From Ruminococcus sp. (GTDB lineage Bacteria > Bacillota > Clostridia > Oscillospirales > Ruminococcaceae), in assembly GCA_017525915.1 (NCBI GenBank), contig JAFXSC010000026.1, positions 62,001 through 126,000 on the forward strand: a stretch of 64,000 bases of DNA. The letters are read 5' to 3'. Under the pieces are notes generated by a model, which was not told the origin of the DNA, did no database searches, and was given only the letters and a program-made list of their open reading frames with translations. Numbering within the stretch: the first letter of the stretch is position 1; each line of letters starts with the position of its first letter. Of this stretch, positions 1 through 64,000 are shown in pieces. Made by a program: the position numbers and the translations under genes.

Positions 1-818
1 TCGACAAGCGGTACGCAGAAGCCTTCGTGCTCGCTCATACAGAGAAAAGCGGTTGCCGTGCGGTAGTAAGCGAGCAGCTCCGGGAAGGAAACGTGTCCCG
101 TGAACAGGACATCTCTCAGTCCGAGCTTGTCAGCATAGTCCCTGAGACGGTCGGCATAGTTCTCAAAGCCCGTCTGCGAGCCGGCAAGTATCAGCCTTGC
201 ATCCGGGTCGAGCTGCTTGTAGAAGTAAAACGCCCTGATAACGTCCTCCTGACGCTTGTTCGGGGCAATGCGTCCCACGAAAATGATATTCGTTCTGCCG
301 TCGCCGAAGCGCCGCATTGTCTCAGAGTCCGGCGCTTTTTCATAATCCCGGAAGGGTATGAGTATCGGTCTTATACCTATGGGACAGGTGAAGCCTGCCT
401 CCAGAAGTCCCTGCTTGTTGTATTCCGAATCCGTAAGGCACATATCAACGCGGCTGCTAAGGTGGCGCAGTCCCTCATATCCGTAAGCTGTCCTCGCGGC
501 AGCCTCGGTGCTGTAAGGGCGGAAGAATTCCGGCGGGGTTATATTGTGGTATATCATCATCTTCCGGCAGCGGATGCCGTCAAGGCGGTAGTCGATGTCG
601 GTGCCGGTCGATTTGTGGTATATCAGTATGTCACTGCTTTCGGGAGTGCCGAGCTTTGAAGCCTTGCGGACTGCTCCGGCAGGGAGGCGCTTGTCGATTA
701 TATCGGCATATACCGCGGTTTCAATGCCCATTCCGGCGATGACTCTCCTGAGTGCGAGCGCGTCATTGCTTACCGCATCGCCGCAGGATACTGTCGGGAG
801 GAGCTGGATCACTCTCAT
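1..818 (-). CDS. Glycosyltransferase family 4-like, C-terminus beyond window
   Basis: About 272 codons are visible; the gene runs off the left edge, so the C-terminus is missing. The reading starts MRVIQLLPTVSCGDAVSND, typical of the N-terminal Rossmann half of GT-B retaining glycosyltransferases. Further on it has IFVGRIAPNKRQEDVIRAF and a FTGHVSFPELLAYY stretch followed by SEHEGFCVPLV, the usual nucleotide-sugar half of GT4 enzymes including the E of the EX7E motif. It should transfer a sugar from a nucleotide donor onto a cell-surface polysaccharide at the inner membrane face. The ATG at 818 overlaps the stop of the preceding gene (ATGA), so it is the last visible member of the operon that starts at 8967. 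Donor and acceptor cannot be inferred. Confidence 0.85.
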   Translation of the reverse strand, partial: MRVIQLLPTVSCGDAVSNDALALRRVIAGMGIETAVYADIIDKRLPAGAVRKASKLGTPESSDILIYHKSTGTDIDYRLDGIRCRKMMIYHNITPPEFFRPYSTEAAARTAYGYEGLRHLSSRVDMCLTDSEYNKQGLLEAGFTCPIGIRPILIPFRDYEKAPDSETMRRFGDGRTNIIFVGRIAPNKRQEDVIRAFYFYKQLDPDARLILAGSQTGFENYADRLRDYADKLGLRDVLFTGHVSFPELLAYYRTATAFLCMSEHEGFCVPLV

Positions 819-1225
819 TTGCGCTTTCTCCTTTTAGTCTCAAGCTTTTCGCGGAGCTCGGCATTTTCGGCTTCAAGCCTGCTGATGCGTTCAGCAAGCT
901 TTCTGTTCTCCTCGGTAAGGGAGCTGACCGCGCTCACAACATTGGAGTTGAAATCGTTCTGCTCAAAGACTACCGGTTCAACATAGAACCTTGTCAGTCT
1001 GCGTATGACCTTCTTTGTGAATACCGAAACCGCATTTCCGGCAAGCTGCTTGTAAGGCTGTATATAGCAGTGTGCGCCGAGCCATTCAAGAGTTTTTGCG
1101 GCGGAGGTGCTCTGTGCCGGCTTGCGGCAGGGAATGTCCTCAAAGCTGAGCATATCCGCGGAAAGTCCCTTTTCGCTTATCTCAGCGCGTATCTGTTCCA
1201 TTATCTCCTCTGAATTCACGTTCAT
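815..1225 (-). CDS. Small basic coiled-coil protein of the polysaccharide operon, unknown function
   Basis: 136 aa, not recognised as a named family. An ATG 24 nt further upstream exists, but the ATG at 1225 is preferred because AGGAG lies 7 nt before it and the upstream gene stops at 1230. Residues 75-84 read RRLTRFYVEP, followed by a Q/N-rich stretch. Residues about 98-130 have a heptad pattern (LTEENRKLAERISRLEAENA) predicting a coiled coil, and the tail is very basic (KRRKRK). The RRLT-x-x-YVEP block recurs in the methyltransferase at 5658-6887 of the same operon, also followed by a coiled-coil-like stretch, which suggests a common docking module. No membrane segment or catalytic motif is seen. 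It overlaps the next glycosyltransferase by 4 nt. Confidence 0.75.
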   Translation of the reverse strand: MNVNSEEIMEQIRAEISEKGLSADMLSFEDIPCRKPAQSTSAAKTLEWLGAHCYIQPYKQLAGNAVSVFTKKVIRRLTRFYVEPVVFEQNDFNSNVVSAVSSLTEENRKLAERISRLEAENAELREKLETKRRKRK

Positions 1226-1229
1226 TGTC

Positions 1230-3134
1230 TTACTCCTGTTCTTTATCACTTACTATGCGGAGGTCGCTGTTTGCGAGTATATAGTCGCGGATATCCTCGC
1301 CGTATACCCACATATATTCTGTTCCGCTGCCTATGGACTCATACTCTATGCGGTAGATGTCCGGGCTGAACTGCTCAAGGAAGATATCCTCAGAGCTTAC
1401 GATTATGCTGTTTTCTGTGATGAAGCTGAGAAGTCTCTCCGGGTCGGTAGTCTCATTGACCTCGAAATCGAACTCCGTCAGCTCGTATTCCGGAAGGGAA
1501 TACTGCATTGCAGAGCCGCTCCACGGCTTAGTCTGGTGGACGTTGTAATAGTAGATATCGTCGTATTCATCATCGAGACCGTCAACGTTATACAGCGCAT
1601 TCATCGTCGGCTGGACGAAGTTTATCTCCTTGCGCGAATTCACGAGTATAACATCATCCGCGGTATCGTAGTACGATCCGAGGAACACCCAGCAGAGCAG
1701 CACCGCGAGCATACCCTGCTTCTTTGCGGCAAGCCCGATGAGTGCCGCACCGAATACTATGCTCGTGACGAGTATGAGGTTCTCAAAATCGAAGTGAGCG
1801 ATATAGTCCCTCGGGTTGTCACCGAGGTATGCAAGAAGGTTGAGTATCGTGGTATTTGCGCTGTTTTTGCAGCCGTTGAGGAAGTCCGCGTAGTGGAGTA
1901 TCGGCACTGTACACAGAGCGTAAACTCCCAGTGTTACCGCAGTCATGACATTGCTCATCTCGCTGCGCGAGAAGTATATGAACGCTGCAAATACCGAAAA
2001 TCCCAGCATATTCGAGAAGTAGCGCGTGTAGATGTAGTAGTCTCCTCTCGGCTCGGGGTTACTGCCCTCATTTCCGAGGAAAAGCACGCTTATAGCAAAG
2101 GCTGCCGCAAAAAAGGTAAGAGCGACGGTCATGAGCAGCCACAAGTTATGCTTGTCGTCCGGAAGCCTGTCCTTGCGGAGACGCATCTTCCTGTTAAATC
2201 CGCCGATTATGACCGGCACGGCAGGTACAAGAGCGATAACAAGTATGCCGTAGGTCGAAGCCGATGCCGCCGAGAGCTGTCCCGAGGCTATCCTGAGAAG
2301 TCCGCGGAAGCCGTCAAACGACGTATAATCGTGCAGTTTTCCGGTGTTGCCGCCGAGAGTATTGTTGAGCTCGCCGTCGCTTCCCACGAGCCATACACGG
2401 CTCTGGACGAACTTCTTTGCGAAGTGGTCGCAGATATAGAATACTGTGAACGATGAGCAGAAGCTTACCGGTTCAACGATAAGGCGCTTCTGGAATACCG
2501 CGATAAGGACGATAATGAGTATAACTGCCGCGATGAGCCCGAGAGCGCGTCCGTGCACCGCGTAGCTGTATACCAGCGTCAGCGACAGGAGCACGGAGAA
2601 TATTATCCGTTTCGGCTTGTCCTGCTCGGAATAGAGCCTGAAAACGAGCAGGGCTGCCACCCACGGCAGCAGGCACATCATCGTCTCGTTCCAAACCCAT
2701 TTGCTGAATAGCAGATATCCGGGGTATAAGCCCGTGACAAGCGCTGCTATGAACGAGGTCTTCTTTGAGGCTTTGCAGTATTTCGAGGCTATCCGGTAGG
2801 CTATGACCGGTATCAGCGACATCAGCACCGAGTTGAGCGTGGTTATCAGCCGGTAGCGCAGAACGGGTCCCTTGGTGAGCGCAAATATCGGTATATAGAG
2901 CAGCGAGCTGCCGTAGCCGTAGTATCCGAACTTCGATACCACAGCGCTCCAGTCCTCGCCGACCGCGTAAGCTGCCGTCGCAAGAACGCCCATTTCGTCC
3001 TGCGACATATGCAGCATCTTCATTCTGAGCGATACGGTCAGGTGAACTATCAGCGTTATCATGAAAAGCGCCGTTATGCACACCTTGTCGGTATGCTTGC
3101 CGAACGGGTCATACTTCCTTATTTTCAGCCGCAT
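1230..3134 (-). CDS. Polytopic membrane protein, probable GT-C fold glycosyltransferase
   Basis: 634 aa from the ATG at 3134, which follows AGGTG and lies 1 nt past the upstream stop. A hydrophobic segment near residue 20-40 is followed by an outside loop containing SQDE; an acidic pair in the first extracytoplasmic loop is the catalytic hallmark of GT-C (PMT/ArnT/GT39-like) enzymes, which use polyprenyl-phosphate sugars. About ten more hydrophobic segments follow, then a soluble C-terminal region of roughly 130 residues rich in acidic and aromatic residues. Its place between glycosyltransferases in a polysaccharide export operon fits late modification of a lipid-linked glycan outside the membrane. 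A polymerase-like (Wzy) role is an alternative; sequence identity to a named family could not be tested. Confidence 0.7.
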   Translation of the reverse strand: MRLKIRKYDPFGKHTDKVCITALFMITLIVHLTVSLRMKMLHMSQDEMGVLATAAYAVGEDWSAVVSKFGYYGYGSSLLYIPIFALTKGPVLRYRLITTLNSVLMSLIPVIAYRIASKYCKASKKTSFIAALVTGLYPGYLLFSKWVWNETMMCLLPWVAALLVFRLYSEQDKPKRIIFSVLLSLTLVYSYAVHGRALGLIAAVILIIVLIAVFQKRLIVEPVSFCSSFTVFYICDHFAKKFVQSRVWLVGSDGELNNTLGGNTGKLHDYTSFDGFRGLLRIASGQLSAASASTYGILVIALVPAVPVIIGGFNRKMRLRKDRLPDDKHNLWLLMTVALTFFAAAFAISVLFLGNEGSNPEPRGDYYIYTRYFSNMLGFSVFAAFIYFSRSEMSNVMTAVTLGVYALCTVPILHYADFLNGCKNSANTTILNLLAYLGDNPRDYIAHFDFENLILVTSIVFGAALIGLAAKKQGMLAVLLCWVFLGSYYDTADDVILVNSRKEINFVQPTMNALYNVDGLDDEYDDIYYYNVHQTKPWSGSAMQYSLPEYELTEFDFEVNETTDPERLLSFITENSIIVSSEDIFLEQFSPDIYRIEYESIGSGTEYMWVYGEDIRDYILANSDLRIVSDKEQE

Positions 3135-3135
3135 A

Positions 3136-5661
3136 TCAGCACCTATGACCTTTCGCGTAAGCAAGCGTTTCCGCTATCTCGGGATAGTCGGAGGGCGAAA
3201 CATTCGGGTCATTCCTGAGAGCGGCTATCATCTGCTCGCTCAGAGCCGGCTCACGCCTGCCGGAGAGGATATATTCATAGTATTTACGCGCAACGATATG
3301 CAGGTCGAGGTTTTCCTCGGCGAATTTCCTTGCAGCGCTGCCCTTTTCCTCACGCAGCTCCGGGGAGCTAACAAGCCTGCTCAGTGCGGAGTATATCTCG
3401 TCCGGCTCATGTACCTCGCCCATAGTCTCGACGGAGGGGAGCTTCACGCAGATATCGTCGTCTATCTCGGAAAAGCTGCCGATATCGTTTATGACCACGC
3501 ATCTGCCCTTTGCAAGTATACGCATAAGGCTTCCGCTAGTCTCGCCGTTGGAGGGATAGCGGAGGTTGAGGCAGATATCGGTCATGTCTATATATTCCTT
3601 GAACTGCTCTATGCTGATATATCCGGTTATCCTTACGCTGTCCGCGAGGTCATTGTCGGCGATAAACCTTTCGAGCTCCGGCTTCAGGTCATCGGCAGGC
3701 TTTCCCGCAAACAGCAGCATTACGTTTTCATGCTCATGCCTTAGCCTTGCGAACGCCTGCAATATCGGCATCGCACGCTTTGTGCGGTGTATGCCGCCGA
3801 ATGCCGATATCACCACGGTATCGGGGGATATGCCGTTCTTTTCCTTTACGGCAGAGCTGTCCGCAGGGGGAAGTATCACCGCATACGAGGCGATGACCTG
3901 TGTATTCCGCGATATATCCCTCATGAGGAGCTTCCGCCTTGCCTCCTGACTGTGGACGATTATCCTGTCGGCGGCGCCTGTGATGTAGCTGTTGAGCTCC
4001 ATGCCGTAAATGTCGGGATTAGCCGCCCCGGAGGATATTGCGCTGAGGTAGTCAGCCTTGTCGGAAAAATCAGCCTCAACAAATTCGCGGTAGAGCTTGT
4101 AGTTGCCCTTCTCAAGGGTAACAGCCCTGTGATAGAACGCACCGTGGAGGTTGTAGTCATGGAGCACGACTGTTCCGTGGTATTTGCGGATATAGTCATA
4201 CATATAGTAGTGGAACTCGGAATTGCCCATCTGGAACACCGTATCGTAATATCCCGAAGCCTTCGAGGGATATTCCCGGTGGCTGAATATCCTGACGTTG
4301 TCGGGGAAGCGCGGCGAAGGCGCATATCCGCCGTCGATGTAAACGTCAATGTCGCAGTAATTGCAGAGCTCGCTGATTATGTCCTCGCTGTAATCGGAGA
4401 TGCCGGATTCTATTGGCGGAAGCGGCGTGAAGAACGCTATCTTCACACGCTCCGGTGCAGTATTGCTGCGAACAGGCGGCTCTATTGCGTTGAGCAGGGC
4501 AATTATGCCGTCGTTGATGCTGTCCCAGCGGTAGAGCTCAAGGCGTTCCGCGCCCCTGCGGGTGTAGTCCCGGAGCATTTCCTCATCGGAGAGCATTTTC
4601 GCCATGCCGTCCGCAATGCTCCTGTCGCTGTCTGCGTCAACGAGAACTGCCGCATCTCCGCCGATCTCGCGGAGACTTGAATTGTCAGCAGTAAGTACGG
4701 GCGTTCCGCAGGCCCATGCCTCAACGATAGGCAGACCGAAGCCCTCATATTTCGAGGGGAATGCCATGAGCGAGGCAAGATTGTAGAAGCGCAGGAGCTC
4801 ATCGTCCGTAACAAAGCCCGTAAACACAACGTCATTTTCAACGCCGCACTTCTTAGCTTCATCGGTAAGCTTCTTCCTGCCGTTTTCTGAGAGCTTGCAC
4901 ACGACCACAAGCTGATATTTTTTCCTTAGATCAGTCGGCATGAGGGAGTATGCGCGTACCAGACCGTCAAGGTTCTTTCTGCCGTCCTCGCCGCCGGTAC
5001 ACATGATGAAGGGCTTTGTCACGCCGAATTTTCCGAGCAGTGCAGCCTTTTCGACGCTGTCTATGCTTATGATGCCGTACTTGTCGTCAACAGCTCCCCA
5101 TATGACCTTTATCTTCTCCGGGTCGAAGCCGAGAAGCTTTACGAGATCGGTCTTCACGCTCTCGGAGATAACAAAAAGCTCGTCCGCCCAGCGCAGTCCC
5201 TCGATGCAGCGGATATACCAGTCGTAGGTGGTCTTGTCCGCAAGGTACTTGTCCTTCATGACGTAGGGGATGATGTCGTAGACCGTGACCACGACGCGGC
5301 AGTCAGCGAACCACTCCTTCTGATAGCGGATAAAGCTCGATTCAAACGGCGAGGTGATGTAGAAGATGTCGATGCTGTTCTCGGCGATATACCGCTTTAT
5401 CGCTGCACCGAGAGCGCTGCTGTAAGCCTCCGAGCGCAGAAGGGCACAGTCCGAGCCTGTTCCGATATAGTCCTCGGTGAGGTTTCCGCCGGTCGTATGC
5501 TCAGAGAGCCGGAACTCCTTATCGACCGCATTGAAAAAGAAATAGTGATTGTCCGGGTCACGGCTCACCATTCCGCTGAACTGACTGAGCGCATAGTTGC
5601 CGATGCCCCTGTTGCGGCTCATCGGACCGAGTATAGCGTAAGCGTCAAAGGCTATGTTCAT
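3136..5661 (-). CDS. Two-domain glycosyltransferase (tandem GT4 modules)
   Basis: 841 aa, twice the usual GT4 length, with two complete GT-B units. The first (about residues 1-400) opens MNIAFDAYAILGPMSRNRGI and has GGEDGRKNLDGLVRAY, VFTGFVTDDELLRFY and PSKYEGFGLPIVEAWACGTP, the classic GT4 donor site with both E residues of EX7E. The second (from about residue 405) restarts with KIAFFTPLPPIESGISDYSE and carries FAGKPADDLKPELERF, ITGYISIEQFKEYI and LRYPSNGETSGSLMRILAKG. The ATG at 5661 has AGGAGGT 6 nt upstream and overlaps the previous stop by 4 nt. Fused GT4 enzymes often add two successive sugars, for example an alternating repeat. The sugars cannot be predicted. Confidence 0.9.
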   Translation of the reverse strand: MNIAFDAYAILGPMSRNRGIGNYALSQFSGMVSRDPDNHYFFFNAVDKEFRLSEHTTGGNLTEDYIGTGSDCALLRSEAYSSALGAAIKRYIAENSIDIFYITSPFESSFIRYQKEWFADCRVVVTVYDIIPYVMKDKYLADKTTYDWYIRCIEGLRWADELFVISESVKTDLVKLLGFDPEKIKVIWGAVDDKYGIISIDSVEKAALLGKFGVTKPFIMCTGGEDGRKNLDGLVRAYSLMPTDLRKKYQLVVVCKLSENGRKKLTDEAKKCGVENDVVFTGFVTDDELLRFYNLASLMAFPSKYEGFGLPIVEAWACGTPVLTADNSSLREIGGDAAVLVDADSDRSIADGMAKMLSDEEMLRDYTRRGAERLELYRWDSINDGIIALLNAIEPPVRSNTAPERVKIAFFTPLPPIESGISDYSEDIISELCNYCDIDVYIDGGYAPSPRFPDNVRIFSHREYPSKASGYYDTVFQMGNSEFHYYMYDYIRKYHGTVVLHDYNLHGAFYHRAVTLEKGNYKLYREFVEADFSDKADYLSAISSGAANPDIYGMELNSYITGAADRIIVHSQEARRKLLMRDISRNTQVIASYAVILPPADSSAVKEKNGISPDTVVISAFGGIHRTKRAMPILQAFARLRHEHENVMLLFAGKPADDLKPELERFIADNDLADSVRITGYISIEQFKEYIDMTDICLNLRYPSNGETSGSLMRILAKGRCVVINDIGSFSEIDDDICVKLPSVETMGEVHEPDEIYSALSRLVSSPELREEKGSAARKFAEENLDLHIVARKYYEYILSGRREPALSEQMIAALRNDPNVSPSDYPEIAETLAYAKGHRC

Positions 5662-6887
5662 GCTCTGACCTCCTTGCGCTGATTGTCGATGAATATGGAA
5701 TTAATGCCGGTGAAAGCGAACTCCTCATAGCCCTTTGAGCGCATGAAGGAGAGTATCTCCTGATTTTTTGCGCCGACGGTAAGGGTGCTGCTGTACTCTA
5801 TCATCTCGCATATTATTATCATCGGACGGAACTTAGCGAAGTCTATCATCCTGAGTATCGTGAGCTCCATGCCCTCAACGTCGATGTTCATGAGCTCCGG
5901 AGCCTTTTCGCTGAAATGCTCCCTGATTATCTCGTCTATGGTTATCGAATCGACGGATACGGTCTTTTCGATGCTGAGGGCAGGATTTTCCCTGATGAAG
6001 CCCTGTGCAGCCTCATAGTCCATAGTCGAGAGCCCGTCTCCGCTCATAATGTAGAAGTCGAGCTTCGTACCGGGCTTGTCCGAGATGCACCTGTTTATGA
6101 CGATATCGCGCGGACGCTTCTCCGAAAGCTCCTGTGTGAGCACAGGGTTTGCGTCAAGAAGCACACCGCTCGCACCGGAAAGATAGAAGCTGAATGTATT
6201 GCTCAGCTCAACGGCGTGATTTGCGCCAAGGTCAAGATAGCGTATTCCTGCCGGGTCAATGCCGGAGGTATTGAAAATATACCTTACGACCGAGTCCTCA
6301 CCGGACTGCGAGAATGAAAGAGCGCCCTTGCCTGCATCAGCAAAGCTCAGCATACCGTTCCCTCCATTAAAGAGATAATTCATTTTTTCCACATTATCGA
6401 GCCTTCTGCGGAGCTCATCTACGGCTGCCGAGAGCTCGGCACCGGAGTTCTCACAGGCGTCAAGACGGCGGTTTGTCTCGCCGAGCGCCTCGGCATTCCT
6501 TGCGACATTTCCGCTCAGAGAGCCTATCGCTGCACTGTGTCCCTCCATATTCTTCATGCCGCAGCGGAGGGTATTTATCTCGCTGTTGACCTGAGCCGAG
6601 AAGATGTTGTTGGCGCAGTTGTACTCCGTCTGCTGCATCATGCAGGGCTCAACGTACCAGAAGGTAAGACGGCGCATGAGTCGTTTCACAAGGCGGGATA
6701 TCTTCCCCTTGAAGCCTGCCGCCGGTATCGCGCGGTAGCTGCGGTTGACCGAGGTCTTGTTCATTTTGTCGAGCGAATCGAGCATTACCGTGTTGATGCC
6801 GCTCGTGTCTATATGAGCCTCCTCTCCGCTCCCGGAGAGCTTTTCGAGAATGACTTCCTTTATTAGCTTATCGCTTTCGATACTCAC
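5658..6887 (-). CDS. FkbM-family SAM-dependent methyltransferase with N-terminal coiled-coil
   Basis: 409 aa if started at the GTG at 6887, preferred because GGAGG lies 8 nt upstream and the stop of the ABC ATPase overlaps it (GTGA). An ATG at 6902 is in frame but lacks a ribosome-binding site. Residues 71-81 carry MRRLTFWYVEP, shared with the small protein at 815-1225; residues about 95-185 look helical/coiled-coil. The methyltransferase domain follows: YLDLGAN (217-223) is motif I for SAM, LLDANP (243-248) is the acidic ribose-binding position, and MNIDVEGMELTIL (333-345) is the FkbM signature. FkbM enzymes usually O-methylate sugar hydroxyls; here the growing or finished surface glycan is the likely target, possibly as a chain-end cap before export. 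Confidence 0.88.
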   Translation of the reverse strand: MSIESDKLIKEVILEKLSGSGEEAHIDTSGINTVMLDSLDKMNKTSVNRSYRAIPAAGFKGKISRLVKRLMRRLTFWYVEPCMMQQTEYNCANNIFSAQVNSEINTLRCGMKNMEGHSAAIGSLSGNVARNAEALGETNRRLDACENSGAELSAAVDELRRRLDNVEKMNYLFNGGNGMLSFADAGKGALSFSQSGEDSVVRYIFNTSGIDPAGIRYLDLGANHAVELSNTFSFYLSGASGVLLDANPVLTQELSEKRPRDIVINRCISDKPGTKLDFYIMSGDGLSTMDYEAAQGFIRENPALSIEKTVSVDSITIDEIIREHFSEKAPELMNIDVEGMELTILRMIDFAKFRPMIIICEMIEYSSTLTVGAKNQEILSFMRSKGYEEFAFTGINSIFIDNQRKEVRA

Positions 6888-8191
6888 TTTCCGATCCTCC
6901 ATTTATGCGGTATACTGAAATAGCCTGTGCTCCTGTCGTCAGAAACGACCTCGAAATCGCAGTAATTCCGGTAAAAATCCATCGGTGTCCCGTTGTTGTC
7001 AACAACAGCAACGTTGAGAAGATACTTTCCTGCAAGCAGCGGCAGCCCGAGGACATCTACCGCGACCGTGCCAGTTGTACTGTCCGTTTTCACGGTTATA
7101 CGGTCGAGCTGGGTATTGTTGCCGTAGAGGCACTCGCCCTCGAGGGTGTAGAATCCGAAGCCGAAGATATACTCATCGAGCGGCTTGTTGACCTTGAAAT
7201 CAATTTCTATCGTGAGGTCACTGCCTGCCGGGAAGATACGGCTGTCCTTGCCGGAAGCGCCTATCATCCGTGCCTTGGTTATCTCGATATACTTTAGTCC
7301 GAAGCGGTTCGCAGTATAGTCAATACCGTCCCCGGAAGTCTGCTCCTGCTCCGGAGGCTGCTCCTCCGCAGGCTGTTCCTCAGCCGGGACTTCCTCGGGA
7401 GGTTCCTGCGAAGCCTTTTCAGCGGCGGCAGCTTCCTCAGCCTCGATGCGCTTGTGGTTCATGAAGTTGAAGTAGGCGTCAACGACCTCGGGGGAGCGAC
7501 CCTCCTTGACGATAAGACCGTCGTTCAGCCATATCGCCCTGTCGCAGAATTTCTCGATGGTCGAGAGGTCATGGGTGACTATGATTATGGTTATGCCTGC
7601 GGCTTTGAGCTCTCTCAGACGGTTGAAGCACTTGGTCTGGAAGTTTGTGTCGCCGACCGCAAGTATCTCGTCTATCAGCAGTATGTCCGCGTCAACGTTT
7701 ATCGCTACCGAAAAGGCAAGGCGCATATACATACCCGAGGAATAGGTGCGGACCGGGTTGTCGATGAACTCCGCAAGCTCCGAAAACTCAACGATATCGC
7801 TCAGACGGGCGTCTATCTCCTTCTTGGTAAGACCGAATATAGCGGCATTCGTGTAGATATTCTCCCTTCCGCTCATATCCGGGTGGAAGCCTGCACCGAG
7901 CTCGATAAGGCTCGAAACTCTGCCGTTCATGGTGATAGTGCCGCTGTCGGGGTACATGATGCGCGTGAGCAGCTTGAGGGTCGTGCTCTTTCCGCAGCCG
8001 TTATGCCCGATGAGACCGACCGCCTCTCCATTCTTCACGGAGAAGCTTATGCCCTTCAGGACGTCCCTTATCTCAAATCTGCTTCTCTTGCGGAAAAGCA
8101 GGCGCTCCTTGAGCTGAGCGCCCTTGTCGGGATAGACCTTGAAGTGCTTTGTTATATTATTTACTTCGATTGCATTTCCGTTTCGCTCCAT
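6884..8191 (-). CDS. Polysaccharide/teichoic acid-type ABC exporter ATPase (Wzt/TagH-like)
   Basis: 435 aa from the ATG at 8191, which has GGAGG 7 nt upstream and overlaps the permease stop by 1 nt (TAATG); a longer in-frame reading upstream is rejected. The nucleotide-binding domain has Walker A GHNGCGKST (62-70), the signature YSSGM (150-154), Walker B ILLIDE (170-175) and the switch histidine in VTHD (205-208). A low-complexity Glu/Pro linker (EEVPAEEQPAEEQP) joins it to a C-terminal beta-rich domain (about 300-435) resembling the Wzt C-terminal domain, which in O-antigen exporters recognises the methylated or otherwise capped end of the glycan. The adjacent FkbM methyltransferase supports a cap-recognition model, though this is inference. 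Confidence 0.92.
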   Translation of the reverse strand: MERNGNAIEVNNITKHFKVYPDKGAQLKERLLFRKRSRFEIRDVLKGISFSVKNGEAVGLIGHNGCGKSTTLKLLTRIMYPDSGTITMNGRVSSLIELGAGFHPDMSGRENIYTNAAIFGLTKKEIDARLSDIVEFSELAEFIDNPVRTYSSGMYMRLAFSVAINVDADILLIDEILAVGDTNFQTKCFNRLRELKAAGITIIIVTHDLSTIEKFCDRAIWLNDGLIVKEGRSPEVVDAYFNFMNHKRIEAEEAAAAEKASQEPPEEVPAEEQPAEEQPPEQEQTSGDGIDYTANRFGLKYIEITKARMIGASGKDSRIFPAGSDLTIEIDFKVNKPLDEYIFGFGFYTLEGECLYGNNTQLDRITVKTDSTTGTVAVDVLGLPLLAGKYLLNVAVVDNNGTPMDFYRNYCDFEVVSDDRSTGYFSIPHKWRIGK

Positions 8192-8967
8192 TATAGTTCC
8201 TCCGCAAAATGTCTTTGAAGCTTGTTGAACACCAGACAGCCTATCAGCAGGAAGAACAGTCCCAGCGATGCCGCAGAGAGCAGCGAGGTGAGGTCCGGTA
8301 CCTCCTTGCTGTAAAGCACAGACCGGTAACACTCGATGACATGGGTCATCGGATTGAGGTTGAATATCGGGAGAAGCCTGTCGGGAACTATGGACTTATC
8401 GTACATAACAGGTGTCATATACATCCAAGCCATCGCAACTATGCCGAGGATATGCTCGAGGTCCCTGAAATATACCGTGACCGCGGAGGTCAGGAGAGCC
8501 ATTCCAAGGGCAAGGACGTATTCGACTATCATTATGACCGGAAGGGTAAGCAGCGCAAGGAAGTTCACTCCGACGCCCGTGCATATCACCACAGCAAACA
8601 CCACGATAAAGCAGAGGAGCATATTCACGAAACAGCTCGTGACATACGAAATTGGTATGACCATTCGTGGGAAGTATATCTTCTTCACGAGATCCTTCTG
8701 TGCCACGACCGAAGCCGCTCCGACCGTTATCGCAGAGGAAAAGAATATCCAGGGTATCAGCGCAACGAAAAGGTAGAGATAATAGCGCTCTATCGTCGTT
8801 TTAAGTATGAACGAAAATACCATGGTATAAACGATCAGCTGGAAAAGGGGGTTGATGAACGTCCACAGAAATCCGAGGACCGAGCCTTTGTAACGCCCTC
8901 TGAGGTCTTTTTTAACAAGGCTGAATATCATCTGTCTGTAAGCATACAGCTCTTTAATAGTATTCAT
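8191..8967 (-). CDS. ABC-2 type polysaccharide exporter permease (Wzm/TagG-like)
   Basis: 258 aa from the ATG at 8967 with AAGGAG 6 nt upstream. An ATG 33 nt earlier is rejected because the promoter at 9012-9040 would start transcription only a few bases before it. The sequence has the ABC-2 pattern: a basic amphipathic N-terminus (LVKKDLRGRYKGSVLGFLW), six hydrophobic segments, and the conserved NPLFQLIVYT and MYMTPVMYD stretches. It pairs with the following ATPase to move an undecaprenyl-linked glycan out of the cell. It is the first gene of a seven-gene, tightly packed operon running to the left edge. Confidence 0.93.
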   Translation of the reverse strand: MNTIKELYAYRQMIFSLVKKDLRGRYKGSVLGFLWTFINPLFQLIVYTMVFSFILKTTIERYYLYLFVALIPWIFFSSAITVGAASVVAQKDLVKKIYFPRMVIPISYVTSCFVNMLLCFIVVFAVVICTGVGVNFLALLTLPVIMIVEYVLALGMALLTSAVTVYFRDLEHILGIVAMAWMYMTPVMYDKSIVPDRLLPIFNLNPMTHVIECYRSVLYSKEVPDLTSLLSAASLGLFFLLIGCLVFNKLQRHFAEEL

Positions 8968-9011
8968 TTGTTTCTCCTTCAAATACGCACAATTTTCCAT
9001 TGTATCATATT

Positions 9012-9040
9012 ATTATAACATAAGTAAATGCGGCTGTCAA
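9012..9040 (-). promoter_or_regulatory. Sigma-A type promoter of the polysaccharide export operon
   Basis: Reading the minus strand, TTGACA (9040-9035) and TATAAT (9017-9012) are both perfect and 17 nt apart. Transcription would start near 9005, giving a leader of about 38 nt before the permease ATG at 8967. Confidence 0.9.
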
Positions 9041-9212
9041 CCTGGAGAGGCGGCAAATGTCCAGTTCGGCGCCGATTATACTGTTTGTAATACGGAGCTG
9101 AATTTTCCACTCTGTTTTGTACGCGTAAATGAAAGAAATGGAGTTCAACTAAGAACAAATTGTGAACAGAATACAATCTTGCAGGTAAATGTTAAAACTA
9201 ATTCACAGTGTC

Positions 9213-9241
9213 TTGACAAACTCTGATGGATATACTATACT
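9213..9241 (+). promoter_or_regulatory. Sigma-A type promoter of pilin gene 1
   Basis: TTGACA (9213-9218) and TATACT (9236-9241) with a 17-nt spacer. The start codon at 9311 is about 65 nt past the expected start. Between this promoter and the divergent one at 9012-9040 lie about 170 nt with a loose inverted repeat (around 9140-9175) but no gene. Confidence 0.85.
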
Positions 9242-9310
9242 TATGATAAGGAAATTATGCACTGCGGCGTTTTTCCATTCATCGACATTATTTTTTCAGG
9301 GGGGAGCAAT

Positions 9311-9904
9311 ATGAAAAATACAAGACAAAAGGGTTTCACACTTATTGAGATCATCGTAGTTATCGCTATCATAGGCGTTCTTTTATCGATACTTATTCCT
9401 TCGATGATAGGCTATGTCAGAAAAGCAAGAAAGACTCACGATATGAACAGCGGTAAGCGTATCGCCGAAAGCGTCATGGCGGTACTCAGTGAAAAGGAAC
9501 GCGGCGACGGCTCGTTCTATTCAACTACAAACGAATCAACAAGCCCGCACTGGAACAAGACCGACCCAGTTACCAGTGAGAACTACAACCTCATCGTAGT
9601 AGCCGTTATGAACGGCGGTTCCGGCTGCAACGGCGCCTTCTGGAACTGGACAGAGAACGATCCGGCATATAAGGAGTTCACTGATCTGCTCAATGACGAA
9701 ATGGGCTATTCTCCGAGCAATACCCGTACCAACATTGATATAAAGTACCAGCCTAAGGACGCTGCAAAGCCCCTCAACCGCTGGTTCATATGCTACCGTT
9801 CAGACGATGCGAGCGAGATCGAGATATGGGTAGGAAACGGCAGCAGCCAGAGCTGGGGCAAGGGCGAGCCGATGTACAGAGTATATCCCAAGCCTGCTTA
9901 TTGA
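9311..9904 (+). CDS. Type IV pilin-like prepilin, copy 1
   Basis: 197 aa from the ATG at 9311 (GGGGAG upstream). The N-terminus is a class III prepilin signal: a short basic leader, then G|FTLIEIIVVIAIIGVLL with glutamate at position 5 of the mature protein, cut and N-methylated by prepilin peptidase. The hydrophobic helix would hold the pilin in the membrane before assembly. The C-terminal head ends RWFICYRSDDASEIEIWVG and YRVYP-PAY, closely matching copy 2 downstream. Ruminococcus albus has a comparable pair of adjacent pil genes linked to cellulose adhesion (recalled from the literature). No pilus assembly ATPase, platform protein or peptidase gene is in this window, so they must be elsewhere. 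Confidence 0.9.
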   Translation: MKNTRQKGFTLIEIIVVIAIIGVLLSILIPSMIGYVRKARKTHDMNSGKRIAESVMAVLSEKERGDGSFYSTTNESTSPHWNKTDPVTSENYNLIVVAVMNGGSGCNGAFWNWTENDPAYKEFTDLLNDEMGYSPSNTRTNIDIKYQPKDAAKPLNRWFICYRSDDASEIEIWVGNGSSQSWGKGEPMYRVYPKPAY

Positions 9905-9971
9905 TGCCGCTTTCTGACGCATTGCACAAACTTTAAGACGTTTTTTTGTAGAAGCCGTAATTGCATATCTA

Positions 9972-10000
9972 TTGACAAATTCTTCCTTATATGATATACT
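9972..10000 (+). promoter_or_regulatory. Sigma-A type promoter of pilin gene 2
   Basis: TTGACA (9972-9977) and TATACT (9995-10000), 17-nt spacer, the same two hexamers and spacing as the promoter of pilin gene 1. The start codon is at 10041, with GGAAGGAG 8 nt before it. Confidence 0.88.
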
Positions 10001-10040
10001 AAATGTAATATAACACAGTTTCAGGGAAGGAGATGTTTCT

Positions 10041-10688
10041 ATGAGGAAAACTGCAAAGGGCTTCACGCTTATCGAGATAATTGTCGTTATTGCTATTATC
10101 GGTATTCTCGGAGCAATTCTCGTTCCTTCTCTCCTCGGCTACGTCAGAAAGGCAAAACGCACCTCTGACATCGCCTCTGCCAAGGAGATCTTCAACAACA
10201 CTATCCAGATCATCGACTCGGAAGAGGACATCACCTGGTGGAGTTCTTCCAGAAGCGCCTATGTCAAGACCAACGCCATGAATTCTTTTTACAGCCCTAA
10301 CGGCTCATCCATAAAGAAGATCAAGGCCGGACAGTATAAGCCCGACGTTTTCCGCAAGGTCGACGAGGAAGGAAATATATACTACCTCATACCGGTCGTT
10401 ACTCTCGGTCCAAAGACAAACGGACGCTGGCTCCAGATAGACCAGGAACAGACTCCTTTCGCAACACAGCTCAGCGACCAGATGGCAAAGAGCACAGGCG
10501 GAAAGGTTAACGTGCCGATAAAGTATGAACCGAAGGGGCAGAGCCCTGAACTCAATACATGGTTCGTGTGCTACCGCAGCAACGACGTCTCACAGATAGA
10601 GATATGGGTCGGGAACTATTCCTCCGGCTCCGTCTATGGTGGTTCAGGCGCACCTATCTACCGTGTATATCCGGAACCGACATATTGA
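10041..10688 (+). CDS. Type IV pilin-like prepilin, copy 2
   Basis: 215 aa. The leader MRKTAKG|FTLIEIIVV has the prepilin cleavage site with the conserved E5, followed by a hydrophobic helix and LGYVRKAKRTSDIASAKEI. The C-terminal part ends WFVCYRSNDVSQIEIWVG and YRVYPEPTY, parallel to copy 1, while the middle (about residues 50-150) differs, as expected for exposed pilin surface. It has its own promoter 41 nt upstream, so the two pilins can be expressed in different amounts. It is likely a surface fibre subunit involved in adhesion; a pseudopilin of a secretion system is an alternative. Confidence 0.9.
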   Translation: MRKTAKGFTLIEIIVVIAIIGILGAILVPSLLGYVRKAKRTSDIASAKEIFNNTIQIIDSEEDITWWSSSRSAYVKTNAMNSFYSPNGSSIKKIKAGQYKPDVFRKVDEEGNIYYLIPVVTLGPKTNGRWLQIDQEQTPFATQLSDQMAKSTGGKVNVPIKYEPKGQSPELNTWFVCYRSNDVSQIEIWVGNYSSGSVYGGSGAPIYRVYPEPTY

Positions 10689-10731
10689 TAAGCAAACGAT
10701 ACCGTTTTCACATTTATGTAACCATATACGC

Positions 10732-10768
10732 CAACGGGGGACGCCTTCTTGCAGGGCGTCCTCCGTTG
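10732..10768. terminator. Strong hairpin between convergent pilin 2 and spoVAE
   Basis: CAACGGGGGACGCC (10732-10745) pairs with GGCGTCCTCCGTTG (10755-10768), a 14-bp stem with one G-U pair and a 9-nt loop. There is no U-run on either side, so a classic intrinsic terminator is not certain, but the position between convergent genes fits a transcription end. Confidence 0.55.
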
Positions 10769-10784
10769 TATAACCCATATTGGC

Positions 10785-11147
10785 TCACTGCCTGTCCTTC
10801 TGAGGAAATACCGCGGCAGCCGCAAGTCCGAATACGAGCGCGGCAGTTATGCCGCCGGACGCTGAGGTAAGTCCTCCGGTGAATACCCCGAGGAATCCTT
10901 TTTCGTCAACCGCCGTCCTTACACCGTCGGCAAGCAGATGCCCAAAGCCCGTAAGCGGAACGGTCGCGCCTGCTCCTGCAAATTCCGCAAGCGGTCCGTA
11001 TATGCCGACCGCCGACAGTATCACTCCGGCAACGACATATCCGCTGAGTATTCTCGCCGGTGTCAGCCTGGTCGAATCTATCAGTATTTGTCCGAAGGCG
11101 CAGATCAGTCCGCCTGTTATAAATGCTTTCAGGATATCCGTGAACAT
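10785..11147 (-). CDS. spoVAE: Stage V sporulation protein AE
   Basis: 120 aa, almost entirely hydrophobic: MFTDILKAFITGGLICAFGQ, then ILIDSTRLTPARILSGYVV and a glycine-rich LTGFGHLLADGVRTAVDEKG. These match the SpoVAC/SpoVAE family, components of the channel that moves dipicolinic acid into and out of spores. In spore formers it normally sits in a spoVA operon; here it directly follows mazF (1-nt gap, GGAGG inside the end of mazF) and spoVAD lies 11 kb away, so the operon is broken up. Whether this organism forms spores cannot be told from the window. Confidence 0.85.
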   Translation of the reverse strand: MFTDILKAFITGGLICAFGQILIDSTRLTPARILSGYVVAGVILSAVGIYGPLAEFAGAGATVPLTGFGHLLADGVRTAVDEKGFLGVFTGGLTSASGGITAALVFGLAAAAVFPQKDRQ

Positions 11148-11148
11148 A

Positions 11149-11496
11149 TTATACCTCCAGTCCGAAGCTTATCGAAAGCGCCGTATTCACCTTGTTCATT
11201 GAGCGCAGGTCAAGCTCACCCATCTTGTCCCTGAGACGCTTCTTGTCTATGGTCCTTATCTGCTCAAGAAGCACGATGCTGTCCTTCGAGAGCCCGCATT
11301 TGTCCGCCTTGACCTCTATATGTGTGGGAAGGCGAGTCTTGTCGCGCTGGCTCGTTATTGCTGCCGCAATGACCGTTGGACTGTGCCTGTTGCCGACATC
11401 GTTCTGAACGATAAGTACCGGTCTTACTCCTCCCTGTTCCGAACCGACGACAGGGCTGAGGTCTGCATAGTATATCTCTCCGCGTTTAACCGACAT
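11149..11496 (-). CDS. mazF: MazF/EndoA-type mRNA interferase toxin
   Basis: 115 aa, the usual length for the PemK/MazF family. It opens [32 protein letters not shown], the family hallmark loop, with a conserved R in RPVLI and a T/S pair in [13 protein letters not shown], the catalytic residues in Bacillus EndoA. It cuts single-stranded mRNA at short sites. No antitoxin gene lies upstream: 11497-11661 has no reading frame resembling a ribbon-helix-helix or AbrB-like protein. It is translationally linked to spoVAE. Solo mazF genes are common in Clostridia; the antitoxin may be encoded elsewhere. Confidence 0.9.
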   Translation of the reverse strand: [115 protein letters not shown]

Positions 11497-11540
11497 AGCT
11501 GTTTTCTCCTGTAATCATTATATATATAGCTCCCGGGGCT

Positions 11541-11587
11541 CAGAGCCTTGCCTTTTCCGGAGCTTTGCGGATATCTGTAAGGCTCTG
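11541..11587. other. Inverted repeat in the mazF leader / divergent intergenic
   Basis: CAGAGCCTT (11541-11549) and AAGGCTCTG (11579-11587) are perfect inverted repeats around 29 nt that contain a smaller TCCG...CGGA pair. It falls in the mazF 5' leader (minus strand) and upstream of the DUF2520 gene. It could be an operator, a leader structure or an old terminator; no U-run follows. Confidence 0.4.
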
Positions 11588-11661
11588 TGATTATTATTGC
11601 CGCGGCGGAAGTTTTTATTCATTATATGCTGCGGAGTTTATTTTGTTTATGAGGTGATATT

Positions 11662-12519
11662 ATGAGGATCGGATTTATAGGCGCCGGCAAGGTCGGCTGT
11701 ACTCTCGGCATCTTCTTCGGAAATACCGGACTTGCAGATATCGCAGGCTATTCAAGCAGGAGCATCGCTTCCGCTCAGGAGGCTGCCGGACTTACAGGAA
11801 GCCGGGCTTTCAGGGATACAAAAGCGCTCATTGACGTGTGCGATGCAGTGTTCATCACCGTTCCGGACGGAGAGATACGGGAAGTCTATGAACAGATAAA
11901 ATCCCCGGCACTCGCAGGAAAACACCTCTGCCATTGCAGCGGTGCCATGACTGCGGACGAAGCCTTTCCCGGCTTGTCGGAGTACGGTGCATCGGGCTGT
12001 TCGGTGCATCCACTTTTCCCGGTGAGCGATAAACAACACTCTTGGAAGGATATAGACAAGGCTTATTTCTGCCTTGAAGGCAAGGACGCGGAGCTCTGGA
12101 GCGGTCTGCTCGGGAACATGGGACTGCATACCCGTATGATATCCGGAAGCGTCAAGAGCCGGTATCACGCCGCCTGTGCGGTCATGAGCAACCTTGTATG
12201 CGCTCTTGCTGCCGAGAGCATCGGACTTCTCGGAGAATGCGGATTTCCCGAAGAAGAAGCCCTTGCCGCACTCAGACCGCTTGCTGAGAACAATCTCGGC
12301 AGCATATTCGCAAAAGGTCCGTCTGCCGCGCTGACCGGTCCGGTCGAGCGGTGCGATGTGTCCACGGTCAGGAAGCATCTTGAATGTATCCCGGAGGGGA
12401 ACGACCGCGAGCTCTACCGCTATGCCTCGATGAAGCTTGTTGAGGTCGCACAGCAGAAGCATCCCGACAGGAACTATGCCGCTATGACCGCCGCACTCAC
12501 AGAGAAAGGAAAGAAATAA
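11662..12519 (+). CDS. Rossmann/DUF2520 oxidoreductase, candidate ketopantoate reductase (PanG-like)
   Basis: 285 aa. MRIGFIGAGKVGCTLGIFF is an NAD(P)-binding GxGxxG Rossmann start; AVFITVPDGEIREVYEQI and HCSGAMTADEAF follow, then SVHPLFPVSDKQ. The C-terminal all-helical half (from about residue 150, SRYHAACAVMSNLVCALAAE) is the DUF2520-type dimerisation/substrate domain, so it belongs to the 6-phosphogluconate-dehydrogenase-like superfamily. Pantothenate genes panB, panC and panD lie 1 kb downstream and no classic panE is visible; proteins of this kind (PanG) have been reported as alternative ketopantoate reductases, so this is a reasonable candidate for the missing step. It overlaps nothing and is followed after 2 nt by exoA. 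Confidence 0.75.
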   Translation: MRIGFIGAGKVGCTLGIFFGNTGLADIAGYSSRSIASAQEAAGLTGSRAFRDTKALIDVCDAVFITVPDGEIREVYEQIKSPALAGKHLCHCSGAMTADEAFPGLSEYGASGCSVHPLFPVSDKQHSWKDIDKAYFCLEGKDAELWSGLLGNMGLHTRMISGSVKSRYHAACAVMSNLVCALAAESIGLLGECGFPEEEALAALRPLAENNLGSIFAKGPSAALTGPVERCDVSTVRKHLECIPEGNDRELYRYASMKLVEVAQQKHPDRNYAAMTAALTEKGKK

Positions 12520-12521
12520 CA

Positions 12522-13271
12522 ATGAAATTTATCTCATGGAACGTAAACGGCTTCCGTGCCTGTCTCCAGAAGGGCTTCGGCGACTTCTTTGCTGCCGCGG
12601 ACGCTGATATATTCTGCCTTCAGGAGACAAAAATGCAGCCGGGTCAGGCTGATTTCGAGCCTGAGGGCTACCACGCCTACTATCACAGCGCGATCAAAAA
12701 GGGTTATTCCGGAACTGCTGTGTTCACCAAGACCGAGCCAATTTCCGTTACATACGGCATAAACGGCGAGCATACCGACGAGGGCAGGGTCATAACCTGC
12801 GAATTCGAGGACTTTTACTTCGTCTGCTGCTACGTTCCTAACGCTCAGGACGGTCTGAAGCGCATAGACTACCGCATGGAGTTCGAGGACGCGATGCGCG
12901 GCTATCTCAGCGGACTTGACAAGGTCAAGCCTGTCGTTTACTGCGGTGACCTTAATGTTGCCCACAACGAGATAGACCTCAAGAACGCAAGGGCAAATGT
13001 CGGCAATGCAGGCTTCTCCGACGAGGAGCGCGGCAAGTTCACAGAGCTGCTCGCCGCCGGATTTACCGATACCTTCCGCAAGCTCTATCCCGATACCGCA
13101 GGAGTGTACTCATGGTGGTCGTATCGGTTCAACGCCCGGAAGAATAACGCTGGCTGGCGTATTGACTACTTCGTTGTGTCCGACCGCTTCATGGAGCGCG
13201 TGAAGGATTCGCAGATACTCACCGATATCATGGGCAGCGACCACTGCCCGGTGCAGCTCATCTTGACATAG
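12522..13271 (+). CDS. exoA: Exodeoxyribonuclease III / AP endonuclease
   Basis: 249 aa, the normal length for the ExoIII family. Metal and catalytic motifs are in order: SWNVNGFRA (N of the phosphate-binding site), CLQETKMQ (Glu for Mg2+), YVPNAQDG, YCGDLNVAHNEID (Asp/Asn), RIDYFVVS and GSDHCPVQL (Asp-His pair at the end). It nicks DNA 5' to abasic sites and degrades one strand 3' to 5' in base-excision repair. It starts 2 nt past the stop of the DUF2520 gene, so the two are probably co-transcribed, although no functional link is evident. Confidence 0.95.
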   Translation: MKFISWNVNGFRACLQKGFGDFFAAADADIFCLQETKMQPGQADFEPEGYHAYYHSAIKKGYSGTAVFTKTEPISVTYGINGEHTDEGRVITCEFEDFYFVCCYVPNAQDGLKRIDYRMEFEDAMRGYLSGLDKVKPVVYCGDLNVAHNEIDLKNARANVGNAGFSDEERGKFTELLAAGFTDTFRKLYPDTAGVYSWWSYRFNARKNNAGWRIDYFVVSDRFMERVKDSQILTDIMGSDHCPVQLILT

Positions 13272-13294
13272 TGAGTAGTATTTGAGCCGTTCGA

Positions 13295-13428
13295 TTTTTA
13301 AATTCTGAATTTGGAATGCGGAATTAAATGTATCGCCTGACGGCGACGGATTATAAATATAAATTCGTCCGGCGCAAGCCGGACACCGCAATTCCGAGTT
13401 CCGAACTCCTAATTCTGAATTATTGTAT
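13295..13428. repeat. MITE-like element with inverted AT-rich ends and internal hairpins
   Basis: The ends are imperfect inverted copies: TTTGGAATGCGGAATT near the left and AATTCCGAGTTCCGAA at the right, inside AATTCTGAAT-type flanks. Inside are two clean hairpins: TCGCC-TGAC-GGCGA (13333-13346) and GTCCGGC-GCAA-GCCGGAC (13367-13384), the latter with a GNRA tetraloop. There is no coding potential. Similar AT-rich AATTC motifs recur at 43831-43887. Confidence 0.6.
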
Positions 13429-13438
13429 TACGCATTAA

Positions 13439-13470
13439 AACGGGCGCCCATTAAGGGCGCCCGTTCTTGC
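13439..13470. terminator. Bidirectional intrinsic terminator between exoA and panD
   Basis: An 11-bp GC-rich stem, AACGGGCGCCC (13439-13449) with GGGCGCCCGTT (13455-13465), loop ATTAA. A T-rich stretch follows on the plus strand; TTTT follows on the minus strand. It ends the pan operon from the right and exoA from the left. Confidence 0.85.
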
Positions 13471-13480
13471 TTTTTTCTGT

Positions 13481-13864
13481 TTATCCCAGTTCTCCGTGCT
13501 TTTCATATTCAGAAACGCGGGAAATGCTGTTGTCTTCGTTGACGAATACTACCTTCGGCTTATGCTTTTTCGCTTCCTCGGGAGTCATATCCGCATACGC
13601 CATGATGATAACGAGGTCGCCCTTCTGTCCGGAACGCGCTGCTGCACCGTTGAGGCATATGACTCCGCTGCCGCGTTCACCGGCAATGACATATGTCTCT
13701 ATACGGCTTCCGCTGTTGACATTGACAATGTGTACGCGCTCATATTCAAACAGTCCGGAAGCGTCCATAAGGTCTTCGTCGATAGTAACGCTGCCGACGT
13801 AATTAAGCTCCGCCTGAGTGACAGTTGCCCGATGTATCTTGCTTTTGAGCATTGATAGCTGCAT
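13481..13864 (-). CDS. panD: Aspartate 1-decarboxylase
   Basis: 127 aa. It starts [20 protein letters not shown] and contains [10 protein letters not shown], where the G-S bond is cut autocatalytically to make the pyruvoyl cofactor. The middle has the conserved [13 protein letters not shown] and [13 protein letters not shown] stretches. It converts aspartate to beta-alanine, the second precursor of pantothenate. It is the last gene of panB-panC-panD, 12 nt after panC. Confidence 0.97.
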
Positions 13865-13876
13865 TCAGTATCCTCC

Positions 13877-14725
13877 TTAAACGTCCTCGGTGAAGAAGTT
13901 GTCAATAAGTCTGGTCTTGCCGATATATACGGCAATGGCGCAGAGTGCAGGACGGTCGAGCCTTTCTATCTGCTGCATTGTGGCACAGTCAACGATCTTT
14001 ACATAGTCTATCCTTGCAAGCGGCTCTGCATTGATATGAGCCTTCATAGCCTCAGTTATCGCCGAGGTATCGACAGTTCCGAGCCTTACCATATCCTTGC
14101 CCATATTTATAGCCTGTGAGAGTACGAGCGCAGCCTTTCTCTCCTCGGGACTGAGGTAGGTATTGCGCGAGCTCTTTGCAAGGCCGTCAGCCTCACGGAT
14201 AATAGGACAGCCGACTATCTCGATGTCCATATTCAGGTCATCGACCATATGACGGATAACTGCAAGCTGTTGAGCGTCCTTCTTTCCGAAGTAAGCGCGG
14301 TCAGGCTTTACGATATTGAAAAGCTTTGATACTACCGTGCAAACGCCGCGGAAGTGTATCGGTCTGCTGAGACCGCAGAGCTCCTGAGTGAGAACGGTCA
14401 TATCCACAAAGGACGAGAAGCCCTCGTGATACATCTCCTCCGGCTCGGGATTGAAAATGAGGTCGCCGCCGTGCTCCTCAACTACCTGAGCGTCACGCTC
14501 AAGGTCACGCGGATAGCTTTCGAGGTCCTCAGTCGGACCGAACTGCATGGGATTTACGAAATCGGAAACGACAGTCCTGTCGTTGTCACGGTGGGAGGCT
14601 TCGATAAGACTTGCATGACCCTCATGGAGATAGCCCATAGTCGGCACAAGTCCGACGGTAAGTCCCTGTGCTCTCCATTCCCTTACCTGAGCACGAACCT
14701 CAGCGATAGTCTTTACGATCTCCAT
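13877..14725 (-). CDS. panC: Pantothenate synthetase (pantoate-beta-alanine ligase)
   Basis: 282 aa. It contains LVPTMGYLHEGHASLIEAS, the HIGH-like ATP-binding motif of this family; DRTVVSDFVNPMQFG; and FGKKDAQQLAVIRHMV with the conserved KKD-Q-Q. Pantoate plus beta-alanine plus ATP gives pantothenate. The start codon overlaps the stop of panB by 1 nt (TAATG). Confidence 0.97.
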   Translation of the reverse strand: MEIVKTIAEVRAQVREWRAQGLTVGLVPTMGYLHEGHASLIEASHRDNDRTVVSDFVNPMQFGPTEDLESYPRDLERDAQVVEEHGGDLIFNPEPEEMYHEGFSSFVDMTVLTQELCGLSRPIHFRGVCTVVSKLFNIVKPDRAYFGKKDAQQLAVIRHMVDDLNMDIEIVGCPIIREADGLAKSSRNTYLSPEERKAALVLSQAINMGKDMVRLGTVDTSAITEAMKAHINAEPLARIDYVKIVDCATMQQIERLDRPALCAIAVYIGKTRLIDNFFTEDV

Positions 14726-15567
14726 TATTCATTTTCCTCCCTGATAAGCTGCTCGATAACAGCATCGTCTATTGCATAGGTATGTTCCTGTGCCGGGAAA
14801 GTTCCCGCCTTTGTCTCGTTTATATAGTCGGTTATGCCCTGTCTCATGACTTCGCCTGCGTTTGCGAACTGCTTTACGAACTTAGCGATATGTCCCGATG
14901 TAAGTCCGAGCATATCCTGATATACGAGCACCTGACCGTCACAGCCAACACTTGCACCGATACCGATAGTAGGTATTGTGAGCTTTGAGGTGATTATATC
15001 AGCAAGCTTTGCAGGGATACCTTCAAGGACGACCATGCACGCACCTGCATCCTGTATCTTTATTGCGTCTGCAACGAGCTTCCTTGCAGTTTCAATGCTC
15101 TTGCCCTGTACCTTGAAGCCTCCGAAGGCGTTCACCGACTGGGGAGTAAGTCCGAGGTGAGCAACAACAGGTATCGAAGCCTTTACGATAGCGCTTATCT
15201 GCTCGCAGACCTCTGCGCCGCCTTCAAGCTTTACAGCGTTGGCATTGCCCTCCTTGATAAGTCGTCCGGCATTGATAACTGCTTCCTGAACGCTCACCTG
15301 ATAGGACATGAAAGGCATATCAGCAACGATAAAGGCATTCTCCGCGCCCCTTGCAACAGCCTTTGTATGGTGGATCATATCCTCCATAGTCACGGGAAGG
15401 GTGTTCTCATAGCCAAGCATTACCATGCCGAGCGAATCTCCGATGAGGATAGAGTTTACCCCGCATTCATCCATGATCTTAGCGGTGGTGTAGTCGTAGG
15501 CGGTAAGCATAGTTATCTTGTCGCCTGTCTGCTTCTGTTTCAAGAGAGTGGAAACCGTATTTTTCAT
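14725..15567 (-). CDS. panB: 3-methyl-2-oxobutanoate hydroxymethyltransferase
   Basis: 280 aa. It contains [20 protein letters not shown] and [20 protein letters not shown] (metal-binding DS), plus [10 protein letters not shown] near the end. The TIM-barrel enzyme adds a one-carbon unit from methylene-THF to ketoisovalerate, giving ketopantoate, the substrate of the reductase that may be the protein at 11662-12519. It is the first gene of the pan operon; its leader at 15568-15650 has no convincing promoter hexamers beyond a TACAAT-like box. Confidence 0.97.
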
Positions 15568-15654
15568 AGCTATTCTCCTTATAATAACGTTACCTTTCCA
15601 TTACGGATAAGATACAATTCTATTGTACATCATAAATATGAACAAATTATGAAC

Positions 15655-15689
15655 AAAACGGGCTTTCCGGAAATTTTTCCCGTTTTTTT
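15655..15689 (-). terminator. Terminator of the ulosonic acid operon
   Basis: AAAACGGG (15655-15662) pairs with CCCGTTTT (15679-15686) around a loop that holds TTTCCGGAAA. On the minus strand the hairpin begins at the stop codon of the ATP-grasp gene and ends with TTTTG. It could also stop transcription on the plus strand, where T7 follows. Confidence 0.7.
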
Positions 15690-16866
15690 ATTCCATGACT
15701 ACCTTTATGCGGTCGTTATAGCCTGTTATCTCACGGTTCATGGTCTCCATATCGTCATATGTGAAGTAGATATGCGCTATCTTTTCCGTTAGGTGGTTGT
15801 TTATCCTTCCGCCGTCGGGAATATTGACGGTCGTCTTGAAGGTACGCTGCTTTATATCCTCCGGCAGCGACCAGCTCCGGAGAATTCCCTCGGTGTCAGC
15901 CATAACACCGTAATGTCCGCAGAACTTCGCCTTCGGCGGCTCGCAGATGATGCCTTCAAGGCTCATGCCGAGTGCCGCGCGGATATAAGCCTCCTCCCAA
16001 GGAAAGCCCGTCATCACATCGGCAAGGAGAAGCGTCTCGTTGCCGAAGCAGCGCCGCATCATGTCGATGACGTAGGGTACTCCGTCCTTCACGATGTACT
16101 GGAAGGAGAGTATGCCGTCCGCAAGTCCAAGGTCCTCCGCCATTGTCAGCATGACGCTGTGAAGCTTGTCCCGGACCGCGGAGAAATTCTCTGCCGGATA
16201 TGTCTCCGCCTGCACGAGATAGGGATTTTTCATGCAGTAGATATTGCTCGACGAGGTAACAGCTATCTTCCTGTCCTTCATGAATACGACAATGGACTGC
16301 TGTATTCCCTCGATGTACTGCTCTATGAGCACCTGCTTGGTGCGTGAGAGCCGGAAAGCCGTGTCTATCGCCGCATGAGCCTGCTGTATATCGTCCGCAC
16401 GGGATATGCCCTTGCCGCCGGTGAGGTCGCTTGCCTTGACGACTATCGGGTATTCGCAGTCCGCGCAGTAAGCCTTCGCCTCGTCAGCTGAGGAAAAGAC
16501 CTTGTAGAAGGGCGTAGGCAGTCCCTTCGAGATGAAGTAGTCCTTGAACTCGTTCTTGTGATGCATAAGCCTTGCGTTTGCGTAGGTATCGTGACCCTTC
16601 CAGCCCATATTTTCGGCAACATATGCTGAGGTTATAACGCCGAAGTCGTTCGCACAGCTCACGATTCCCTCTATGCTGTTCTCACGGACGAGCCGGAGTA
16701 CCGCCTCGCAGTCGGAATAGTCCTCCGGGATATATTTGTCAGCGACCTTGTGACCGGGAAGCTCCGGCATATTGCCTGTCGTAACAACATATAAGCCCAT
16801 TTCCTGAGCCTTTTTTATTATCGGTATCTCACTTATCGTACCGTTGAGTATGAGTATCTTCTTCAT
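15688..16866 (-). CDS. ATP-grasp ligase of the KdsA operon
   Basis: 392 aa. It has an N-terminal Rossmann-like pre-ATP-grasp domain (MKKILILNGTISEIPIIKKA), then the ATP-grasp region: YPIVVKASDLTGGKGISRAD (glycine-rich lid and catalytic lysine), VLIEQYIEGIQQSIVVF, and FQYIVKDGVPYVIDMMRRCFGNE for the Mg2+ site. ATP-grasp enzymes join a carboxylate to an amine through an acyl phosphate. In this operon the carboxylate could be that of the ulosonic acid itself (amidation or amino acid attachment), but this is inference. It overlaps the SDR gene by 4 nt (ATGA) and is the last gene of the operon. Confidence 0.8.
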   Translation of the reverse strand: MKKILILNGTISEIPIIKKAQEMGLYVVTTGNMPELPGHKVADKYIPEDYSDCEAVLRLVRENSIEGIVSCANDFGVITSAYVAENMGWKGHDTYANARLMHHKNEFKDYFISKGLPTPFYKVFSSADEAKAYCADCEYPIVVKASDLTGGKGISRADDIQQAHAAIDTAFRLSRTKQVLIEQYIEGIQQSIVVFMKDRKIAVTSSSNIYCMKNPYLVQAETYPAENFSAVRDKLHSVMLTMAEDLGLADGILSFQYIVKDGVPYVIDMMRRCFGNETLLLADVMTGFPWEEAYIRAALGMSLEGIICEPPKAKFCGHYGVMADTEGILRSWSLPEDIKQRTFKTTVNIPDGGRINNHLTEKIAHIYFTYDDMETMNREITGYNDRIKVVME

Positions 16867-17768
16867 ATATTTTCCTTTTCAAGCTCCTCGATATAATGGT
16901 CGATAAGACCGTATATCCAGCTTTTGTGCTCTGAGAATACAATGCCGGAACGCTTTGCCTTCTCATTTGAATACAAGGTGTCGTCCGCAAAACCGTTATA
17001 CGGTGCAGGGGCGCCTTCACTGCTTATCACAGCCTTTTTGCCGGTCTGCTTTTCGGTATATCTGAGGATATCCTCTATTGTAAGATAGCCGTCACAGCAG
17101 CCGTTGAGGGGACCGCTCACGTCAGTTCCGAGCAGATCCGCAAAAAGAGACGCGGCTTCCTCCGCATACATATACGTAACTTTTTTTGTGAGATTGCTGA
17201 TATACATGGGCTTTCCGGAAAGGGTATGTTCAATGTAGAACCTCAGGCGCTTCGTGTAATCGCCCCTGCCCATAACGACAGGATAGCGCACCATAACGCA
17301 CTTTTTCTCCGGCAAGAGCAGTGCCGCGGCACTTTCAGCCTGACGCTTTCCCTCGTCATAATCAAAATCACCGGCGGTATCATTGCCCCAGCGCCGTTCG
17401 CCCCAGACAATGCCGTAGGAATACGGGTCGAAGCATTCCTCACCTATTGAAAGTCCGCGTCTGTCGCCGTAAACTCCGCAGGTGGACATCAGTATATATC
17501 TGTCAAACGAGACGTTTTCCGCGACCCTTTTTACATCATTCGAGGAAAATGCTATCTTGTCGATAACGGCGTCGTAATGCCTGCCTTCAAACGCACTGTG
17601 TATGCTTTCTGCGTACCTGTGGTCAAAGGTGATGCGCTCAACGCTGTCCCCGAAGCTGTCGGGAGTAAGTCCTCTTGTAGCAACCGTCACATTATGCCCG
17701 TCCTCAACGAGCCTTCTGACAGTACCGATGCCGAAAAACCTTGTACCGCCCATTACAAGTATATCCAT
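16863..17768 (-). CDS. NAD-dependent epimerase/dehydratase (extended SDR)
   Basis: 301 aa. MDILVMGGTRFFGIGTVRRL has the GGTRFFG nucleotide-binding loop (7-13). The catalytic pair is Y137 and K141 (DYDEGKRQAES), with S95/T96 in LMSTCGVYGD. This architecture acts on nucleotide-activated or free sugars (epimerase, dehydratase or reductase). It starts 6 nt after the cytidylyltransferase with AGGGG upstream and overlaps the ATP-grasp gene by 4 nt. It may tailor the CMP-activated sugar made by its neighbours; the exact reaction is not predictable. Confidence 0.85.
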   Translation of the reverse strand: MDILVMGGTRFFGIGTVRRLVEDGHNVTVATRGLTPDSFGDSVERITFDHRYAESIHSAFEGRHYDAVIDKIAFSSNDVKRVAENVSFDRYILMSTCGVYGDRRGLSIGEECFDPYSYGIVWGERRWGNDTAGDFDYDEGKRQAESAAALLLPEKKCVMVRYPVVMGRGDYTKRLRFYIEHTLSGKPMYISNLTKKVTYMYAEEAASLFADLLGTDVSGPLNGCCDGYLTIEDILRYTEKQTGKKAVISSEGAPAPYNGFADDTLYSNEKAKRSGIVFSEHKSWIYGLIDHYIEELEKENI

Positions 17769-17774
17769 AACAGC

Positions 17775-18440
17775 TTACCCCTGTGCTTTTTCCCTGTAAT
17801 AGCGGTATATCACCTGAGCAAGCTCCCAGTCCTTCTCCGTGTCAATATCGACAGTAGGCTCATAGGAATCAAACCAGAAGGGCTTCTCGCCGACCATATA
17901 TCCTACCTTCTCGATGCACTCACGGGTGAGTATCTCGTTCGCCCAGCTTATCTGGTATACCGGAGGGATATACTGCGAATACTTGTGCCAGTGACCGAAG
18001 CCGAAGCCTATCGGGTCGTGATCCTTTCCGAGGAAATATTTTTTCAGCGGATAGACAACGTTCAGCGAGTCATGCTCGCCGCGCACCTCGCTCCATATCC
18101 TGAACATATCCTCATAGCTGTCAAAGAGAGGGTCCATGCAGGAGCAGTAAAGTATATCGTCGTCGCCGGGAACGTCCTTGCAGACGCCCCTCACAACATC
18201 GACCGTGTTGGTCTCGAGGAGGGTGTATCTCACATCGCGGAGTATGAAGTTTATGCCCCATTTTTCGGCAACGCTGCGGTACTCCTCGTTCTCGCAGCTA
18301 AGGAATATATCCTCCCTGCCGAAGTGCTTTATCAGCTTTGCGATGAGTATGTCCGTGAGGCTCTCGTCCCCGTAGAACGGACGGTAATTCTTCCGCGATA
18401 TCCTACGCGAATTAGCCTTTCCGAGAATAACTGCCTTCAA
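17775..18440 (-). CDS. Acylneuraminate/Kdo-type cytidylyltransferase-like protein
   Basis: 221 aa, slightly shorter than NeuA or KdsB. The start MKAVILGKANSRRISRKNY mirrors the nucleotide-binding loop of CMP-sugar synthetases (usual form PARGGSK-PRKN), and it ends in a DIDTEKDWELA motif typical of the family. It would activate a ulosonic acid with CTP. The only possible start is TTG at 18440 (an in-frame stop lies two codons upstream); AGGAGG is 11 nt before it, inside the end of kdsA. A weak start suggests low output. Which CMP-sugar it makes is uncertain, as the G-S-K residues of true KdsB are not all present. Confidence 0.75.
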   Translation of the reverse strand: MKAVILGKANSRRISRKNYRPFYGDESLTDILIAKLIKHFGREDIFLSCENEEYRSVAEKWGINFILRDVRYTLLETNTVDVVRGVCKDVPGDDDILYCSCMDPLFDSYEDMFRIWSEVRGEHDSLNVVYPLKKYFLGKDHDPIGFGFGHWHKYSQYIPPVYQISWANEILTRECIEKVGYMVGEKPFWFDSYEPTVDIDTEKDWELAQVIYRYYREKAQG

Positions 18441-18442
18441 GC

Positions 18443-19273
18443 TCAGTCAAGCCTCCTTGTCACATCGTCGTATTTTTTAGCGCGTCTGAGGATATCCGCT
18501 ATCTCCGAAAGCTTTATCTGGCTCGGACCGTCGGAAACAGCGTGATCTGGGTCGGGATGGACCTCTGCGAAGATGCCGTCAACTCCGACTGCAAGCCCTG
18601 CGTTCATCATGTATGGCGCAAACTCACGGTTGCCGGAGGTGAACTCCCTGCCGCTTCCGGGCTGCTGGACGGAGTGTGTAGCGTCGAGGAATACCGGGTA
18701 GCCGAGCTTTCTCATGTCGAGAAGTCCCTGCATATCAACGACGAGCCTGTTGTAGCCGAAGGTCGTACCGCGCTCGCAGAGTATTATCTTCTCGTTGTCC
18801 TCCGATAGCATTTTCTCAACAACGTTGTCCATATTCCAAGGCGCCATGAACTGTCCCTTTTTGATATTGACGGCTCTGCCGGTACGCGCCGACGAGAGTA
18901 TCAGGTCGGTCTGACGGCATAGATAAGCCGGTATCTGGAGGATATCGCAGACCTTCGCAGTCTCCTCACACTGCCATGTCTCGTGGACGTCGGTAGTTAC
19001 CGGCACGCCGTATTTCTCTTTGATATCATTGAGTATGGTGAGCCCCTTCTCCATGCCGACACCGCGGCCTGCGTGGAGATTCGAGCGGTTCGCCTTATCG
19101 AACGAGCCCTTGAAAATATAGTTTATATCAAGCTCACGGCAGACCTTCACAAGCTCGCCTGCGACCTCGTCGCACATCTCATAGCCCTCGATAGAACAGG
19201 GACCTGCAATGAGAGTCATCTTATTTCCGCCGATTGTCATACCGGCTATCTCAAAGGATTTTACTTCAAGCAT
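18443..19273 (-). CDS. kdsA: 3-deoxy-8-phosphooctulonate synthase (Kdo-8-P synthase), metal-dependent class
   Basis: 276 aa. LIAGPCSIEG (21-30), FKGSFDKANRS (54-64), TTDVHET, CERGTTFGYNRLVVDM, LDATHSVQQPG and EVHPDPDHAVSDGPSQ are the KdsA motifs in order. The metal ligands of the metal-dependent class are kept: C26, H200, E237 and D248 have the same relative spacing (174, 37 and 11 residues apart) as C11, H185, E222 and D233 of the Aquifex enzyme. It condenses arabinose-5-phosphate with phosphoenolpyruvate. Kdo is a Gram-negative lipopolysaccharide sugar, so a copy here, in a Gram-positive polysaccharide operon, is notable. It overlaps the cupin gene by 8 nt. Confidence 0.92.
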   Translation of the reverse strand: MLEVKSFEIAGMTIGGNKMTLIAGPCSIEGYEMCDEVAGELVKVCRELDINYIFKGSFDKANRSNLHAGRGVGMEKGLTILNDIKEKYGVPVTTDVHETWQCEETAKVCDILQIPAYLCRQTDLILSSARTGRAVNIKKGQFMAPWNMDNVVEKMLSEDNEKIILCERGTTFGYNRLVVDMQGLLDMRKLGYPVFLDATHSVQQPGSGREFTSGNREFAPYMMNAGLAVGVDGIFAEVHPDPDHAVSDGPSQIKLSEIADILRRAKKYDDVTRRLD

Positions 19274-19781
19274 TTTTCACTATCTCCTTCCATTGGTCAG
19301 CGCTTATCGTAGTCCTGCGCTGGTCATATCCGCGCGAGGCGATGCTTTCATCAAGATAAATCGAATCGTTAGGAACGTACATCGTAGATATCTCTTCAAA
19401 CACCGTTCCGGCGCGTGACGAGAACGAATGATCCTGTCCGCGGTCAACATGGAGCAGCTCTCCTGCCTCCGCAGCATATTCCTCACCGTCGATAGTCACA
19501 TCAAGGACTCCGCTGAGAACATAGAACGATTCCGATTTTATCCTGTGGTAATGGTCTGGGTATTTCTGTCCGGGGAGCATGACCACGATGCTCTTGCAGT
19601 AGTCGCGGTTCACCACGTTTATGAACAGCGCACCGACCTTCCCGAGCTTGTCCGCACCGAGGTGGTGGTAGACATTGGCAGTTGCTACCTTCGGAAGAAC
19701 TATATGTGCACTTTTCATCAGCCCGATCGCCGAGCTGAGGTATTCGTCGATCATTTTCTTTTTTTCGTCTATGCCGGTCAT
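19266..19781 (-). CDS. Cupin, possible sugar isomerase (D-lyxose isomerase-like)
   Basis: 171 aa from the ATG at 19781 (GGAG 9 nt upstream, after the stop of the methyltransferase at 19801). Cupin motif 1 is exact: G71-x5-H77-x-H79-x4-E84-x6-G91, and motif 2 (GELLHVDRGQDH) supplies the fourth ligand H118. The H-H-E-H metal site and the R-I-K-S-E-S-F context resemble single-domain D-lyxose isomerases, which interconvert an aldose and ketose. Beside kdsA and with no kdsD in view, it could make arabinose-5-phosphate from ribulose-5-phosphate. A dioxygenase or a non-catalytic sugar-binding cupin is also possible. Confidence 0.65.
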   Translation of the reverse strand: MTGIDEKKKMIDEYLSSAIGLMKSAHIVLPKVATANVYHHLGADKLGKVGALFINVVNRDYCKSIVVMLPGQKYPDHYHRIKSESFYVLSGVLDVTIDGEEYAAEAGELLHVDRGQDHSFSSRAGTVFEEISTMYVPNDSIYLDESIASRGYDQRRTTISADQWKEIVKNA

Positions 19782-19800
19782 CTGCATCATCTCCGTTTTA

Positions 19801-20910
19801 TCAGAGCGCATAAAGAGTTACATCGTATGTACCCTTCAGCATTCCGTTCATTCTCAGGTATAAGCTGTATTTTATGTCTCCGCCGAAAAGTCCGGAGATA
19901 TACTGCGGTATGGCGATAAGGTCATCACGGCGGTGGTATACCCTTATTCCGAGCGCCGGACGGTCACGGAGAATGGTCTTCTCTGCGCCCTTCAGAGCTG
20001 CAAGTTCACTGCCCTCGATATCCATAGTTATCGCGGCGCATGGCTCGTTCTTCATGAGCTCATCTATCGTTGTGAGGTCTATCCTGTCACCCTCATCGCC
20101 GAGCGAAGCATTTGCGCCCGAACCTGAGATATATGCTACTCCCTCACGATCGCTGACGCCCTTCTTTACAGTCACGATACTGTCATGACCTGCCGTTTTC
20201 TCACAGAGCGTATCATATGTGCGCGGCTCCGGTTCAAGGGCATATATCTTTCGCTTTCCCTCACAGAATGCGTCTGTCTGGAGAACGCTCTTTCCGTCAA
20301 ATGCTCCGCATTCAACGACTGCTCCAGGTCTTTCATCTGCAAACATCTTCGCAAGCTCATAGTCGTTCACATCGTCCGTGCGGAACAGCATAAGGCTGTG
20401 ACCGTCGCCGGAAATCTTGGCGTTGATGAGCTCGCACATGATGCGCTTTGAAAGCTCGTCCTCAAGCATATCATAGGTCTTTTCCAGTTCCGGAAGGTTC
20501 TGCATTATATAGCTCTGGTCTATCCAGTCAAAATCTCCGAACCACAGAGCTTCCGTCATGAGTATATCGTTCTGCGGCGAGAATTTCCGCTGTGTCCGGG
20601 TCATGATATCCCATTCCTGATCGTAGCTGTAATCAAAGGCAATGAGTATGTAAGCCTCCGGATATTTCTCCGCAGCTGCGGTGCATGACATGAGCGGAAC
20701 ACCGTTCCATAAAGTATTTTCAGCAGGGAGGAATTTATCATCGACCACAGCAAAGCTGATGCTTATACCGCAGGCGGTGAGCTTTTCAAACAGACTTTTT
20801 GCGTAAAGACCTGCACCGTAAAGTCCGACGGGACGGTCTGTCTTCTGGAGCAGAAGTATCATATCAAACAGTTTATTCGGCTTGAAAACAAGCCTGTCTC
20901 TCAATCTCAT
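19801..20910 (-). CDS. FkbM-family methyltransferase with N-terminal sugar-enzyme domain
   Basis: 369 aa and the first gene of the operon (AGGAGG upstream). Residues 29-39 read GLYGAGLYAKS, a Rossmann-type nucleotide-binding loop found in bifunctional capsule proteins; then VVECGAFDG (198-206) is SAM motif I, YALEPEP (223-229) the ribose-binding acidic residue and TMDIEGSE (295-302) the FkbM signature. So an N-terminal half that may bind a nucleotide precedes a full methyltransferase. It probably O-methylates the sugar or glycan made here. It differs from the FkbM protein at 5658-6887, which has a coiled-coil N-terminus. Confidence 0.85.
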   Translation of the reverse strand: MRLRDRLVFKPNKLFDMILLLQKTDRPVGLYGAGLYAKSLFEKLTACGISISFAVVDDKFLPAENTLWNGVPLMSCTAAAEKYPEAYILIAFDYSYDQEWDIMTRTQRKFSPQNDILMTEALWFGDFDWIDQSYIMQNLPELEKTYDMLEDELSKRIMCELINAKISGDGHSLMLFRTDDVNDYELAKMFADERPGAVVECGAFDGKSVLQTDAFCEGKRKIYALEPEPRTYDTLCEKTAGHDSIVTVKKGVSDREGVAYISGSGANASLGDEGDRIDLTTIDELMKNEPCAAITMDIEGSELAALKGAEKTILRDRPALGIRVYHRRDDLIAIPQYISGLFGGDIKYSLYLRMNGMLKGTYDVTLYAL

Positions 20911-20943
20911 AGAGCAATTCCTCCTAAAGCATTCGCTGATACT

Positions 20944-20972
20944 ATTTTATCACATTTCTCTATAAAAGTCAA
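20944..20972 (-). promoter_or_regulatory. Promoter of the ulosonic acid operon
   Basis: Minus strand: TTGACT (20972-20967) and TAAAAT (20949-20944), 17-nt spacer. The start codon of the first gene is at 20910, about 30 nt past the expected start. Confidence 0.8.
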
Positions 20973-21006
20973 TTAATTATTTGCATTTTTGTAAAATATT
21001 GCCGTC

Positions 21007-21047
21007 AAAAAAGCAGTCACAAAGAAGCACTGCTTCCTTATGACTGC
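21007..21047 (-). terminator. Intrinsic terminator of cysE
   Basis: On the minus strand GCAGTCA (21047-21041) pairs with TGACTGC (21019-21013) around a second internal pairing (AGGAAGCA with TGCTTCTT), followed by TTTTTT. It lies 9 nt past the cysE stop and ahead of the next operon's promoter. Confidence 0.9.
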
Positions 21048-21055
21048 CCACAGGT

Positions 21056-22015
21056 TCATATAACGTAGAACCAGACCTCGTCCTGTGAAAAATCCGGCCT
21101 TTCGGTTGCCTTTGAGGAGTGGTAGTTATACCTGAGCTCCTGATTCTTGATGCTTACCCTTGCGCCGTCCGGGATAGAATTTGTTATGAAGGCATTACCG
21201 CCGACAACGACGTCCCTGCCGACAACGGTCTCTCCGCCGAGTATTGAAGCTCCGGAGTATATCGTAACGTTGTCGCGTATGGTAGGGTGACGCTTTTTGT
21301 TGCGGAGCTGCTGACCGCCGCGCGTGGACAGCGCACCGAGTGTCACGCCCTGATATATCTTGACGTTATCGCCTATCTCGGTAGTCTCACCGATTACTAT
21401 ACCGGTGCCGTGGTCGATAAAGAAATACTTTCCGATAGACGCGCCGGGGTGAATGTCAATACCGGTCTCGTTGTGGGCATACTCCGTCATTATACGCGGT
21501 ATCAGCGGCACACCGAGCAGGAACAGCTCATGCGCGATACGGTTGACGAGTATCGCAAAAATACCCGGATAGGAATAGATTATCTCGTCCTTGCTGAAAG
21601 CCGCAGGGTCGCCCTCATAAGCCGCGTCAACGTCCGTCTCTATGTAGTCTCTTATTTTCGGTATCCTGTCAAGGAATTCAAACGTGACGTTCTCCGCCCT
21701 CTGCCTGAGTTCGGATTCGGTAGCGGAAGCGTATTCCGGAAGGTATCTGTAAACCTCTGCTATCTGCCGGGAGAGCTTGTAAAGGACGTCCTCGATGAGC
21801 ATAGTTACGTTGTTCCGGAGGGTATAGGAACGGTAGTCTCCACCGCGGAAATAGCCTGCAAAAATGATCTTCTTGAGCTTTGTGATAATGTCAATTATCG
21901 ACTCCTTGTTAGGGTGGTCGTAGTTCTTTACTTCATCTATTGTTTTGTCGGCGGTATAGCTGCCGATTATTTTTTCAGTCACCGCACCGAGGCGGTCGTT
22001 AAAGCATTTCTCCAT
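21056..22015 (-). CDS. Serine O-acetyltransferase (EpsC/CysE type)
   Basis: 319 aa: a long helical N-terminal region (1-190) ahead of the left-handed beta-helix, the architecture of the EpsC-type serine acetyltransferases of Firmicutes and Bacteroidetes. The hexapeptide region reads GIDIHPGASIGKYFFIDHGT and VIGETTEIGDNVKIYQGVTLGAL, with the catalytic histidines, and ends RPDFSQDEVWFYVI. It makes O-acetylserine from serine and acetyl-CoA, the first step of cysteine synthesis. It is a single-gene unit with its own promoter and terminator; no cysK is in the window. Confidence 0.93.
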   Translation of the reverse strand: MEKCFNDRLGAVTEKIIGSYTADKTIDEVKNYDHPNKESIIDIITKLKKIIFAGYFRGGDYRSYTLRNNVTMLIEDVLYKLSRQIAEVYRYLPEYASATESELRQRAENVTFEFLDRIPKIRDYIETDVDAAYEGDPAAFSKDEIIYSYPGIFAILVNRIAHELFLLGVPLIPRIMTEYAHNETGIDIHPGASIGKYFFIDHGTGIVIGETTEIGDNVKIYQGVTLGALSTRGGQQLRNKKRHPTIRDNVTIYSGASILGGETVVGRDVVVGGNAFITNSIPDGARVSIKNQELRYNYHSSKATERPDFSQDEVWFYVI

Positions 22016-22041
22016 AGAGCATACTCCTTTCGCATAATTAT

Positions 22042-22070
22042 ATTATATATTGAAATCGTAGGAATGTCAA
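22042..22070 (-). promoter_or_regulatory. Sigma-A type promoter of the serine acetyltransferase gene
   Basis: Minus strand TTGACA (22070-22065) and TATAAT (22047-22042), spacer 17 nt; both hexamers are perfect. A repeat element ends 7 nt upstream of the -35 box. Confidence 0.88.
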
Positions 22071-22076
22071 TCACTA

Positions 22077-22185
22077 CTTGCAGGGGCGAACAGTAATCGC
22101 CCCTGCAAGGCTTGCTGCCGGAAAGTTAATGGCAATCCACGGGACGCCGGGAGCGGCGCCCCCTACACTACTCACTACTCACTAC
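22077..22185. repeat. MITE-like palindromic element next to the cysE promoter
   Basis: It contains a perfect 13-bp stem, CTTGCAGGGGCGA (22077-22089) with TCGCCCCTGCAAG (22097-22109), loop ACAGTAA, and a second GC-rich hairpin (GGGACGCCG with CGGCGCCCC, 22141-22162, one mismatch). Short CACTACT-type motifs lie near one end (ACTACTCACTACTCACTACT, about 22165-22185), and TCACTACTTG lies at the other. It fills the space between the cysE promoter and the spoVAD stop and has no coding potential. Confidence 0.65.
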
Positions 22186-22188
22186 TTT

Positions 22189-23202
22189 CTAAGCCCTGCT
22201 CACTAAATGCACAAGGTGGGAAATTGCCGGGATAGTCTCGCCCTGCTGCAACGTCATCGGCGACATCAGTGCTCCAGTTGCCGCAAAGAGGATATTGTGC
22301 AGCTCACCGCTCTCAAGCTTCGGCAGAAAATATCCGCACAGCACGCTCGCACTGCATCCGCAGCCCGAACCGCCGCAGTTGACGTCCTGCTCATCACTGT
22401 CAAATATCATCACTCCGCAGTCAAGGTGCTGTGCCGAGATATCATATCCCTCGTTTTTCAGAAGCTCCTTCACGAGCGTGCTCCCGACCGCTCCGAGGTC
22501 GCCGGTCACGATGCAGTCATAGTCCTCCGGAGAAGTACCGGTCGCGGCAAGATACCGCCTTATCGTCTCCGCAGCAGCCGGTGCCATTGCACTTCCCATG
22601 TTGTTGATATCGTTCACGTCCATATCCGTTATCCTGCCGATACAGCCGCCGGAAATACTGCATACTGCGGCATTCTCCGAGAGTATCACCGCTCCCGAAG
22701 CCGTGCAGGTCCACTGTGAAGTCGGTGTGCGCTGACCGCCGTATGAAAGCGGAAAGCGGAACTGTCTCTCCGCCGTTGAGAAATGCGATGAGGTAGCTGC
22801 TGCCGCACGTCTGAGCGCTCCGGAAGCTATCATGAGCGATGTCAGTAGAATTCCCTCAGCCATAGTTGAACACGCCCCATAGATGCCGAGAAATGGTATC
22901 CCCATCTCGCGCAGACCGTAGGTCGAACCGGTACACTGATTGATAAGGTCACCGGCACACACTGCGCCGATATCGTCCGGGGAAAATCCGGTCTTCTTCA
23001 CAGCAGTCCTGACAGCTTCGAACAGAAAACGACTCTCCGCCTTCTCCCACGTCTCCATGCCGAAATGGCTGTCCTCTATCACCTTATCGAAGCAGTCACC
23101 GAGCGGACCCTTTCCCTCCTTATCGCCGACAACGGAAGCATAGCCCTCAATGCCGACCGGTACTTCAAGTGAAAAAACTCCTCTGTCAATACACTTTGCC
23201 AA
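22189..23202 (-). CDS. spoVAD: Stage V sporulation protein AD
   Basis: 337 aa when started at TTG 23202, which has an excellent ribosome-binding site (AGAGGTGAT just upstream). Longer in-frame readings upstream carry low-quality sequence and cross the divergent ATPase promoter region, so they are rejected. The protein is thiolase-like: VGDKEGKGPLGDCFDKVIED, VCAGDLINQCTGSTYGLREM, IYGACSTMAEGILL with the pseudo-active-site cysteine, and SHFSTAERQFRFPLSYGGQR. SpoVAD binds dipicolinic acid for spore uptake. It stands alone here; its usual partners spoVAC and spoVAE are not adjacent. Confidence 0.92.
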   Translation of the reverse strand: MAKCIDRGVFSLEVPVGIEGYASVVGDKEGKGPLGDCFDKVIEDSHFGMETWEKAESRFLFEAVRTAVKKTGFSPDDIGAVCAGDLINQCTGSTYGLREMGIPFLGIYGACSTMAEGILLTSLMIASGALRRAAAATSSHFSTAERQFRFPLSYGGQRTPTSQWTCTASGAVILSENAAVCSISGGCIGRITDMDVNDINNMGSAMAPAAAETIRRYLAATGTSPEDYDCIVTGDLGAVGSTLVKELLKNEGYDISAQHLDCGVMIFDSDEQDVNCGGSGCGCSASVLCGYFLPKLESGELHNILFAATGALMSPMTLQQGETIPAISHLVHLVSRA

Positions 23203-23323
23203 ATCAATCACCTCTGTAATATTATTACGCTCCGCCGCCGTAATATTCATATCAGAATACCATGGAATATTCAGAGCCGCGCGGACATATTGTGTATGGA
23301 CAAATATCTTGGAGGTTGATGCA

Positions 23324-25957
23324 ATGGGACTTACAGAAAAGGAAGCCGCCGCAAGGCTCAGGACCGAGGGATCAAACGAATTCGTGGAGGGCAGGCGCAC
23401 CGGTCCGGCGAGGATATTCATAGGACAGTTCCGCGATGTCATGGTGATGATACTCCTCGCCGCAACTGCCGTGTCCGTCCTTCTCGGAGAGATATCGGAC
23501 GCGGTGACTATTATACTCATCGTTCTGCTGAACGCGATACTCGGATTCGTTCAGGAGTACCGCACAGAGCATACCCTTGAAGCGCTGCGCTCCATGACCT
23601 CGCCGACCGCAAAATGCTACCGCGACGGAAAGCTAATGGTTATTGAGGCATCGCGCCTTGTGACTGACGATGTTATCGAGATCGAAGCCGGCGACCGCAT
23701 ACCTGCCGACTGCGTTATAATCAAAGCTGCCGGTTTTTTTGCGGACGAAGCGGTCCTCACCGGCGAATCCACTGCCGTTGCAAAGTCTCCCGGTCTTGCA
23801 GGCGATACGGACAATTCGCTCAACAAGCCGAATATTGCCTACTGCGGAACATCAGCTGTGCGCGGAACCTGCCGTGCAAGGGTAATCGCGACCGGAAAGC
23901 GTACACAAATGGGCATGATATCCGAAATGCTGACAGATATCGACAAGGACATGACACCTCTTCAAAAGCGTCTTGCAGAGCTTGGAAAGATAGTTGCAGT
24001 GATATGTCTCATCGTCTGCGCGGCTGTATTCGGTGCAGGAGTTCTCCGCGGCGAGGATACCTTCGATATGCTCATGACCGGCATAACTATCGCGATAGCC
24101 GCTATACCGGAGGGACTTCCGGCGACCGTTACCATTGCCCTTGCACTTGCAGTCAGCCGGATGATGAAGCATAAGGCTCTCGTCAACAAGCTGCACAGCG
24201 TTGAGACTCTCGGCTGCACCTCGGTCATATGCTCCGACAAGACCGGCACGATAACCGAGAACAAGATGACAGTTACTGAACTCTATACCGTTTCCGGAAG
24301 CTTCAGCTTCACGGGAATGGGCTACCGTACCGGCGGAAGGATAGTCCGCACGGACAATTCATACGCAGACCTGCGCTCGGAAACTGCTCTCACAGAGGCG
24401 CTGAAATGCGGTACGCTCTGCTCGACAGCTTCGATATCGACCGGCGGCAAGGGCAGAAATTCTCCGCGCTCCCGTGGCGAATGGGAGGTCACGGGCGACC
24501 CTACCGAGATAGCGCTGCTCGTTGCCGCAGCAAAGGCAGGCATCACAAGGACTTCGCTTGAGGTCAGCCACAGAAAAACGGCAGAGCTGCCCTTCGACAG
24601 CGACACGCGCTATATGGCTGTACACTGCACTTCTCCGGACGGGAAAATGATCTACTTCAAGGGTGCCGCAGAGGTGCTTCTTCCGCGCTGCTCGCAGTAT
24701 ATGGACGAACACGGAGAGCTTCATCAGCTTAACGCTGCTCTGAAGCGCGAACTTTCCGATAAGGTCATAACCATGTCCGACCGTGCGCTGAGAGTTCTTG
24801 CGCTCGCGGAGGTACGCTCCGACCGCTTCGAGCCGGAGTGCGGAAGACTTGTTTTCCTCGGCATCACAGGCATGACCGACCCTCCTCGTGAAGAAGCAAG
24901 GGAAGCTATCAGAAAATGCGGAGCTGCCTCTGTCAAGACCGTAATGATAACCGGCGACCACAGAAATACAGCCGTTGCAGTTGCAAAAAAAGCAGGGCTC
25001 CTGCGCGGCGGAAAGGCTATGACAGGCGCGGAGCTGAATGCTATGTCCGACAGTGAGCTCGACCGCGTAATCGGCGATTATACGGTATTTGCAAGGGTTG
25101 AACCTGTACACAAGCTCAGGATAGTCCGAAGCTTCAAGCGGCGCGGAGAGATAGTCACTATGACCGGCGACGGCGTGAACGATGCGCCTGCGATAAAGGA
25201 AGCGGACGTCGGCGTGGCTATGGGAATGACCGGCACTGACGTCACGAAACAGGCTGCCGATGTGATACTCCTTGACGACAATCTTGCTACCCTCGTGAAT
25301 GCTGTCGAGCAGGGCAGATGCGTCTATGCGAATATCCGGAAATTCGTGCGTTATCTCCTCTCCTGCAACATCGGCGAGGTACTGACAATGCTGCTGAGCA
25401 TACTCATGGGAATGCCGGTGATACTCCTTCCGGTGCAGATACTCCTCGTCAACCTCGTTACGGACGGACTTCCGGCTATCGCACTCGGACTTGAACCGCC
25501 CGAGCCCGGCATAATGAAACGTCCGCCGAGAAGGTCAACGGAGGGCTTCTTCTCAGGCGGACTTATGTGGCGTATAGTCTTCCGCGGAGTATTCATCGGG
25601 CTTTCAACCATAGCCTCATTCAGCACTGTTCTCCGCATGGGCGGAAGCGTCGAAGCCGGACGTACTGCGGCGCTCATCACCCTCGTTGTCTCTCAGCTCA
25701 TACACGTTTTTGAGTGCAAGAGCGAAAAAGGCTCACTGTTCACGATAAATCTGTTCAGCAATATCAAACTGATACTTGCAGTAATAGTATCAGCAGGAGC
25801 ACTTGCCGGAGCGGTGCTTCTGCCGCAGCTCAGGACCGTTTTCGAGACCGTAGCGCTGACCCGTCCGCAGCTTCTTGCAGCAGTTATATGCAGCGCGGCT
25901 GTACCTGTGCTGTGCGGCATTGCAGAATTTTTAGGTTCAAAACGCGAAAAGAACTGA
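23324..25957 (+). CDS. Calcium-transporting P-type ATPase (SERCA/PMCA-like)
   Basis: 877 aa from the ATG at 23324, which has GGAGG 8 nt upstream. It has an N-terminal cation ATPase domain (MGLTEKEAAARLRTEGSNEF), the actuator TGES (in VLTGESTAV), the PEGLP of TM4 (near 261-266), the phosphorylated D305 in CSDKTGT, and the hinge TGDGVNDAPAIKEADVG. PEGLP together with a ten-segment layout marks type IIA Ca2+ pumps. It moves Ca2+ out of the cell at the expense of ATP. It is divergent from spoVAD with about 120 nt between them; the two micro-proteins follow on the same strand. Confidence 0.93.
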   Translation: MGLTEKEAAARLRTEGSNEFVEGRRTGPARIFIGQFRDVMVMILLAATAVSVLLGEISDAVTIILIVLLNAILGFVQEYRTEHTLEALRSMTSPTAKCYRDGKLMVIEASRLVTDDVIEIEAGDRIPADCVIIKAAGFFADEAVLTGESTAVAKSPGLAGDTDNSLNKPNIAYCGTSAVRGTCRARVIATGKRTQMGMISEMLTDIDKDMTPLQKRLAELGKIVAVICLIVCAAVFGAGVLRGEDTFDMLMTGITIAIAAIPEGLPATVTIALALAVSRMMKHKALVNKLHSVETLGCTSVICSDKTGTITENKMTVTELYTVSGSFSFTGMGYRTGGRIVRTDNSYADLRSETALTEALKCGTLCSTASISTGGKGRNSPRSRGEWEVTGDPTEIALLVAAAKAGITRTSLEVSHRKTAELPFDSDTRYMAVHCTSPDGKMIYFKGAAEVLLPRCSQYMDEHGELHQLNAALKRELSDKVITMSDRALRVLALAEVRSDRFEPECGRLVFLGITGMTDPPREEAREAIRKCGAASVKTVMITGDHRNTAVAVAKKAGLLRGGKAMTGAELNAMSDSELDRVIGDYTVFARVEPVHKLRIVRSFKRRGEIVTMTGDGVNDAPAIKEADVGVAMGMTGTDVTKQAADVILLDDNLATLVNAVEQGRCVYANIRKFVRYLLSCNIGEVLTMLLSILMGMPVILLPVQILLVNLVTDGLPAIALGLEPPEPGIMKRPPRRSTEGFFSGGLMWRIVFRGVFIGLSTIASFSTVLRMGGSVEAGRTAALITLVVSQLIHVFECKSEKGSLFTINLFSNIKLILAVIVSAGALAGAVLLPQLRTVFETVALTRPQLLAAVICSAAVPVLCGIAEFLGSKREKN

Positions 25958-26000
25958 ATTATCTGAAATTTCAGAGGCATAATATCCATGAGGTGATAAT

Positions 26001-26129
26001 ATGCTCGGATTTTTTCTCGGAAGTATCTTCGGCGGAACTGTAGGAGTGACAACAATTTGTCTCTGTACAGCGGCAAAGTGGGGAGACGCTCACACTGACG
26101 ACGGTCACAGTGAAAACAGCAGAAAATGA
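26001..26129 (+). CDS. DUF3789-like 42-aa membrane micro-protein
   Basis: 42 aa, below the length usually annotated. It starts MLGFFLGSIFGGTVGVTTIC and continues with LCTAAK and an acidic/His tail (WGDAHTDDGHSENSRK). AGGTGATAAT lies just before the ATG, a strong ribosome-binding site. One transmembrane helix with the GxxxG-like glycine spacing and a C-L-C patch matches my recollection of DUF3789 proteins, which often have M-C-L-x-x-A-A at this place. It lies 43 nt after the Ca2+ ATPase stop, so it could regulate or accompany the pump, as small membrane peptides do for other P-type ATPases. Function unproven. Confidence 0.65.
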   Translation: MLGFFLGSIFGGTVGVTTICLCTAAKWGDAHTDDGHSENSRK

Positions 26130-26160
26130 TGCCGGATTTAAGATTATTTTAAGGACAGTA

Positions 26161-26169
26161 TGCTATACT
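26161..26169 (+). promoter_or_regulatory. Extended -10 promoter before the second micro-protein
   Basis: TGCTATACT is an extended -10 element (TGnTATAnT) 45 nt upstream of the ATG at 26215. No good -35 is seen, as is usual for extended -10 promoters. Confidence 0.6.
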
Positions 26170-26214
26170 TATCACATAAGATGAACGTGAAGACTATGTG
26201 AAAGAGGTGATATC

Positions 26215-26307
26215 ATGCTGAAAGGAATAGTTGCAGTAGTCGGCAGTACAGCCGCGCTGTTTTCACTTTGCCTCTGTACTGCTGCAAAGCAGTCGGAAAC
26301 CCAATGA
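26215..26307 (+). CDS. 30-aa membrane micro-protein sharing the CLCTAAK motif
   Basis: MLKGIVAVVGSTAALFSLCL-CTAAKQSETQ: a single predicted transmembrane helix and the same C-L-C-T-A-A-K ending as the micro-protein at 26001-26129. AGAGGTGATATC precedes the ATG. The two copies look like a tandem duplication that has diverged outside the motif. A strong hairpin terminator follows 13 nt after the stop. No known function; the conserved motif and separate promoter argue that it is a real gene. Confidence 0.6.
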   Translation: MLKGIVAVVGSTAALFSLCLCTAAKQSETQ

Positions 26308-26314
26308 CATGACA

Positions 26315-26347
26315 GAAAAAAGCGGCTGAAAAACAGCCGCTTTTTTT
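26315..26347. terminator. Bidirectional terminator between micro-proteins and serS
   Basis: AGCGGCTG (26321-26328) pairs with CAGCCGCT (26334-26341), loop AAAAA, followed by seven T on the plus strand and preceded by six A (T on the minus strand). Confidence 0.93.
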
Positions 26348-26348
26348 A

Positions 26349-27641
26349 TTACTTTTTCTCGGGAACCTTTATAATGTCCTTACGCATATAAGGCTGAAGT
26401 GCCTTCGGGATACGGATAGAACCATCCTCGTTGAGATTGTTCTCGAGGAATGCGATGAGCATTCTCGGAGGTGCAACGACGGTATTATTGAGAGTATGTG
26501 CGAAATACTTATTGCCGTCAGCGCCCTTTACGCGGATGCCAAGTCTGCGTGCCTGAGCATCGCCGAGGTTTGAACAGCTTCCGACCTCGAAATACTTCTT
26601 CTGTCTGGGCGACCATGCCTCAACATCGAGGCTCTTGACCTTGAGGTCTGCGAGGTCACCGGAGCAGCATTCAAGTGTGCGGACAGGTATATCGAGCGTG
26701 CGGAAGAACTCAACGGTGTAGCTGTAAAGCTTGTGGAACCATTCCATGCTCTCCTCTGGCTTGCAAACAACTATCATCTCCTGCTTCTCGAACTGGTGAA
26801 TACGGTAAACACCTCTCTCTTCGATGCCGTGAGCGCCGACTTCCTTGCGGAAACACGGAGAATAGCTGGTGAGAGTCTTCGGGAGCTCCTCCTCGGGAAC
26901 GATAGTGTCGATGAACTTGCCTATCATGGAGTGCTCGGAAGTACCGATGAGGTAAAGGTCCTCGCCCTCTATCTTGTACATCATGCCTTCCATTTCAGCA
27001 AAGCTCATAACGCCGGTAACGACGTCGCTTCTTATCATAAACGGAGGGATATAGTAAGTAAAGCCCTTGTCTATCATGAAATCGCGCGCATAGGAAAGGA
27101 TGCAGGACTGGAGCTGAGCGATGTCACCGCAGAGGTAGTAGAAGCCGTTTCCGCTTGTCTTTCTTGCGCTGTCGAGGTCGATTCCGTTGACCTTTTCCAT
27201 GATATCAACGTGGTAGGGAATCTCGAAATCCGGCACTGCAGGCTCGCCAAAACGCTCTACTTCGACGTTTTCGCTGTCGTCCTTACCAATCGGAACGCTC
27301 TCGTCGATGATGTTCGGAATAACGAGCATTATCTTGCGGATATCCTCCTCAAGCTTGACCTCAAGCTGCTCAAGCTCTTCGAGCTTGTTGCCTATCTCAG
27401 CGACCTCAGTCTTTACCTTTTCAGCTTCTTCTTTCTGACCCTTAGCCATGAAGCCGCCAATTTCCTTGCTCTTGACCTTGCGCTGGTTTCTTAGACTGTC
27501 GCACTCCACCTTAGTCTCGCGGAACTGCTTGTCCAGCTCGATAACCTTGTCAACGAGCTCTATCTTTTCATCCTGGAACTTCTTCTTTATGTTTTCCTTT
27601 ACGAGATCCGGATTTGTTCTGATAAGTTTAATGTCGATCAT
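26349..27641 (-). CDS. serS: Seryl-tRNA synthetase
   Basis: 430 aa, standard length. A two-helix coiled-coil arm (residues about 25-110, QFRETKVECDSLRNQRKVKS) binds the long variable arm of tRNA-Ser. The class II motifs follow: SYSPCFRKEVGAHGIEERGV (motif 2) and NTVVAPPRMLIAFLENN (motif 3). It charges tRNA-Ser with serine. It is 15 nt downstream of parB on the same strand, so it is probably read with the parA-parB operon; a T-box is not possible in the short gap. Confidence 0.97.
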   Translation of the reverse strand: MIDIKLIRTNPDLVKENIKKKFQDEKIELVDKVIELDKQFRETKVECDSLRNQRKVKSKEIGGFMAKGQKEEAEKVKTEVAEIGNKLEELEQLEVKLEEDIRKIMLVIPNIIDESVPIGKDDSENVEVERFGEPAVPDFEIPYHVDIMEKVNGIDLDSARKTSGNGFYYLCGDIAQLQSCILSYARDFMIDKGFTYYIPPFMIRSDVVTGVMSFAEMEGMMYKIEGEDLYLIGTSEHSMIGKFIDTIVPEEELPKTLTSYSPCFRKEVGAHGIEERGVYRIHQFEKQEMIVVCKPEESMEWFHKLYSYTVEFFRTLDIPVRTLECCSGDLADLKVKSLDVEAWSPRQKKYFEVGSCSNLGDAQARRLGIRVKGADGNKYFAHTLNNTVVAPPRMLIAFLENNLNEDGSIRIPKALQPYMRKDIIKVPEKK

Positions 27642-27656
27642 TTTAATAACTCCTTT

Positions 27657-28499
27657 TTATTCCTTTGCAAGCTTGTCTGCAAGCGCTGCAAGGTCTTCTT
27701 TATCATAAAATTCAAGGGTGAGCATACCCTTTTTCTTGCCAAATTCAACCTTTACCCTGCGTCCGAGGCTATTATTCAGAGATATTTCCATCTCCTTGAA
27801 ATAACTGTCAATCTTCTTGTCGGAAGCCGGCTCGTCCTGCATTTCATTTGAACGCTGTGCAGCTCTCTCGACCTGACGGACGGTAAGACCGCCATCGGAA
27901 GCCTTTATAGCCGTAGCGATCATCAGTTCCTCGTTTTCAAAGCCGAGGAGAGCACGTCCGTGACCGGCAGAAAGCTCTCCGTTTTCGAGCATTTTTATAA
28001 TGCGCTCGGGAAGTGTCAGAAGTCTGACCGCGTTTGCAACAGCTGAGCGTGAGCGTCCGACCATTTTTGCGACCTTGTCTTGTGTCAGACCGAACTTCTC
28101 GATAAGCTCGTTGTAACCGTTCGCCTCTTCCATCGGGTTGAGGTTTTCGCGCTGCAAATTCTCGATAATAGCAATCTGCATTGCCTCAGAATCAGACAAT
28201 TCCTTTATGCTTACCGGAATTTCTTCAAGCCCGAGCATTCTTGCAGCACGCCACCTGCGCTCGCCGGCAACGATCTGATAACCGCCGGTGCTGATAGGAC
28301 GCACAAGTACCGGCTGGAGCATACCGTGCTCGCGTATTGAATCAGCAAGTGCAGCGATAGCTTCATCGCTGAAATTCTTACGCGGCTGATCTCTGTTCGG
28401 CTCGATCTCAGCAGTGCGAAGCGTCTTTTTTACCTGAACATCGTTGGTATTATCACTCATCAGAGCTTCAAGACCGCCGCCTAATCCACCTTTCGCCAT
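27657..28499 (-). CDS. parB: Chromosome partitioning protein ParB (Spo0J)
   Basis: 280 aa. It has the N-terminal CTP-binding domain with VAGERRWRAARMLG (the GERRxRA CTP/phosphate motif) and AIIENLQRENLNPMEEANGY, a helix-turn-helix LTQDKVAKMVGRSRSAVANA for parS, and a C-terminal dimer region ending EFYDKEDLAALADKLAKE. It loads at parS, spreads as a clamp and works with ParA to separate chromosome origins. The coding start is the ATG at 28499; its ribosome-binding site is 26 nt away, beyond a hairpin (see 28509-28531). Confidence 0.96.
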   Translation of the reverse strand: MAKGGLGGGLEALMSDNTNDVQVKKTLRTAEIEPNRDQPRKNFSDEAIAALADSIREHGMLQPVLVRPISTGGYQIVAGERRWRAARMLGLEEIPVSIKELSDSEAMQIAIIENLQRENLNPMEEANGYNELIEKFGLTQDKVAKMVGRSRSAVANAVRLLTLPERIIKMLENGELSAGHGRALLGFENEELMIATAIKASDGGLTVRQVERAAQRSNEMQDEPASDKKIDSYFKEMEISLNNSLGRRVKVEFGKKKGMLTLEFYDKEDLAALADKLAKE

Positions 28500-28508
28500 A
28501 AATCATAT

Positions 28509-28531
28509 GCATCCCGTGAGGATGCTCCTCC
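28509..28531 (-). promoter_or_regulatory. parB ribosome-binding site with hairpin in the spacer
   Basis: On the minus strand the sequence TAAGGAGGA (parA stop plus Shine-Dalgarno) is followed by GCATCC-TCACG-GGATGC, a 6-bp stem with a 5-nt loop, then 9 nt and the ATG. The linear Shine-Dalgarno to ATG distance is 26 nt, too long for normal initiation; folding the hairpin leaves 9 nt. No nearer Shine-Dalgarno and no other in-frame start is present. Confidence 0.7.
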
Positions 28532-29347
28532 TTACTGTTTTTTCTTTTTCTTGAAGCTGAAGAGCTTCTTTTTCTTTGGCAATTCGAGGGGTTCTCCAAG
28601 CAATTCGTGGCAAAGCAGCTCGTATGACTCTGCACCCTTTGAAGCCTTATCGTAGTACATTACCGGTTTTCCGTAGCTCGGAGCCTCGGAAATACGAACG
28701 TTACGCGGTATTTTTGTCTGAAATACCTTTCCGGGGAAGTGCTTCTCGACTTCCTCAACAACGTCATTTGCAACGTTCAGTCGGCTGTCGAACATTGTAA
28801 ACAGGATACCCTCTATCTCAAGCGCCGGATTGTAGTTGTTCTTGATTATTTTAATCGTATTCAGAAGCTGTGACAGACCCTCGAGCGCATAGAACTCAGC
28901 GAGCATCGGCACCATGAGAGTGTCGCAGGCAACAAGACTGTTGATGGTAATGATGCCAAGTGCCGGAGGACAGTCTATAAATATGTAGTCGTAATCGTTT
29001 TTGCATGTCAGGAGCTGCATTTTAAGTCTGTTCACACGGTTCTCGAAGTCAGCAAGCTCGATTTCACAGCCTGCAAGGTGCTCCGTAGCAGGAACTATGC
29101 TGACATTCTCAAATTCAGTCTCGACAGCAGCTTCCTGGATGCGTTTTTTACCGATCATCACGTCATAAGTTGTAGCAGAGACAGCCTTTTTCTTGATGCC
29201 GAAGCCGGTTGTCGTATTACCCTGAGGGTCAGAATCAACGCAAAGAACCTTAAAACCGCGCGAACCGAGATAAGCGGCAACGTTCACAACAGTTGTGGAC
29301 TTACCAACACCGCCCTTCTGGTTGGCAACAGCGATAATTTTGCCCAT
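28532..29347 (-). CDS. parA: Chromosome partitioning ATPase ParA (Soj)
   Basis: 271 aa. MGKIIAVANQKGGVGKSTTV is the deviant Walker A (KGGVGKST); CVDSDPQGNTTTGFG (A' motif) and YIFIDCPPALGIITINSL (Walker B) follow. The C-terminus is strongly basic (KKKKLFSFKKKKKQ), useful for non-specific DNA binding. ParA-ATP gradients move ParB-parS complexes. Downstream parB begins 33 nt later. The promoter is at 29420-29448, beside the two parS sites. Confidence 0.97.
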   Translation of the reverse strand: MGKIIAVANQKGGVGKSTTVVNVAAYLGSRGFKVLCVDSDPQGNTTTGFGIKKKAVSATTYDVMIGKKRIQEAAVETEFENVSIVPATEHLAGCEIELADFENRVNRLKMQLLTCKNDYDYIFIDCPPALGIITINSLVACDTLMVPMLAEFYALEGLSQLLNTIKIIKNNYNPALEIEGILFTMFDSRLNVANDVVEEVEKHFPGKVFQTKIPRNVRISEAPSYGKPVMYYDKASKGAESYELLCHELLGEPLELPKKKKLFSFKKKKKQ

Positions 29348-29419
29348 AAGATCTTCCTTTCAACGGTAAATCTAAAGAGAAGCAGCAAAAGCAGTCACTC
29401 TGCCCCTCATATAACTTAT

Positions 29420-29448
29420 ATTATATCACTTTTTTTCGACGATGTAAA
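29420..29448 (-). promoter_or_regulatory. Promoter of parA-parB
   Basis: Minus strand TTTACA (29448-29443) and TATAAT (29425-29420), 17-nt spacer. It is 28 nt downstream (minus strand) of a parS site, so ParB spreading could affect it. Confidence 0.75.
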
Positions 29449-29475
29449 TACGTTAATGCAAATTAGTACAAAAAA

Positions 29476-29491
29476 TGTTTCACATGAAACA
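29476..29491. promoter_or_regulatory. parS-like site 1
   Basis: TGTTTCACATGAAACA, one central change and one C/T change from the Bacillus parS consensus TGTTCCACGTGAAACA. It sits between noc and parA, 8 nt from parS site 2. Confidence 0.8.
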
Positions 29492-29499
29492 TTTTGAAT

Positions 29500-29515
29500 T
29501 GTTTCACGTGAAACA
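29500..29515. promoter_or_regulatory. parS-like site 2
   Basis: TGTTTCACGTGAAACA, a perfect 16-bp palindrome with one base different from the Bacillus parS consensus. It lies 7 nt past the stop of noc, between noc and parA. Confidence 0.9.
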
Positions 29516-29521
29516 TTATGC

Positions 29522-30340
29522 TCATATTCTGTTCTGAATCGGTATCCTTACACGGTATTCAATATAATCTTCGTTCTGAATTTTACGCGAATCTGCGGAA
29601 ATTCCAGCAGCCTGCATCGTCTCTACCGCCTTGTTGATCGTATTGATGAACAGCTTGACATTTTGGAACACCTTAGAACGCTTTTTCAGACTTTCCTTTG
29701 CATTTTCATTGTTGATATACTCGTCAACTAGTTTTTCAGTACGCTCAACGTTAAGCTTATTCTTGATAATCTTTTCAAGCAAAGTCAACCTCTCAGCAGG
29801 ACTCGCAAGACGTAGTAGGGTCCGCGCGTGCCTCTCAGTAAGATTATACTTAATAATCAGCTCGCGTTCGTCATTAGTAAGCCGCAGCAGTCTGAGCTTA
29901 TTTGCAACTGTACTTTGCGCCCTTCCAAGTTTGATAGCAGCTTCGTCCTGTGTAAGACCATAGTAGGTGATAAGATTATCAATTGCAATTGCCTCTTCAA
30001 AGAAATTGAGATCCTGGCGCTGAATATTCTCGACAAGCGCAAGTATTGCCGAGTCCCTGTCGCTGATATCAATAATTATGCACGGAACAGCTTTCAATCC
30101 ACATAATTTTGCAGCGCGAAGTCGCCTCTCGCCAGCTACAAGCAGATAGCAATCATTATATCTTCGTACCGTCAAAGGCTGAATTATCCCATTATGTAAA
30201 ATTGAATCAGCAAGTTTACCAATATCACACTCGTTGAATTCTCGTCTCGGCTGAGCTGGATTTGGCTGTATACGCGAAGTATCTACCTCAATTACTTTGT
30301 TTACAGTTTTCTCTTTAGCTAAACTTAAAAATCCTGCCAT
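29522..30340 (-). CDS. noc: ParB paralogue, nucleoid occlusion factor-like (Noc)
   Basis: 272 aa. The ParB fold is complete: IQPNPAQPRREFNECDIGKL, LLVAGERRLRAAKLCGLKAV (GERRxRA), LVENIQRQDLNFFEEAIAI, and the HTH LTQDEAAIKLGRAQSTVANK. Position next to rsmG and mnmG is the classic place of noc. Noc binds specific sites, spreads with CTP and stops division over the nucleoid. The coding strand is clearly AT-richer than parA and parB nearby. It could instead be a second ParB-type protein; the N-terminal membrane-targeting helix of Bacillus Noc (KHPFSRFFGL-like) is not obvious here. Confidence 0.85.
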   Translation of the reverse strand: MAGFLSLAKEKTVNKVIEVDTSRIQPNPAQPRREFNECDIGKLADSILHNGIIQPLTVRRYNDCYLLVAGERRLRAAKLCGLKAVPCIIIDISDRDSAILALVENIQRQDLNFFEEAIAIDNLITYYGLTQDEAAIKLGRAQSTVANKLRLLRLTNDERELIIKYNLTERHARTLLRLASPAERLTLLEKIIKNKLNVERTEKLVDEYINNENAKESLKKRSKVFQNVKLFINTINKAVETMQAAGISADSRKIQNEDYIEYRVRIPIQNRI

Positions 30341-30405
30341 AGTGTAACCTCGTTTCTGATAAAATTTCTATAAACATAATAACACTTACAGGAAATAAAA
30401 GCTAC

Positions 30406-30441
30406 AAAAAAATTCCGCCAATTTGCGACAAATCAGCGGAA
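30406..30441 (-). terminator. Intrinsic terminator after rsmG
   Basis: On the minus strand TTCCGC (30441-30436) pairs with GCGGAA (30418-30413), with an inner ATTTG/CAAAT pairing, followed by TTTTTTT. It separates the mnmG-rsmG unit from noc. Confidence 0.88.
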
Positions 30442-30463
30442 AATTATTCAATAAATATTCATT

Positions 30464-31168
30464 TTACAAGGATTTCTTTTTGATCTGAGCGCTATTGCGC
30501 GGATATTTTGTCGAAGTCTGCGAAATTTTCTTAATTATAATGATCCTTCGCGCGTCAACTTCGAGGTTATAATCATAAACATCAGAAACCGTACCGCCGA
30601 GTAAAGCAACAGCATTTTTAGCAGGCTCTATATCCTCATTCTGCCCTTTCATCGAAATGAAAGTGCCTCCCTGTTTAACAAATGGAATGCAAAACTCACT
30701 CAAAACAGGCAAACCTGCTACTGCTCTAGCGCATGAAATGTCAAATTGCTCTCTAAAAGCGGATTGTCTTGCAATATCTTCAGCACGACCGTGTACGAAA
30801 TTCGCGCAGATATTCAAGTTACTGCATAAGTTTTCAAGGAAACCTATGCGCTTAGCAAGACTATCCAATAACGTCAGTTTAATATCAGGTCTGAAAATCT
30901 TAATTGGAACAGAAGGAAAACCTGCACCGGTACCAACATCAATTAATGACGAATTCTCAGGTATATCGAAGTATTTCAGTACCAGAATACTGTCAAGAAA
31001 ATGCTTCACCAGAATTTCTTCGGGTGCAGTAATAGCGGTAAGATTGATTTTATTGTTCCAATCTACAAGGAGTTCTGCATATAATGACAAAAGATCATAC
31101 TTTTCGCGATTTAGAACAATATCATACTTATTGAATAGAGAGCAACATATTTCAAATTCAGGAAGCAT
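30464..31168 (-). CDS. rsmG: 16S rRNA (guanine-N7) methyltransferase RsmG
   Basis: 234 aa. LLSLYAELLVDWNNKINLTA is the conserved N-terminal helix, and LIDVGTGAGFPSVPIKIFRP is SAM motif I; ARAVAGLPVLSEFCIPFVKQ and GTFISMKGQ follow. It methylates G527 of 16S rRNA. It is 2 nt from mnmG with GGGAGG inside the mnmG end. AT-rich relative to its neighbours outside the 29.4-33.5 kb block. Confidence 0.96.
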   Translation of the reverse strand: MLPEFEICCSLFNKYDIVLNREKYDLLSLYAELLVDWNNKINLTAITAPEEILVKHFLDSILVLKYFDIPENSSLIDVGTGAGFPSVPIKIFRPDIKLTLLDSLAKRIGFLENLCSNLNICANFVHGRAEDIARQSAFREQFDISCARAVAGLPVLSEFCIPFVKQGGTFISMKGQNEDIEPAKNAVALLGGTVSDVYDYNLEVDARRIIIIKKISQTSTKYPRNSAQIKKKSL

Positions 31169-31170
31169 AT

Positions 31171-33045
31171 TTACTTACCTCCCTTTTGAAGCCAAACGCT
31201 AAGAAGTGTGATATCAGCTGGTGAAACACCTGAAATTCTTGAAGCCTGTCCAAGTGATTCCGGTTTATGCTTATTTAGTTTCTCGGCTGCTTCCAGTCGA
31301 AGACCGTGAATAAGGCTATAATTGGTGTCTATCGGTATCTTTTTCTGCTCAAGTTTTCTCATTAATTCAATCTGGTCAAGCTGTTTAGAAATATATCCTT
31401 TGTATTTTATCTGCAGCTCAACCTGTTCACATACTTCATCTGACAGCAGAGGTCGCTCAGTATCGAATTGAGCAATATCATTATATGATATCTGTGGACG
31501 TCGCACCAAGTCAGCAATCTTACAGCCTGTTGTAAGTGGTGCTGTTCCCTTACTTTCAAGAAAACTGTTAAGTTCAGCACTTGGTGCGATATTCGCGGTT
31601 TCAATACGAGTGATTTCATGTTCAGTTGCACTGATCTTTGCTAAAAGGTCATTATACCGCTTGTCAGATATCAGTCCAAGCCTATGTCCAATAGGTGAAA
31701 GCCTTTGGTCCGCATTATCTTGTCTTAATACAAGACGATATTCGCTACGAGAAGTCATCATTCGGTAAGGATCTGAGCATCCCTTAGTGACAAGGTCATC
31801 GACAAGTGTACCGATATAAGAACTTGCACGGTCGAGAATAAGCGGCTCGGCACCCTTTATCTTCAAAGCGGCGTTAATTCCGGCGACAATTCCCTGGGCT
31901 GCAGCTTCTTCGTAACCAGAACTTCCATTGAACTGGCCTGCACCATAAAGACCGCCGATTTTGCGGAATTCCAGCGTGGACAGAAGCTGAGTCGGGTCAC
32001 AGCAGTCATATTCGATAGCATAGGCCGGGCGCATTATCTCAACGTCTTCAAGTCCGTCAATCGTTTTCAGGAACGCAAGCTGCACGTCCTCCGGGAGTGA
32101 CGAAGACATTCCCTGCAAATAGTATTCCTCAGTTGTTAATCCCATTGGTTCGACAAAAAGCTGATGCCTTGGCTTATCAGAAAAACGCACAATTTTGTCC
32201 TCAATTGACGGACAGTATCTCGGTCCCACACCCTCTATCCTGCCGGAGTATAACGGTGATCTGTCAAGGTTTGCGAGTATCACTTCATGTGTTTTACTAT
32301 TTGTATAAGTAACATAACAACTAACCTTATTATTAAGTGTTGAACTGTCTGTTTCAAATGAAAAAGGCACTATATTTTCGTCGCCGTCCTGACGCTCCAT
32401 TATATCAAAATTGATACTCCTGCGACTTACTCGGCAGGGTGTGCCTGTCTTGAAACGCCTGAGAACAACTCCATGTTCAGCAAGACTTGCCGACAAATAT
32501 TTGCTCGGAAGGGCTGCATCGGGACCGCTTTCATACGATACTTCACCGATGTGAATCTTTCCTTTCAAATAAGTGCCGGTAGAAATTATAGCCGCTTTGG
32601 TTTTGTAAACTGCTCCGAGACTTGTTTTTACACCGCAAATTTTACCGTCCTCGGCAATTATTTCGGCAACTTCTGCCTGCTTGATATAAAGATTTTTCTG
32701 TTTTTCGCAGACATTCTTCATGTAATTATGGTACATCACACGATCAGCCTGAACGCGAAGACTATGAACAGCCGGACCTTTTCCCTTATTCAGCATGCGG
32801 CTCTGAATAAAACACTTGTCCGCAGCCTTACCCATTTCGCCGCCAAGAGCGTCAATCTCACGCACAAGGTGGCCCTTTGCAGTACCTCCGATTGACGGAT
32901 TACACGGCATATTCGCTATCTGGTCAAGTGAGATCGTAAACATAACTGTCTTGCATCCAAGCCTTGCGGAAGCAAGAGCAGCTTCAACACCAGCATGACC
33001 GGCGCCTATGACTGCAACATCAAACTCTCCCATATCGTATGTCAT
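31171..33045 (-). CDS. mnmG: tRNA uridine-5-carboxymethylaminomethyl modification enzyme MnmG
   Basis: 624 aa. [20 protein letters not shown] is the FAD-binding Rossmann motif; [40 protein letters not shown] and [12 protein letters not shown] are invariant in GidA. With MnmE it installs the cmnm5 group on wobble U34 of certain tRNAs. The ATG at 33045 has GGAG 7 nt upstream; a parS site lies between it and mnmE. Codon use is AT-rich throughout. Confidence 0.98.
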
Positions 33046-33059
33046 ATCTTTTCTCCTTT

Positions 33060-33075
33060 TGTTTCATGTGAAACA
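33060..33075. promoter_or_regulatory. parS-like site 3
   Basis: TGTTTCATGTGAAACA, directly after the mnmE stop codon and 14 nt before the mnmG ATG. It is a near-palindrome with two differences from the Bacillus consensus. Confidence 0.75.
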
Positions 33076-34437
33076 TTATTTGCCAACACAAAATCTTGAA
33101 AACACTTCATCAACAACAGCGTCGGTGATTCGTTTACCTGTGAGACTGAGAAGCCGCTGTTCAGCTTCATCAACAAGGACATTCACTGCGTCAAGATTTT
33201 CACCGTTTCTTAGAACGTGAATCGCATTATCAAGAGATTCAATAGTTGCTTCGATGCAGAAGCGCTGTCTCTCATTTGCTGCTGTAACTGAATTCAAAGT
33301 ATTATTGCTAATGCAGAATACCTTTTCAATTGCGTTTTTCAGCTCATCGATTCCGTTATTCTCTCTTGCAGAAATATATACAAATGGTATATTAATCTGT
33401 GTAAATATATCAGTATCAAACATTTGTTCTTTATCATTTTTGTTAACAACGGCAACTGCCTTAGTATCCCGAATCTTTTCAATAAGATACATATCGTCCT
33501 CCGTACAAGGACAGCCGCCGTCAAAAACAGCTATCACAAGTTCAGCAGATGTCATTAGCTTCTCAGCCATTTCCACACCGATACCCTCAATAACGTCTGC
33601 TGTTTCCCTGATACCGGCAGTATCCGAGAGCCTCAGAACAATATCGCCGAGACGCACGGTCTCCTCAACAATATCACGGGTAGTACCTGCAATGTCCGTC
33701 ACGATGCTCCTCTGACAGCCGCTCAGCAGATTAAAAAGGGTGGACTTTCCAACATTCGGTCTGCCTACAATAGCGGTCAGTACGCCCTCACGGACTATCC
33801 TTCCGGCATCGTAATTCACTATCAGCGAATTCAGCTCATCGCGGACCTCGGCAAGTTTTTTTTCCAGCATGGCAGGCTCAACGGCAGGGATATCCTCCTC
33901 CGGGTAATCAGTCCAGGCGGCAAGATCCCCCAGAACTCTCAGCAGCTTTTCCGAACAGCCCTCTGCTATCCTGAAAGCCTTTCCGCTGCGGAGGTCCTCA
34001 GCCATTTTCAGCTCGCGCTCACTCCTGGCGGAAATAACGTCCATGACTGCCTCTGCCTGCGTAAGGTCGAGCTTTCCGTTCATGAAAGCACGCTTTGTAA
34101 ACTCGCCGGGCAGAGCGTTTTCCGCACCGTTTGCAAGAGCTGCGCGGAGCACGCGCCGGGTAACGTAAATACCGCCGTGACAGGATATCTCGGCAGTGTC
34201 CTCTCCGGTATAACTATGGGGAGCGCGGAAGACCGTGAGAATACAGTCATCGAGCCTCTCATCACCGTCATGTGCAAAACCGTAGGCACAGGTATATCCT
34301 TCCATATCGGCAACACGTTTTCCGCCGGCAGCCGTGAATATCCTGTCCGCAACCTGTATCGCATTCTCGCCTGATATCCTGATGACCGCTATGCCTCCGA
34401 CAGCATTCGGAGTTGAAACAGCAGCGATCGTTGACAT
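33076..34437 (-). CDS. mnmE: tRNA modification GTPase MnmE
   Basis: 453 aa. The N-terminal tetrahydrofolate domain begins MSTIAAVSTPNAVGGIAVIR. The G domain has G1 GRPNVGKS (225-232), DTAG and the NKND motif. The protein ends FCVGK, the conserved C-[IVL]-G-K tail. It partners MnmG in U34 modification. Base composition changes inside the gene: about 55% GC up to position ~33,600 and near 35% in the sampled segments beyond ~33,500 (last third), which suggests a recombination junction. Confidence 0.98.
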   Translation of the reverse strand: MSTIAAVSTPNAVGGIAVIRISGENAIQVADRIFTAAGGKRVADMEGYTCAYGFAHDGDERLDDCILTVFRAPHSYTGEDTAEISCHGGIYVTRRVLRAALANGAENALPGEFTKRAFMNGKLDLTQAEAVMDVISARSERELKMAEDLRSGKAFRIAEGCSEKLLRVLGDLAAWTDYPEEDIPAVEPAMLEKKLAEVRDELNSLIVNYDAGRIVREGVLTAIVGRPNVGKSTLFNLLSGCQRSIVTDIAGTTRDIVEETVRLGDIVLRLSDTAGIRETADVIEGIGVEMAEKLMTSAELVIAVFDGGCPCTEDDMYLIEKIRDTKAVAVVNKNDKEQMFDTDIFTQINIPFVYISARENNGIDELKNAIEKVFCISNNTLNSVTAANERQRFCIEATIESLDNAIHVLRNGENLDAVNVLVDEAEQRLLSLTGKRITDAVVDEVFSRFCVGK

Positions 34438-34450
34438 AATATCACTTCCT

Positions 34451-34477
34451 AAAAAAACAACGGCAAAGCTGCCGTTG
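34451..34477 (-). terminator. Intrinsic terminator/attenuator between jag and mnmE
   Basis: On the minus strand CAACGGCA (34477-34470) pairs with TGCCGTTG (34465-34458), then T7 (34457-34451). The U-run ends right at the mnmE ribosome-binding site (GGAAGTGAT), 13 nt before the mnmE ATG. A second stem, TCAGGACGG (34488-34496) with CCGTCCTGA (34502-34510), is closer to the jag stop. Confidence 0.85.
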
Positions 34478-34513
34478 AAAGATGAAGTCAGGACGGACGG
34501 GCCGTCCTGATCG

Positions 34514-35578
34514 TCAAAGCTCTATTTTTCCGTAAAGACCGAAGTCCATATTGTCCTCGGGCTTGGGTCTCTTGTAGTCCTTTTCAAAGCTTGTTGAAAG
34601 GTCAACGGACTTGCGCTCCATTGTTACCTCTCTGTCGCGGTTTCTCGGACCGCCGTTCCTGCGGTCGTTATTGCGTCTGCCGCCGCCTCTGCGGTCATCG
34701 CGGCGTCTGTCGTTTCTTCTGGGGTTATTTGAAGAAATGATGATCTTTCTGTAAGGCTCCTCGCCGACAGAGCGTGAAGAAACGCCCTCGATCTTGGAAA
34801 TAGCAGAGTGAATAACACGTCTCTCGTAGGGATTCATGGGCTCGAGGGGCTGTGATCTGCCGGTCCTGAGAACTGATCTTGCAACCTTTGCAGCGAGCTG
34901 CTCAAGAGTTTCCTTGCGCTTGCTTCTGTAACCGAGGCAGTCGATAGTGATTCGGAAATATTCCTTATCGCCCTTATTTGCGATAATTGAGCAGAGATAC
35001 TGGAGAGCATCAAGTGTCTCACCGCGTCTTCCGATGATAGTACCGTTGTTGTCGCTCTCAACGTTGATTATAGCGCCGCCCTCGTTCTGGTATATCTTAT
35101 ACTCAGCTTCAATGCCGATAGCACGGAGAATACTTGTAATATAGTCTCTTGCGAGCTTTACCTTAGGATCAACGAGAGTCTCATCCTCGATAAGAGTGAA
35201 GCTGTCGAGGGAAAAATCCTCCTCTTCGTCAGCGGGAACTTCAGCAGGAGCATCCTTCTGAACAGGCTCAGCCTTTTCTTCAACGGCAGGTGCAGCAGCT
35301 TCAGCAGGCTTTTCATCTGTCTTCTCGGCAGACTTTACAACCGGCTTTTCAATGGGCTTCGGAGCCTCAGGCTTCTTTGCAGCGGGGGCAGCAGCCTTTA
35401 CAGGAGCAGCATCAGCAACAGTAGCCTTTACCTTTGCGTCCTTGGCACCGATGCCGAAAACGCCCTTCTTTCCCTCGTCCACGATCTCGAACTGTATCGC
35501 TCTGATGTCCTTGCCGAATTTCTTGGCTGCGAGAGCCTTGGCCTCGTCAACCGTTTTCGCTGTGAATATCTCTGTCAT
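34514..35578 (-). CDS. jag: Jag / SpoIIIJ-associated RNA-binding protein (KhpB)
   Basis: 354 aa, longer than usual. It starts MTEIFTAKTVDEAKALAAKK (Jag_N), followed by a long low-complexity Ala/Pro/Glu/Lys linker (about residues 45-135), a KH domain with the GRRG loop (GTIIGRRGETLDAL) and an R3H domain (NPYERRVIHSAISKIEGVSS). The C-terminus is rich in Arg/Gly/Asn (about residues 290-325). KhpB binds RNA and in some Firmicutes tunes cell-wall and division gene expression. It follows yidC with a short gap. Confidence 0.94.
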   Translation of the reverse strand: MTEIFTAKTVDEAKALAAKKFGKDIRAIQFEIVDEGKKGVFGIGAKDAKVKATVADAAPVKAAAPAAKKPEAPKPIEKPVVKSAEKTDEKPAEAAAPAVEEKAEPVQKDAPAEVPADEEEDFSLDSFTLIEDETLVDPKVKLARDYITSILRAIGIEAEYKIYQNEGGAIINVESDNNGTIIGRRGETLDALQYLCSIIANKGDKEYFRITIDCLGYRSKRKETLEQLAAKVARSVLRTGRSQPLEPMNPYERRVIHSAISKIEGVSSRSVGEEPYRKIIISSNNPRRNDRRRDDRRGGGRRNNDRRNGGPRNRDREVTMERKSVDLSTSFEKDYKRPKPEDNMDFGLYGKIEL

Positions 35579-35599
35579 ATTTATACCTCCCTGAGGAAA

Positions 35600-36733
35600 T
35601 CAATCCTCATCATTATCGTTATCATTTGCTGATTCATCGTAGATATCGCCGTATTTTTCAGCCATACGCCTTCTTGCTTCGTTTATCCTGTCACGGTCAG
35701 CCTTTTTCAGTTCGGAGCGTGATATCTTATCATTGTTCTTTCTGTTCTTAGCTGCATTCTGCTGCTGATTAGCAAGCTCCTGCTGCTCAAGCATTCTCTG
35801 CATGAAGGTCTTCTTTTCGGGATGCTTTTCAGCGTAGATACGGGCTTTTTCCTTTTCCTTCTCATTGATTGCCACAGTTCTTTCGGGTGTGAAATACTGA
35901 TTCAGGCAGAAGGTTATGATGAATGAAAGGAGAGCGGACCAGATCCAGTAGAAGCCGACACCGGCAGGTACCTGGAATGCGAACCATACTGAAAGGAGGG
36001 GCATGAAGTACATCATGAAGATGAGACAGCCGCCGCCCTGCATATTGGGGTTGGTCTTTTTCTGGTGTATCTGGCTGTAAACTGAGGAAATAAGCTGTGC
36101 AAGACCCGCAAGTATCGGGATAAAGAAGAGTATAACTGACTCTCTGCTGGTCCAGTCAACGTGAACCGAAGGGGTCTTACCGAGGTTTGCGCCGAATATA
36201 GTGAAATTCTCGCTGAAATCCCTTACCTTATCGACGAATTCTCCGCCCTTGAGGTGAATGAAGCTTCCGGGATCAGCTTTTACAGCGTCCATTACTTTCA
36301 GCTCACATCTGAGGTTCTTGAAGCTTGTACCTGCGATCTCAGCCGCTTCTCTCCTGACGCCCTTTGAGAAGCCGAGGATATGTCTTATCGGCTTATAAAC
36401 AACGTCGAGGATACCAAACAGAAGGAACATCTGGATAAAGGCGGGTAGACAGCTTCCCATAGGGTTGATGCCTTCCTCAACATAGAGTTTCTGCTGTTCC
36501 TGCTGGAGTCTCTGCGGATTGTTTGAATAGCTCTTGCGGAGCTTGTCGAGCTTCGGAGTGAGAAGCTGCATACGCGCCGCGTTCTTCTGTGTCTTGTAGT
36601 TTACCGGAAGAAGAAGCAGCTTTGTGACTACCGTGAAAACGATGATAGAAACGGCATAGTTATTGAAAATGCCGAAAATAAGCTTCATCAGCAGTCCGAA
36701 CGGATAACCGATAACATCATATATTGCGTTCAA
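35600..36733 (-). CDS. yidC: Membrane protein insertase YidC (SpoIIIJ/Oxa1)
   Basis: 377 aa. The Oxa1 fold is visible: IIVFTVVTKLLLLPVNYKTQ in the first helices with the basic KNAARMQ loop, then GSCLPAFIQMFLLFGILDVV and VPAGVGFYWIWSALLSFIIT. The N-terminal lipobox of some Bacillus copies is absent, and the large periplasmic domain of Gram-negative YidC is absent too. It ends with a long charged tail (ARRRMAEKYGD then DDED). It inserts membrane proteins, with the ribosome or SecYEG. Confidence 0.95.
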   Translation of the reverse strand: MNAIYDVIGYPFGLLMKLIFGIFNNYAVSIIVFTVVTKLLLLPVNYKTQKNAARMQLLTPKLDKLRKSYSNNPQRLQQEQQKLYVEEGINPMGSCLPAFIQMFLLFGILDVVYKPIRHILGFSKGVRREAAEIAGTSFKNLRCELKVMDAVKADPGSFIHLKGGEFVDKVRDFSENFTIFGANLGKTPSVHVDWTSRESVILFFIPILAGLAQLISSVYSQIHQKKTNPNMQGGGCLIFMMYFMPLLSVWFAFQVPAGVGFYWIWSALLSFIITFCLNQYFTPERTVAINEKEKEKARIYAEKHPEKKTFMQRMLEQQELANQQQNAAKNRKNNDKISRSELKKADRDRINEARRRMAEKYGDIYDESANDNDNDED

Positions 36734-37035
36734 TATTCATCCCTCTTAACAGTTTTATCGTCCTCTTGTTCATGTTCCGGACACTCATCGAAATAGCCGT
36801 ATTTTCTGACTTTGAAGGTAAATTTTTCCGGAACCGGATCGTAGCCGCCGAGCGACCACGGATTGCAGCGGAGAATACGCCAGCCTGCAAGAAGAAAACC
36901 TCTTATGAAGCCGAATCTTTTGAAAGCTGTCATAGCATACGCGCTGCAGGTCGGGTGGTATTTGCATTTTGCCGGAAAGAGCGGCGAAATACACTTCTGA
37001 TAGAACTTTATCAGAAGCATAGCTATATACTTCAT
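36730..37035 (-). CDS. yidD: Membrane protein insertion efficiency factor YidD
   Basis: 101 aa. MKYIAMLLIKFYQKCISPLF and CKYHPTCSAYAMTAFKRFGF with the conserved C-x-x-Y-P-[TS]CS-x-Y block, then LAGWRILRCNPWSLGGYDPV. It overlaps yidC by 4 nt and lies between rnpA and yidC as in most bacteria. Confidence 0.96.
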   Translation of the reverse strand: MKYIAMLLIKFYQKCISPLFPAKCKYHPTCSAYAMTAFKRFGFIRGFLLAGWRILRCNPWSLGGYDPVPEKFTFKVRKYGYFDECPEHEQEDDKTVKRDEY

Positions 37036-37038
37036 AAA

Positions 37039-37401
37039 CTATTTCTTCCCGACGGGGAAGCTCCTGAACAGCCTGTTTATCTCAGCTGAGCCGTATTTCT
37101 GCATATAACCGCAGTATATCTGAGATTTTACCTCACATATGGGGGCTCTTGCCACAATAACAATGTCCATGCCGACGGGGAGCGCAGCCTCATTCTGGCG
37201 GTAAGCAAGGCGTATGAGCCTCTTTGCGCGGTTGCGGCAGACAGCATTGCCGACCTTTTTGCCTGCGGTGATACCGAGGCGGTTGAAGGGGCAGCCGTTT
37301 GGTCTGACATAGATCACAGAGTATTTACAGGCGGTAAATCTGCCTTTCTTGTATGCGGCGAGAAAATCCCTGTTATCGTTCAATATTTCCGTATAAAGCA
37401 T
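37039..37401 (-). CDS. rnpA: Ribonuclease P protein component
   Basis: 120 aa. GITAGKKVGNAVCRNRAKRL is the RNR signature of the family, and the fold begins LNDNRDFLAAYKKGRF. It aids the RNA subunit in cutting the 5' leader of tRNA precursors. It ends 3 nt ahead of yidD. A hairpin terminator lies between rpmH and rnpA. Confidence 0.96.
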   Translation of the reverse strand: MLYTEILNDNRDFLAAYKKGRFTACKYSVIYVRPNGCPFNRLGITAGKKVGNAVCRNRAKRLIRLAYRQNEAALPVGMDIVIVARAPICEVKSQIYCGYMQKYGSAEINRLFRSFPVGKK

Positions 37402-37449
37402 ATAAACACCTTAGCAGACGGCAGCGCCGCAGAAACGGGCAGCCGTAAC

Positions 37450-37481
37450 AAAAAAGACCACAAAAAATAAATTTTGTGGTC
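37450..37481 (-). terminator. Terminator/attenuator between rpmH and rnpA
   Basis: Minus strand GACCACAAAA (37481-37472) with TTTTGTGGTC (37465-37456), loop TTTATT, followed by TTTTTT. It allows much higher rpmH than rnpA output from the shared promoter. Confidence 0.85.
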
Positions 37482-37488
37482 AGCGTCG

Positions 37489-37623
37489 TCAGTGAGTTAA
37501 TCTTGCTCTGCCCTTAGATCTTCTACGAGCTAAAACCTTTCTGCCGTTCTTAGTAGCCATTCTCTTCATGAAGCCGTGCTCTTTCTTTCTGTGGAGCTTC
37601 TTAGGCTGATATGTTCTTTTCAT
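37489..37623 (-). CDS. rpmH: 50S ribosomal protein L34
   Basis: 44 aa: [20 protein letters not shown] followed by [20 protein letters not shown] and RLTH, the full L34 sequence pattern. GGAGGATC precedes the start. First gene of the leftward origin operon. Confidence 0.98.
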
Positions 37624-37731
37624 TGAAATGATCCTCCTCTCTGCGCTGATGATATCAGAGAATACCGGTGAGATGCGGTATTCATATCGTTATAGGATAT
37701 GCAGACATAGCTGTCAGCATTACACTAATAG

Positions 37732-37760
37732 ATTATAACTTAAAATAAAGTTGATGTCAA
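37732..37760 (-). promoter_or_regulatory. Promoter of rpmH
   Basis: Minus strand TTGACA (37760-37755) and TATAAT (37737-37732), 17-nt spacer, both perfect. The leader to rpmH is about 100 nt. Confidence 0.88.
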
Positions 37761-38095
37761 GCGGTTTATGAAATTTTCCTTCCGAAAAAGTGATTTTCAT
37801 ATTTTTCACCAATAGAATTTCAGTCAGCACCTTTGATTTTTAAACATAATGTACATGATATCAAAAAAGCAAAATAGTGCGGAAAAATACATTTTCAACA
37901 TTTCAGACAGCGTAATGATCGGCTTTCCGGATATTCTCACCATGTATTCCACACAGTTTTCCACACTCTGTTGATTTGAGTGTGGAATATTTTTTTGTTT
38001 TACGCTTGCAATTTTTCAACAGATATGCTATAATAATAAGGTATTATATAAGGGGAATGTTTTCACCCCTGCAAAATTTTATACGGAGGTTAAAC
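37761..38095. other. oriC-like region A (rpmH-dnaA intergenic) with DnaA-box-like sites
   Basis: AT-rich, non-coding. DnaA-box-like 9-mers: TTTTCAACA (37892-37900), TATTCCACA (37945-37953), TTTTCCACA (37957-37965), TGTGGAATA (37981-37989, opposite strand) and TTTTCAACA (38013-38021). The middle three cluster within 45 nt. One site lies in the spacer of the dnaA promoter. This block and the dnaA-dnaN intergenic resemble the two parts of the Bacillus origin (incA/B and incC). Confidence 0.75.
38006..38034 (+). promoter_or_regulatory. dnaA promoter with a DnaA-box-like site in the spacer
   Basis: TTGCAA (38006-38011) and TATAAT (38029-38034) with a 17-nt spacer and an extended -10 (TGC just before it). 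The spacer holds TTTTCAACA, so DnaA could repress its own gene here. Confidence 0.75.
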
Positions 38096-39463
38096 ATGAA
38101 TTCTTTTGAAGAAGTCTTTGAAGAAGTTAAAAACTACTGTCTCGAACACGAAATAATCCCGGTGGTAGCTATAAATACATGGATAAATCCCCTGAAGCCC
38201 GTAAGCTTTGACGGCAACGATGCTGTGTTCAGTATACAGACCGACTTCCAGAAGAAGGTGGTCGAGAAGTACACCCAGGCACTCAAGGAAGCCTTCAATG
38301 CCGTTCTCGGCTTCGATGTGAACATTATCATCAATCTTGAATCCGATACGACCGGAGAGCTCCATATCCCCACAGACGCCGAGCTTGAACAGAAGCACGC
38401 CGAGCTTGAGCAGAAGTATAAATTCGCAAACTATGACTATACCTTCGACACCTTCATAGAGGGAAGATCTAACGAATTTGCCCTCGCCTGTAGCAAATCA
38501 GTTGCAAAGAACTGCGGCGAGAAGTCTGTTCAGGGCTATAATCCGCTGTTCATCCACGGTCCCTCAGGAATGGGCAAGACCCACCTCATAACAGCCATAG
38601 CCAATGAGGTCAGAAAGAATCACCCCGACTTCAATATAGTATATGTCACCAGCGAGACCTTCGGAAGCGACCTTGTAAGCGCTCTCAACAACGGTCTTAT
38701 CTCGGATTTCCACGATAAATACAGGAATGCGGACATTCTCCTCATAGACGATATCCAGTTCTTCTCCGGAAAAGAGCGTATGCAGGAGGAATTCTTCCAC
38801 ACCTTCTATAAGCTGCATCAGGACGGTCACCAGATAGTTATTACCTCCGACCGCCCCCCGAAGGAACTCCTCACCCTTGAAGAGCGTCTCAGGACAAGAT
38901 TTGAAGGCGGACTCATGGCTGATATCTCAGCTCCGGACTATGAGACAAGGCTTGCGATAATCAACAGAAAATCCGAGCTTCTCGAGCTGAAAATGCCGAG
39001 CGAGGTCTCAGAGTTCATGGCTAACCGCCTCAAATCAAACATCCGTCAGCTCGAAGGCGCCGTTGTAAGGCTCAAAGCCCTCAACCACTTCGCAGGCAGT
39101 CCCATAACCATATCAATGGCTCAGAGCGTTATCAGAGACGTTCTCACGGACGAGCAGCCTATCCCGATAACAGTAGAGAAGATAATATCCGAGGTATCCA
39201 ACGTTTATGGCATATCCCCGGACGATATACGTTCAAACAAGAGAAATTCCAATATCTCGATAGCGCGTAAGGTGGCTATATATGTAGTCCGCGAGGTCAC
39301 AGGAATGCCCCTTGCAGCCATTGGTACCGAATTCGGCGGAAGAGATCATTCCACCATAGTATATTCAGTAACGAGCGTTACCGGAGCAATGGAAAAGGAC
39401 CAGACCCTCAAGAACCTTGTTGAGGATATCATAAAGGACATAAAGGACAAGGGTAAGTCATGA
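38096..39463 (+). CDS. dnaA: Chromosomal replication initiator DnaA
   Basis: 455 aa from the ATG at 38096 with GGAGG 6 nt upstream; a longer in-frame reading starting at 37976 is rejected because it runs through the promoter and DnaA-box region. AAA+ Walker A GPSGMGKTH, Walker B ILLIDDIQF, sensor region ITSDRPPKELLTLEERLRTR, and the DNA-binding helix-turn-helix GGRDHSTIVYS at the end. It opens the origin and loads the replication machinery. Confidence 0.98.
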   Translation: MNSFEEVFEEVKNYCLEHEIIPVVAINTWINPLKPVSFDGNDAVFSIQTDFQKKVVEKYTQALKEAFNAVLGFDVNIIINLESDTTGELHIPTDAELEQKHAELEQKYKFANYDYTFDTFIEGRSNEFALACSKSVAKNCGEKSVQGYNPLFIHGPSGMGKTHLITAIANEVRKNHPDFNIVYVTSETFGSDLVSALNNGLISDFHDKYRNADILLIDDIQFFSGKERMQEEFFHTFYKLHQDGHQIVITSDRPPKELLTLEERLRTRFEGGLMADISAPDYETRLAIINRKSELLELKMPSEVSEFMANRLKSNIRQLEGAVVRLKALNHFAGSPITISMAQSVIRDVLTDEQPIPITVEKIISEVSNVYGISPDDIRSNKRNSNISIARKVAIYVVREVTGMPLAAIGTEFGGRDHSTIVYSVTSVTGAMEKDQTLKNLVEDIIKDIKDKGKS

Positions 39464-39950
39464 CGGATCAACGTTGACAATGTTGAAAAGTAGTTTGCCA
39501 ACACAGTTTTCAACATTGTGTTAAAAACATTGTTCAACTAAAATCCCGGTTTCAGGCTGTTATATTTCCCCGGAAAGTATTTTTTCCACACTTTAATCTT
39601 TCAACAGCCAACAGTTTATGGAAAAGCATACCGGCATCACCGGTGAGCATCTGTACATCAACAGTATTCTCGACATTTACTCCACTGTGTTAAACATATT
39701 CAACACAATAATGCCCCTGAGGAAAAGCTTTCAAGATTTTCAAAAATCTGACAACACAGCTGTGTTGATGAGTAATTGGCTTATCAGCGGCGTCCGGGAT
39801 ACTTTCTGACTTTTCCACAGACTATACTACAACAACAATATTATTTATTCTTATCTTATCTTGAAAAAAGGCAGATAATAATTCTGGAAGCCGATAACAG
39901 CCGGAAAGTTATAAGCCATTTTTTTCAAAGTCATACACGGAGGTATATTA
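39464..39950. other. oriC-like region B (dnaA-dnaN intergenic)
   Basis: 487 nt without a gene. DnaA-box-like sites: TGTTGAAAA (39481-39489), TTTTCAACA (39507-39515), TTTTCCACA (39582-39590), CTTTCAACA (39598-39606), TTTTCCACA (39811-39819), plus further CAACA-type words in both directions. 39829-39870 is very AT-rich with TTATCTTATCTTG, a candidate unwinding element, lying next to a TTTTCCACA box. TATACT (39823-39828) may be the -10 box of dnaN. Confidence 0.75.
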
Positions 39951-41054
39951 ATGAAATTCACTTGCAGCAAGGAAGCTATCAGCGAGGCAGTAGGAAACGT
40001 ATCAAGAGCCGTTTCACCGAAATCAACCATACCGGCTCTTGAAGGCATAAAGGTAAGGGTTAGCGAAAACACTGTCGAGCTTACCGCATATAATCTTGAA
40101 ATGGGCATACGCACCTCCATAAATGCAGATACAGAGGGCGAAGGTGAATTCGTGGTAAGCGCAAGGCTTTTCAGCGAGTTCACAAGACGTATGTCAGGCG
40201 ACGACATTACATTTGACATTAGCAGTGATCTTGTTATAAATATGTCATGCAGCGCTACCGAGTGCAGCTTCCAGGCAATGTCCGCTGACGAGTTCCCCGA
40301 TCTTCCTAAGGTAGACAGAGAAAAATGCTTCACGGTGAAGCAGACTCTCATCCGCTCCATGATAAACCAGACGAGCTATGCAGCCTCAATGAACGAGAGC
40401 AAGCCTGTTCTTACGGGTGAGCTTTTCGATATCAGTGATGGCACGTTCAACCTCGTTGCAATAGACGGCTTCCGACTTGCAATAAGGAGCGAAATGACGG
40501 ATTGCAGCGAAAAATATCACTTTGTAGTACCCAAGAAGGCACTCCTTGAGCTTTCGACTCTCGTTAAGGACGACGATGAGAAGCTTTGCAGGGTGTTCAC
40601 AAACGACAGACACATCATCTTTGAGCTTGACAATATAATAATCATATCAAGACTTCTTGAAGGCGCTTTCCACAATTACAGGCTCAGTATCCCCGACAGC
40701 TACAAGACAGAGGTCATCATCAGCAAGAGGGAGCTTTCAAACTGTATGGAGCGCTGCTCTCTCCTCATTGACGACAAGAACAAGTCGCCTATACGCTGCG
40801 AGGTCGGAAACGGCGTCATGAAGATAAGCTGCAAGACCGGCATAGGAAAGATAAACGATGCTATATCTGCCGATATTTCGGGTGAAACTGTAACTATCGG
40901 CTTCAATAACAGACTTATGCTCGAGGCGCTGAAGGCTGCCGAGGGCGACAAGGTAAGGATACGCTTCAACGGCGCGATGAAGGTAATAGAGATGCTCCCG
41001 CTCGAGGGTGAGAGCTTTATATTCCTTGTAATGCCTATCCAGCTCAAGAACTGA
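39951..41054 (+). CDS. dnaN: DNA polymerase III beta subunit (sliding clamp)
   Basis: 367 aa, standard length: MKFTCSKEAISEAVGNVSRA opens the first of three clamp domains, followed by the conserved VELTAYNLEMGIR and FRLAIRSEM stretches, ending FIFLVMPIQLKN. GGAGG sits a few nt before the ATG. It holds the replicative polymerase on DNA. It is followed 1 nt later by an unknown membrane protein instead of the usual recF-adjacent S4 gene. Confidence 0.97.
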   Translation: MKFTCSKEAISEAVGNVSRAVSPKSTIPALEGIKVRVSENTVELTAYNLEMGIRTSINADTEGEGEFVVSARLFSEFTRRMSGDDITFDISSDLVINMSCSATECSFQAMSADEFPDLPKVDREKCFTVKQTLIRSMINQTSYAASMNESKPVLTGELFDISDGTFNLVAIDGFRLAIRSEMTDCSEKYHFVVPKKALLELSTLVKDDDEKLCRVFTNDRHIIFELDNIIIISRLLEGAFHNYRLSIPDSYKTEVIISKRELSNCMERCSLLIDDKNKSPIRCEVGNGVMKISCKTGIGKINDAISADISGETVTIGFNNRLMLEALKAAEGDKVRIRFNGAMKVIEMLPLEGESFIFLVMPIQLKN

Positions 41055-41055
41055 A

Positions 41056-41751
41056 ATGACTGACAAGGAAAAACAGATATTTAAAAGGGTGAACAGGATA
41101 ACCGTTCTGAGCGGTTTTGCCATATTTGCAGAGTATTTCATCTCCCTGATACTGCGTATGTCTGCTGTACTTTTCTTTACCTTCATACTGATATTCGTTA
41201 CGGAGTCAAGGCTGAAGAGCAGCATTATCCTGATAGCAGCAGGCTATATCATATCGCTGCTGCTGATACCTCTTTTTGATAAGCTTATATCGATAACGCT
41301 TGATGCCGAGCACAGGGCGATTTACAAGGATACTGATTACTGCGAGTATGAACTGAGTAATCTGAAGAAACAATGCAACTATCTTATGAAGTACAATCCG
41401 GAATTTGCTGAACAGCATAAGGATGAGCTCAATAAGTACATTAAGGACGGTATCTTTGACCCTTACGGTCCGGGCACTGAAAAAACGCCGTATCAGGAAT
41501 TCTGTGAGAAGTGCAGCGATGAAAGCAAGCGCAGCGATTACAGAAAATTCTGCGGTATCACCGAATTTACGGATAAAATTGCAGTATGGCTCATAATATC
41601 GGTATTTCTGTCGATATTCCTGAGTATGGTCGTGATATCGGCAGATCTGGAGCTGTTCATAGCATACGCGGTATCTCTTGTTATATCGCTGGCGATATTC
41701 TTTGGTTATAACTACATCAAGGCAAAAAAGAAGGAAAAGCTGACCAACTGA
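41056..41751 (+). CDS. Unknown membrane protein, 4 predicted segments, cysteine-bearing loop
   Basis: 231 aa. Two hydrophobic segments near residues 20-50 and 58-75, a long central soluble loop (about 80-175) with several cysteines (DYCEYELSNLKKQCN, EFCEKCSDESK, FCGITEF), then two more segments (about 178-215) and a basic tail. The cysteines are not a recognised zinc motif. It begins 1 nt after dnaN, so it is probably co-transcribed. No family was recognised. Confidence 0.7.
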   Translation: MTDKEKQIFKRVNRITVLSGFAIFAEYFISLILRMSAVLFFTFILIFVTESRLKSSIILIAAGYIISLLLIPLFDKLISITLDAEHRAIYKDTDYCEYELSNLKKQCNYLMKYNPEFAEQHKDELNKYIKDGIFDPYGPGTEKTPYQEFCEKCSDESKRSDYRKFCGITEFTDKIAVWLIISVFLSIFLSMVVISADLELFIAYAVSLVISLAIFFGYNYIKAKKKEKLTN

Positions 41752-41771
41752 CTGTTAAAGGAAGTGAGAAT

Positions 41772-42209
41772 ATGAGATACAGAACATTTCCCCATGCAAA
41801 AGCCGCTACGGTGCTTTCGTGGACGACCGGGATAATATCCGCGATATGCGGTGTTGCTGCGATAGTCATAGGCGTTCTTCTCATATTCGCCAAAGCACTG
41901 CACAAAATGGATATATCCGTTCTGGGTATGAAATACAAGGTCAATTCCGACTGGATAAAAATAGAGATCATACTGATAATATCAGCCGCGATACTGATGC
42001 TGATATCAAAATTCGGCGGAAGAAAGCTTGCGGAGGTCACTATCCGCAGGAAGATAAAAAGAAGCGTAAAGTTTGCATATAACTACTGCTGCGAGGACCC
42101 GAGCTATTACAGGTATGCCGCTTCTTTGAACAGGGAATTTGCAGCAAAATACGGTCTTGACCTGCGTACTCTCACAATTGTTGAGAGAAGCAGATACAGA
42201 AGAAGATGA
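41772..42209 (+). CDS. Unknown small membrane protein between dnaN and recF
   Basis: 145 aa. Two hydrophobic stretches (about residues 13-40, SWTTGIISAICGVAAIVIGV, and 62-80) and a basic C-terminal half with FAYNYCCEDPSYYRYAASLN. AGGAAGTGAG is upstream. It belongs to the dnaN-recF group, although no such gene occurs in the classic order; no function assigned. Confidence 0.65.
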   Translation: MRYRTFPHAKAATVLSWTTGIISAICGVAAIVIGVLLIFAKALHKMDISVLGMKYKVNSDWIKIEIILIISAAILMLISKFGGRKLAEVTIRRKIKRSVKFAYNYCCEDPSYYRYAASLNREFAAKYGLDLRTLTIVERSRYRRR

Positions 42210-42219
42210 GGCGTAAGTT

Positions 42220-42432
42220 ATGAGTAAAAGCTCAGTAAAAATAAGCACAGAATTCATAAAGCTCGATGCGCTGCTTAAATTCGCATCGCTAACCGGTTCG
42301 GGCGGAGAGGCAAAGGCTCTTATCCAGAACGGTGAAGTCCTTGTGAACGGCGAAGTCTGTACTATGCGCGGAAAAAAGATACGTCCCGGAGATAAGGTAA
42401 CTCTCGGCGATGACGAGGTAACGGTTGAGTGA
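42220..42432 (+). CDS. yaaA: S4-domain RNA-binding protein YaaA
   Basis: 70 aa. [20 protein letters not shown] and [20 protein letters not shown] give an S4 fold (the GEVxVNGE signature). It is the small S4 protein placed before recF in most Firmicutes. It overlaps the recF start by 4 nt. Confidence 0.92.
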
Positions 42433-43553
42433 ACATCACCTATGCCGAGATAGACGGCTTCCGGAACCTTAAAGGGATATCCTTCGAGCCTGACCCGAGA
42501 TATAATATCATTGTCGGTCCGAATGCTCAGGGAAAGACCAATCTCCTAGAAGCCATGTGGATACTTTCCGGCTGCCGGAGCTTCCGCGGCTCAAAGGAGA
42601 AGGACTTCGTGGCTCTTGACGGGAACCGTATGTCCTCGGGGATACGTCTGAAGGACAGCGTCCGCGAGCATAAGATAATCTATGAGATGACAAAAGGCTC
42701 AAATGCTCAGAAGACAGTATTTCTCAACGGTGTGAAGCAGAAAGGCACAAGAGCGCTTTTCGATGTTTTCAAGTGCATAGCCTTTATACCGGACGATGTT
42801 GATATCATCAAGGGCTCGCCCGAAAAAAGGCGTAATTTCGTGGATATGGCAGCTTCCCAGCTAAATCCTCTGTTCGTGGTGCACATCGCAAAGCACAATG
42901 CAATCATGAACCAGAGAAATGCCCTCCTCAAGGAGATAATGCAGGGCTCTGCAAACAGCAGTATCCTCGATATATGGGACAGACAGGCTGCTCATGAGGG
43001 AGTTCTGATATCCTATATGCGAAGCGAATATGTAACAAGGATAAATAATATCTGCGGAAGGCTTTACCAGACTATTTCGGGCGGTGACGAAAAGCTCGAG
43101 CTCGAATACCGGTCGAACGTTTTTCGTCCAGAGGATTTTGAAAAGCCATGCGGCGAGGAGGCATTCGAGCGGTACTACAAAAAGCTCCGCGAGACCGCAG
43201 ATTACGATATAAGGACAGGTTCAACGCATTCCGGGGTGAACCGTGACGAGATATCAATAAAGATAAACGGAGCGAGTGCGCGTGATTTCGGTTCACAGGG
43301 ACAGGTCAAGAGCGCCGCGCTGGTCATGAAGCTGGCGCAGGCTGAGATATTCACGAAGCGGTCGAAGGACCCTCCGGTGGTATTTCTTGACGACGTTATG
43401 GGCGAGCTTGACGAAAGGCGTCAGAAATTCGTATTTGACATGATAAAGAATATGCAGGTATTCCTCACGACCCCGAATGAGAGTGCGCTTCTTCCCGAAA
43501 TAAAGGGAAAAATACTGCGTATCAGCGGTGGAAGCATAAAGGAGGAAGCCTGA
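42429..43553 (+). CDS. recF: DNA replication and repair protein RecF
   Basis: 374 aa. The start is GTG at 42429, overlapping the yaaA stop. Walker [10 protein letters not shown] (29-37); the SMC-like signature [18 protein letters not shown] and Walker [16 protein letters not shown]. It helps load RecA on gaps during repair. Confidence 0.97.
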
Positions 43554-43813
43554 TGTATCTTCATATAGGCAACAATTATTCGGTAGACATCAGGGACATT
43601 GTTGGAATTTTCGACATTGAGAACACAACTGTTGAAAAGTGGACCAAGCTGCTCCTTGACCGTGCCGAGAAGGAAAGACACTGCATATATACCACCTATG
43701 ATATGCCAAAGAGCTTTATAATAACGGTTAAGATGGGCGCTGAGAGGATATATATATCCCAGCTTTCGGCAACGACCCTCCGTAAAAGGCTTGAATCCGG
43801 CGGAGGATATTAA
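43553..43813 (+). CDS. remB: DUF370/RemB-like regulator (YaaB)
   Basis: 86 aa. [26 protein letters not shown] is typical of YaaB/RemB, DNA-binding regulators of extracellular matrix genes in Bacillus. The ATG overlaps the recF stop by 1 nt (TGATG). The position between recF and gyrB is conserved. Confidence 0.88.
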   Translation: MYLHIGNNYSVDIRDIVGIFDIENTTVEKWTKLLLDRAEKERHCIYTTYDMPKSFIITVKMGAERIYISQLSATTLRKRLESGGGY

Positions 43814-43830
43814 TATAATGCGTAATTCGT

Positions 43831-43887
43831 AATTCATAATGCGTAATTACGCTGAATTGAATAATTATTAATTTTGCATTATGAATT
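43831..43887. repeat. AT-rich inverted-repeat element upstream of gyrB
   Basis: A perfect 12-bp inverted pair, AATTCATAATGC (43831-43842) and GCATTATGAATT (43876-43887), in a tract of repeated TAATTCGTAATTC motifs. It occupies the remB-gyrB gap, so it may host or disturb a gyrB promoter. Confidence 0.6.
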
Positions 43888-43910
43888 GAATTAACCTTTG
43901 GAGGTAAAAC

Positions 43911-45878
43911 ATGAGTCAGCAGAATAATTACGACGAAAACGACATACAAGTCCTTGAAGGTCTTGAAGCTGTAAGAAAGCGTCCCGGAATGTACATAGGC
44001 TCGACAGGCCCCGGCGGTCTGCACCACCTTGTTTACGAGATAGTGGACAACTCCATCGACGAGGCGCTTGCCGGCTACTGTACCGAGATAACGGTCGAGA
44101 TACTTCCCGGCGATGTTATCCGCGTATCGGACAACGGACGCGGCATACCTGTCGGCATACACCCGAAGGAAGGTATCTCTGCGGCTACTGTCGTATACAC
44201 CATACTTCACGCAGGCGGTAAGTTCGGCGGAGGCGGATACAAGGTATCAGGCGGTCTTCACGGCGTTGGCGCTTCCGTAGTAAACGCACTTTCGGAATGG
44301 CTCGAGCTGACCGTTAAGGACGGCAAGGACGTATGGTTCCAGCGCTTTGAACGCGGACACTATGACGAGCAGCTGAAAAAGATAGGCACAGCCTCCGAGA
44401 CCGGTACCTCCGTAATGTTCAAGGCTGATCATGAGATATTCGAGAGCACTGTCTACGACTATGACACCCTCCTCAGAAGACTCCGCGAGCAGGCATTCCT
44501 CAATGCCGGCATAAAGATAGTATTTACCGACAAGCGCGACGAGGAAAATATACAGGGCGAAACTCTCCACTATGAGGGAGGTATCCGCCAGTTCGTAGAG
44601 CATATCCACAAGGTAAGGGAATATGAACCTCTCGGCAGCGAGGTAATATACGTTTCCGGTATGCAGGGCGATTCCTTTGCTGAGATAGCCATGCAGTACA
44701 ATGACAGCTACAACGAGGTAGTTCTGTCCTTTGCTAACAATATCCACACAAAGGACGGCGGCTCACATGAGACCGGATTCAAGAACGCCCTCGTCAAGGT
44801 CATAAACGAATACGGCAAGAAATTCGGAAAATTCAAGGAAAAGGAAAGCTCAAAGAAAGGCAAGGACGCTCCGAAAAAGGAGATAGAGAGCCTTCGCCGC
44901 GAGGACGTTATGGAGGGTCTTACCGCTATCGTGTCGGTAAAGCTCACCGAGTGCGAATTTGAGGGACAGACGAAGGGACGTCTCGGAAATCCCGAGGTCA
45001 AGCCATTTGTCGAGAAGCTCGTGACCGAGAAACTAATGAACTTCCTTGAGGAAAATCCTGAAACCGCAAATATAATCTTCGAGAAGTGCCTTTCCGCTTA
45101 CAGGGCGAGAGAGGCTGCAAAGAGGGCAAGGGAAGCCGAGCGCAAGAAGAATGCCTTCGGAAATAACTCAATGCCTGAAAAGCTTGCGGACTGCTCCGAG
45201 CGCGACAGCCGCTACACCGAGGTATACATCGTCGAGGGAGACTCTGCGGGAGGCTCCGCAAAGCAGGGACGTGACCGCCGCTATCAGGCTATACTTCCCC
45301 TCTGGGGCAAGATGCTAAACGTTGAGAAGGCGCGTATCGACCGCATCTACGGTAACGACAAGCTCGAACCGGTAGTTACTGCTCTCGGCACAGGCATAGG
45401 TGAGGACTTCGACATCGAAAAGCTTCGCTACGGCAAGGTCATAATCATGGCTGATGCCGATGTTGACGGTATGCACATAAGAACACTTCTGCTCACATTC
45501 TTCTTCCGCTATATGCGTCCGCTCATTACGAACGGAAACGTCTATATCGCGCAGCCGCCGCTTTTCAAGGTGGAGCGCAAGAAGAATGTACGCTACGCAT
45601 TTTCAGATGAGGAGAAAGAGAAGTTCATCGCAGAGCTCTCCGAGGAAGGAAAGTATAATGACGTTGCAGTGCAGCGCTATAAAGGTCTTGGTGAAATGGA
45701 CCCCGAACAGCTCTGGGAGACAACTATGGACCCCGAGAGACGTACTATCGTGAAGATAGGCATGGAGGACGCACTCAAGGCTGACGAGACCTTTACCATA
45801 CTCATGGGCGACAAGGTCGAGCCGCGCCGTGCATTCATCGAGAAAAACGCAAAATTCGCTCAGGATTTGGATATATAA
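43911..45878 (+). CDS. gyrB: DNA gyrase subunit B
   Basis: 655 aa. GHKL ATPase motifs [30 protein letters not shown] and [22 protein letters not shown] motifs [20 protein letters not shown] and [20 protein letters not shown]; the end [25 protein letters not shown] precedes the ATG. It supplies ATP energy for negative supercoiling. Confidence 0.98.
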
Positions 45879-45879
45879 T

Positions 45880-46455
45880 ATGGAAGAAAATTACAAGCTT
45901 GTAAAGGAATACAAAGTTCCGCATGAGACCTTCAAAAAGGCATACAAGGCTTATCAGAAGAAGTTCGTAAGAACAAAGAGCATAATATTCACGTTGATTT
46001 TCCTGATACTTGCGGCAGATTTCGTTTATGCGGCAGTAAAAGCGCCGGATAACCGGCTCGTGTATCTGCTTATAATGGTCTGCATAGCACTTGCATTCCG
46101 CGAGTGGTACAATTCGAAGCGTATCTATCAGAATATCTGTGATTCCTATAAAGCACTCGGCGAGCCTCTTTACAGGATAGCGATAGGCGAGGAGCAGATA
46201 GAGATATCGACAGTCAGCACTCCCGATGAGGACACTGATGAAGAAGATGCAGAAGAGGATATTCCGGAGGAAAATGAACTCAGTCCCGAAAGCTCTGTAA
46301 TAAAGCTCGACGAGGACTACGGTTTGCTCGAATACGATGAGTTTTTCCTTCTCATGCAGGGAAAGGCAATGTTCTATATTCTTCCCAAGAAGGGATTTTC
46401 CGAAGAGGAGCTTGAAACAGTCAGAAGTACCGGAAAGAAGAACAGCGCTCAATAA
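45880..46455 (+). CDS. YcxB-like membrane protein between gyrB and gyrA
   Basis: 191 aa from the ATG at 45880, 1 nt after the gyrB stop. Two hydrophobic segments lie near residues 32-55 and 58-75 (SIIFTLIFLILAADFVYAAV), then an acidic stretch (EDTDEEDAEEDIPEENE), and the C-terminal DEDYGLLEYDEFFLLMQGKA with FYILPKKGF fits the YcxB-like domain. Its place within the gyrase pair is unusual; role unknown. Confidence 0.7.
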   Translation: MEENYKLVKEYKVPHETFKKAYKAYQKKFVRTKSIIFTLIFLILAADFVYAAVKAPDNRLVYLLIMVCIALAFREWYNSKRIYQNICDSYKALGEPLYRIAIGEEQIEISTVSTPDEDTDEEDAEEDIPEENELSPESSVIKLDEDYGLLEYDEFFLLMQGKAMFYILPKKGFSEEELETVRSTGKKNSAQ

Positions 46456-46505
46456 TACTTACTATAAAAGTTTGAACTGAAAATATCTCACAGGAGGTAG
46501 AAATT

Positions 46506-49133
46506 TTGCTATATCAGGACAATTCAAAGATAATAAATACCGAAATAGTCAACGAGATGGAAAACTCCATGCTCAACTACGCTATGTCGGTTATAGTATC
46601 GAGAGCACTTCCGGACGTAAGAGACGGCTTGAAGCCGGTACACAGGCGTATACTGTATACCCTTCATGAGAACGGTCTTACCCCGGAAAAGGCTTACCGT
46701 AAGTGTGCCGATACAGTCGGTGCAGTTCTCGGACGCTACCACCCTCACGGTGACGCTTCCGTGTATGACGCTCTCGTAAGACTTGCACAGGACTTCTCCA
46801 TGCGCTATCCCCTTGTTGACGGTCACGGAAACTTCGGCTCGATAGACGGCGACGGTCCTGCGGCTTACCGTTATACCGAGGCTAAAATGGCTAAGCTTAC
46901 CCTTGATATGCTCACGGATATCAATAAGGAAACGGTTGATTTTACGTCAAACTACGACGACCGTCTCAAAGAGCCTACCGTATTGCCCTCACGTTTCCCG
47001 AACCTCCTTGTGAACGGCTCTGTCGGCATTGCTGTCGGCATGGCAACGAATATACCTCCCCACAACCTCGGCGAGGTTATTGACGCACTCGGTCTGCTCA
47101 TTGAGGACCCCGACTGCACCCTTGAACAGCTCATGGAGTACATCAAGGGACCCGATTTCCCGACAGGCGGCATAATCATGGGCAAGGCAGGCATCCGCGC
47201 TGCCTATGCTACCGGCAAGGGCAAGATAATCCTCCGCAGCCGTACCCACTTCGAGGAAATAAAGGGAAGAAACTGCATAATCGTTGACGAGATACCCTAT
47301 ATGCTCAGGAAGGAACGCCTCCTCAAGAGCATTATCCAGCTCGTCCGCGACAAGAAGATAGAAGGCATCTACGACCTTCGCGACGAGTCCGACAAGGACG
47401 GTATGAGAGTTGTTATCGAGCTTAAAAAGGACGCAATGCCCGAAATAGTCCTCAACAAGCTCTTTGCGCTCACACAGCTTCAGGATACAGTCGGCATAAT
47501 CATGCTCGCGCTCGTCAACAACGAGCCGAAGATACTCACCCTCAAGCAGATGCTTCAGGACTACCTCGATTTCCAGGTTGACGTTATCCAGAGAAGGACT
47601 CGCTTCGACCTCAGAAAGGCTCTCGAAAGGGCTCACATCCTGCAGGGCTTCGTGCTTGCGGCTGACTATATAGACGAGGTCATCGCGATAATCCGTGCAA
47701 GCGCGACCGTTCAGGAAGCCAAGACCCGCATGATAGAGCGTTTCAAGGACGTCGATATGTCGGCACTTCTCGACCGTGCACAGTACGACCTCTCAGGTCT
47801 GCACATAGAGGATCAGACCGGACTTTCCGACGAACAGGCAGAGGCTATCGTCCAGATGCGTCTCGGACAGCTCACAGGTCTCGAAAGACAGAAGATAACA
47901 GATGAACTGTACGGTCTGCTCACCAAGATATCGGACTACGAGGACATTCTTGCGGACGTAAGCCGCGTTTACCAGATAATCATGGACGACCTCAACACTA
48001 TACGCAGGAAGTTCAGCGACCCGCGCCGTACAGATATCGAAAATGTCAGCGGCGAGGTCGATATCGAGGACCTTATCCCCGAGGAGGACTGCGTTGTTAC
48101 ACTCACAAGCAACGGCTACATCAAGCGTATGCCGGTTGCGGAGTACAAGACCCAGCGCCGCGGCGGACGCGGTATCACGGGCATGAAGCAGCGTGAGGAG
48201 GACTTCGTTGAGGAAATGTTCATCTGCGGCTCGCATGACAATATCCTCTTCATATCCAACAAGGGCGTGATGTACAAGCTCAAATGCTACGAAGTCCCGG
48301 ACGGCTCAAAGGCTTCACGCGGCTTCAATCTCATAAATCTCCTTCCGCTCTCAGAGGGCGAGAAGATAGCCGCAATGATAAAGACCACCGATTTCAGCGA
48401 CGAGAAGTTCATCACAATGGCTACCAAGAACGGCAAGATAAAGCGCACGAACCTCTCGCTCTACAAGAACGTCCGCAAGAACGGACTTATCGCCATAGGT
48501 CTTGACGAAGGCGACGAGATAGAGGGTGTCCGCATGACAGACGGTCACGCACAGCTCTTTGTAGCTACAAGAAATGGAATGGCTATCCGTCTCGAGGAAG
48601 ACAAGATAAGAGCACTTTCACGTTCCGCTCACGGCGTAAGAGCTATAAAGCTCCGTGAGGGCGACTATGTTGTCAGCATGGCAAGAGTCCGCGAGGGAGC
48701 ATCTCTCCTCACTGTTACCGAAAACGGCTACGGCAAGCGCACCGAGCTTGAAAGCTACCGTATACAGAACCGCGGCGGTTACGGTCTTACTAATTACAAG
48801 GTCGATGATATCAGAGGTCATGTCTGCGGCATCAAGATAGTTGACGAGACAGACGATATAATCCTCGTTTCAAGCGACGGCATAATCATAAGGATACTCG
48901 CAAGCGATGTCCGCATTATGGGACGTATCGCAAAGGGTGTCCGCGTCATGAAGGTCAACGAGGGCGCACAGGTTGTTGCCTTCACCCGTGCCGAGCATGA
49001 CGATTCCGCAGAGACCGAGAAGGTCGAGCAGCTTACCGAGGAACAGGCGCGTGCTGCCGAAGCCGAGGCTGCACTCGAGGAACAGAACGAGGTAGTCATC
49101 GAAGCTGATCCGGAGGATCAGGAAGATGAATGA
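46506..49133 (+). CDS. gyrA: DNA gyrase subunit A
   Basis: 875 aa. The start is TTG at 46506 (AGGAGG 8 nt upstream); no closer ATG precedes the conserved [20 protein letters not shown]. The catalytic tyrosine is Y123 in [21 protein letters not shown] is the GyrA box that marks a gyrase (not topoisomerase IV), and the tail is acidic ([10 protein letters not shown]). It introduces negative supercoils with GyrB. Confidence 0.98.
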
Positions 49134-49563
49134 TGACGATGATAAGGGAAAATATCTGAATTATCATGCAAGCTCTTTTTCAGCGCTTGTGATAATCATA
49201 CTCAGTCTTTTTGTACAGTGTGGATCATGGTTCATATTTCTCAAATCCGGAATGAGCAGGATCCTGTTTATCCTTATGCCTCTGATTCTCTGCATTATGT
49301 ACCATTTCGTACAGCTCGATGCAGGAAAGCACGGAAATTTCTCCCGGGAGTTCTTCTTCATATGTGCAGTCGCCGCACCGTGCATATTCAGCCTTGTTAT
49401 GTTCTTCATCACCTTTGACCTCGACAGCGTGGACAACAGTACAAGAGGAACGATAGCGAAATATTCCGCGAGGATAATGTTCACGTCGGTATTTCTGATC
49501 ATATTTGCGCTGATAGATATACCGGTGCTGAGGCATCTTGATAAAAAGGAAAAGAAAGATTGA
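49126..49563 (+). CDS. Small four-helix membrane protein after gyrA
   Basis: 145 aa overlapping gyrA by 8 nt. Four hydrophobic segments (for example SALVIIILSLFVQCGSWFIF and FFFICAVAAPCIFSLVMFFI) with short charged ends (MNDDDDKGK and DKKEKKD). No family recognised; likely co-translated with gyrA and the following phosphoesterase. Confidence 0.65.
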   Translation: MNDDDDKGKYLNYHASSFSALVIIILSLFVQCGSWFIFLKSGMSRILFILMPLILCIMYHFVQLDAGKHGNFSREFFFICAVAAPCIFSLVMFFITFDLDSVDNSTRGTIAKYSARIMFTSVFLIIFALIDIPVLRHLDKKEKKD

Positions 49564-50363
49564 TAATATTTATCGTAATTATTTTACTTGCAGGCTTCGC
49601 GCTGTACGCCCTCTGGGAGAACGTTTCTGCTCTCAGGATAAGGCGTGAGGAGCTCGGCGGAAACATACGCGCGGTGCATATCACCGACCTCCACAAGAGG
49701 AGGTTCGGCAGGGATAACTGCCGAATATGCAGGGCAGCAGAGAGCGAGAAGCCTGATATCATCATTATCAGCGGCGATATCGTATCGCGCACGGAGACTG
49801 ACATGACAGTTTTCAGCAGAACGCTGCACGAGCTTTGCATGATTGCTCCGGTGTATATGATATTCGGCAACCATGAGCAGAGCCTTCCGCCAGAGATGCA
49901 GAGAAAATTCATAGAAGCCGTTGATGGCACTGACGCCGTGCTGCTGCGTAACGGCAGGGTGCATATAAGCCTTAAAGGGCGTGAAATAGAGCTTTTCGGG
50001 CTTGAAGAAAGCTATGCCACATATAAGAATAACGGCGGCTACCGGCATCTTGAAAGGATAACCGTTCCGGATATGGAAAAGTATCTCGGCAGGCGGCCGG
50101 AGGGCGAGGTCATGCTCATCGCGCACAATCCGCTGTTTGCGGAGGTCTATGCGGAATGGGGAGCTGACACGGTGTTCAGCGGACACGTTCACGGCGGCGC
50201 TGTAAGGCTTTTCGGCAAGGGAATGTTCTCGCCGGAGCGGAAGCTCTTTCCGCAGTATTCCAAGGGGGTATATACCCTCGGGAAAACAAAGCTTCTTGTC
50301 TCGGCAGGTCTGGGCAAGCTGAGACTGTTCGATGCGCCTGAGATAGTGGTATACAGTCTGTAA
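49560..50363 (+). CDS. Membrane-anchored metallophosphoesterase
   Basis: 267 aa with one N-terminal anchor (MIIFIVIILLAGFALYALWE). The calcineurin-like metal site is complete: ITDLHK (D-x-H), IIISGDIVS (GD), FGNHEQ (GNHE), IAHNPL and FSGHVHGGAVR (GHxH). This is YkuE-type, which can act on surface or lipid phosphates. The start TTG at 49560 overlaps the previous stop (TTGA). It converges with ytaF, 1 nt apart. Confidence 0.88.
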   Translation: MIIFIVIILLAGFALYALWENVSALRIRREELGGNIRAVHITDLHKRRFGRDNCRICRAAESEKPDIIIISGDIVSRTETDMTVFSRTLHELCMIAPVYMIFGNHEQSLPPEMQRKFIEAVDGTDAVLLRNGRVHISLKGREIELFGLEESYATYKNNGGYRHLERITVPDMEKYLGRRPEGEVMLIAHNPLFAEVYAEWGADTVFSGHVHGGAVRLFGKGMFSPERKLFPQYSKGVYTLGKTKLLVSAGLGKLRLFDAPEIVVYSL

Positions 50364-50364
50364 A

Positions 50365-50979
50365 TCAGAATACAAAAGCAAATATTATAAGGATAAGTCC
50401 TCCCACCCACGAGAGATCGTGCTTCAGGGAGGATATCTTTTTGCCCGTGATATTGCCTAGAAACAGCGCTAAACAGCCGCACAGGAACGCTGCCGGTGCA
50501 AGAACGGCGGTATTGAGGGAATGGCTGCCTGCACCGATGCCTGTTGCGGCGCAGTCGAAGGAGCTGACGACAGCAAGCGACAAAGCTTCCGTGACCGAAA
50601 GTGTCTTTGAACCGTCAATGTCAGCGGCAGTGTCGTCGAGGTATAGTCTTATGACGATAGAGCCTTTCTTCAGCAATATACCGTTGTTTTCAGTGGCTTT
50701 ACGCATTATGCTCCGGACTGCGCTTTTGAGTATGGTAAGCACGCCGATAGCGGTCAGTACAGCAATGCCGCACTTATGGAAAACGCCAGCGGGAACGTAT
50801 CTGCCGACCATTGCGGAAAATCTCACGGCAGACCAGAGCACAGCCGCACCGACAAGGCTTATAGCGGCGGCAGAGGGGATCGGTATCCTTATACCGCTGT
50901 TGCAGTAAGCGGCAGCGGCAAGGTATATATCAATGCTCACGATGAACGCGAGCAGTATTTCTTCAGTCAAAGTAAACAC
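50365..50979 (-). CDS. ytaF: Sporulation membrane protein YtaF-like (MntP family)
   Basis: 204 aa, six hydrophobic segments. LLAFIVSIDIYLAAAAYCNS and LSLAVVSSFDCAATGIGAGS place the aspartates of the two MntP repeats in membrane helices; the C-terminus repeats a SWVGGLILIIFAFVF helix. YtaF copies are tied to sporulation in Bacillus and Clostridia, while MntP itself exports manganese; the fold cannot separate the two roles. Confidence 0.75.
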   Translation of the reverse strand: MFTLTEEILLAFIVSIDIYLAAAAYCNSGIRIPIPSAAAISLVGAAVLWSAVRFSAMVGRYVPAGVFHKCGIAVLTAIGVLTILKSAVRSIMRKATENNGILLKKGSIVIRLYLDDTAADIDGSKTLSVTEALSLAVVSSFDCAATGIGAGSHSLNTAVLAPAAFLCGCLALFLGNITGKKISSLKHDLSWVGGLILIIFAFVF

Positions 50980-51134
50980 CTCCGCATTAGTATATGACCG
51001 ATGCGGAGGATGAGTGCAGGGGTGACGGAAAGGTACCCCGGAACTATTATACAGACTGTTTTGCGGCGGCGGGAAAATACGGCTGAAAATGTATAAATTT
51101 TACAGCAATATAATCCTAATTATCTTCACAAGTG

Positions 51135-51323
51135 TGTGGAGAAGTTTTCCACACGATGTTGAAATTCGTGTGGAGATAATATGTTCACTGTTGAAAACTC
51201 AGTTGAAAAGGTGGAAAACAACGGTATATTCATGTTCGTAGTCTGAAAAAAAGTTTGAATGTATGTGGATAATCAAGAAAAATGCGTAAACAATAAACTT
51301 ACGCTGTGGAAAAGCTCTCCACA
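51135..51323. other. DnaA-box cluster downstream of gyrA
   Basis: Within 190 nt: TGTGGAGAA (51135-51143), TTTTCCACA (51145-51153), TGTTGAAAT (51157-51165), TGTGGAGAT (51169-51177), TGTTGAAAA (51189-51197), GGTGGAAAA (51210-51218), TGTGGATAA (51264-51272, perfect complement of the consensus TTATCCACA), TGTGGAAAA (51305-51313) and CTCTCCACA (51315-51323). The 371-nt gap between ytaF and the lipoprotein gene holds no other gene. See the finding. Confidence 0.75.
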
Positions 51324-51350
51324 GTCAACAAAAGTAAAGGATATGATTGT

Positions 51351-51641
51351 ATGAAAAAGCTTTTAGCAATATGCTCCATATTTTTTACCGTGTGTACAGG
51401 ACTTACGTCCTGCGGATCAAACGATACGGAGTATGATTCAAATGACGGTACGACCTATTCGACTATGAACGATAACTCGGTCGGCGAGCACGTCAGCGAT
51501 GCTATCCACGGTGCAGGCGAGGCAGGCGGCAGTCTCATAGAAGGCATTACAGACGCTGCCGGCGACATTGTTGACGGTCTCGACGGTGAGGACGATACGA
51601 CTACAAGGACGATCACAAGAACAACGACTTCAAGGCGATAA
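51351..51641 (+). CDS. Small lipoprotein, unknown function
   Basis: 96 aa from the ATG at 51351 (AAAGGA upstream). The signal peptide MKKLLAICSIFFTVCTGLTS ends in the lipobox LTS-C, so the mature protein is anchored at C21. It continues with acidic and Gly-rich stretches (DGTTYSTMNDNSVGEHVSD, GAGEAGGSLIEGITDAAGDI) and a Thr/Arg tail (TTTRTITRTTTSRR). No family recognised. It is downstream of the DnaA-box cluster and followed by a terminator. Confidence 0.75.
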   Translation: MKKLLAICSIFFTVCTGLTSCGSNDTEYDSNDGTTYSTMNDNSVGEHVSDAIHGAGEAGGSLIEGITDAAGDIVDGLDGEDDTTTRTITRTTTSRR

Positions 51642-51643
51642 AA

Positions 51644-51666
51644 AAGGACGGCGCAGAGCCGTCCTT
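51644..51666. terminator. Bidirectional terminator between lipoprotein and pepV
   Basis: AAGGACGG (51644-51651) pairs with CCGTCCTT (51659-51666) with a 7-nt loop; A-run on one side (T on the minus strand). Confidence 0.75.
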
Positions 51667-51671
51667 ACATA

Positions 51672-52925
51672 TTATCCGCAAATCTCCACGATAGCCTCCG
51701 CCATTATCTCGGCGTTTTTCAGCAGACTTTCCACGGTTATGCACTCATCCGGGCTGTGCATATTGTTCTCCTCGCCCGGAAATTCCGCACCGAACGCCAC
51801 TCCGCCGTCGATCTCGTGAACGTAAGTACCGCCGCCGATAGCGATACAGCGCCCCTTTTCACCGGTGACGCGCTCGTAGGTTTTCAACAATGCCTGTACA
51901 AATGTTGAATTCTTATCGGTGCAGTGCGGTTCAACACCCTCGCAGGAGTCAATCTCAAAGCCGGCATACCGCAGTTTTTCGCAGATTACAGCGCTTACCT
52001 CAGCCTTCGTCCGGTCAAGTGGAAAGCGTATGTCGATACCCCCGCAAAGCCTGCCGTTCACGGTATTCAGCATGGACAGCACACAGGTCATATCTCCCGA
52101 AATATTGTCGCGGAAGCCAAGTCCGCAGCTCTTTCCGTTGAACTCGCCGTGAGGAAAAAGCTCCGAGAGCCTGTTCAGCAGGGGGTGAAGATTTTCCTGT
52201 ATACCGAGGAATTTCGTGATCGCATTCTCGCCCTTTTCGGGAGTTGAGGCGTGAGCTGAGCTTCCGTAATAATTATCCGCATCGACGGAGCACACCGCCG
52301 GAACCGCATTTATCACAGTTCCGGCATTGACTGGTATTCCGCAGTATTTCGCGGAAAAGTACACTCTAAGCATACCCTTCTCGGCATTGATAAGAGGATA
52401 CTCGCCGTCCGGAGTGAACACCACAGGCGGCAGGGAATGTTTGCTGCGGTAGTAGGAAAGGTCAGCCGAACCGTTTTCCTCGTTTGTGCCGAATATAAGC
52501 CTGACTCCCTTTTTCAGCGGAATACCGAGTTCCTTAACAGCTTTCGCGGCAAACAGCGCTGCAACGGCAGGTCCTTTGTCGTCGATAGTACCGCGTCCCA
52601 CGAGCCTGTCACCGACCTGCGTCAGCTCAAAGGGCGGACTGCTCCAGCCGTCGCCGGCAGGAACAACGTCCAGATGCGAGAGGATACCGAGCTCCGGCGC
52701 GAGACCGTTTATATCCGCCGAGCCTGCATAGTTATCAACATTTTCCACAGAATAACCGGCTTCCCTGCATTTTTCAAGCATTATCCCCAGCGCACGCGCA
52801 GGCTCTCTGCCGAACGGAAAGCCTTCTTCGGCATCGCCCTGAACGCTCGGTACAGCCACGAGTTCACGCAGGAGCGCGGTCATATTCTCCAGATTTTCCT
52901 CTAAATACTGCCTTATCTCAGTCAT
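51672..52925 (-). CDS. Sapep-family Mn2+-dependent dipeptidase (M20, PepV-like)
   Basis: 417 aa. LSHLDVVPAGDGWSSPPFEL has the M20 metal histidine and aspartate; GRGTIDDKGPAVAALFAAK supplies the bridging aspartate; IFGTNEENGSADLSYY the general-base glutamate pair; the last histidine is in the NMHSPDE region. It hydrolyses small peptides in the cytoplasm. A single-gene unit with terminators on both sides. Confidence 0.92.
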   Translation of the reverse strand: MTEIRQYLEENLENMTALLRELVAVPSVQGDAEEGFPFGREPARALGIMLEKCREAGYSVENVDNYAGSADINGLAPELGILSHLDVVPAGDGWSSPPFELTQVGDRLVGRGTIDDKGPAVAALFAAKAVKELGIPLKKGVRLIFGTNEENGSADLSYYRSKHSLPPVVFTPDGEYPLINAEKGMLRVYFSAKYCGIPVNAGTVINAVPAVCSVDADNYYGSSAHASTPEKGENAITKFLGIQENLHPLLNRLSELFPHGEFNGKSCGLGFRDNISGDMTCVLSMLNTVNGRLCGGIDIRFPLDRTKAEVSAVICEKLRYAGFEIDSCEGVEPHCTDKNSTFVQALLKTYERVTGEKGRCIAIGGGTYVHEIDGGVAFGAEFPGEENNMHSPDECITVESLLKNAEIMAEAIVEICG

Positions 52926-52948
52926 TTAAGCACCTCCGTATACTAAAC

Positions 52949-52975
52949 AAAAAACCGCAGTATGGCTACTGCGGT
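52949..52975 (-). terminator. Intrinsic terminator after the sugar ABC ATPase gene
   Basis: ACCGCAGTA (52975-52967, minus) pairs with TACTGCGGT (52962-52954), 4-nt loop, then TTTTT. Confidence 0.88.
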
Positions 52976-53036
52976 CTTCTGCGTACAGACTTTCGCCTGC
53001 ACAAGAAAGAAAGGATAAATATGAAAAGAAAATTAA

Positions 53037-54176
53037 TCAGTTGACGATAGCCTTTTCAGTTTCCTTGTCAAAGATGTGGATCCTGTTAGGATCGATAGCA
53101 ACCTTGATCTCGTCTCCGGACTTAGCAGTTGATCTCGGGCTTACTCTTGCGGTAAGCGGGATACCTTCGCAGAGGAGGTAGAGGTAGGTCTCAGCACCCA
53201 TCATTTCGGTGATCTCGACATAAGTGTCGATAACGCCTGTTGAAGCATTTGAGAGGTACATTTCCTCATCGTGGATGCTCTCAGGACGAACGCCGAGGAT
53301 GATCTCTCTGCCGACGTAGTTGCCGAGCTCATCGTTAACCTTTGACTCAGGAACGATTATCTGATACTTAACGCCCTTCTGATTTCTGGAATCTTCAGAG
53401 CCGAATTCAACGATATACTGACCGTACTCTTCCTTGAGAGTAGCGTCGATGAAGTTCATCTGAGGTGAACCGAGGAAGCCTGCAACGAACTTGTTTGTAG
53501 GATTCTCATAGAGGTGCTGAGGAGTATCGATCTGCTGAACGAAACCGTCCTTCATACAAACGATTCTGTCGCCCATTGTCATGGCCTCAGTCTGGTCATG
53601 AGTTACATAGATGAAAGTAGTACCGAGCTTCTTGTGAATCTTGGAAATCTCGGTTCTCATCTGAGCACGGAGCTTGGCATCGAGGTTTGAGAGAGGCTCG
53701 TCGAGGAGGAATACCTTAGGTGAACGAACGATAGCACGACCGAGAGCAACTCTCTGTCTCTGACCACCGGACATAGCCTTCGGCTTTCTGTCGAGGAGGT
53801 GTGTAAGGTCGAGGATCTTAGCAGCCTCGTTTACCTTTCTCTCAATTTCATCCTTCGGAACCTTGCGGAGCTTGAGTCCGAAAGCCATATTATCGAAAAC
53901 AGTCATATGCGGATAGAGAGCGTAGTTCTGGAAAACCATCGCAATATCTCTGTCCTTGGGGGCGATATCGTTTACGAGACGGTCGCCTATGTAAAGTTCA
54001 CCTTCTGAGATTTCCTCAAGTCCGGCGATCATACGGAGAGTAGTAGATTTTCCGCATCCGGAAGGTCCAACCAGTACGATGAATTCCTTATCTCTTATCT
54101 CTAAATTAACATCTGAAACAGCAACAACGCCGCCCGGATATTTCTTATAAATGCCTTTGAGTGTTAAGCCTGCCAT
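53037..54176 (-). CDS. Sugar ABC transporter ATPase (MsmX/UgpC type)
   Basis: 379 aa. Walker [10 protein letters not shown], signature [14 protein letters not shown], Walker [16 protein letters not shown]-loop VTHDQTEAM, then the C-terminal OB-type (TOBE/MalK) region with [14 protein letters not shown]. One such ATPase typically energises many carbohydrate importers in Firmicutes; no permease genes are beside it here, which supports the multitasking MsmX role. The promoter is at 54242-54270. Confidence 0.93.
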
Positions 54177-54241
54177 TTAATCCAGTCCTCCAGTTCATAT
54201 TTTGTGCTGATTTATTTCTGTACGCTATCAGCTATGATAAT

Positions 54242-54270
54242 ATAATACCACAAACTAAAAAAGATTTCAA
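54242..54270 (-). promoter_or_regulatory. Promoter of the sugar ABC ATPase gene
   Basis: Minus strand TTGAAA (54270-54265) and TATTAT (54247-54242), 17-nt spacer. Confidence 0.75.
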
Positions 54271-54271
54271 G

Positions 54272-54294
54272 TTGCTAAATTGCCAAAGTTGCAA
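54272..54294. promoter_or_regulatory. Imperfect palindrome directly upstream of the -35 box
   Basis: TTGCTAAATT-GCC-AAAGTTGCAA, half-sites 7/10 symmetric, 1 nt from the -35 hexamer of the sugar ATPase promoter and just past the stop of the next gene. It could be a LacI-family or activator operator. Confidence 0.35.
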
Positions 54295-55074
54295 TTATTT
54301 GTTTATTAGAATTGCCGAAAAAAAGCCGGAAAATTCGGCACAGAAACGCTCAAAATCAAGGGGTCGGAACAAGTTTTCAACATCTTTGTGCAATAATTCC
54401 ATACACTCTCCAAATGCCAGTTTTTCGGGAAGAACAAGTCCTCCGAGAGAAACTCTCATGAGCTGTTCAACATGGTTTTCAACAGCGGCGAACATTCTTT
54501 TCACCTGATGATATTTACCTTCTGTGAGCTGTACAAATGCCAGTATTTCGGAGTTTTGAACAGGTAGTACCAATGCCGGACCGCACTTGTCGCCGTCTGC
54601 GAGAGTGATGCCATTTTTAAATATGTCAATATATTTACTTTCAAATGGTCTGGCAAGTTTCACAATATAAATTTTGGGTATGTGGCTCCTCGGCGAGAGC
54701 ATCCTGTGGGCAAGCTCTCCGTCGTCTGTGATAAGCAGCGCACCGAGCGAATCCTTGTCAAGTCTTCCTGCCGGAAACAGCCCCTTTGTACGCATCTCCG
54801 GCGGTACAAGTCCGAGCACTGACGGACCGTCACTGTCCTCAGTCGAGGAGACATAGCCCTCCGGCTTGTTGAGCAGTATGTACCTGTGTTTCCCGGCACT
54901 GAGGCGTTTTCCGCACACCTCAACGGTGTCGGCATCGGGGTCGGTCTTTATGTCAGCCTTTTTCACTGTGGTGCCGTTAAGAGTTATCTTTCCGGCTGCT
55001 GCGAGCTGTTTTATCTGGCTGCGCGAATACTCCGTCCGCTCGGAAATGAATTTGTCAAGTCTTATCTGCGGCAT
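54295..55074 (-). CDS. RsuA/RluB-type 16S/23S rRNA pseudouridine synthase
   Basis: 259 aa. It has an S4 domain (MPQIRLDKFISERTEYSRSQ) and the catalytic domain with LNKPEGYVSSTEDSDGPSVL, GRLDKDSLGALLITDDGELA (catalytic Asp in GRLD) and EGKYHQVKRMFAAVENHVEQ. It converts a specific rRNA uridine into pseudouridine. Confidence 0.92.
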   Translation of the reverse strand: MPQIRLDKFISERTEYSRSQIKQLAAAGKITLNGTTVKKADIKTDPDADTVEVCGKRLSAGKHRYILLNKPEGYVSSTEDSDGPSVLGLVPPEMRTKGLFPAGRLDKDSLGALLITDDGELAHRMLSPRSHIPKIYIVKLARPFESKYIDIFKNGITLADGDKCGPALVLPVQNSEILAFVQLTEGKYHQVKRMFAAVENHVEQLMRVSLGGLVLPEKLAFGECMELLHKDVENLFRPLDFERFCAEFSGFFSAILINK

Positions 55075-55109
55075 AACCTGCCCCTTTCAGTTCATAATTA
55101 TATATTAGT

Positions 55110-55172
55110 TAAGTGCATAGTGCATAGTGATTAGTGCATGGGCATCGCCCCCTGCACTGCTCACTGACAACT
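55110..55172. repeat. Degenerate intergenic repeat with AGTGCATAGTG motifs
   Basis: AAGTGCATAGTGCATAGTG, GATTAGTGCATGGGCATCGC and CCCCCTGCACTGCTCACTG form a loose palindrome. The AGTGCATAGTG motif recurs at about 60410-60422. Confidence 0.45.
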
Positions 55173-55187
55173 TACAGGAGGTACATT

Positions 55188-55613
55188 ATGAAAAAAATCA
55201 CATTTGCCCTGATATCGGCAGCTGTACTCGGTACTGCAATATTCATCGTTCCCGGCGGAAGGTCCGCAAGACACGTTCCTGAGAGTGCAAAGGTCGCCGC
55301 GTCAAGCACTGCCGAACGTCTTGACTACTTCGCCTCACACGGCTGGGAGGTCGAGGAGATTGCCGGCAGAGATGTCACCATACCCGGCGATTTTTCTGCA
55401 GTTTATGAGGAATATGCCGATATACAGGATAGGCAGGGACTTCCTCTGCGCGAGTATGCCGGCAGGAACGCCCGTCTTTATATGTATGAGGTAAAAAATT
55501 ACAGCCCCGGCAGCAGGAAAATGCTTGCGGAGCTGCTCGTGTGCGATGATACCGCGGTCGCTTCTATGGTTTACAGCGAGGACGGCGGTTCTCTCAGGCT
55601 TGCCGTAAGCTGA
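55188..55613 (+). CDS. Secreted or membrane-anchored small protein, DUF4830-like
   Basis: 141 aa from the ATG at 55188 (AGGAGG upstream). It has a single N-terminal hydrophobic segment (MKKITFALISAAVLGTAIFI) and then FASHGWEVEEIAGRDVTIPG and YMYEVKNYSPGSRKMLAELL. The GWEV-like and YEV-NY- pattern fits my recollection of DUF4830 proteins in Clostridia; function unknown. It converges with nrdR. Confidence 0.6.
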   Translation: MKKITFALISAAVLGTAIFIVPGGRSARHVPESAKVAASSTAERLDYFASHGWEVEEIAGRDVTIPGDFSAVYEEYADIQDRQGLPLREYAGRNARLYMYEVKNYSPGSRKMLAELLVCDDTAVASMVYSEDGGSLRLAVS

Positions 55614-56054
55614 TCATTCAAACTTGCTTATAGCGGCAACGAAGCTCTTGACATCGGTAAAATTTTCGTAAACAGAGGCAAATCTGATATAAGCAACAGG
55701 GTCGATCTCTCTCAGCTTTTCGAGGACTATGCTGCCTATCTCGCGTGAGCTGACGAAGCTCCTGAGCTGGTCGGCGCAGGTGTTTTCCACCTGATTTGCA
55801 ATGTCCTCGACCTGAGCCTTTGTGACTGGACGCTTCTTTATTGCCGTGAAGATGCCCTTTATCAGCTTTGCCTTATCGAAGGGCTCGAAGCCGCCGGAAC
55901 GCTTTTCCACCATGAGCATTGGTCTTTCGACTGCCTCGTATGTAGTGAATCTTCCGCCGCATTTGGTGCATTCCCTGCGTCTTTTTATCTTCTCGTCACT
56001 TGGTCTTGAGTCTATTACCTTTGTGTCTTCATAACCGCAGAATGGACATTTCAT
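55614..56054 (-). CDS. nrdR: Transcriptional repressor NrdR
   Basis: 146 aa. The zinc ribbon MKCPFCGYEDTKVIDSRPSD ... RRRECTKCGGRFTTYE (CxxC...CxxC) is followed by the ATP-cone (KRSGGFEPFDKAKLIKGIFT). It controls ribonucleotide reductase genes. It overlaps the upstream TIM-barrel gene by 4 nt. Confidence 0.96.
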   Translation of the reverse strand: MKCPFCGYEDTKVIDSRPSDEKIKRRRECTKCGGRFTTYEAVERPMLMVEKRSGGFEPFDKAKLIKGIFTAIKKRPVTKAQVEDIANQVENTCADQLRSFVSSREIGSIVLEKLREIDPVAYIRFASVYENFTDVKSFVAAISKFE

Positions 56055-56845
56055 ACATCGTTCTCCCTGCCGTAAGGCTCAGTCATATTTGTAAGGATAT
56101 TGTAGCTTGTAACAAGGTCGCTGATGCCTCTGAAGCCGCTCCTGTAAAGCTCCAGCACAACGCTGCAGTCAGGGTTAAGGGCACCGAGGCGCTCAAAAAA
56201 CTGTCTGAACCGGAAGTTTCCTCTGCCGATGAGAAGGCAGTCTCCGAGCTCGCCGCTGTCGCTGATGTGAACGTGGACAGTGTTTTTTCCTGCCGCATCG
56301 AGGAAGCGGAAGGGGTCTTCTCCTGCGCGGACAGCCTGCTTCGTATCAAGGACGAACGCGAACTCATTCCCGAGCATTTTTGCAAGCTCCCTGATATAAG
56401 CCGAGGACGCGCTCTGACAGCGCGAAACGTTCTCAACAGCTACCGTGACGCCAAATTCTCTGCCGAGCCTGTAAAGCCTGCTGTAACGCTCGCAGTAAAG
56501 CTCCTTCTGAGCATATTTTGCGCCGTGGAAGACGAAGATATCCGCGCCGACCGTGTTCATGAAACGGAAGAAATACTTGTAGTATTCGAGCATATCCTCT
56601 ATCCTGCGTTCGTACTCGGAGAAGAGCATCATCTGCTCCATTTCGCAGGTGAAGGGGTGGACCGCCGTGCAGCGCATATCGAAGCGCTTCATAAGAGCAG
56701 CAGCGCCGTGGGCGAAGCTTTTTTTCAGTTCTGAATGGGAGTTAATGAATATCTCGACAGCCGATATACCGTTCACAGCAAGCTCATAAAGGCATTCCTC
56801 GAGAGGCTTCGGGTAAAGACAGGCTGTTGATACTCCGGCTATCAT
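56051..56845 (-). CDS. Xylose-isomerase-like TIM-barrel protein (sugar phosphate isomerase/epimerase)
   Basis: 264 aa from the ATG at 56845 (GGGAG upstream); a longer in-frame reading upstream is rejected because it runs through the carB terminator. It starts MIAGVSTACLYPKPLEECLY and contains VHPFTCEME, FVFHGAKYAQKELY, VAVENVSRCQ and FVLDTKQAVRAGE, in line with AP endonuclease family 2/xylose isomerase-like enzymes that hold a metal by His/Glu/Asp. Substrate unknown. Confidence 0.8.
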   Translation of the reverse strand: MIAGVSTACLYPKPLEECLYELAVNGISAVEIFINSHSELKKSFAHGAAALMKRFDMRCTAVHPFTCEMEQMMLFSEYERRIEDMLEYYKYFFRFMNTVGADIFVFHGAKYAQKELYCERYSRLYRLGREFGVTVAVENVSRCQSASSAYIRELAKMLGNEFAFVLDTKQAVRAGEDPFRFLDAAGKNTVHVHISDSGELGDCLLIGRGNFRFRQFFERLGALNPDCSVVLELYRSGFRGISDLVTSYNILTNMTEPYGRENDV

Positions 56846-56990
56846 ATTCTCACTCCCTTCGTTTTTTCTATTGTAACATATTTCTGCAAAAATAGCAAGT
56901 AGTAGTTTGTGTACAGCAGCAAAAGCTCCGCATAAATCAGAAACGGGCAGGCTGATGCAGGCATTGCTCCACAAAAATAGTAAGACAGAC

Positions 56991-57017
56991 AAAAAAGCTC
57001 CCCTTTGAGGGGAGCTT
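56991..57017 (-). terminator. Intrinsic terminator of carB
   Basis: Minus strand AAGCTCCCC (57017-57009) pairs with GGGGAGCTT (57003-56995), 5-nt loop, then TTTTTT. Confidence 0.93.
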
Positions 57018-57023
57018 CTGGTA

Positions 57024-60000
57024 TTACTTGATATCGCCGTGGTGAGCCTGAAGTGACTTGACGCCGAAGTGCTTGTTGTCGCGGTGAGCCTTGATACCCT
57101 CTGCGCTTGCCTTAGCGGCAGCCATAGTAGTGATATAGGGAACGCGGTGCTTGATAGCAGCCTTGCGGATATAGCTGTCATCGTGGACGCTGGTCTTGCC
57201 GGCAGGGGTATTGATAATGAGCTGTATCTCGCCGTTTGCAATCTCGTCTGCGATGTTGGGACGTCCCTCGTAGATCTTGAAGATCTTCTTGCAGGGGATG
57301 CCTTCTTCCTTTATCATCTCGTAGCTCTTGCCTGTTGCGAGGATATTGAAGCCGAGGTCACTGAAAGCGTGAGCGATGTCGAGCAGCTCAGCCTTATCCC
57401 TGTCGCAAACGCTGAGGAGAACTGTTCCGCCGTCGGGAAGCCTTGTCTGAGTAGCCTCCTGAGCCTTGTAGTAAGCCTCTCCGAAGGTAGGAGCGATACC
57501 GAGAACTTCGCCGGTTGAACGCATCTCAGGTCCGAGAACAGGGTCAACCTCCTGGAACATATTGAACGGGAATACAGCCTCCTTGACGCCGTAGTGGTTT
57601 ATCTGACGGTCGCGGAGCTCCGGAACCGGTGAAGGTCTTCCGGTGAGCGATGAGGTGATTATATCGGTAGCGATCTTTACCATATTGATGTCGCAGACCT
57701 TTGAAACGAGCGGAACTGTACGCGATGCACGGGGATTAGCCTCGAGAACGTAAACCGTATCGCCCTCGATAGCGTACTGCATATTCATAAGACCGCATAC
57801 GTTCATCTCAACTGCTATCTTCTTGGTGTACTCCTTGATAGTAGCGACCTGCTTGTCGGTGAGGTTCATGGAGGGCAGGATGCAAGCGGAGTCGCCGGAG
57901 TGTACGCCTGCGAGCTCGATATGCTCCATAACAGCCGGAACGAAGCAGTGTGTGCCGTCGGAAATAGCGTCAGCCTCGCACTCGGTAGCGTGGTTGAGGA
58001 AGCGGTCGATGAGGATAGGTCTGTCGGGAGTTACGCCGACTGCGGCTTCCATATATACTCTCATCATGTCGTCGTCGTGAACTATCTCCATGCCGCGTCC
58101 GCCGAGAACGTAGGAAGGACGTACCATAACTGGGTAGCCGATGCGGTTTGCTATTTCAAGCGCTTCGTCAACGTTTACAGCCATGCCAGCCTCGGGCATC
58201 GGGATACCGAGCTTGTCCATCATAGCACGGAAGTGGTCACGGTCCTCGGCAAGGTCGATGGTCTCGGGAGTTGTACCGAGGATATTTACGCCGTACTTCT
58301 TGAGGTCACCCGCGAGGTTAAGGGGAGTCTGTCCGCCGAACTGTGCGATAACGCCGACCGGCTTCTCCTTGTCGTGGATAGCGAGAACGTCCTCGAGAGT
58401 AAGGGGCTCGAAATAGAGCTTGTCGGAGGTATCGTAGTCTGTGGATACTGTCTCCGGGTTGCAGTTTACGATAATGGACTCAAAGCCGAGCTTTTTGAGA
58501 GCGAGTGCAGCGTGAACGCAGCAGTAGTCGAACTCGATACCCTGACCGATACGGTTAGGACCGCCGCCGAGTATCATTATCTTGGGCTTGTCGGTATTTA
58601 CGGGGCTCTTGTCCTCGTCGAGGTGGTAGGTGGAGTAGTAGTAAGCCGCATTCTGGGTACCGCTTACATGAACGCCTTCCCATGCCTCCTTGATACCGAA
58701 GCCGATGCGGGCGTTGCGAATCTCCTCCTCTGTAACTTCGAGGAGAGAGCTGAGGTAGCGGTCTGAGAAGCCGTCGAGCTTAGCCTGTTTCAAGACGTTT
58801 TCAGCCGGAACAGAGCCCTTCATGGTGAGAAGCTGCTCCTCCTCGTCAACAAGCTCCTTCATCTGCTCGATGAAATACTTCTTTATCTTTGTGAGGTTGT
58901 GGAGCTCGTCAACAGTTGCGCCCTTGCGGAGAGCCTCATACATAACGAACTGTCTCTCGCTTGTGGGGAAACGGAGCTGTTCGAGGAGCTTTTCCTTTGA
59001 CATCTCGTGGAAATTCTTGGCAAATCCGAGACCGTAGCGGTCCTTTTCGAGTGAGCGGATTGCTTTCTGGAAAGCCTCCTTGTAGGTCTTGCCGATGCTC
59101 ATTACCTCGCCGACAGCTCTCATCTGAGTGCCGAGCTTGTCCTCGGCGCCCTTGAACTTCTCGAAAGCCCAGCGTGCGAACTTGATAACGATGTAATCGC
59201 CGTCGGGATAATACTTATCGAGAGTGCCGTACTTTCCGCAGGGGATATCCTTCAGAGTAAGACCGCAGGCGAGCATAGCCGAAACGAGGGCTATCGGGAA
59301 GCCTGTTGCCTTTGAGGCAAGTGCGGAGGAACGTGAAGTTCTGGGGTTTATCTCAATAACAACGATGCGTCCTGTCTCGGGGTCGCGTGCGAACTGGCAG
59401 TTGCAGCCGCCGATGACCTGAATGGACTCTATGATACGGTAGGACATCTCCTGAAGTTCCTTCTGGACGTCCTCAGGGATAGTGAGCATAGGAGCGGAAC
59501 AGAATGAGTCACCGGTATGAACGCCGATAGGGTCGATGTTCTCGATGAAGCAAACGGTTATCTTGTTGTTCTCAGCGTCGCGGACAACTTCGAGCTCGAG
59601 CTCCTCCCAGCCGAAGATGCACTCCTCAACGAGGACCTGTCCGACGAGGGAAGCCTGGAGACCTCTTGCACAAACGACCTTGAGCTCGTCAACGTTGTAT
59701 ACCATGCCGCCGCCGGCACCGCCCATAGTGTAAGCAGGACGGAGAACTACCGGGTATTTGAGCTTTTCAGCAATCTTTACAGCCTCGTCAACGGAGTAAG
59801 CGACCTCGCTTCTGGGCATACCGATGCCGAGTTCTTTCATAGCGTTCTTGAATTCGATACGGTCCTCACCGCGCTCGATAGCGTCAACCTGAACGCCTAT
59901 TACCTGAACGTTGTATTCTTTGAGGACGCCAGCCTTGTCGAGTTCCGAACAGAGGTTAAGTCCGGACTGACCGCCAAGGTTAGGAAGGAGAGCGTCGGGA

Positions 60001-60245
60001 CGTTCCTTCTTTATAATCTGGGTAAGTCTTGAAAGGTTGAGCGGCTCGATGTAGGTGATATCAGCAACATCGGGATCCGTCATGATAGTTGCGGGGTTTG
60101 AATTGACGAGAACTATTTCGTAGCCCAGTTGTCTGAGGGCTTTGCAGGCCTGAGTACCGGAGTAGTCAAACTCGCACGCCTGACCGATGATGATAGGTCC
60201 TGAACCGATTATCATTATCTTATTGATGTCCTGTCTTTTTGGCAT
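57024..60245 (-). CDS. carB: Carbamoyl phosphate synthase large subunit
   Basis: 1073 aa, full length. Two ATP-grasp halves are seen: GSGPIIIGQACEFDYSGTQA and LRPAYTMGGAGGGMVYNVDE in the first, GGGPNRIGQGIEFDYCCVHA and VRPSYVLGGRGMEIVHDDDM in the second, plus a C-terminal MGS-like regulatory domain (LDIAHAFSDLGFNILATGKS). It makes carbamoyl phosphate for pyrimidines and arginine. No carA lies beside it. The promoter gives a leader of about 85 nt in which regulation could occur. Confidence 0.98.
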   Translation of the reverse strand: MPKRQDINKIMIIGSGPIIIGQACEFDYSGTQACKALRQLGYEIVLVNSNPATIMTDPDVADITYIEPLNLSRLTQIIKKERPDALLPNLGGQSGLNLCSELDKAGVLKEYNVQVIGVQVDAIERGEDRIEFKNAMKELGIGMPRSEVAYSVDEAVKIAEKLKYPVVLRPAYTMGGAGGGMVYNVDELKVVCARGLQASLVGQVLVEECIFGWEELELEVVRDAENNKITVCFIENIDPIGVHTGDSFCSAPMLTIPEDVQKELQEMSYRIIESIQVIGGCNCQFARDPETGRIVVIEINPRTSRSSALASKATGFPIALVSAMLACGLTLKDIPCGKYGTLDKYYPDGDYIVIKFARWAFEKFKGAEDKLGTQMRAVGEVMSIGKTYKEAFQKAIRSLEKDRYGLGFAKNFHEMSKEKLLEQLRFPTSERQFVMYEALRKGATVDELHNLTKIKKYFIEQMKELVDEEEQLLTMKGSVPAENVLKQAKLDGFSDRYLSSLLEVTEEEIRNARIGFGIKEAWEGVHVSGTQNAAYYYSTYHLDEDKSPVNTDKPKIMILGGGPNRIGQGIEFDYCCVHAALALKKLGFESIIVNCNPETVSTDYDTSDKLYFEPLTLEDVLAIHDKEKPVGVIAQFGGQTPLNLAGDLKKYGVNILGTTPETIDLAEDRDHFRAMMDKLGIPMPEAGMAVNVDEALEIANRIGYPVMVRPSYVLGGRGMEIVHDDDMMRVYMEAAVGVTPDRPILIDRFLNHATECEADAISDGTHCFVPAVMEHIELAGVHSGDSACILPSMNLTDKQVATIKEYTKKIAVEMNVCGLMNMQYAIEGDTVYVLEANPRASRTVPLVSKVCDINMVKIATDIITSSLTGRPSPVPELRDRQINHYGVKEAVFPFNMFQEVDPVLGPEMRSTGEVLGIAPTFGEAYYKAQEATQTRLPDGGTVLLSVCDRDKAELLDIAHAFSDLGFNILATGKSYEMIKEEGIPCKKIFKIYEGRPNIADEIANGEIQLIINTPAGKTSVHDDSYIRKAAIKHRVPYITTMAAAKASAEGIKAHRDNKHFGVKSLQAHHGDIK

Positions 60246-60338
60246 ACTTATCTCCCAACCCGTACCATCTCCGGGAAATGCCGGAAATACGCACGAAAAT
60301 GTAATTTTGAAGCGTCATTGCACAACTTCTTACCTTAT

Positions 60339-60367
60339 ATTGTAACACATAATCATGAGAAATGCAA
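60339..60367 (-). promoter_or_regulatory. Promoter of carB
   Basis: Minus strand TTGCAT (60367-60362) and TACAAT (60344-60339), 17-nt spacer; GGGAG precedes the carB ATG at 60245. Confidence 0.72.
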
Positions 60368-60638
60368 GAACTTTTTTGTGAGCGATACGGGCGGATACAA
60401 TTAGTAATCAGTGCATAGTGCAGGGACGCACAATGCGCTTCCGTAGTAAATACAAACGGCTGGGCGGCATCGTCACGCTGCTTCGCCGAACCAGAGGTCG
60501 GCTGGCATTGTTTTAACAGGCAGTACGGACGTTTAAATGTTCCCCCCTACAAGGTGATGTGCAGCCGGACGTTAAAATTGCGGCACGAACGTCAAAAGGC
60601 GTCCCAACAAGCTGACGGCTGACCAATTATAATCGCGC
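60368..60638. other. Intergenic spacer with repeat remnant, no gene
   Basis: It contains AATCAGTGCATAGTGCAGGG (about 60405-60424), matching the 55.1 kb repeat. A 27-codon frame at about 60432 has no ribosome-binding site. Nothing else recognised. Confidence 0.6.
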
Positions 60639-60667
60639 TTGCCAAAATCACAGAAGTATGCTATAAT
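60639..60667 (+). promoter_or_regulatory. Promoter of the GH95-GH26 unit
   Basis: TTGCCA (60639-60644) and TATAAT (60662-60667) with a 17-nt spacer and an extended -10 (TGC). AATAATATGATAAGC occurs twice between it and the start codon and may be an operator. Confidence 0.75.
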
Positions 60668-60736
60668 AATATGATAAGCCATAAACAATACGCAAATAAT
60701 ATGATAAGCTGTAACCAAACCATAAGGAGATAGTGA

Positions 60737-63055
60737 ATGAATACTGAAACATTACTTGAATATGACGCTCCGGCAGAAGACTTCAACGAGGCTCTTCCAG
60801 TCGGAAACGGCAGGATAGGCGGCATGGTCTACGGCAGAGCTGCCGATGAACTCATAGGTCTGAACGAGGATTCCGTATGGTCCGGCGGTCTCCGCCACAG
60901 GATAAACCCCGACGCCCGCGAGGGTCTTGCCGAGGTCAGGGCTCTGCTTGCTGAGGGAAGGATACCCGAAGCCGAAAAGACAGCGTTCGAGAAAATGCAG
61001 GGCGTTCCGGAGAATATGCGCCGCTATATGCCACTCGGTGACCTTCATATCAATATGGAGCTTGGCGGCAAGGCAAGAGATCTCCGCCGTACGCTCGACC
61101 TGTCCGAGGCTGTTGCCGGAACTACATTCACAGTGGGCGATGTCCGCTATACAAGGAATGTCTTTGTATCAGCGCCCGATGAGGTAATGGTGATAAGGAT
61201 AAGCGGAAGCGCTTCCGGAAGCGTTACACTATCCTGCGATATAGACGGCAGAGAGGACTACTACGACGACAACCGTCCCTGTGCCCCGAATATGCTCCTT
61301 TACACAGGCGGTACCGGCAGCCGTGACGGCATCTTCTTTGCAGCCTGCCTCGGTGCATCAGCTCAGGGCGGCACCGTCCGCACCCTTGGCGGCAGGCTTT
61401 GTGTAAGCGGTGCTGATGAAGTCCTGCTCGTGCTCTCGGTGAGAACGAGCTTCTATGGGGATAATTATGAGCGTTCGGCAGTAACTGATGTGGAAATGGC
61501 TCTGCGTTCGCATTACGATGAGCTCTATACTCGCCATGTCTGCGACTACAAGGAGCTTTTCGACCGCGTTGAGTTCTCCCTTGAGGACAACAGCTCTACC
61601 GACCTCACAAAGCTCACCACCGACAGGCGCATCGACCGTCTGAAGGGCGACGAGCTCGACAATAAGGAGTGCAAGCGTCTTATCAACGACAACAAGCTCA
61701 TGGAGCTCTATTTCAATTTCAGCAGATACCTCATGATATCCGCGAGCCGTCCCGGTACACAGCCGATGAACCGTCAGGGCATATGGAACAGCGAGATGCT
61801 CCCTCCGTGGGGAAGCCGCTATCCCGTGAATATCAATACCGAGATGAACTACTGGCCTGCCGAGGTCTGTGCCCTCCCGGAGTGTCACCTTCCCCTTTTC
61901 GACCTCCTCGAACGCATCTGCGAGAATGGAAGAAAGACCGCGAAGGAGATGTACGGCATAGACAAAGGCTTCGTGTGCCACCACAATACCGATATATGGG
62001 GAGATACCGCACCGCAGGACAAATATGTCCCCTCTACGCTCTGGCCGACCGGCGGAGCATGGCTCGCGCTGCATATCTTCGAGCATTACGAATATACCCT
62101 CGACAGGGAATTCCTTGCCGATAAGTACCATATATTAAAAGAAGCGGCAGAGTTCTTCACCGGCTTCCTCATTGAGGACAGCGAGGGAAGGCTTGTCACA
62201 AGCCCCTCTGTTTCGCCGGAGAACACCTACCTCACAGCTGACGGCGTGAAGGGCTGCCTCTGCATGGGACCCTCTATGGACTCCCAGATAATAACCGTGC
62301 TGTTCAACGATGTCATAAAGGCTTCGGATATACTAGGAAGGGATAAGGAGTTTGCCTCAAAGCTAGCAAAGCTGCTGGAAAAGCTCCCCCAGCCCGAGAT
62401 AGGCAAGTACGGTCAGATAAAGGAATGGGCTGTTGACTACGACGAGGTCGAGGTCGGACACAGGCACGTTTCCCAGCTCTTTGCGCTCCACCCGGCAGAC
62501 CTCATAACTCCCCACAGGACACCAAAGCTTGCAGATGCGGCAAGGGCTACGCTCGTCCGCAGACTTATCCACGGCGGCGGCCATACCGGCTGGAGCTGTG
62601 CATGGATAAGCAATATGTGGGCAAGGCTCTATGACGGCAGAATGGTCTATGAGAACCTGAAAAGGATGCTCTCGACCTCGACTGCACCGAATATGCTCGA
62701 TACCTACCCACCCTTCCAGATAGACGGAAACTTCGGCGCTGCGAACGCGATAGCGGAGGCTCTTCTTCAGAGCTGCGGCGGTGAGATAAATCTCCTTCCG
62801 GCTCTCCCCGATGAGTGGAGCACAGGTCATATCCGCGGTCTCCGTGCAAAGGGCGGCTTCGGCGTGGATATGGAGTGGAAGGACGGAAAGCTCACAGGTG
62901 CTGTTATAACCTCAGACCACGGCGGGGAGTGTCATCTCCGCGCAAACTGCGTGGTAAGCGTGAGCTGCGGCGGAGCAACGGTCGGCTCGCGCATCGAGGA
63001 CGGCGTTGTGATATTCCCGACAGAAGCCGGAAGAAAGTATCAGGTAAAGCCATGA
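60737..63055 (+). CDS. GH95 alpha-L-fucosidase (or galactosidase)
   Basis: 772 aa. LPVGNGRIGGMVYGRAADEL and LNEDSVWSGGLRHRINPDAR open the N-terminal super-sandwich domain; the (alpha/alpha)6 barrel holds NINTEMNYWPAEVCALPECH and WPTGGAWLALHIFEHYEYTL, the active-site region of GH95, and the end has the QIDGNFGAANAIAEALLQSC block. There is no signal peptide, so it works inside the cell on imported oligosaccharides. AAGGAGAT precedes the ATG. It overlaps the next gene by 4 nt. Confidence 0.93.
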   Translation: MNTETLLEYDAPAEDFNEALPVGNGRIGGMVYGRAADELIGLNEDSVWSGGLRHRINPDAREGLAEVRALLAEGRIPEAEKTAFEKMQGVPENMRRYMPLGDLHINMELGGKARDLRRTLDLSEAVAGTTFTVGDVRYTRNVFVSAPDEVMVIRISGSASGSVTLSCDIDGREDYYDDNRPCAPNMLLYTGGTGSRDGIFFAACLGASAQGGTVRTLGGRLCVSGADEVLLVLSVRTSFYGDNYERSAVTDVEMALRSHYDELYTRHVCDYKELFDRVEFSLEDNSSTDLTKLTTDRRIDRLKGDELDNKECKRLINDNKLMELYFNFSRYLMISASRPGTQPMNRQGIWNSEMLPPWGSRYPVNINTEMNYWPAEVCALPECHLPLFDLLERICENGRKTAKEMYGIDKGFVCHHNTDIWGDTAPQDKYVPSTLWPTGGAWLALHIFEHYEYTLDREFLADKYHILKEAAEFFTGFLIEDSEGRLVTSPSVSPENTYLTADGVKGCLCMGPSMDSQIITVLFNDVIKASDILGRDKEFASKLAKLLEKLPQPEIGKYGQIKEWAVDYDEVEVGHRHVSQLFALHPADLITPHRTPKLADAARATLVRRLIHGGGHTGWSCAWISNMWARLYDGRMVYENLKRMLSTSTAPNMLDTYPPFQIDGNFGAANAIAEALLQSCGGEINLLPALPDEWSTGHIRGLRAKGGFGVDMEWKDGKLTGAVITSDHGGECHLRANCVVSVSCGGATVGSRIEDGVVIFPTEAGRKYQVKP

Positions 63056-64000
63056 GGGAGCATCTGAGAAAGGGTCTGTGCCTTCTGACAGCGGCAGTTA
63101 CAGCCGCAGTACCGGTTTCCTGCGGAAAGAAGAAGACTTCCACGTCTGAGCCTCCCGTGCAGATAGCCGAAACTGAGGAGGTCACGACAGTTCCCCCGAC
63201 GGCGGCTCCGCCTTCGGAGACATATCCGGAGTATCCCGTTTCATTCCCGAAGATAGAGGAAAAGGATACCGGCAACCTCTATGAGGCTGAAAATGCAACT
63301 CTGCGCGGTCAGCTCACAAGGGAATACGATAAGGACAATTACAGCGGCGAGGGCTATATCACGGGCTTCGGCAGCAGCGGCAGTTCAAGCGTTACCTTCG
63401 GCGTCGAGACCCCGACCAATCAGCATTATGACCTGTCGTTCAGCATAGCATCAGGCAGGAAGGTGGACTGTCTCGTCAGCATAAACGGCAGTCCTCTTAC
63501 GGCATTCAAGACCACATCGGACGGCAAATTCACGCAGATAACGATCCATGGCGTTTTCCTAACGAAGGGACACTCCGATATTGAGCTCCGTCCGCAGAAC
63601 GGCAATATCTGTCTGGACTACCTCAAGCTCGAAAACAGTGATACGCTCGGCAAACTTGGATATGAGGCGGACGGCGGACTTTCCAACAGGGAAGCCGGCG
63701 ACTCAGCAAAGGCGCTCATGAAGTTCCTTGCGGACAGCTACGGGAAGTATATCATCACAGGGCAGTATGCTGCGGACAATGACAATTCCGAGCTCGACAC
63801 CATTTACAGCGTAACGGGAAAGTATCCGGTCATAAGGTTCGCGGATTTCAGCGTACCGAAGGGCTCCTACGACGAGAGCTTCAGGCGTGTTGATGCCTGC
63901 GAGGAGTGGTACAGGAACGGCGGTATCGTCGGTGTATCGTGGTACTGGCAGAGTCCCTCCGAGAAAAGCTCGGTATATGCGGACGAAAGCGACTTCGTGC
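63052..64000 (+). CDS. Lipoprotein with CBM35-like and GH26-like domains, 3' end beyond window
   Basis: 316 codons are visible; the rest lies past the right edge. The signal MREHLRKGLCLLTAAVTAAV ends near PVSC-GKKK; the lipobox has P at -3, so it is only a probable lipoprotein. A Thr/Pro-rich linker follows (TTVPPTAAPPSE). Residues about 73-195 start with NLYEAENATLRGQLTREYDK and contain VTFGVETPTNQHYDLSFSIA, a CBM35/CBM6-like beta-sandwich. From about residue 205 it reads LMKFLADSYGKYIITGQYAA, VIRFADFSV and GGIVGVSWYWQSPSE, the opening of a GH26 beta-mannanase barrel. It overlaps GH95 by 4 nt, so both form one glycan-use unit. Catalytic glutamates lie outside the window. Confidence 0.85.
   Translation, partial: MREHLRKGLCLLTAAVTAAVPVSCGKKKTSTSEPPVQIAETEEVTTVPPTAAPPSETYPEYPVSFPKIEEKDTGNLYEAENATLRGQLTREYDKDNYSGEGYITGFGSSGSSSVTFGVETPTNQHYDLSFSIASGRKVDCLVSINGSPLTAFKTTSDGKFTQITIHGVFLTKGHSDIELRPQNGNICLDYLKLENSDTLGKLGYEADGGLSNREAGDSAKALMKFLADSYGKYIITGQYAADNDNSELDTIYSVTGKYPVIRFADFSVPKGSYDESFRRVDACEEWYRNGGIVGVSWYWQSPSEKSSVYADESDFV

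Follow-up and report, generated by a model that had tools for sequence, protein, structure and literature searches.

A cupin protein, encoded at 19266..19811 (likely start at 19781) on the minus strand of the 64,000-nucleotide stretch of gut Ruminococcus DNA analysed here (the window), is likely to be a replacement for the isomerase KdsD in a lineage of Gram-positive bacteria that carry the Kdo-8-phosphate synthase KdsA. We propose this cupin, a substitute for KdsD within this lineage of KdsA proteins, as the novel element of the operon. Judged from sequence, we lean slightly towards the reading that the cupin is an aldose-ketose isomerase unrelated to KdsD, which makes arabinose-5-phosphate (A5P) for KdsA in a pathway that would end in a CMP-Kdo-type donor for a Gram-positive surface glycan. 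If the cupin is an A5P isomerase, evolution has arrived twice, with unrelated folds, at the opening step of Kdo synthesis, and annotation relying on KdsD alone would overlook Kdo producers.

Kdo is a sugar acid mostly associated with Gram-negative bacteria; the original prediction pointed to a Kdo operon in a Gram-positive organism and gave the cupin no role. The presence of Kdo genes is not new in itself, since a Gram-positive Kdo island is already in print (GIm2d of Bacillus coahuilensis; PMC4744853, excerpt) and KdsD-type loci occur in 16 Bacillota; the cupin turned out to accompany KdsA without exception in the 14 genomes carrying this type of locus. The six-gene operon as such could be confirmed by open reading frame calls at 15688..20910 on the minus strand, the family predicted for each of the six reading frames being supported by family scans.

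Identity of KdsA

It is strongly supported by sequence comparison that KdsA (18443..19273, minus strand) is a genuine metal-type Kdo-8-phosphate (3-deoxy-8-phosphooctulonate) synthase. The protein exceeds the cut-offs of the models TIGR01362 (368 bits; cut-off 314) and NF003543 (386 bits; cut-off 242) and lies below that of a third KdsA model, NF009109 (292 bits; cut-off 457). Against the PDB it reaches 222-285 bits with KDO8P synthases versus about 102 bits or less with DAHP synthases. The predicted metal ligands C26, H200, E237 and D248 are all present, and eight reported active-site residues are kept, including K55, K60, N62, R63, D95, K138 and R168, as matched with the list of PEP/A5P-site residues in PMC6650799 (excerpt). 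Among 20 aligned KdsA proteins from genomes with and without KdsD, these seven residues as well as H200, E237 and D248 are found in all 20 and C26 in 19, and the motif KANRS is present throughout except for one T replacing S, so that there is no sign of an altered substrate recognition. In a quick tree of 92 rows built from the matched regions, NeuB not being among the rows, KdsA fell apart from the DAHP synthases, clustering with which had been named beforehand as an argument against its identity. Both the DAHP split and the split of the cupin-type KdsA proteins have an SH-aLRT support of 100. The cupin-type KdsA proteins form a single separate clade, suggesting that the exchange of KdsD and the cupin was one event and not 14.

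Distribution and relatives of the cupin

The constant core of the operon is formed by cupin, KdsA and cytidylyltransferase, which occur together in 14 genomes of Ruminococcaceae, Lachnospiraceae and relatives; this gene order was found in 13 of 80 KdsA loci besides the window, these 13 showing 71-98% KdsA identity. The cupin gene is adjacent to or overlaps kdsA in 14 of 14 genomes. A stand-alone cupin above 250 bits was detected in all 14 cupin-type genomes versus none of the 21 other genomes of the same search, and in two of 297 genomes of the family, both of which have KdsA; a strong stand-alone cupin without KdsA was found in none of the 35 and 297 genomes searched. KdsA exceeds the cut-off in five of the 297 family genomes and in three of 391 genomes of the class. 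Three other family genomes with KdsA above the cut-off have KdsD beside it, and the operon is absent from the four other genomes of the genus tested.

KdsD exceeds its cut-off in none of the 14 distinct cupin-type genomes, most of which are draft or metagenome assemblies making single gene absences soft, versus all 12 comparison genomes (27 handles in total, two standing for a single assembly). In the non-cupin Bacillota loci, KdsD was found in the vicinity of KdsA in 16 of 16 cases. The absence of KdsC and KdsD, which had been predicted for the window, was borne out for its whole genome: KdsD gave no match at an E-value of 1e-5, the control for this search being positive in 14 of 14 genomes and above the cut-off in three, and for KdsC a single HAD match of 22.7 bits was obtained (cut-off 106.95). 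The route therefore differs from the textbook one, as was anticipated. KdsC is present in nine of the 14 cupin-type genomes and adjoins the core in eight of the 14 loci, showing that its absence is local.

A short SIS protein (91-105 bits to KpsF; cut-off 203.7) was found in four of the 14 cupin-type genomes (G304, G306, G307 and G309), and no KdsD-like SIS protein above 44 bits in the remaining ten, that of the window included. The gene lies within the cluster of the cupin in G309 (locus L044), where a three-frame reading shows the domain to be open in one frame from end to end, and about 8 kb from the cupin in G306, suggesting that a genome can have the cupin alongside a possible short A5P isomerase. 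These CBS-less KdsD-like proteins might be A5P isomerases, as is proposed for the cupin, but belong to the SIS family and not to the cupins, and they lie in an NTP-transferase/SIS/HAD module. Moreover, the KdsD-containing genome G312 also carries a short SIS protein, so that the latter need not be the source of A5P.

The sequence link between the cupin and D-lyxose isomerase is a distant one. Over its full length the cupin can be aligned with D-lyxose isomerases, it is colinear with ten PF07385 proteins, and 16 residues are invariant across 27 sequences comprising the cupins, NeuB-fused cupins and PF07385 proteins. The motif HxHxxKxE is present without exception in the 14 cupins, the three fused cupins and the ten PF07385 proteins, and is not found in two other cupin-like frames (in L150 and, at 11.4 bits, in L136). 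The cupin of the window reaches 18.6 bits with the Pfam family Lyx_isomer (PF07385), which is below the gathering cut-off of 20.8; all 14 members match this family weakly (E-value 0.01 or better, best 2.3e-7), the NeuB-fused cupin of L141 reaches 26.9 bits, and the cupin profile in turn gives the ten PF07385 proteins just 10.8-23.3 bits. A single pairwise hhalign comparison with the D-lyxose isomerase family, run without a control family, yielded a probability of 97. In the PDB search, 2y0o was matched in two stretches (i-Evalues 6.4e-4 and 2.4), and a quercetinase and a cupin labelled as mannose-6-phosphate isomerase outscore D-lyxose isomerase on the cupin core. With the PF07385 D-lyxose isomerases (2y0o and 7nzo, according to their PDB labels) the cupin shares a cupin core with HxHxxKxE, a further His, ExS, D and R, arranged in the same order; however, it is shorter, lacks their inserts and sits with KdsA. 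Furthermore, H49, H50, K73, R124 and E139 are invariant in 17 cupins and occur in none of the ten PF07385 rows, suggesting that the active sites are not the same. D-lyxose isomerase makes aldoses with the same C2 configuration as A5P, and to our knowledge the D-lyxose isomerases described act on unphosphorylated sugars. Our literature searches returned no work tying an A5P isomerase to a cupin (one unrelated genome paper), nothing linking A5P to lyxose isomerase, and nothing on a cupin with NeuB or nonulosonic acids or on the catalytic residues of D-lyxose isomerase cupins.

In three genomes, a D-lyxose-isomerase-type cupin domain is fused to the C-terminus of NeuB-like ulosonate synthases. 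We tentatively suggest, at somewhat less than an even chance, that cupins of this type represent a second, structurally unrelated class of A5P isomerases and, more widely, a transferable module supplying PEP-dependent ulosonate synthases with aldoses, standing alone and overlapping or abutting kdsA in one lineage and fused to NeuB-like synthases in another, where a Kdn-like synthase could receive a mannose-type aldose from them.

Proposed pathway and alternative readings

In the proposed pathway, the cupin would convert ribulose-5-phosphate into A5P, as genome context and family suggest, and thereby take over the role of KdsD, to which its metal-dependent fold is unrelated. KdsA would then join A5P and PEP to Kdo-8-phosphate, a step for which its family, the tree and its residues give strong support, and the phosphate would be removed by a phosphatase, presumably KdsC in the eight of 14 cupin-type loci that have it and another enzyme here. 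The cytidylyltransferase is predicted from its family to make the CMP-sugar, which FkbM, SDR and ATP-grasp proteins may decorate, perhaps by O-methylation, redox chemistry or epimerisation, and amidation, in a set varying by strain.

The canonical pathway (KdsD-KdsA-KdsC-KdsB) has KdsA, a cytidylyltransferase-like protein and, in eight of the 14 loci, KdsC near the core in common with this system. However, no full-length KdsD was found in the 14 genomes, the cytidylyltransferase is not of the KdsB type, and this genome has neither WaaA nor KdsC. KdsD-type Gram-positive islands, i.e., GIm2d of B. coahuilensis (PMC4744853, excerpt), Sporosarcina L081, Lederbergia L084 and those of several Lachnospiraceae, likewise have a Bacillota KdsA beside sugar-activation genes, but use KdsD (16 of 16 Bacillota loci) where the lineage of the window appears to use the cupin. 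A WaaA-type Kdo transferase (PF04413) was found in none of the 14 cupin-type genomes, the controls being positive in E. coli, Caulobacter and Bacteroides, and WaaA is absent too from 11 KdsD-type Gram-positive genomes searched. A Kdo-type synthase together with a cytidylyltransferase-like protein and without WaaA fits the surface sugar that was predicted as a novel ulosonic acid, whereas the chemical novelty of the acid is at most possible.

Several other readings have to be weighed. The cupin might work after KdsA, e.g., by epimerising or isomerising Kdo or CMP-Kdo, with A5P being supplied by an unrecognised isomerase or derived from free arabinose and the product being a modified Kdo. We regard this as unlikely, yet as deserving serious attention, since the fusion to NeuB-like synthases makes a role after condensation possible; their usual hexosamine substrates are, as far as we know, not made by aldose-ketose isomerases. 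It is also favored by the short SIS proteins in four of the 14 genomes, one of them within the cupin cluster, and by the accessory SDR, FkbM and ATP-grasp genes suggesting a decorated sugar. However, the other ten cupin-type genomes have no such protein above 44 bits, G312 combines KdsD with a short SIS protein, which hence need not supply A5P, and the family with which the cupin shares residues is one of aldose-ketose isomerases. It is considerably less probable that the cupin makes another 5-phospho-aldose, e.g., lyxose-5-phosphate from xylulose-5-phosphate, and that this KdsA lineage forms a stereoisomer of Kdo, a new ulosonic acid. D-lyxose isomerase being the closest specific cupin family, a cytidylyltransferase that is not KdsB and the separate clade of cupin-type KdsA proteins would all accord with this, but the active-site residues are kept in 20 of 20 KdsA proteins (C26 in 19) with and without KdsD, and PseF-like enzymes replace KdsB in KdsD-containing operons as well.

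That the operon is an ordinary horizontally acquired Kdo island of the Bacillus coahuilensis type, in which housekeeping enzymes fill the missing steps and the cupin is an unrelated passenger, is very improbable. Its patchy distribution (absence from the four other tested genomes of the genus; KdsA above the cut-off in just 5/297 family and 3/391 class genomes) and the Gram-positive island already published (PMC4744853, excerpt) agree with such an origin. On the other hand, the cupin gene adjoins or overlaps kdsA in 14 of 14 genomes and has no strong stand-alone counterpart without KdsA in the 35 and 297 genomes, and the GC content of the operon is ordinary for the region (0.47-0.54 over 15000-21000 versus 0.50-0.56 in the flanking stretches), by which a compositional island is not supported. 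We give hardly any credence to the KdsA-like protein being a DAHP synthase-like or another aldolase with no Kdo being made: a remote resemblance to DAHP synthases (NF006421, 141.6 bits; cut-off 335) and the failure to reach NF009109, one of three KdsA models, are outweighed by scores above the TIGR01362 and NF003543 cut-offs, the split from DAHP synthases at top support and KANRS in 20 of 20 KdsA proteins (one with T for S). The identity as DAHP synthase was rejected on the KdsA model scores and the tree.

Cytidylyltransferase, accessory genes and setting

The cytidylyltransferase-like protein (17775..18440, minus strand, TTG start) matches PF02348 weakly (25.3 bits; cut-off 22.6), and no KdsB model is among its matches at an E-value of 0.01, but only PseF, below the cut-off (38.6 bits; cut-off 205.7). 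Its profile weakly matches NeuA (9t4z, E-value 3.6e-4) and a CMP-NeuAc synthetase (1qwj, E-value 0.005), suggesting a distant NeuA/PseF type and a role as CMP-ulosonate synthetase. The protein shows 69-85% identity to those of the 13 other cupin-type loci, and PseF-like enzymes stand in for KdsB in KdsD-containing operons too.

SDR, ATP-grasp and FkbM genes are variable decorations and not part of the core. The first gene of the operon encodes the FkbM-family methyltransferase (19801..20910, minus strand; PF05050 47.6 bits, cut-off 22.7; TIGR01444 58.9 bits, cut-off 37.7); in the stretches examined, an FkbM-like gene is present in seven of the 14 cupin-KdsA loci, the window counted, and is divergent in the relatives. 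The NAD-dependent epimerase/dehydratase-like SDR (16863..17768, minus strand; PF01370 38.3 bits, cut-off 20.9), for which the PDB gave nothing at 1e-6, has counterparts so that an SDR-like gene is counted in eight of the 14 loci, lying in L035 some 4 kb off on the other strand. In the nearest relative L032 it is missing and its position is occupied by a second FkbM-like gene; of the six-gene set predicted, cupin, KdsA and cytidylyltransferase are constant and the SDR is not. The ATP-grasp ligase (15688..16866, minus strand; PF01071 and PF02786 above the cut-offs) occurs in nine of 14 loci and has PurD, carbamoyl-phosphate synthase and L-amino acid ligase as PDB relatives.

The Wzm/Wzt pair that had been connected with the operon does exist at 6884-9000 in the window and has a Wzt_C domain. 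Its link to the Kdo operon is unsupported, as tblastn with four window proteins (E-value 1e-8) found no homologues in 14 related loci (L005 and L032-L044; 13 genomes), which extend at most 7 kb per side, several being shorter, so that farther copies are possible. The promoter described as a single clean one is present as a promoter-like site at 20944..20972 on the minus strand (TTGACT-17-TAAAAT with TG preceding the second hexamer; score 10/12), but a better match (11/12) sits within the FkbM gene and the number of such sites in the region, seven, is not above the shuffle background of 6.2 (sd 2.3). The gene junctions are tight: FkbM and cupin overlap by 11 nt in the longest reading frame or, with the ATG at 19781 as the cupin start, which the orthologue in L032 suggests, are separated by a 19-nt gap, followed by an 8-nt overlap of cupin and KdsA, gaps of 2 nt between KdsA and cytidylyltransferase and of 6 nt between cytidylyltransferase and SDR, and a 4-nt overlap of SDR and ATP-grasp.

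KdsA and the conserved core of its gene neighborhood

The original prediction described six minus-strand genes with tight junctions at 15688..20910, encoding an FkbM methyltransferase, a cupin, KdsA, a cytidylyltransferase-like protein, an SDR and an ATP-grasp protein, and an ORF check of the window agrees with this description. The window covers 62001-126000 of contig C49 in a genome with a size of 3.09 Mb that is 99.9% complete. Judged by profiles, tree and residues, the KdsA is a genuine KdsA. It is matched by TIGR01362 with 368 bits (cut-off 314) and by NF003543 with 386 bits (cut-off 242), DAHP synthase models reach at most 142 bits, and NF009109, a third KdsA model, stays with 292 bits below its cut-off of 457. 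A search of the PDB returned KDO8P synthases at the top (222-285 bits), followed by DAHP synthases with up to about 102 bits. Moreover, a grouping with DAHP synthases, named beforehand as an observation that would speak against KdsA, was not seen in a tree of 92 rows including seven DAHP synthases (quick method, SH-aLRT support, without bootstrap); the DAHP rows split from all KdsAs with an SH-aLRT of 100, and the 15 cupin-linked rows, two of which are the same assembly, form one group with equal support. The residues C26, H200, E237 and D248, the mark of the metal-dependent form, are kept as predicted. In an alignment of 20 KdsAs (14 cupin-type, six others) H200, E237, D248, K55, K60, N62, R63, D95, K138 and R168 are invariant, and C26 is replaced by asparagine solely in a Moraxella sequence (L108). 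Positions were matched via the KANR motif to the Neisseria KdsA residues named in PMC6650799.

KdsA is rare around the window's lineage, with five genomes above the cut-off among the 297 of the family and three among the 391 of the class. Searching GTDB genomes with peptide patterns of the window's KdsA resulted in 374 confirmed relatives, the best 80 of which were analyzed as loci. Among these, 13 (L032-L044; KdsA 71-98% identical to the window's) show the order cupin-KdsA-cytidylyltransferase, giving 14 genomes together with the window; L005/G192 and L033/G298 are one assembly, as identical coordinates and matches show, and were counted once. The nearest named relative among the best 80 is a Ruminococcus flavefaciens MAG (L032, 98% KdsA identity), in which a second FkbM-like gene occupies the SDR position. 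Of the six genes, this three-gene core is constant in all 14 genomes, and the other genes vary: within the extracted stretches, some of which end early, ATP-grasp is present in nine of the 14 loci, SDR in eight and FkbM in seven, and KdsC adjoins the core in eight.

In the remaining 67 of the best 80 loci, KdsD lies within 3 kb of KdsA (midpoints) in 45, and neither cupin nor KdsD is near KdsA in 22. KdsD is near KdsA in all 16 non-cupin Bacillota loci (11 from the best 80, plus L002-L004, L120 and L121), and an arabinose-5-phosphate isomerase has reportedly been described from Clostridium tetani. In the Bacillota KdsD-type loci L070, L078, L082, L084, L088, L090, L092, L106 and L121 a PseF-like cytidylyltransferase replaces KdsB (weak in L078), which is kept in L002-L004, L077, L081 and L120. 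In most loci of Paludibacter-type Bacteroidales (L045-L060), KdsA is followed by a KdsC-like domain in one long ORF of about 450-485 aa.

The cupin as candidate arabinose-5-phosphate isomerase

The Pfam family Lyx_isomer (PF07385) matches all 14 cupins at E 0.01 or better, and the runner-up specific cupin family, AraC_binding, matches 10; the window's cupin scores 18.6 bits, below the gathering score of 20.8. In a single pairwise hhalign comparison without control family, the cupins align with ten PF07385 proteins over 131 columns (probability 97, E 1.2e-10), the plain cupin-profile scores of these proteins being 10.8-23.3 bits. The PDB search with the profile returned the cupin cores of many entries, with quercetinase at the top by its core alone; 2y0o, labeled as probable D-lyxose ketol-isomerase, matches (E 6.8e-8) in two colinear stretches that together extend from the N-terminal region as far as ExS...D in the C-terminal one; taken singly, both are weak (i-Evalues 6.4e-4 and 2.4).

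A joint alignment of the 14 cupins, three NeuB-fused cupins and the ten PF07385 proteins contains 16 residues that are invariant and in the same order in all 27 sequences (G52, G60, Y71, Q82, P85, H87, H89, K92, E94, G101, G117, H128, E140, S142, D149 and R165; residue numbers count from a start at 19811). The motif HxHxxKxE occurs in all 27 and is absent from the two other cupin-like frames compared (L150, L136). In the E. coli enzyme of the D-lyxose isomerase type, the two histidines, the glutamate and the later histidine are presumably metal ligands and the lysine catalytic; a literature search found no paper confirming these roles. D-lyxose-type isomerases yield aldoses with the C2 configuration required in arabinose-5-phosphate. 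H49, H50, K73, R124 and E139 are invariant in all 17 cupins and found in no PF07385 row, so the cupin's substrate likely differs from that of the PF07385 enzymes, and we suggest that some of these residues may hold a phosphate.

Among 35 genomes searched, the 14 of the cupin type all exceed 250 bits with the cupin profile, a score that the 21 others do not reach. Further matches came from NeuB fusions in G302 and G318, at roughly 158 bits, and three more, all weak, stayed below 31 bits. The comparison set of 12 genomes consists of one Paludibacter and 11 genomes whose record titles place them in Bacillota; KdsD (TIGR00393) exceeds the cut-off in every one of them and in none of the 14 cupin-type ones. 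Most of these 14 are drafts of unstated completeness, making single absences soft. The predicted absence of KdsD from the window's genome was borne out by a search at E 1e-5, which gave nothing there and was positive in 14 of 14 control genomes. Across the 297 family genomes the stand-alone cupin is found in the window's genome and G192 only, G246 carries a NeuB-cupin fusion and G114 a 53-bit cupin; in the other family genomes with KdsA above the cut-off (G008, G202, G257) KdsD adjoins KdsA.

What speaks most strongly against a simple replacement of KdsD by the cupin is an SIS protein of about 200 aa, scoring 91-105 bits to the KdsD profile, in four of the 14 cupin-type genomes (G304, G306, G307, G309), which is possibly a short arabinose-5-phosphate isomerase; in the other ten the KdsD profile reaches at most 43.3 bits, some matches covering the CBS part only. 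In G306 it lies about 8 kb from the cupin on the same contig, and in G309 its open frame is located upstream of the cupin, making this (L044) the sole cupin locus flagged for both cupin and KdsD. However, the comparison genome G312 encodes a full KdsD together with the short SIS protein, and a second G309 copy is on another contig in an NTP-transferase/SIS/HAD/MptE module, with neither KdsA nor cupin in the 8-kb stretch examined, suggesting that the short SIS protein may be used for a different sugar. Short KdsD-like SIS proteins recur next to a fused nucleotidyltransferase/kinase-like protein at L142:2601-4705, L143:3045-5525, L144:567-3023 and L145:10-2513; a small HAD-like protein, named by eye, follows the SIS gene in three of the four and lies elsewhere in L142 (952-1323).

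In three genomes a NeuB-family synthase carries a D-lyxose-isomerase-type cupin fused at its C-terminus (L140:5021-6520 in G302; L141:5878-7401 in G318; a 516-aa frame of L149 in G246), and G302 has a cupin-KdsA locus (L037) besides. Together with the cupin-KdsA loci, these fusions show that the cupin family partners PEP-dependent ulosonate synthases of two kinds. This pattern is in line with an isomerase supplying the aldose, but would also agree with a cupin acting on the products of the synthases. The L141 fusion adjoins genes for GmhA-like, RfaE-like and thiamine-diphosphate-type enzymes, the last two named by eye.

Proposed pathway, acceptor and surroundings

With the cupin as isomerase, it would convert ribulose-5-phosphate to arabinose-5-phosphate, which KdsA would condense with PEP to Kdo-8-phosphate. 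The phosphate would be removed by KdsC, found in nine of the 14 cupin-type genomes, or in the window's genome by another phosphatase; a distant NeuA-like enzyme would activate the sugar with CMP, and FkbM, SDR and ATP-grasp would decorate it. Among these members the identity of KdsA alone is well supported, the others being assigned by family and context. A Gram-positive Kdo gene island (kdsB, kpsC, kdsD, kdsC, kdsA) is already described in PMC4744853. The pathway itself is known, and the cupin-type version is a new variant of it; literature searches, with most subscription journals outside their coverage, returned no relevant paper for A5P isomerase with cupin, arabinose-5-phosphate with lyxose isomerase, or cupin with KdsA and Kdo. 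This reading of the cupin gives a specific and readily testable prediction.

Regarding the acceptor, a WaaA-type transferase was found in none of the 14 cupin-type genomes, and no MptE-like/Maf protein was found in the window's genome. An MptE-like protein adjoins the core in G308, G309 and, below the family cut-off, G304, and six KdsD-type genomes have one on the contig of KdsD, some 2-7 kb away from it, which suggests flagellin or protein glycosylation in those genomes. According to PMC11339370, a Clostridium botulinum Maf is able to transfer Kdo when supplied.

Elsewhere in the window, a Wzm/Wzt-type exporter carrying a Wzt_C domain is encoded at 3136-9000 together with a double GT4 protein and the second FkbM methyltransferase of the window, forming a separate surface polysaccharide cluster. 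Tandem type IV prepilin-like proteins (GFTLIEIIVVIAIIG), assigned by eye, are encoded on the plus strand at 9257-9904 and 10041-10688. At 27657-33045, two ParB/Spo0J-like genes and one ParA-like gene adjoin gidB- and gidA-like genes, a set which, as named by eye, resembles the surroundings of a chromosome origin.
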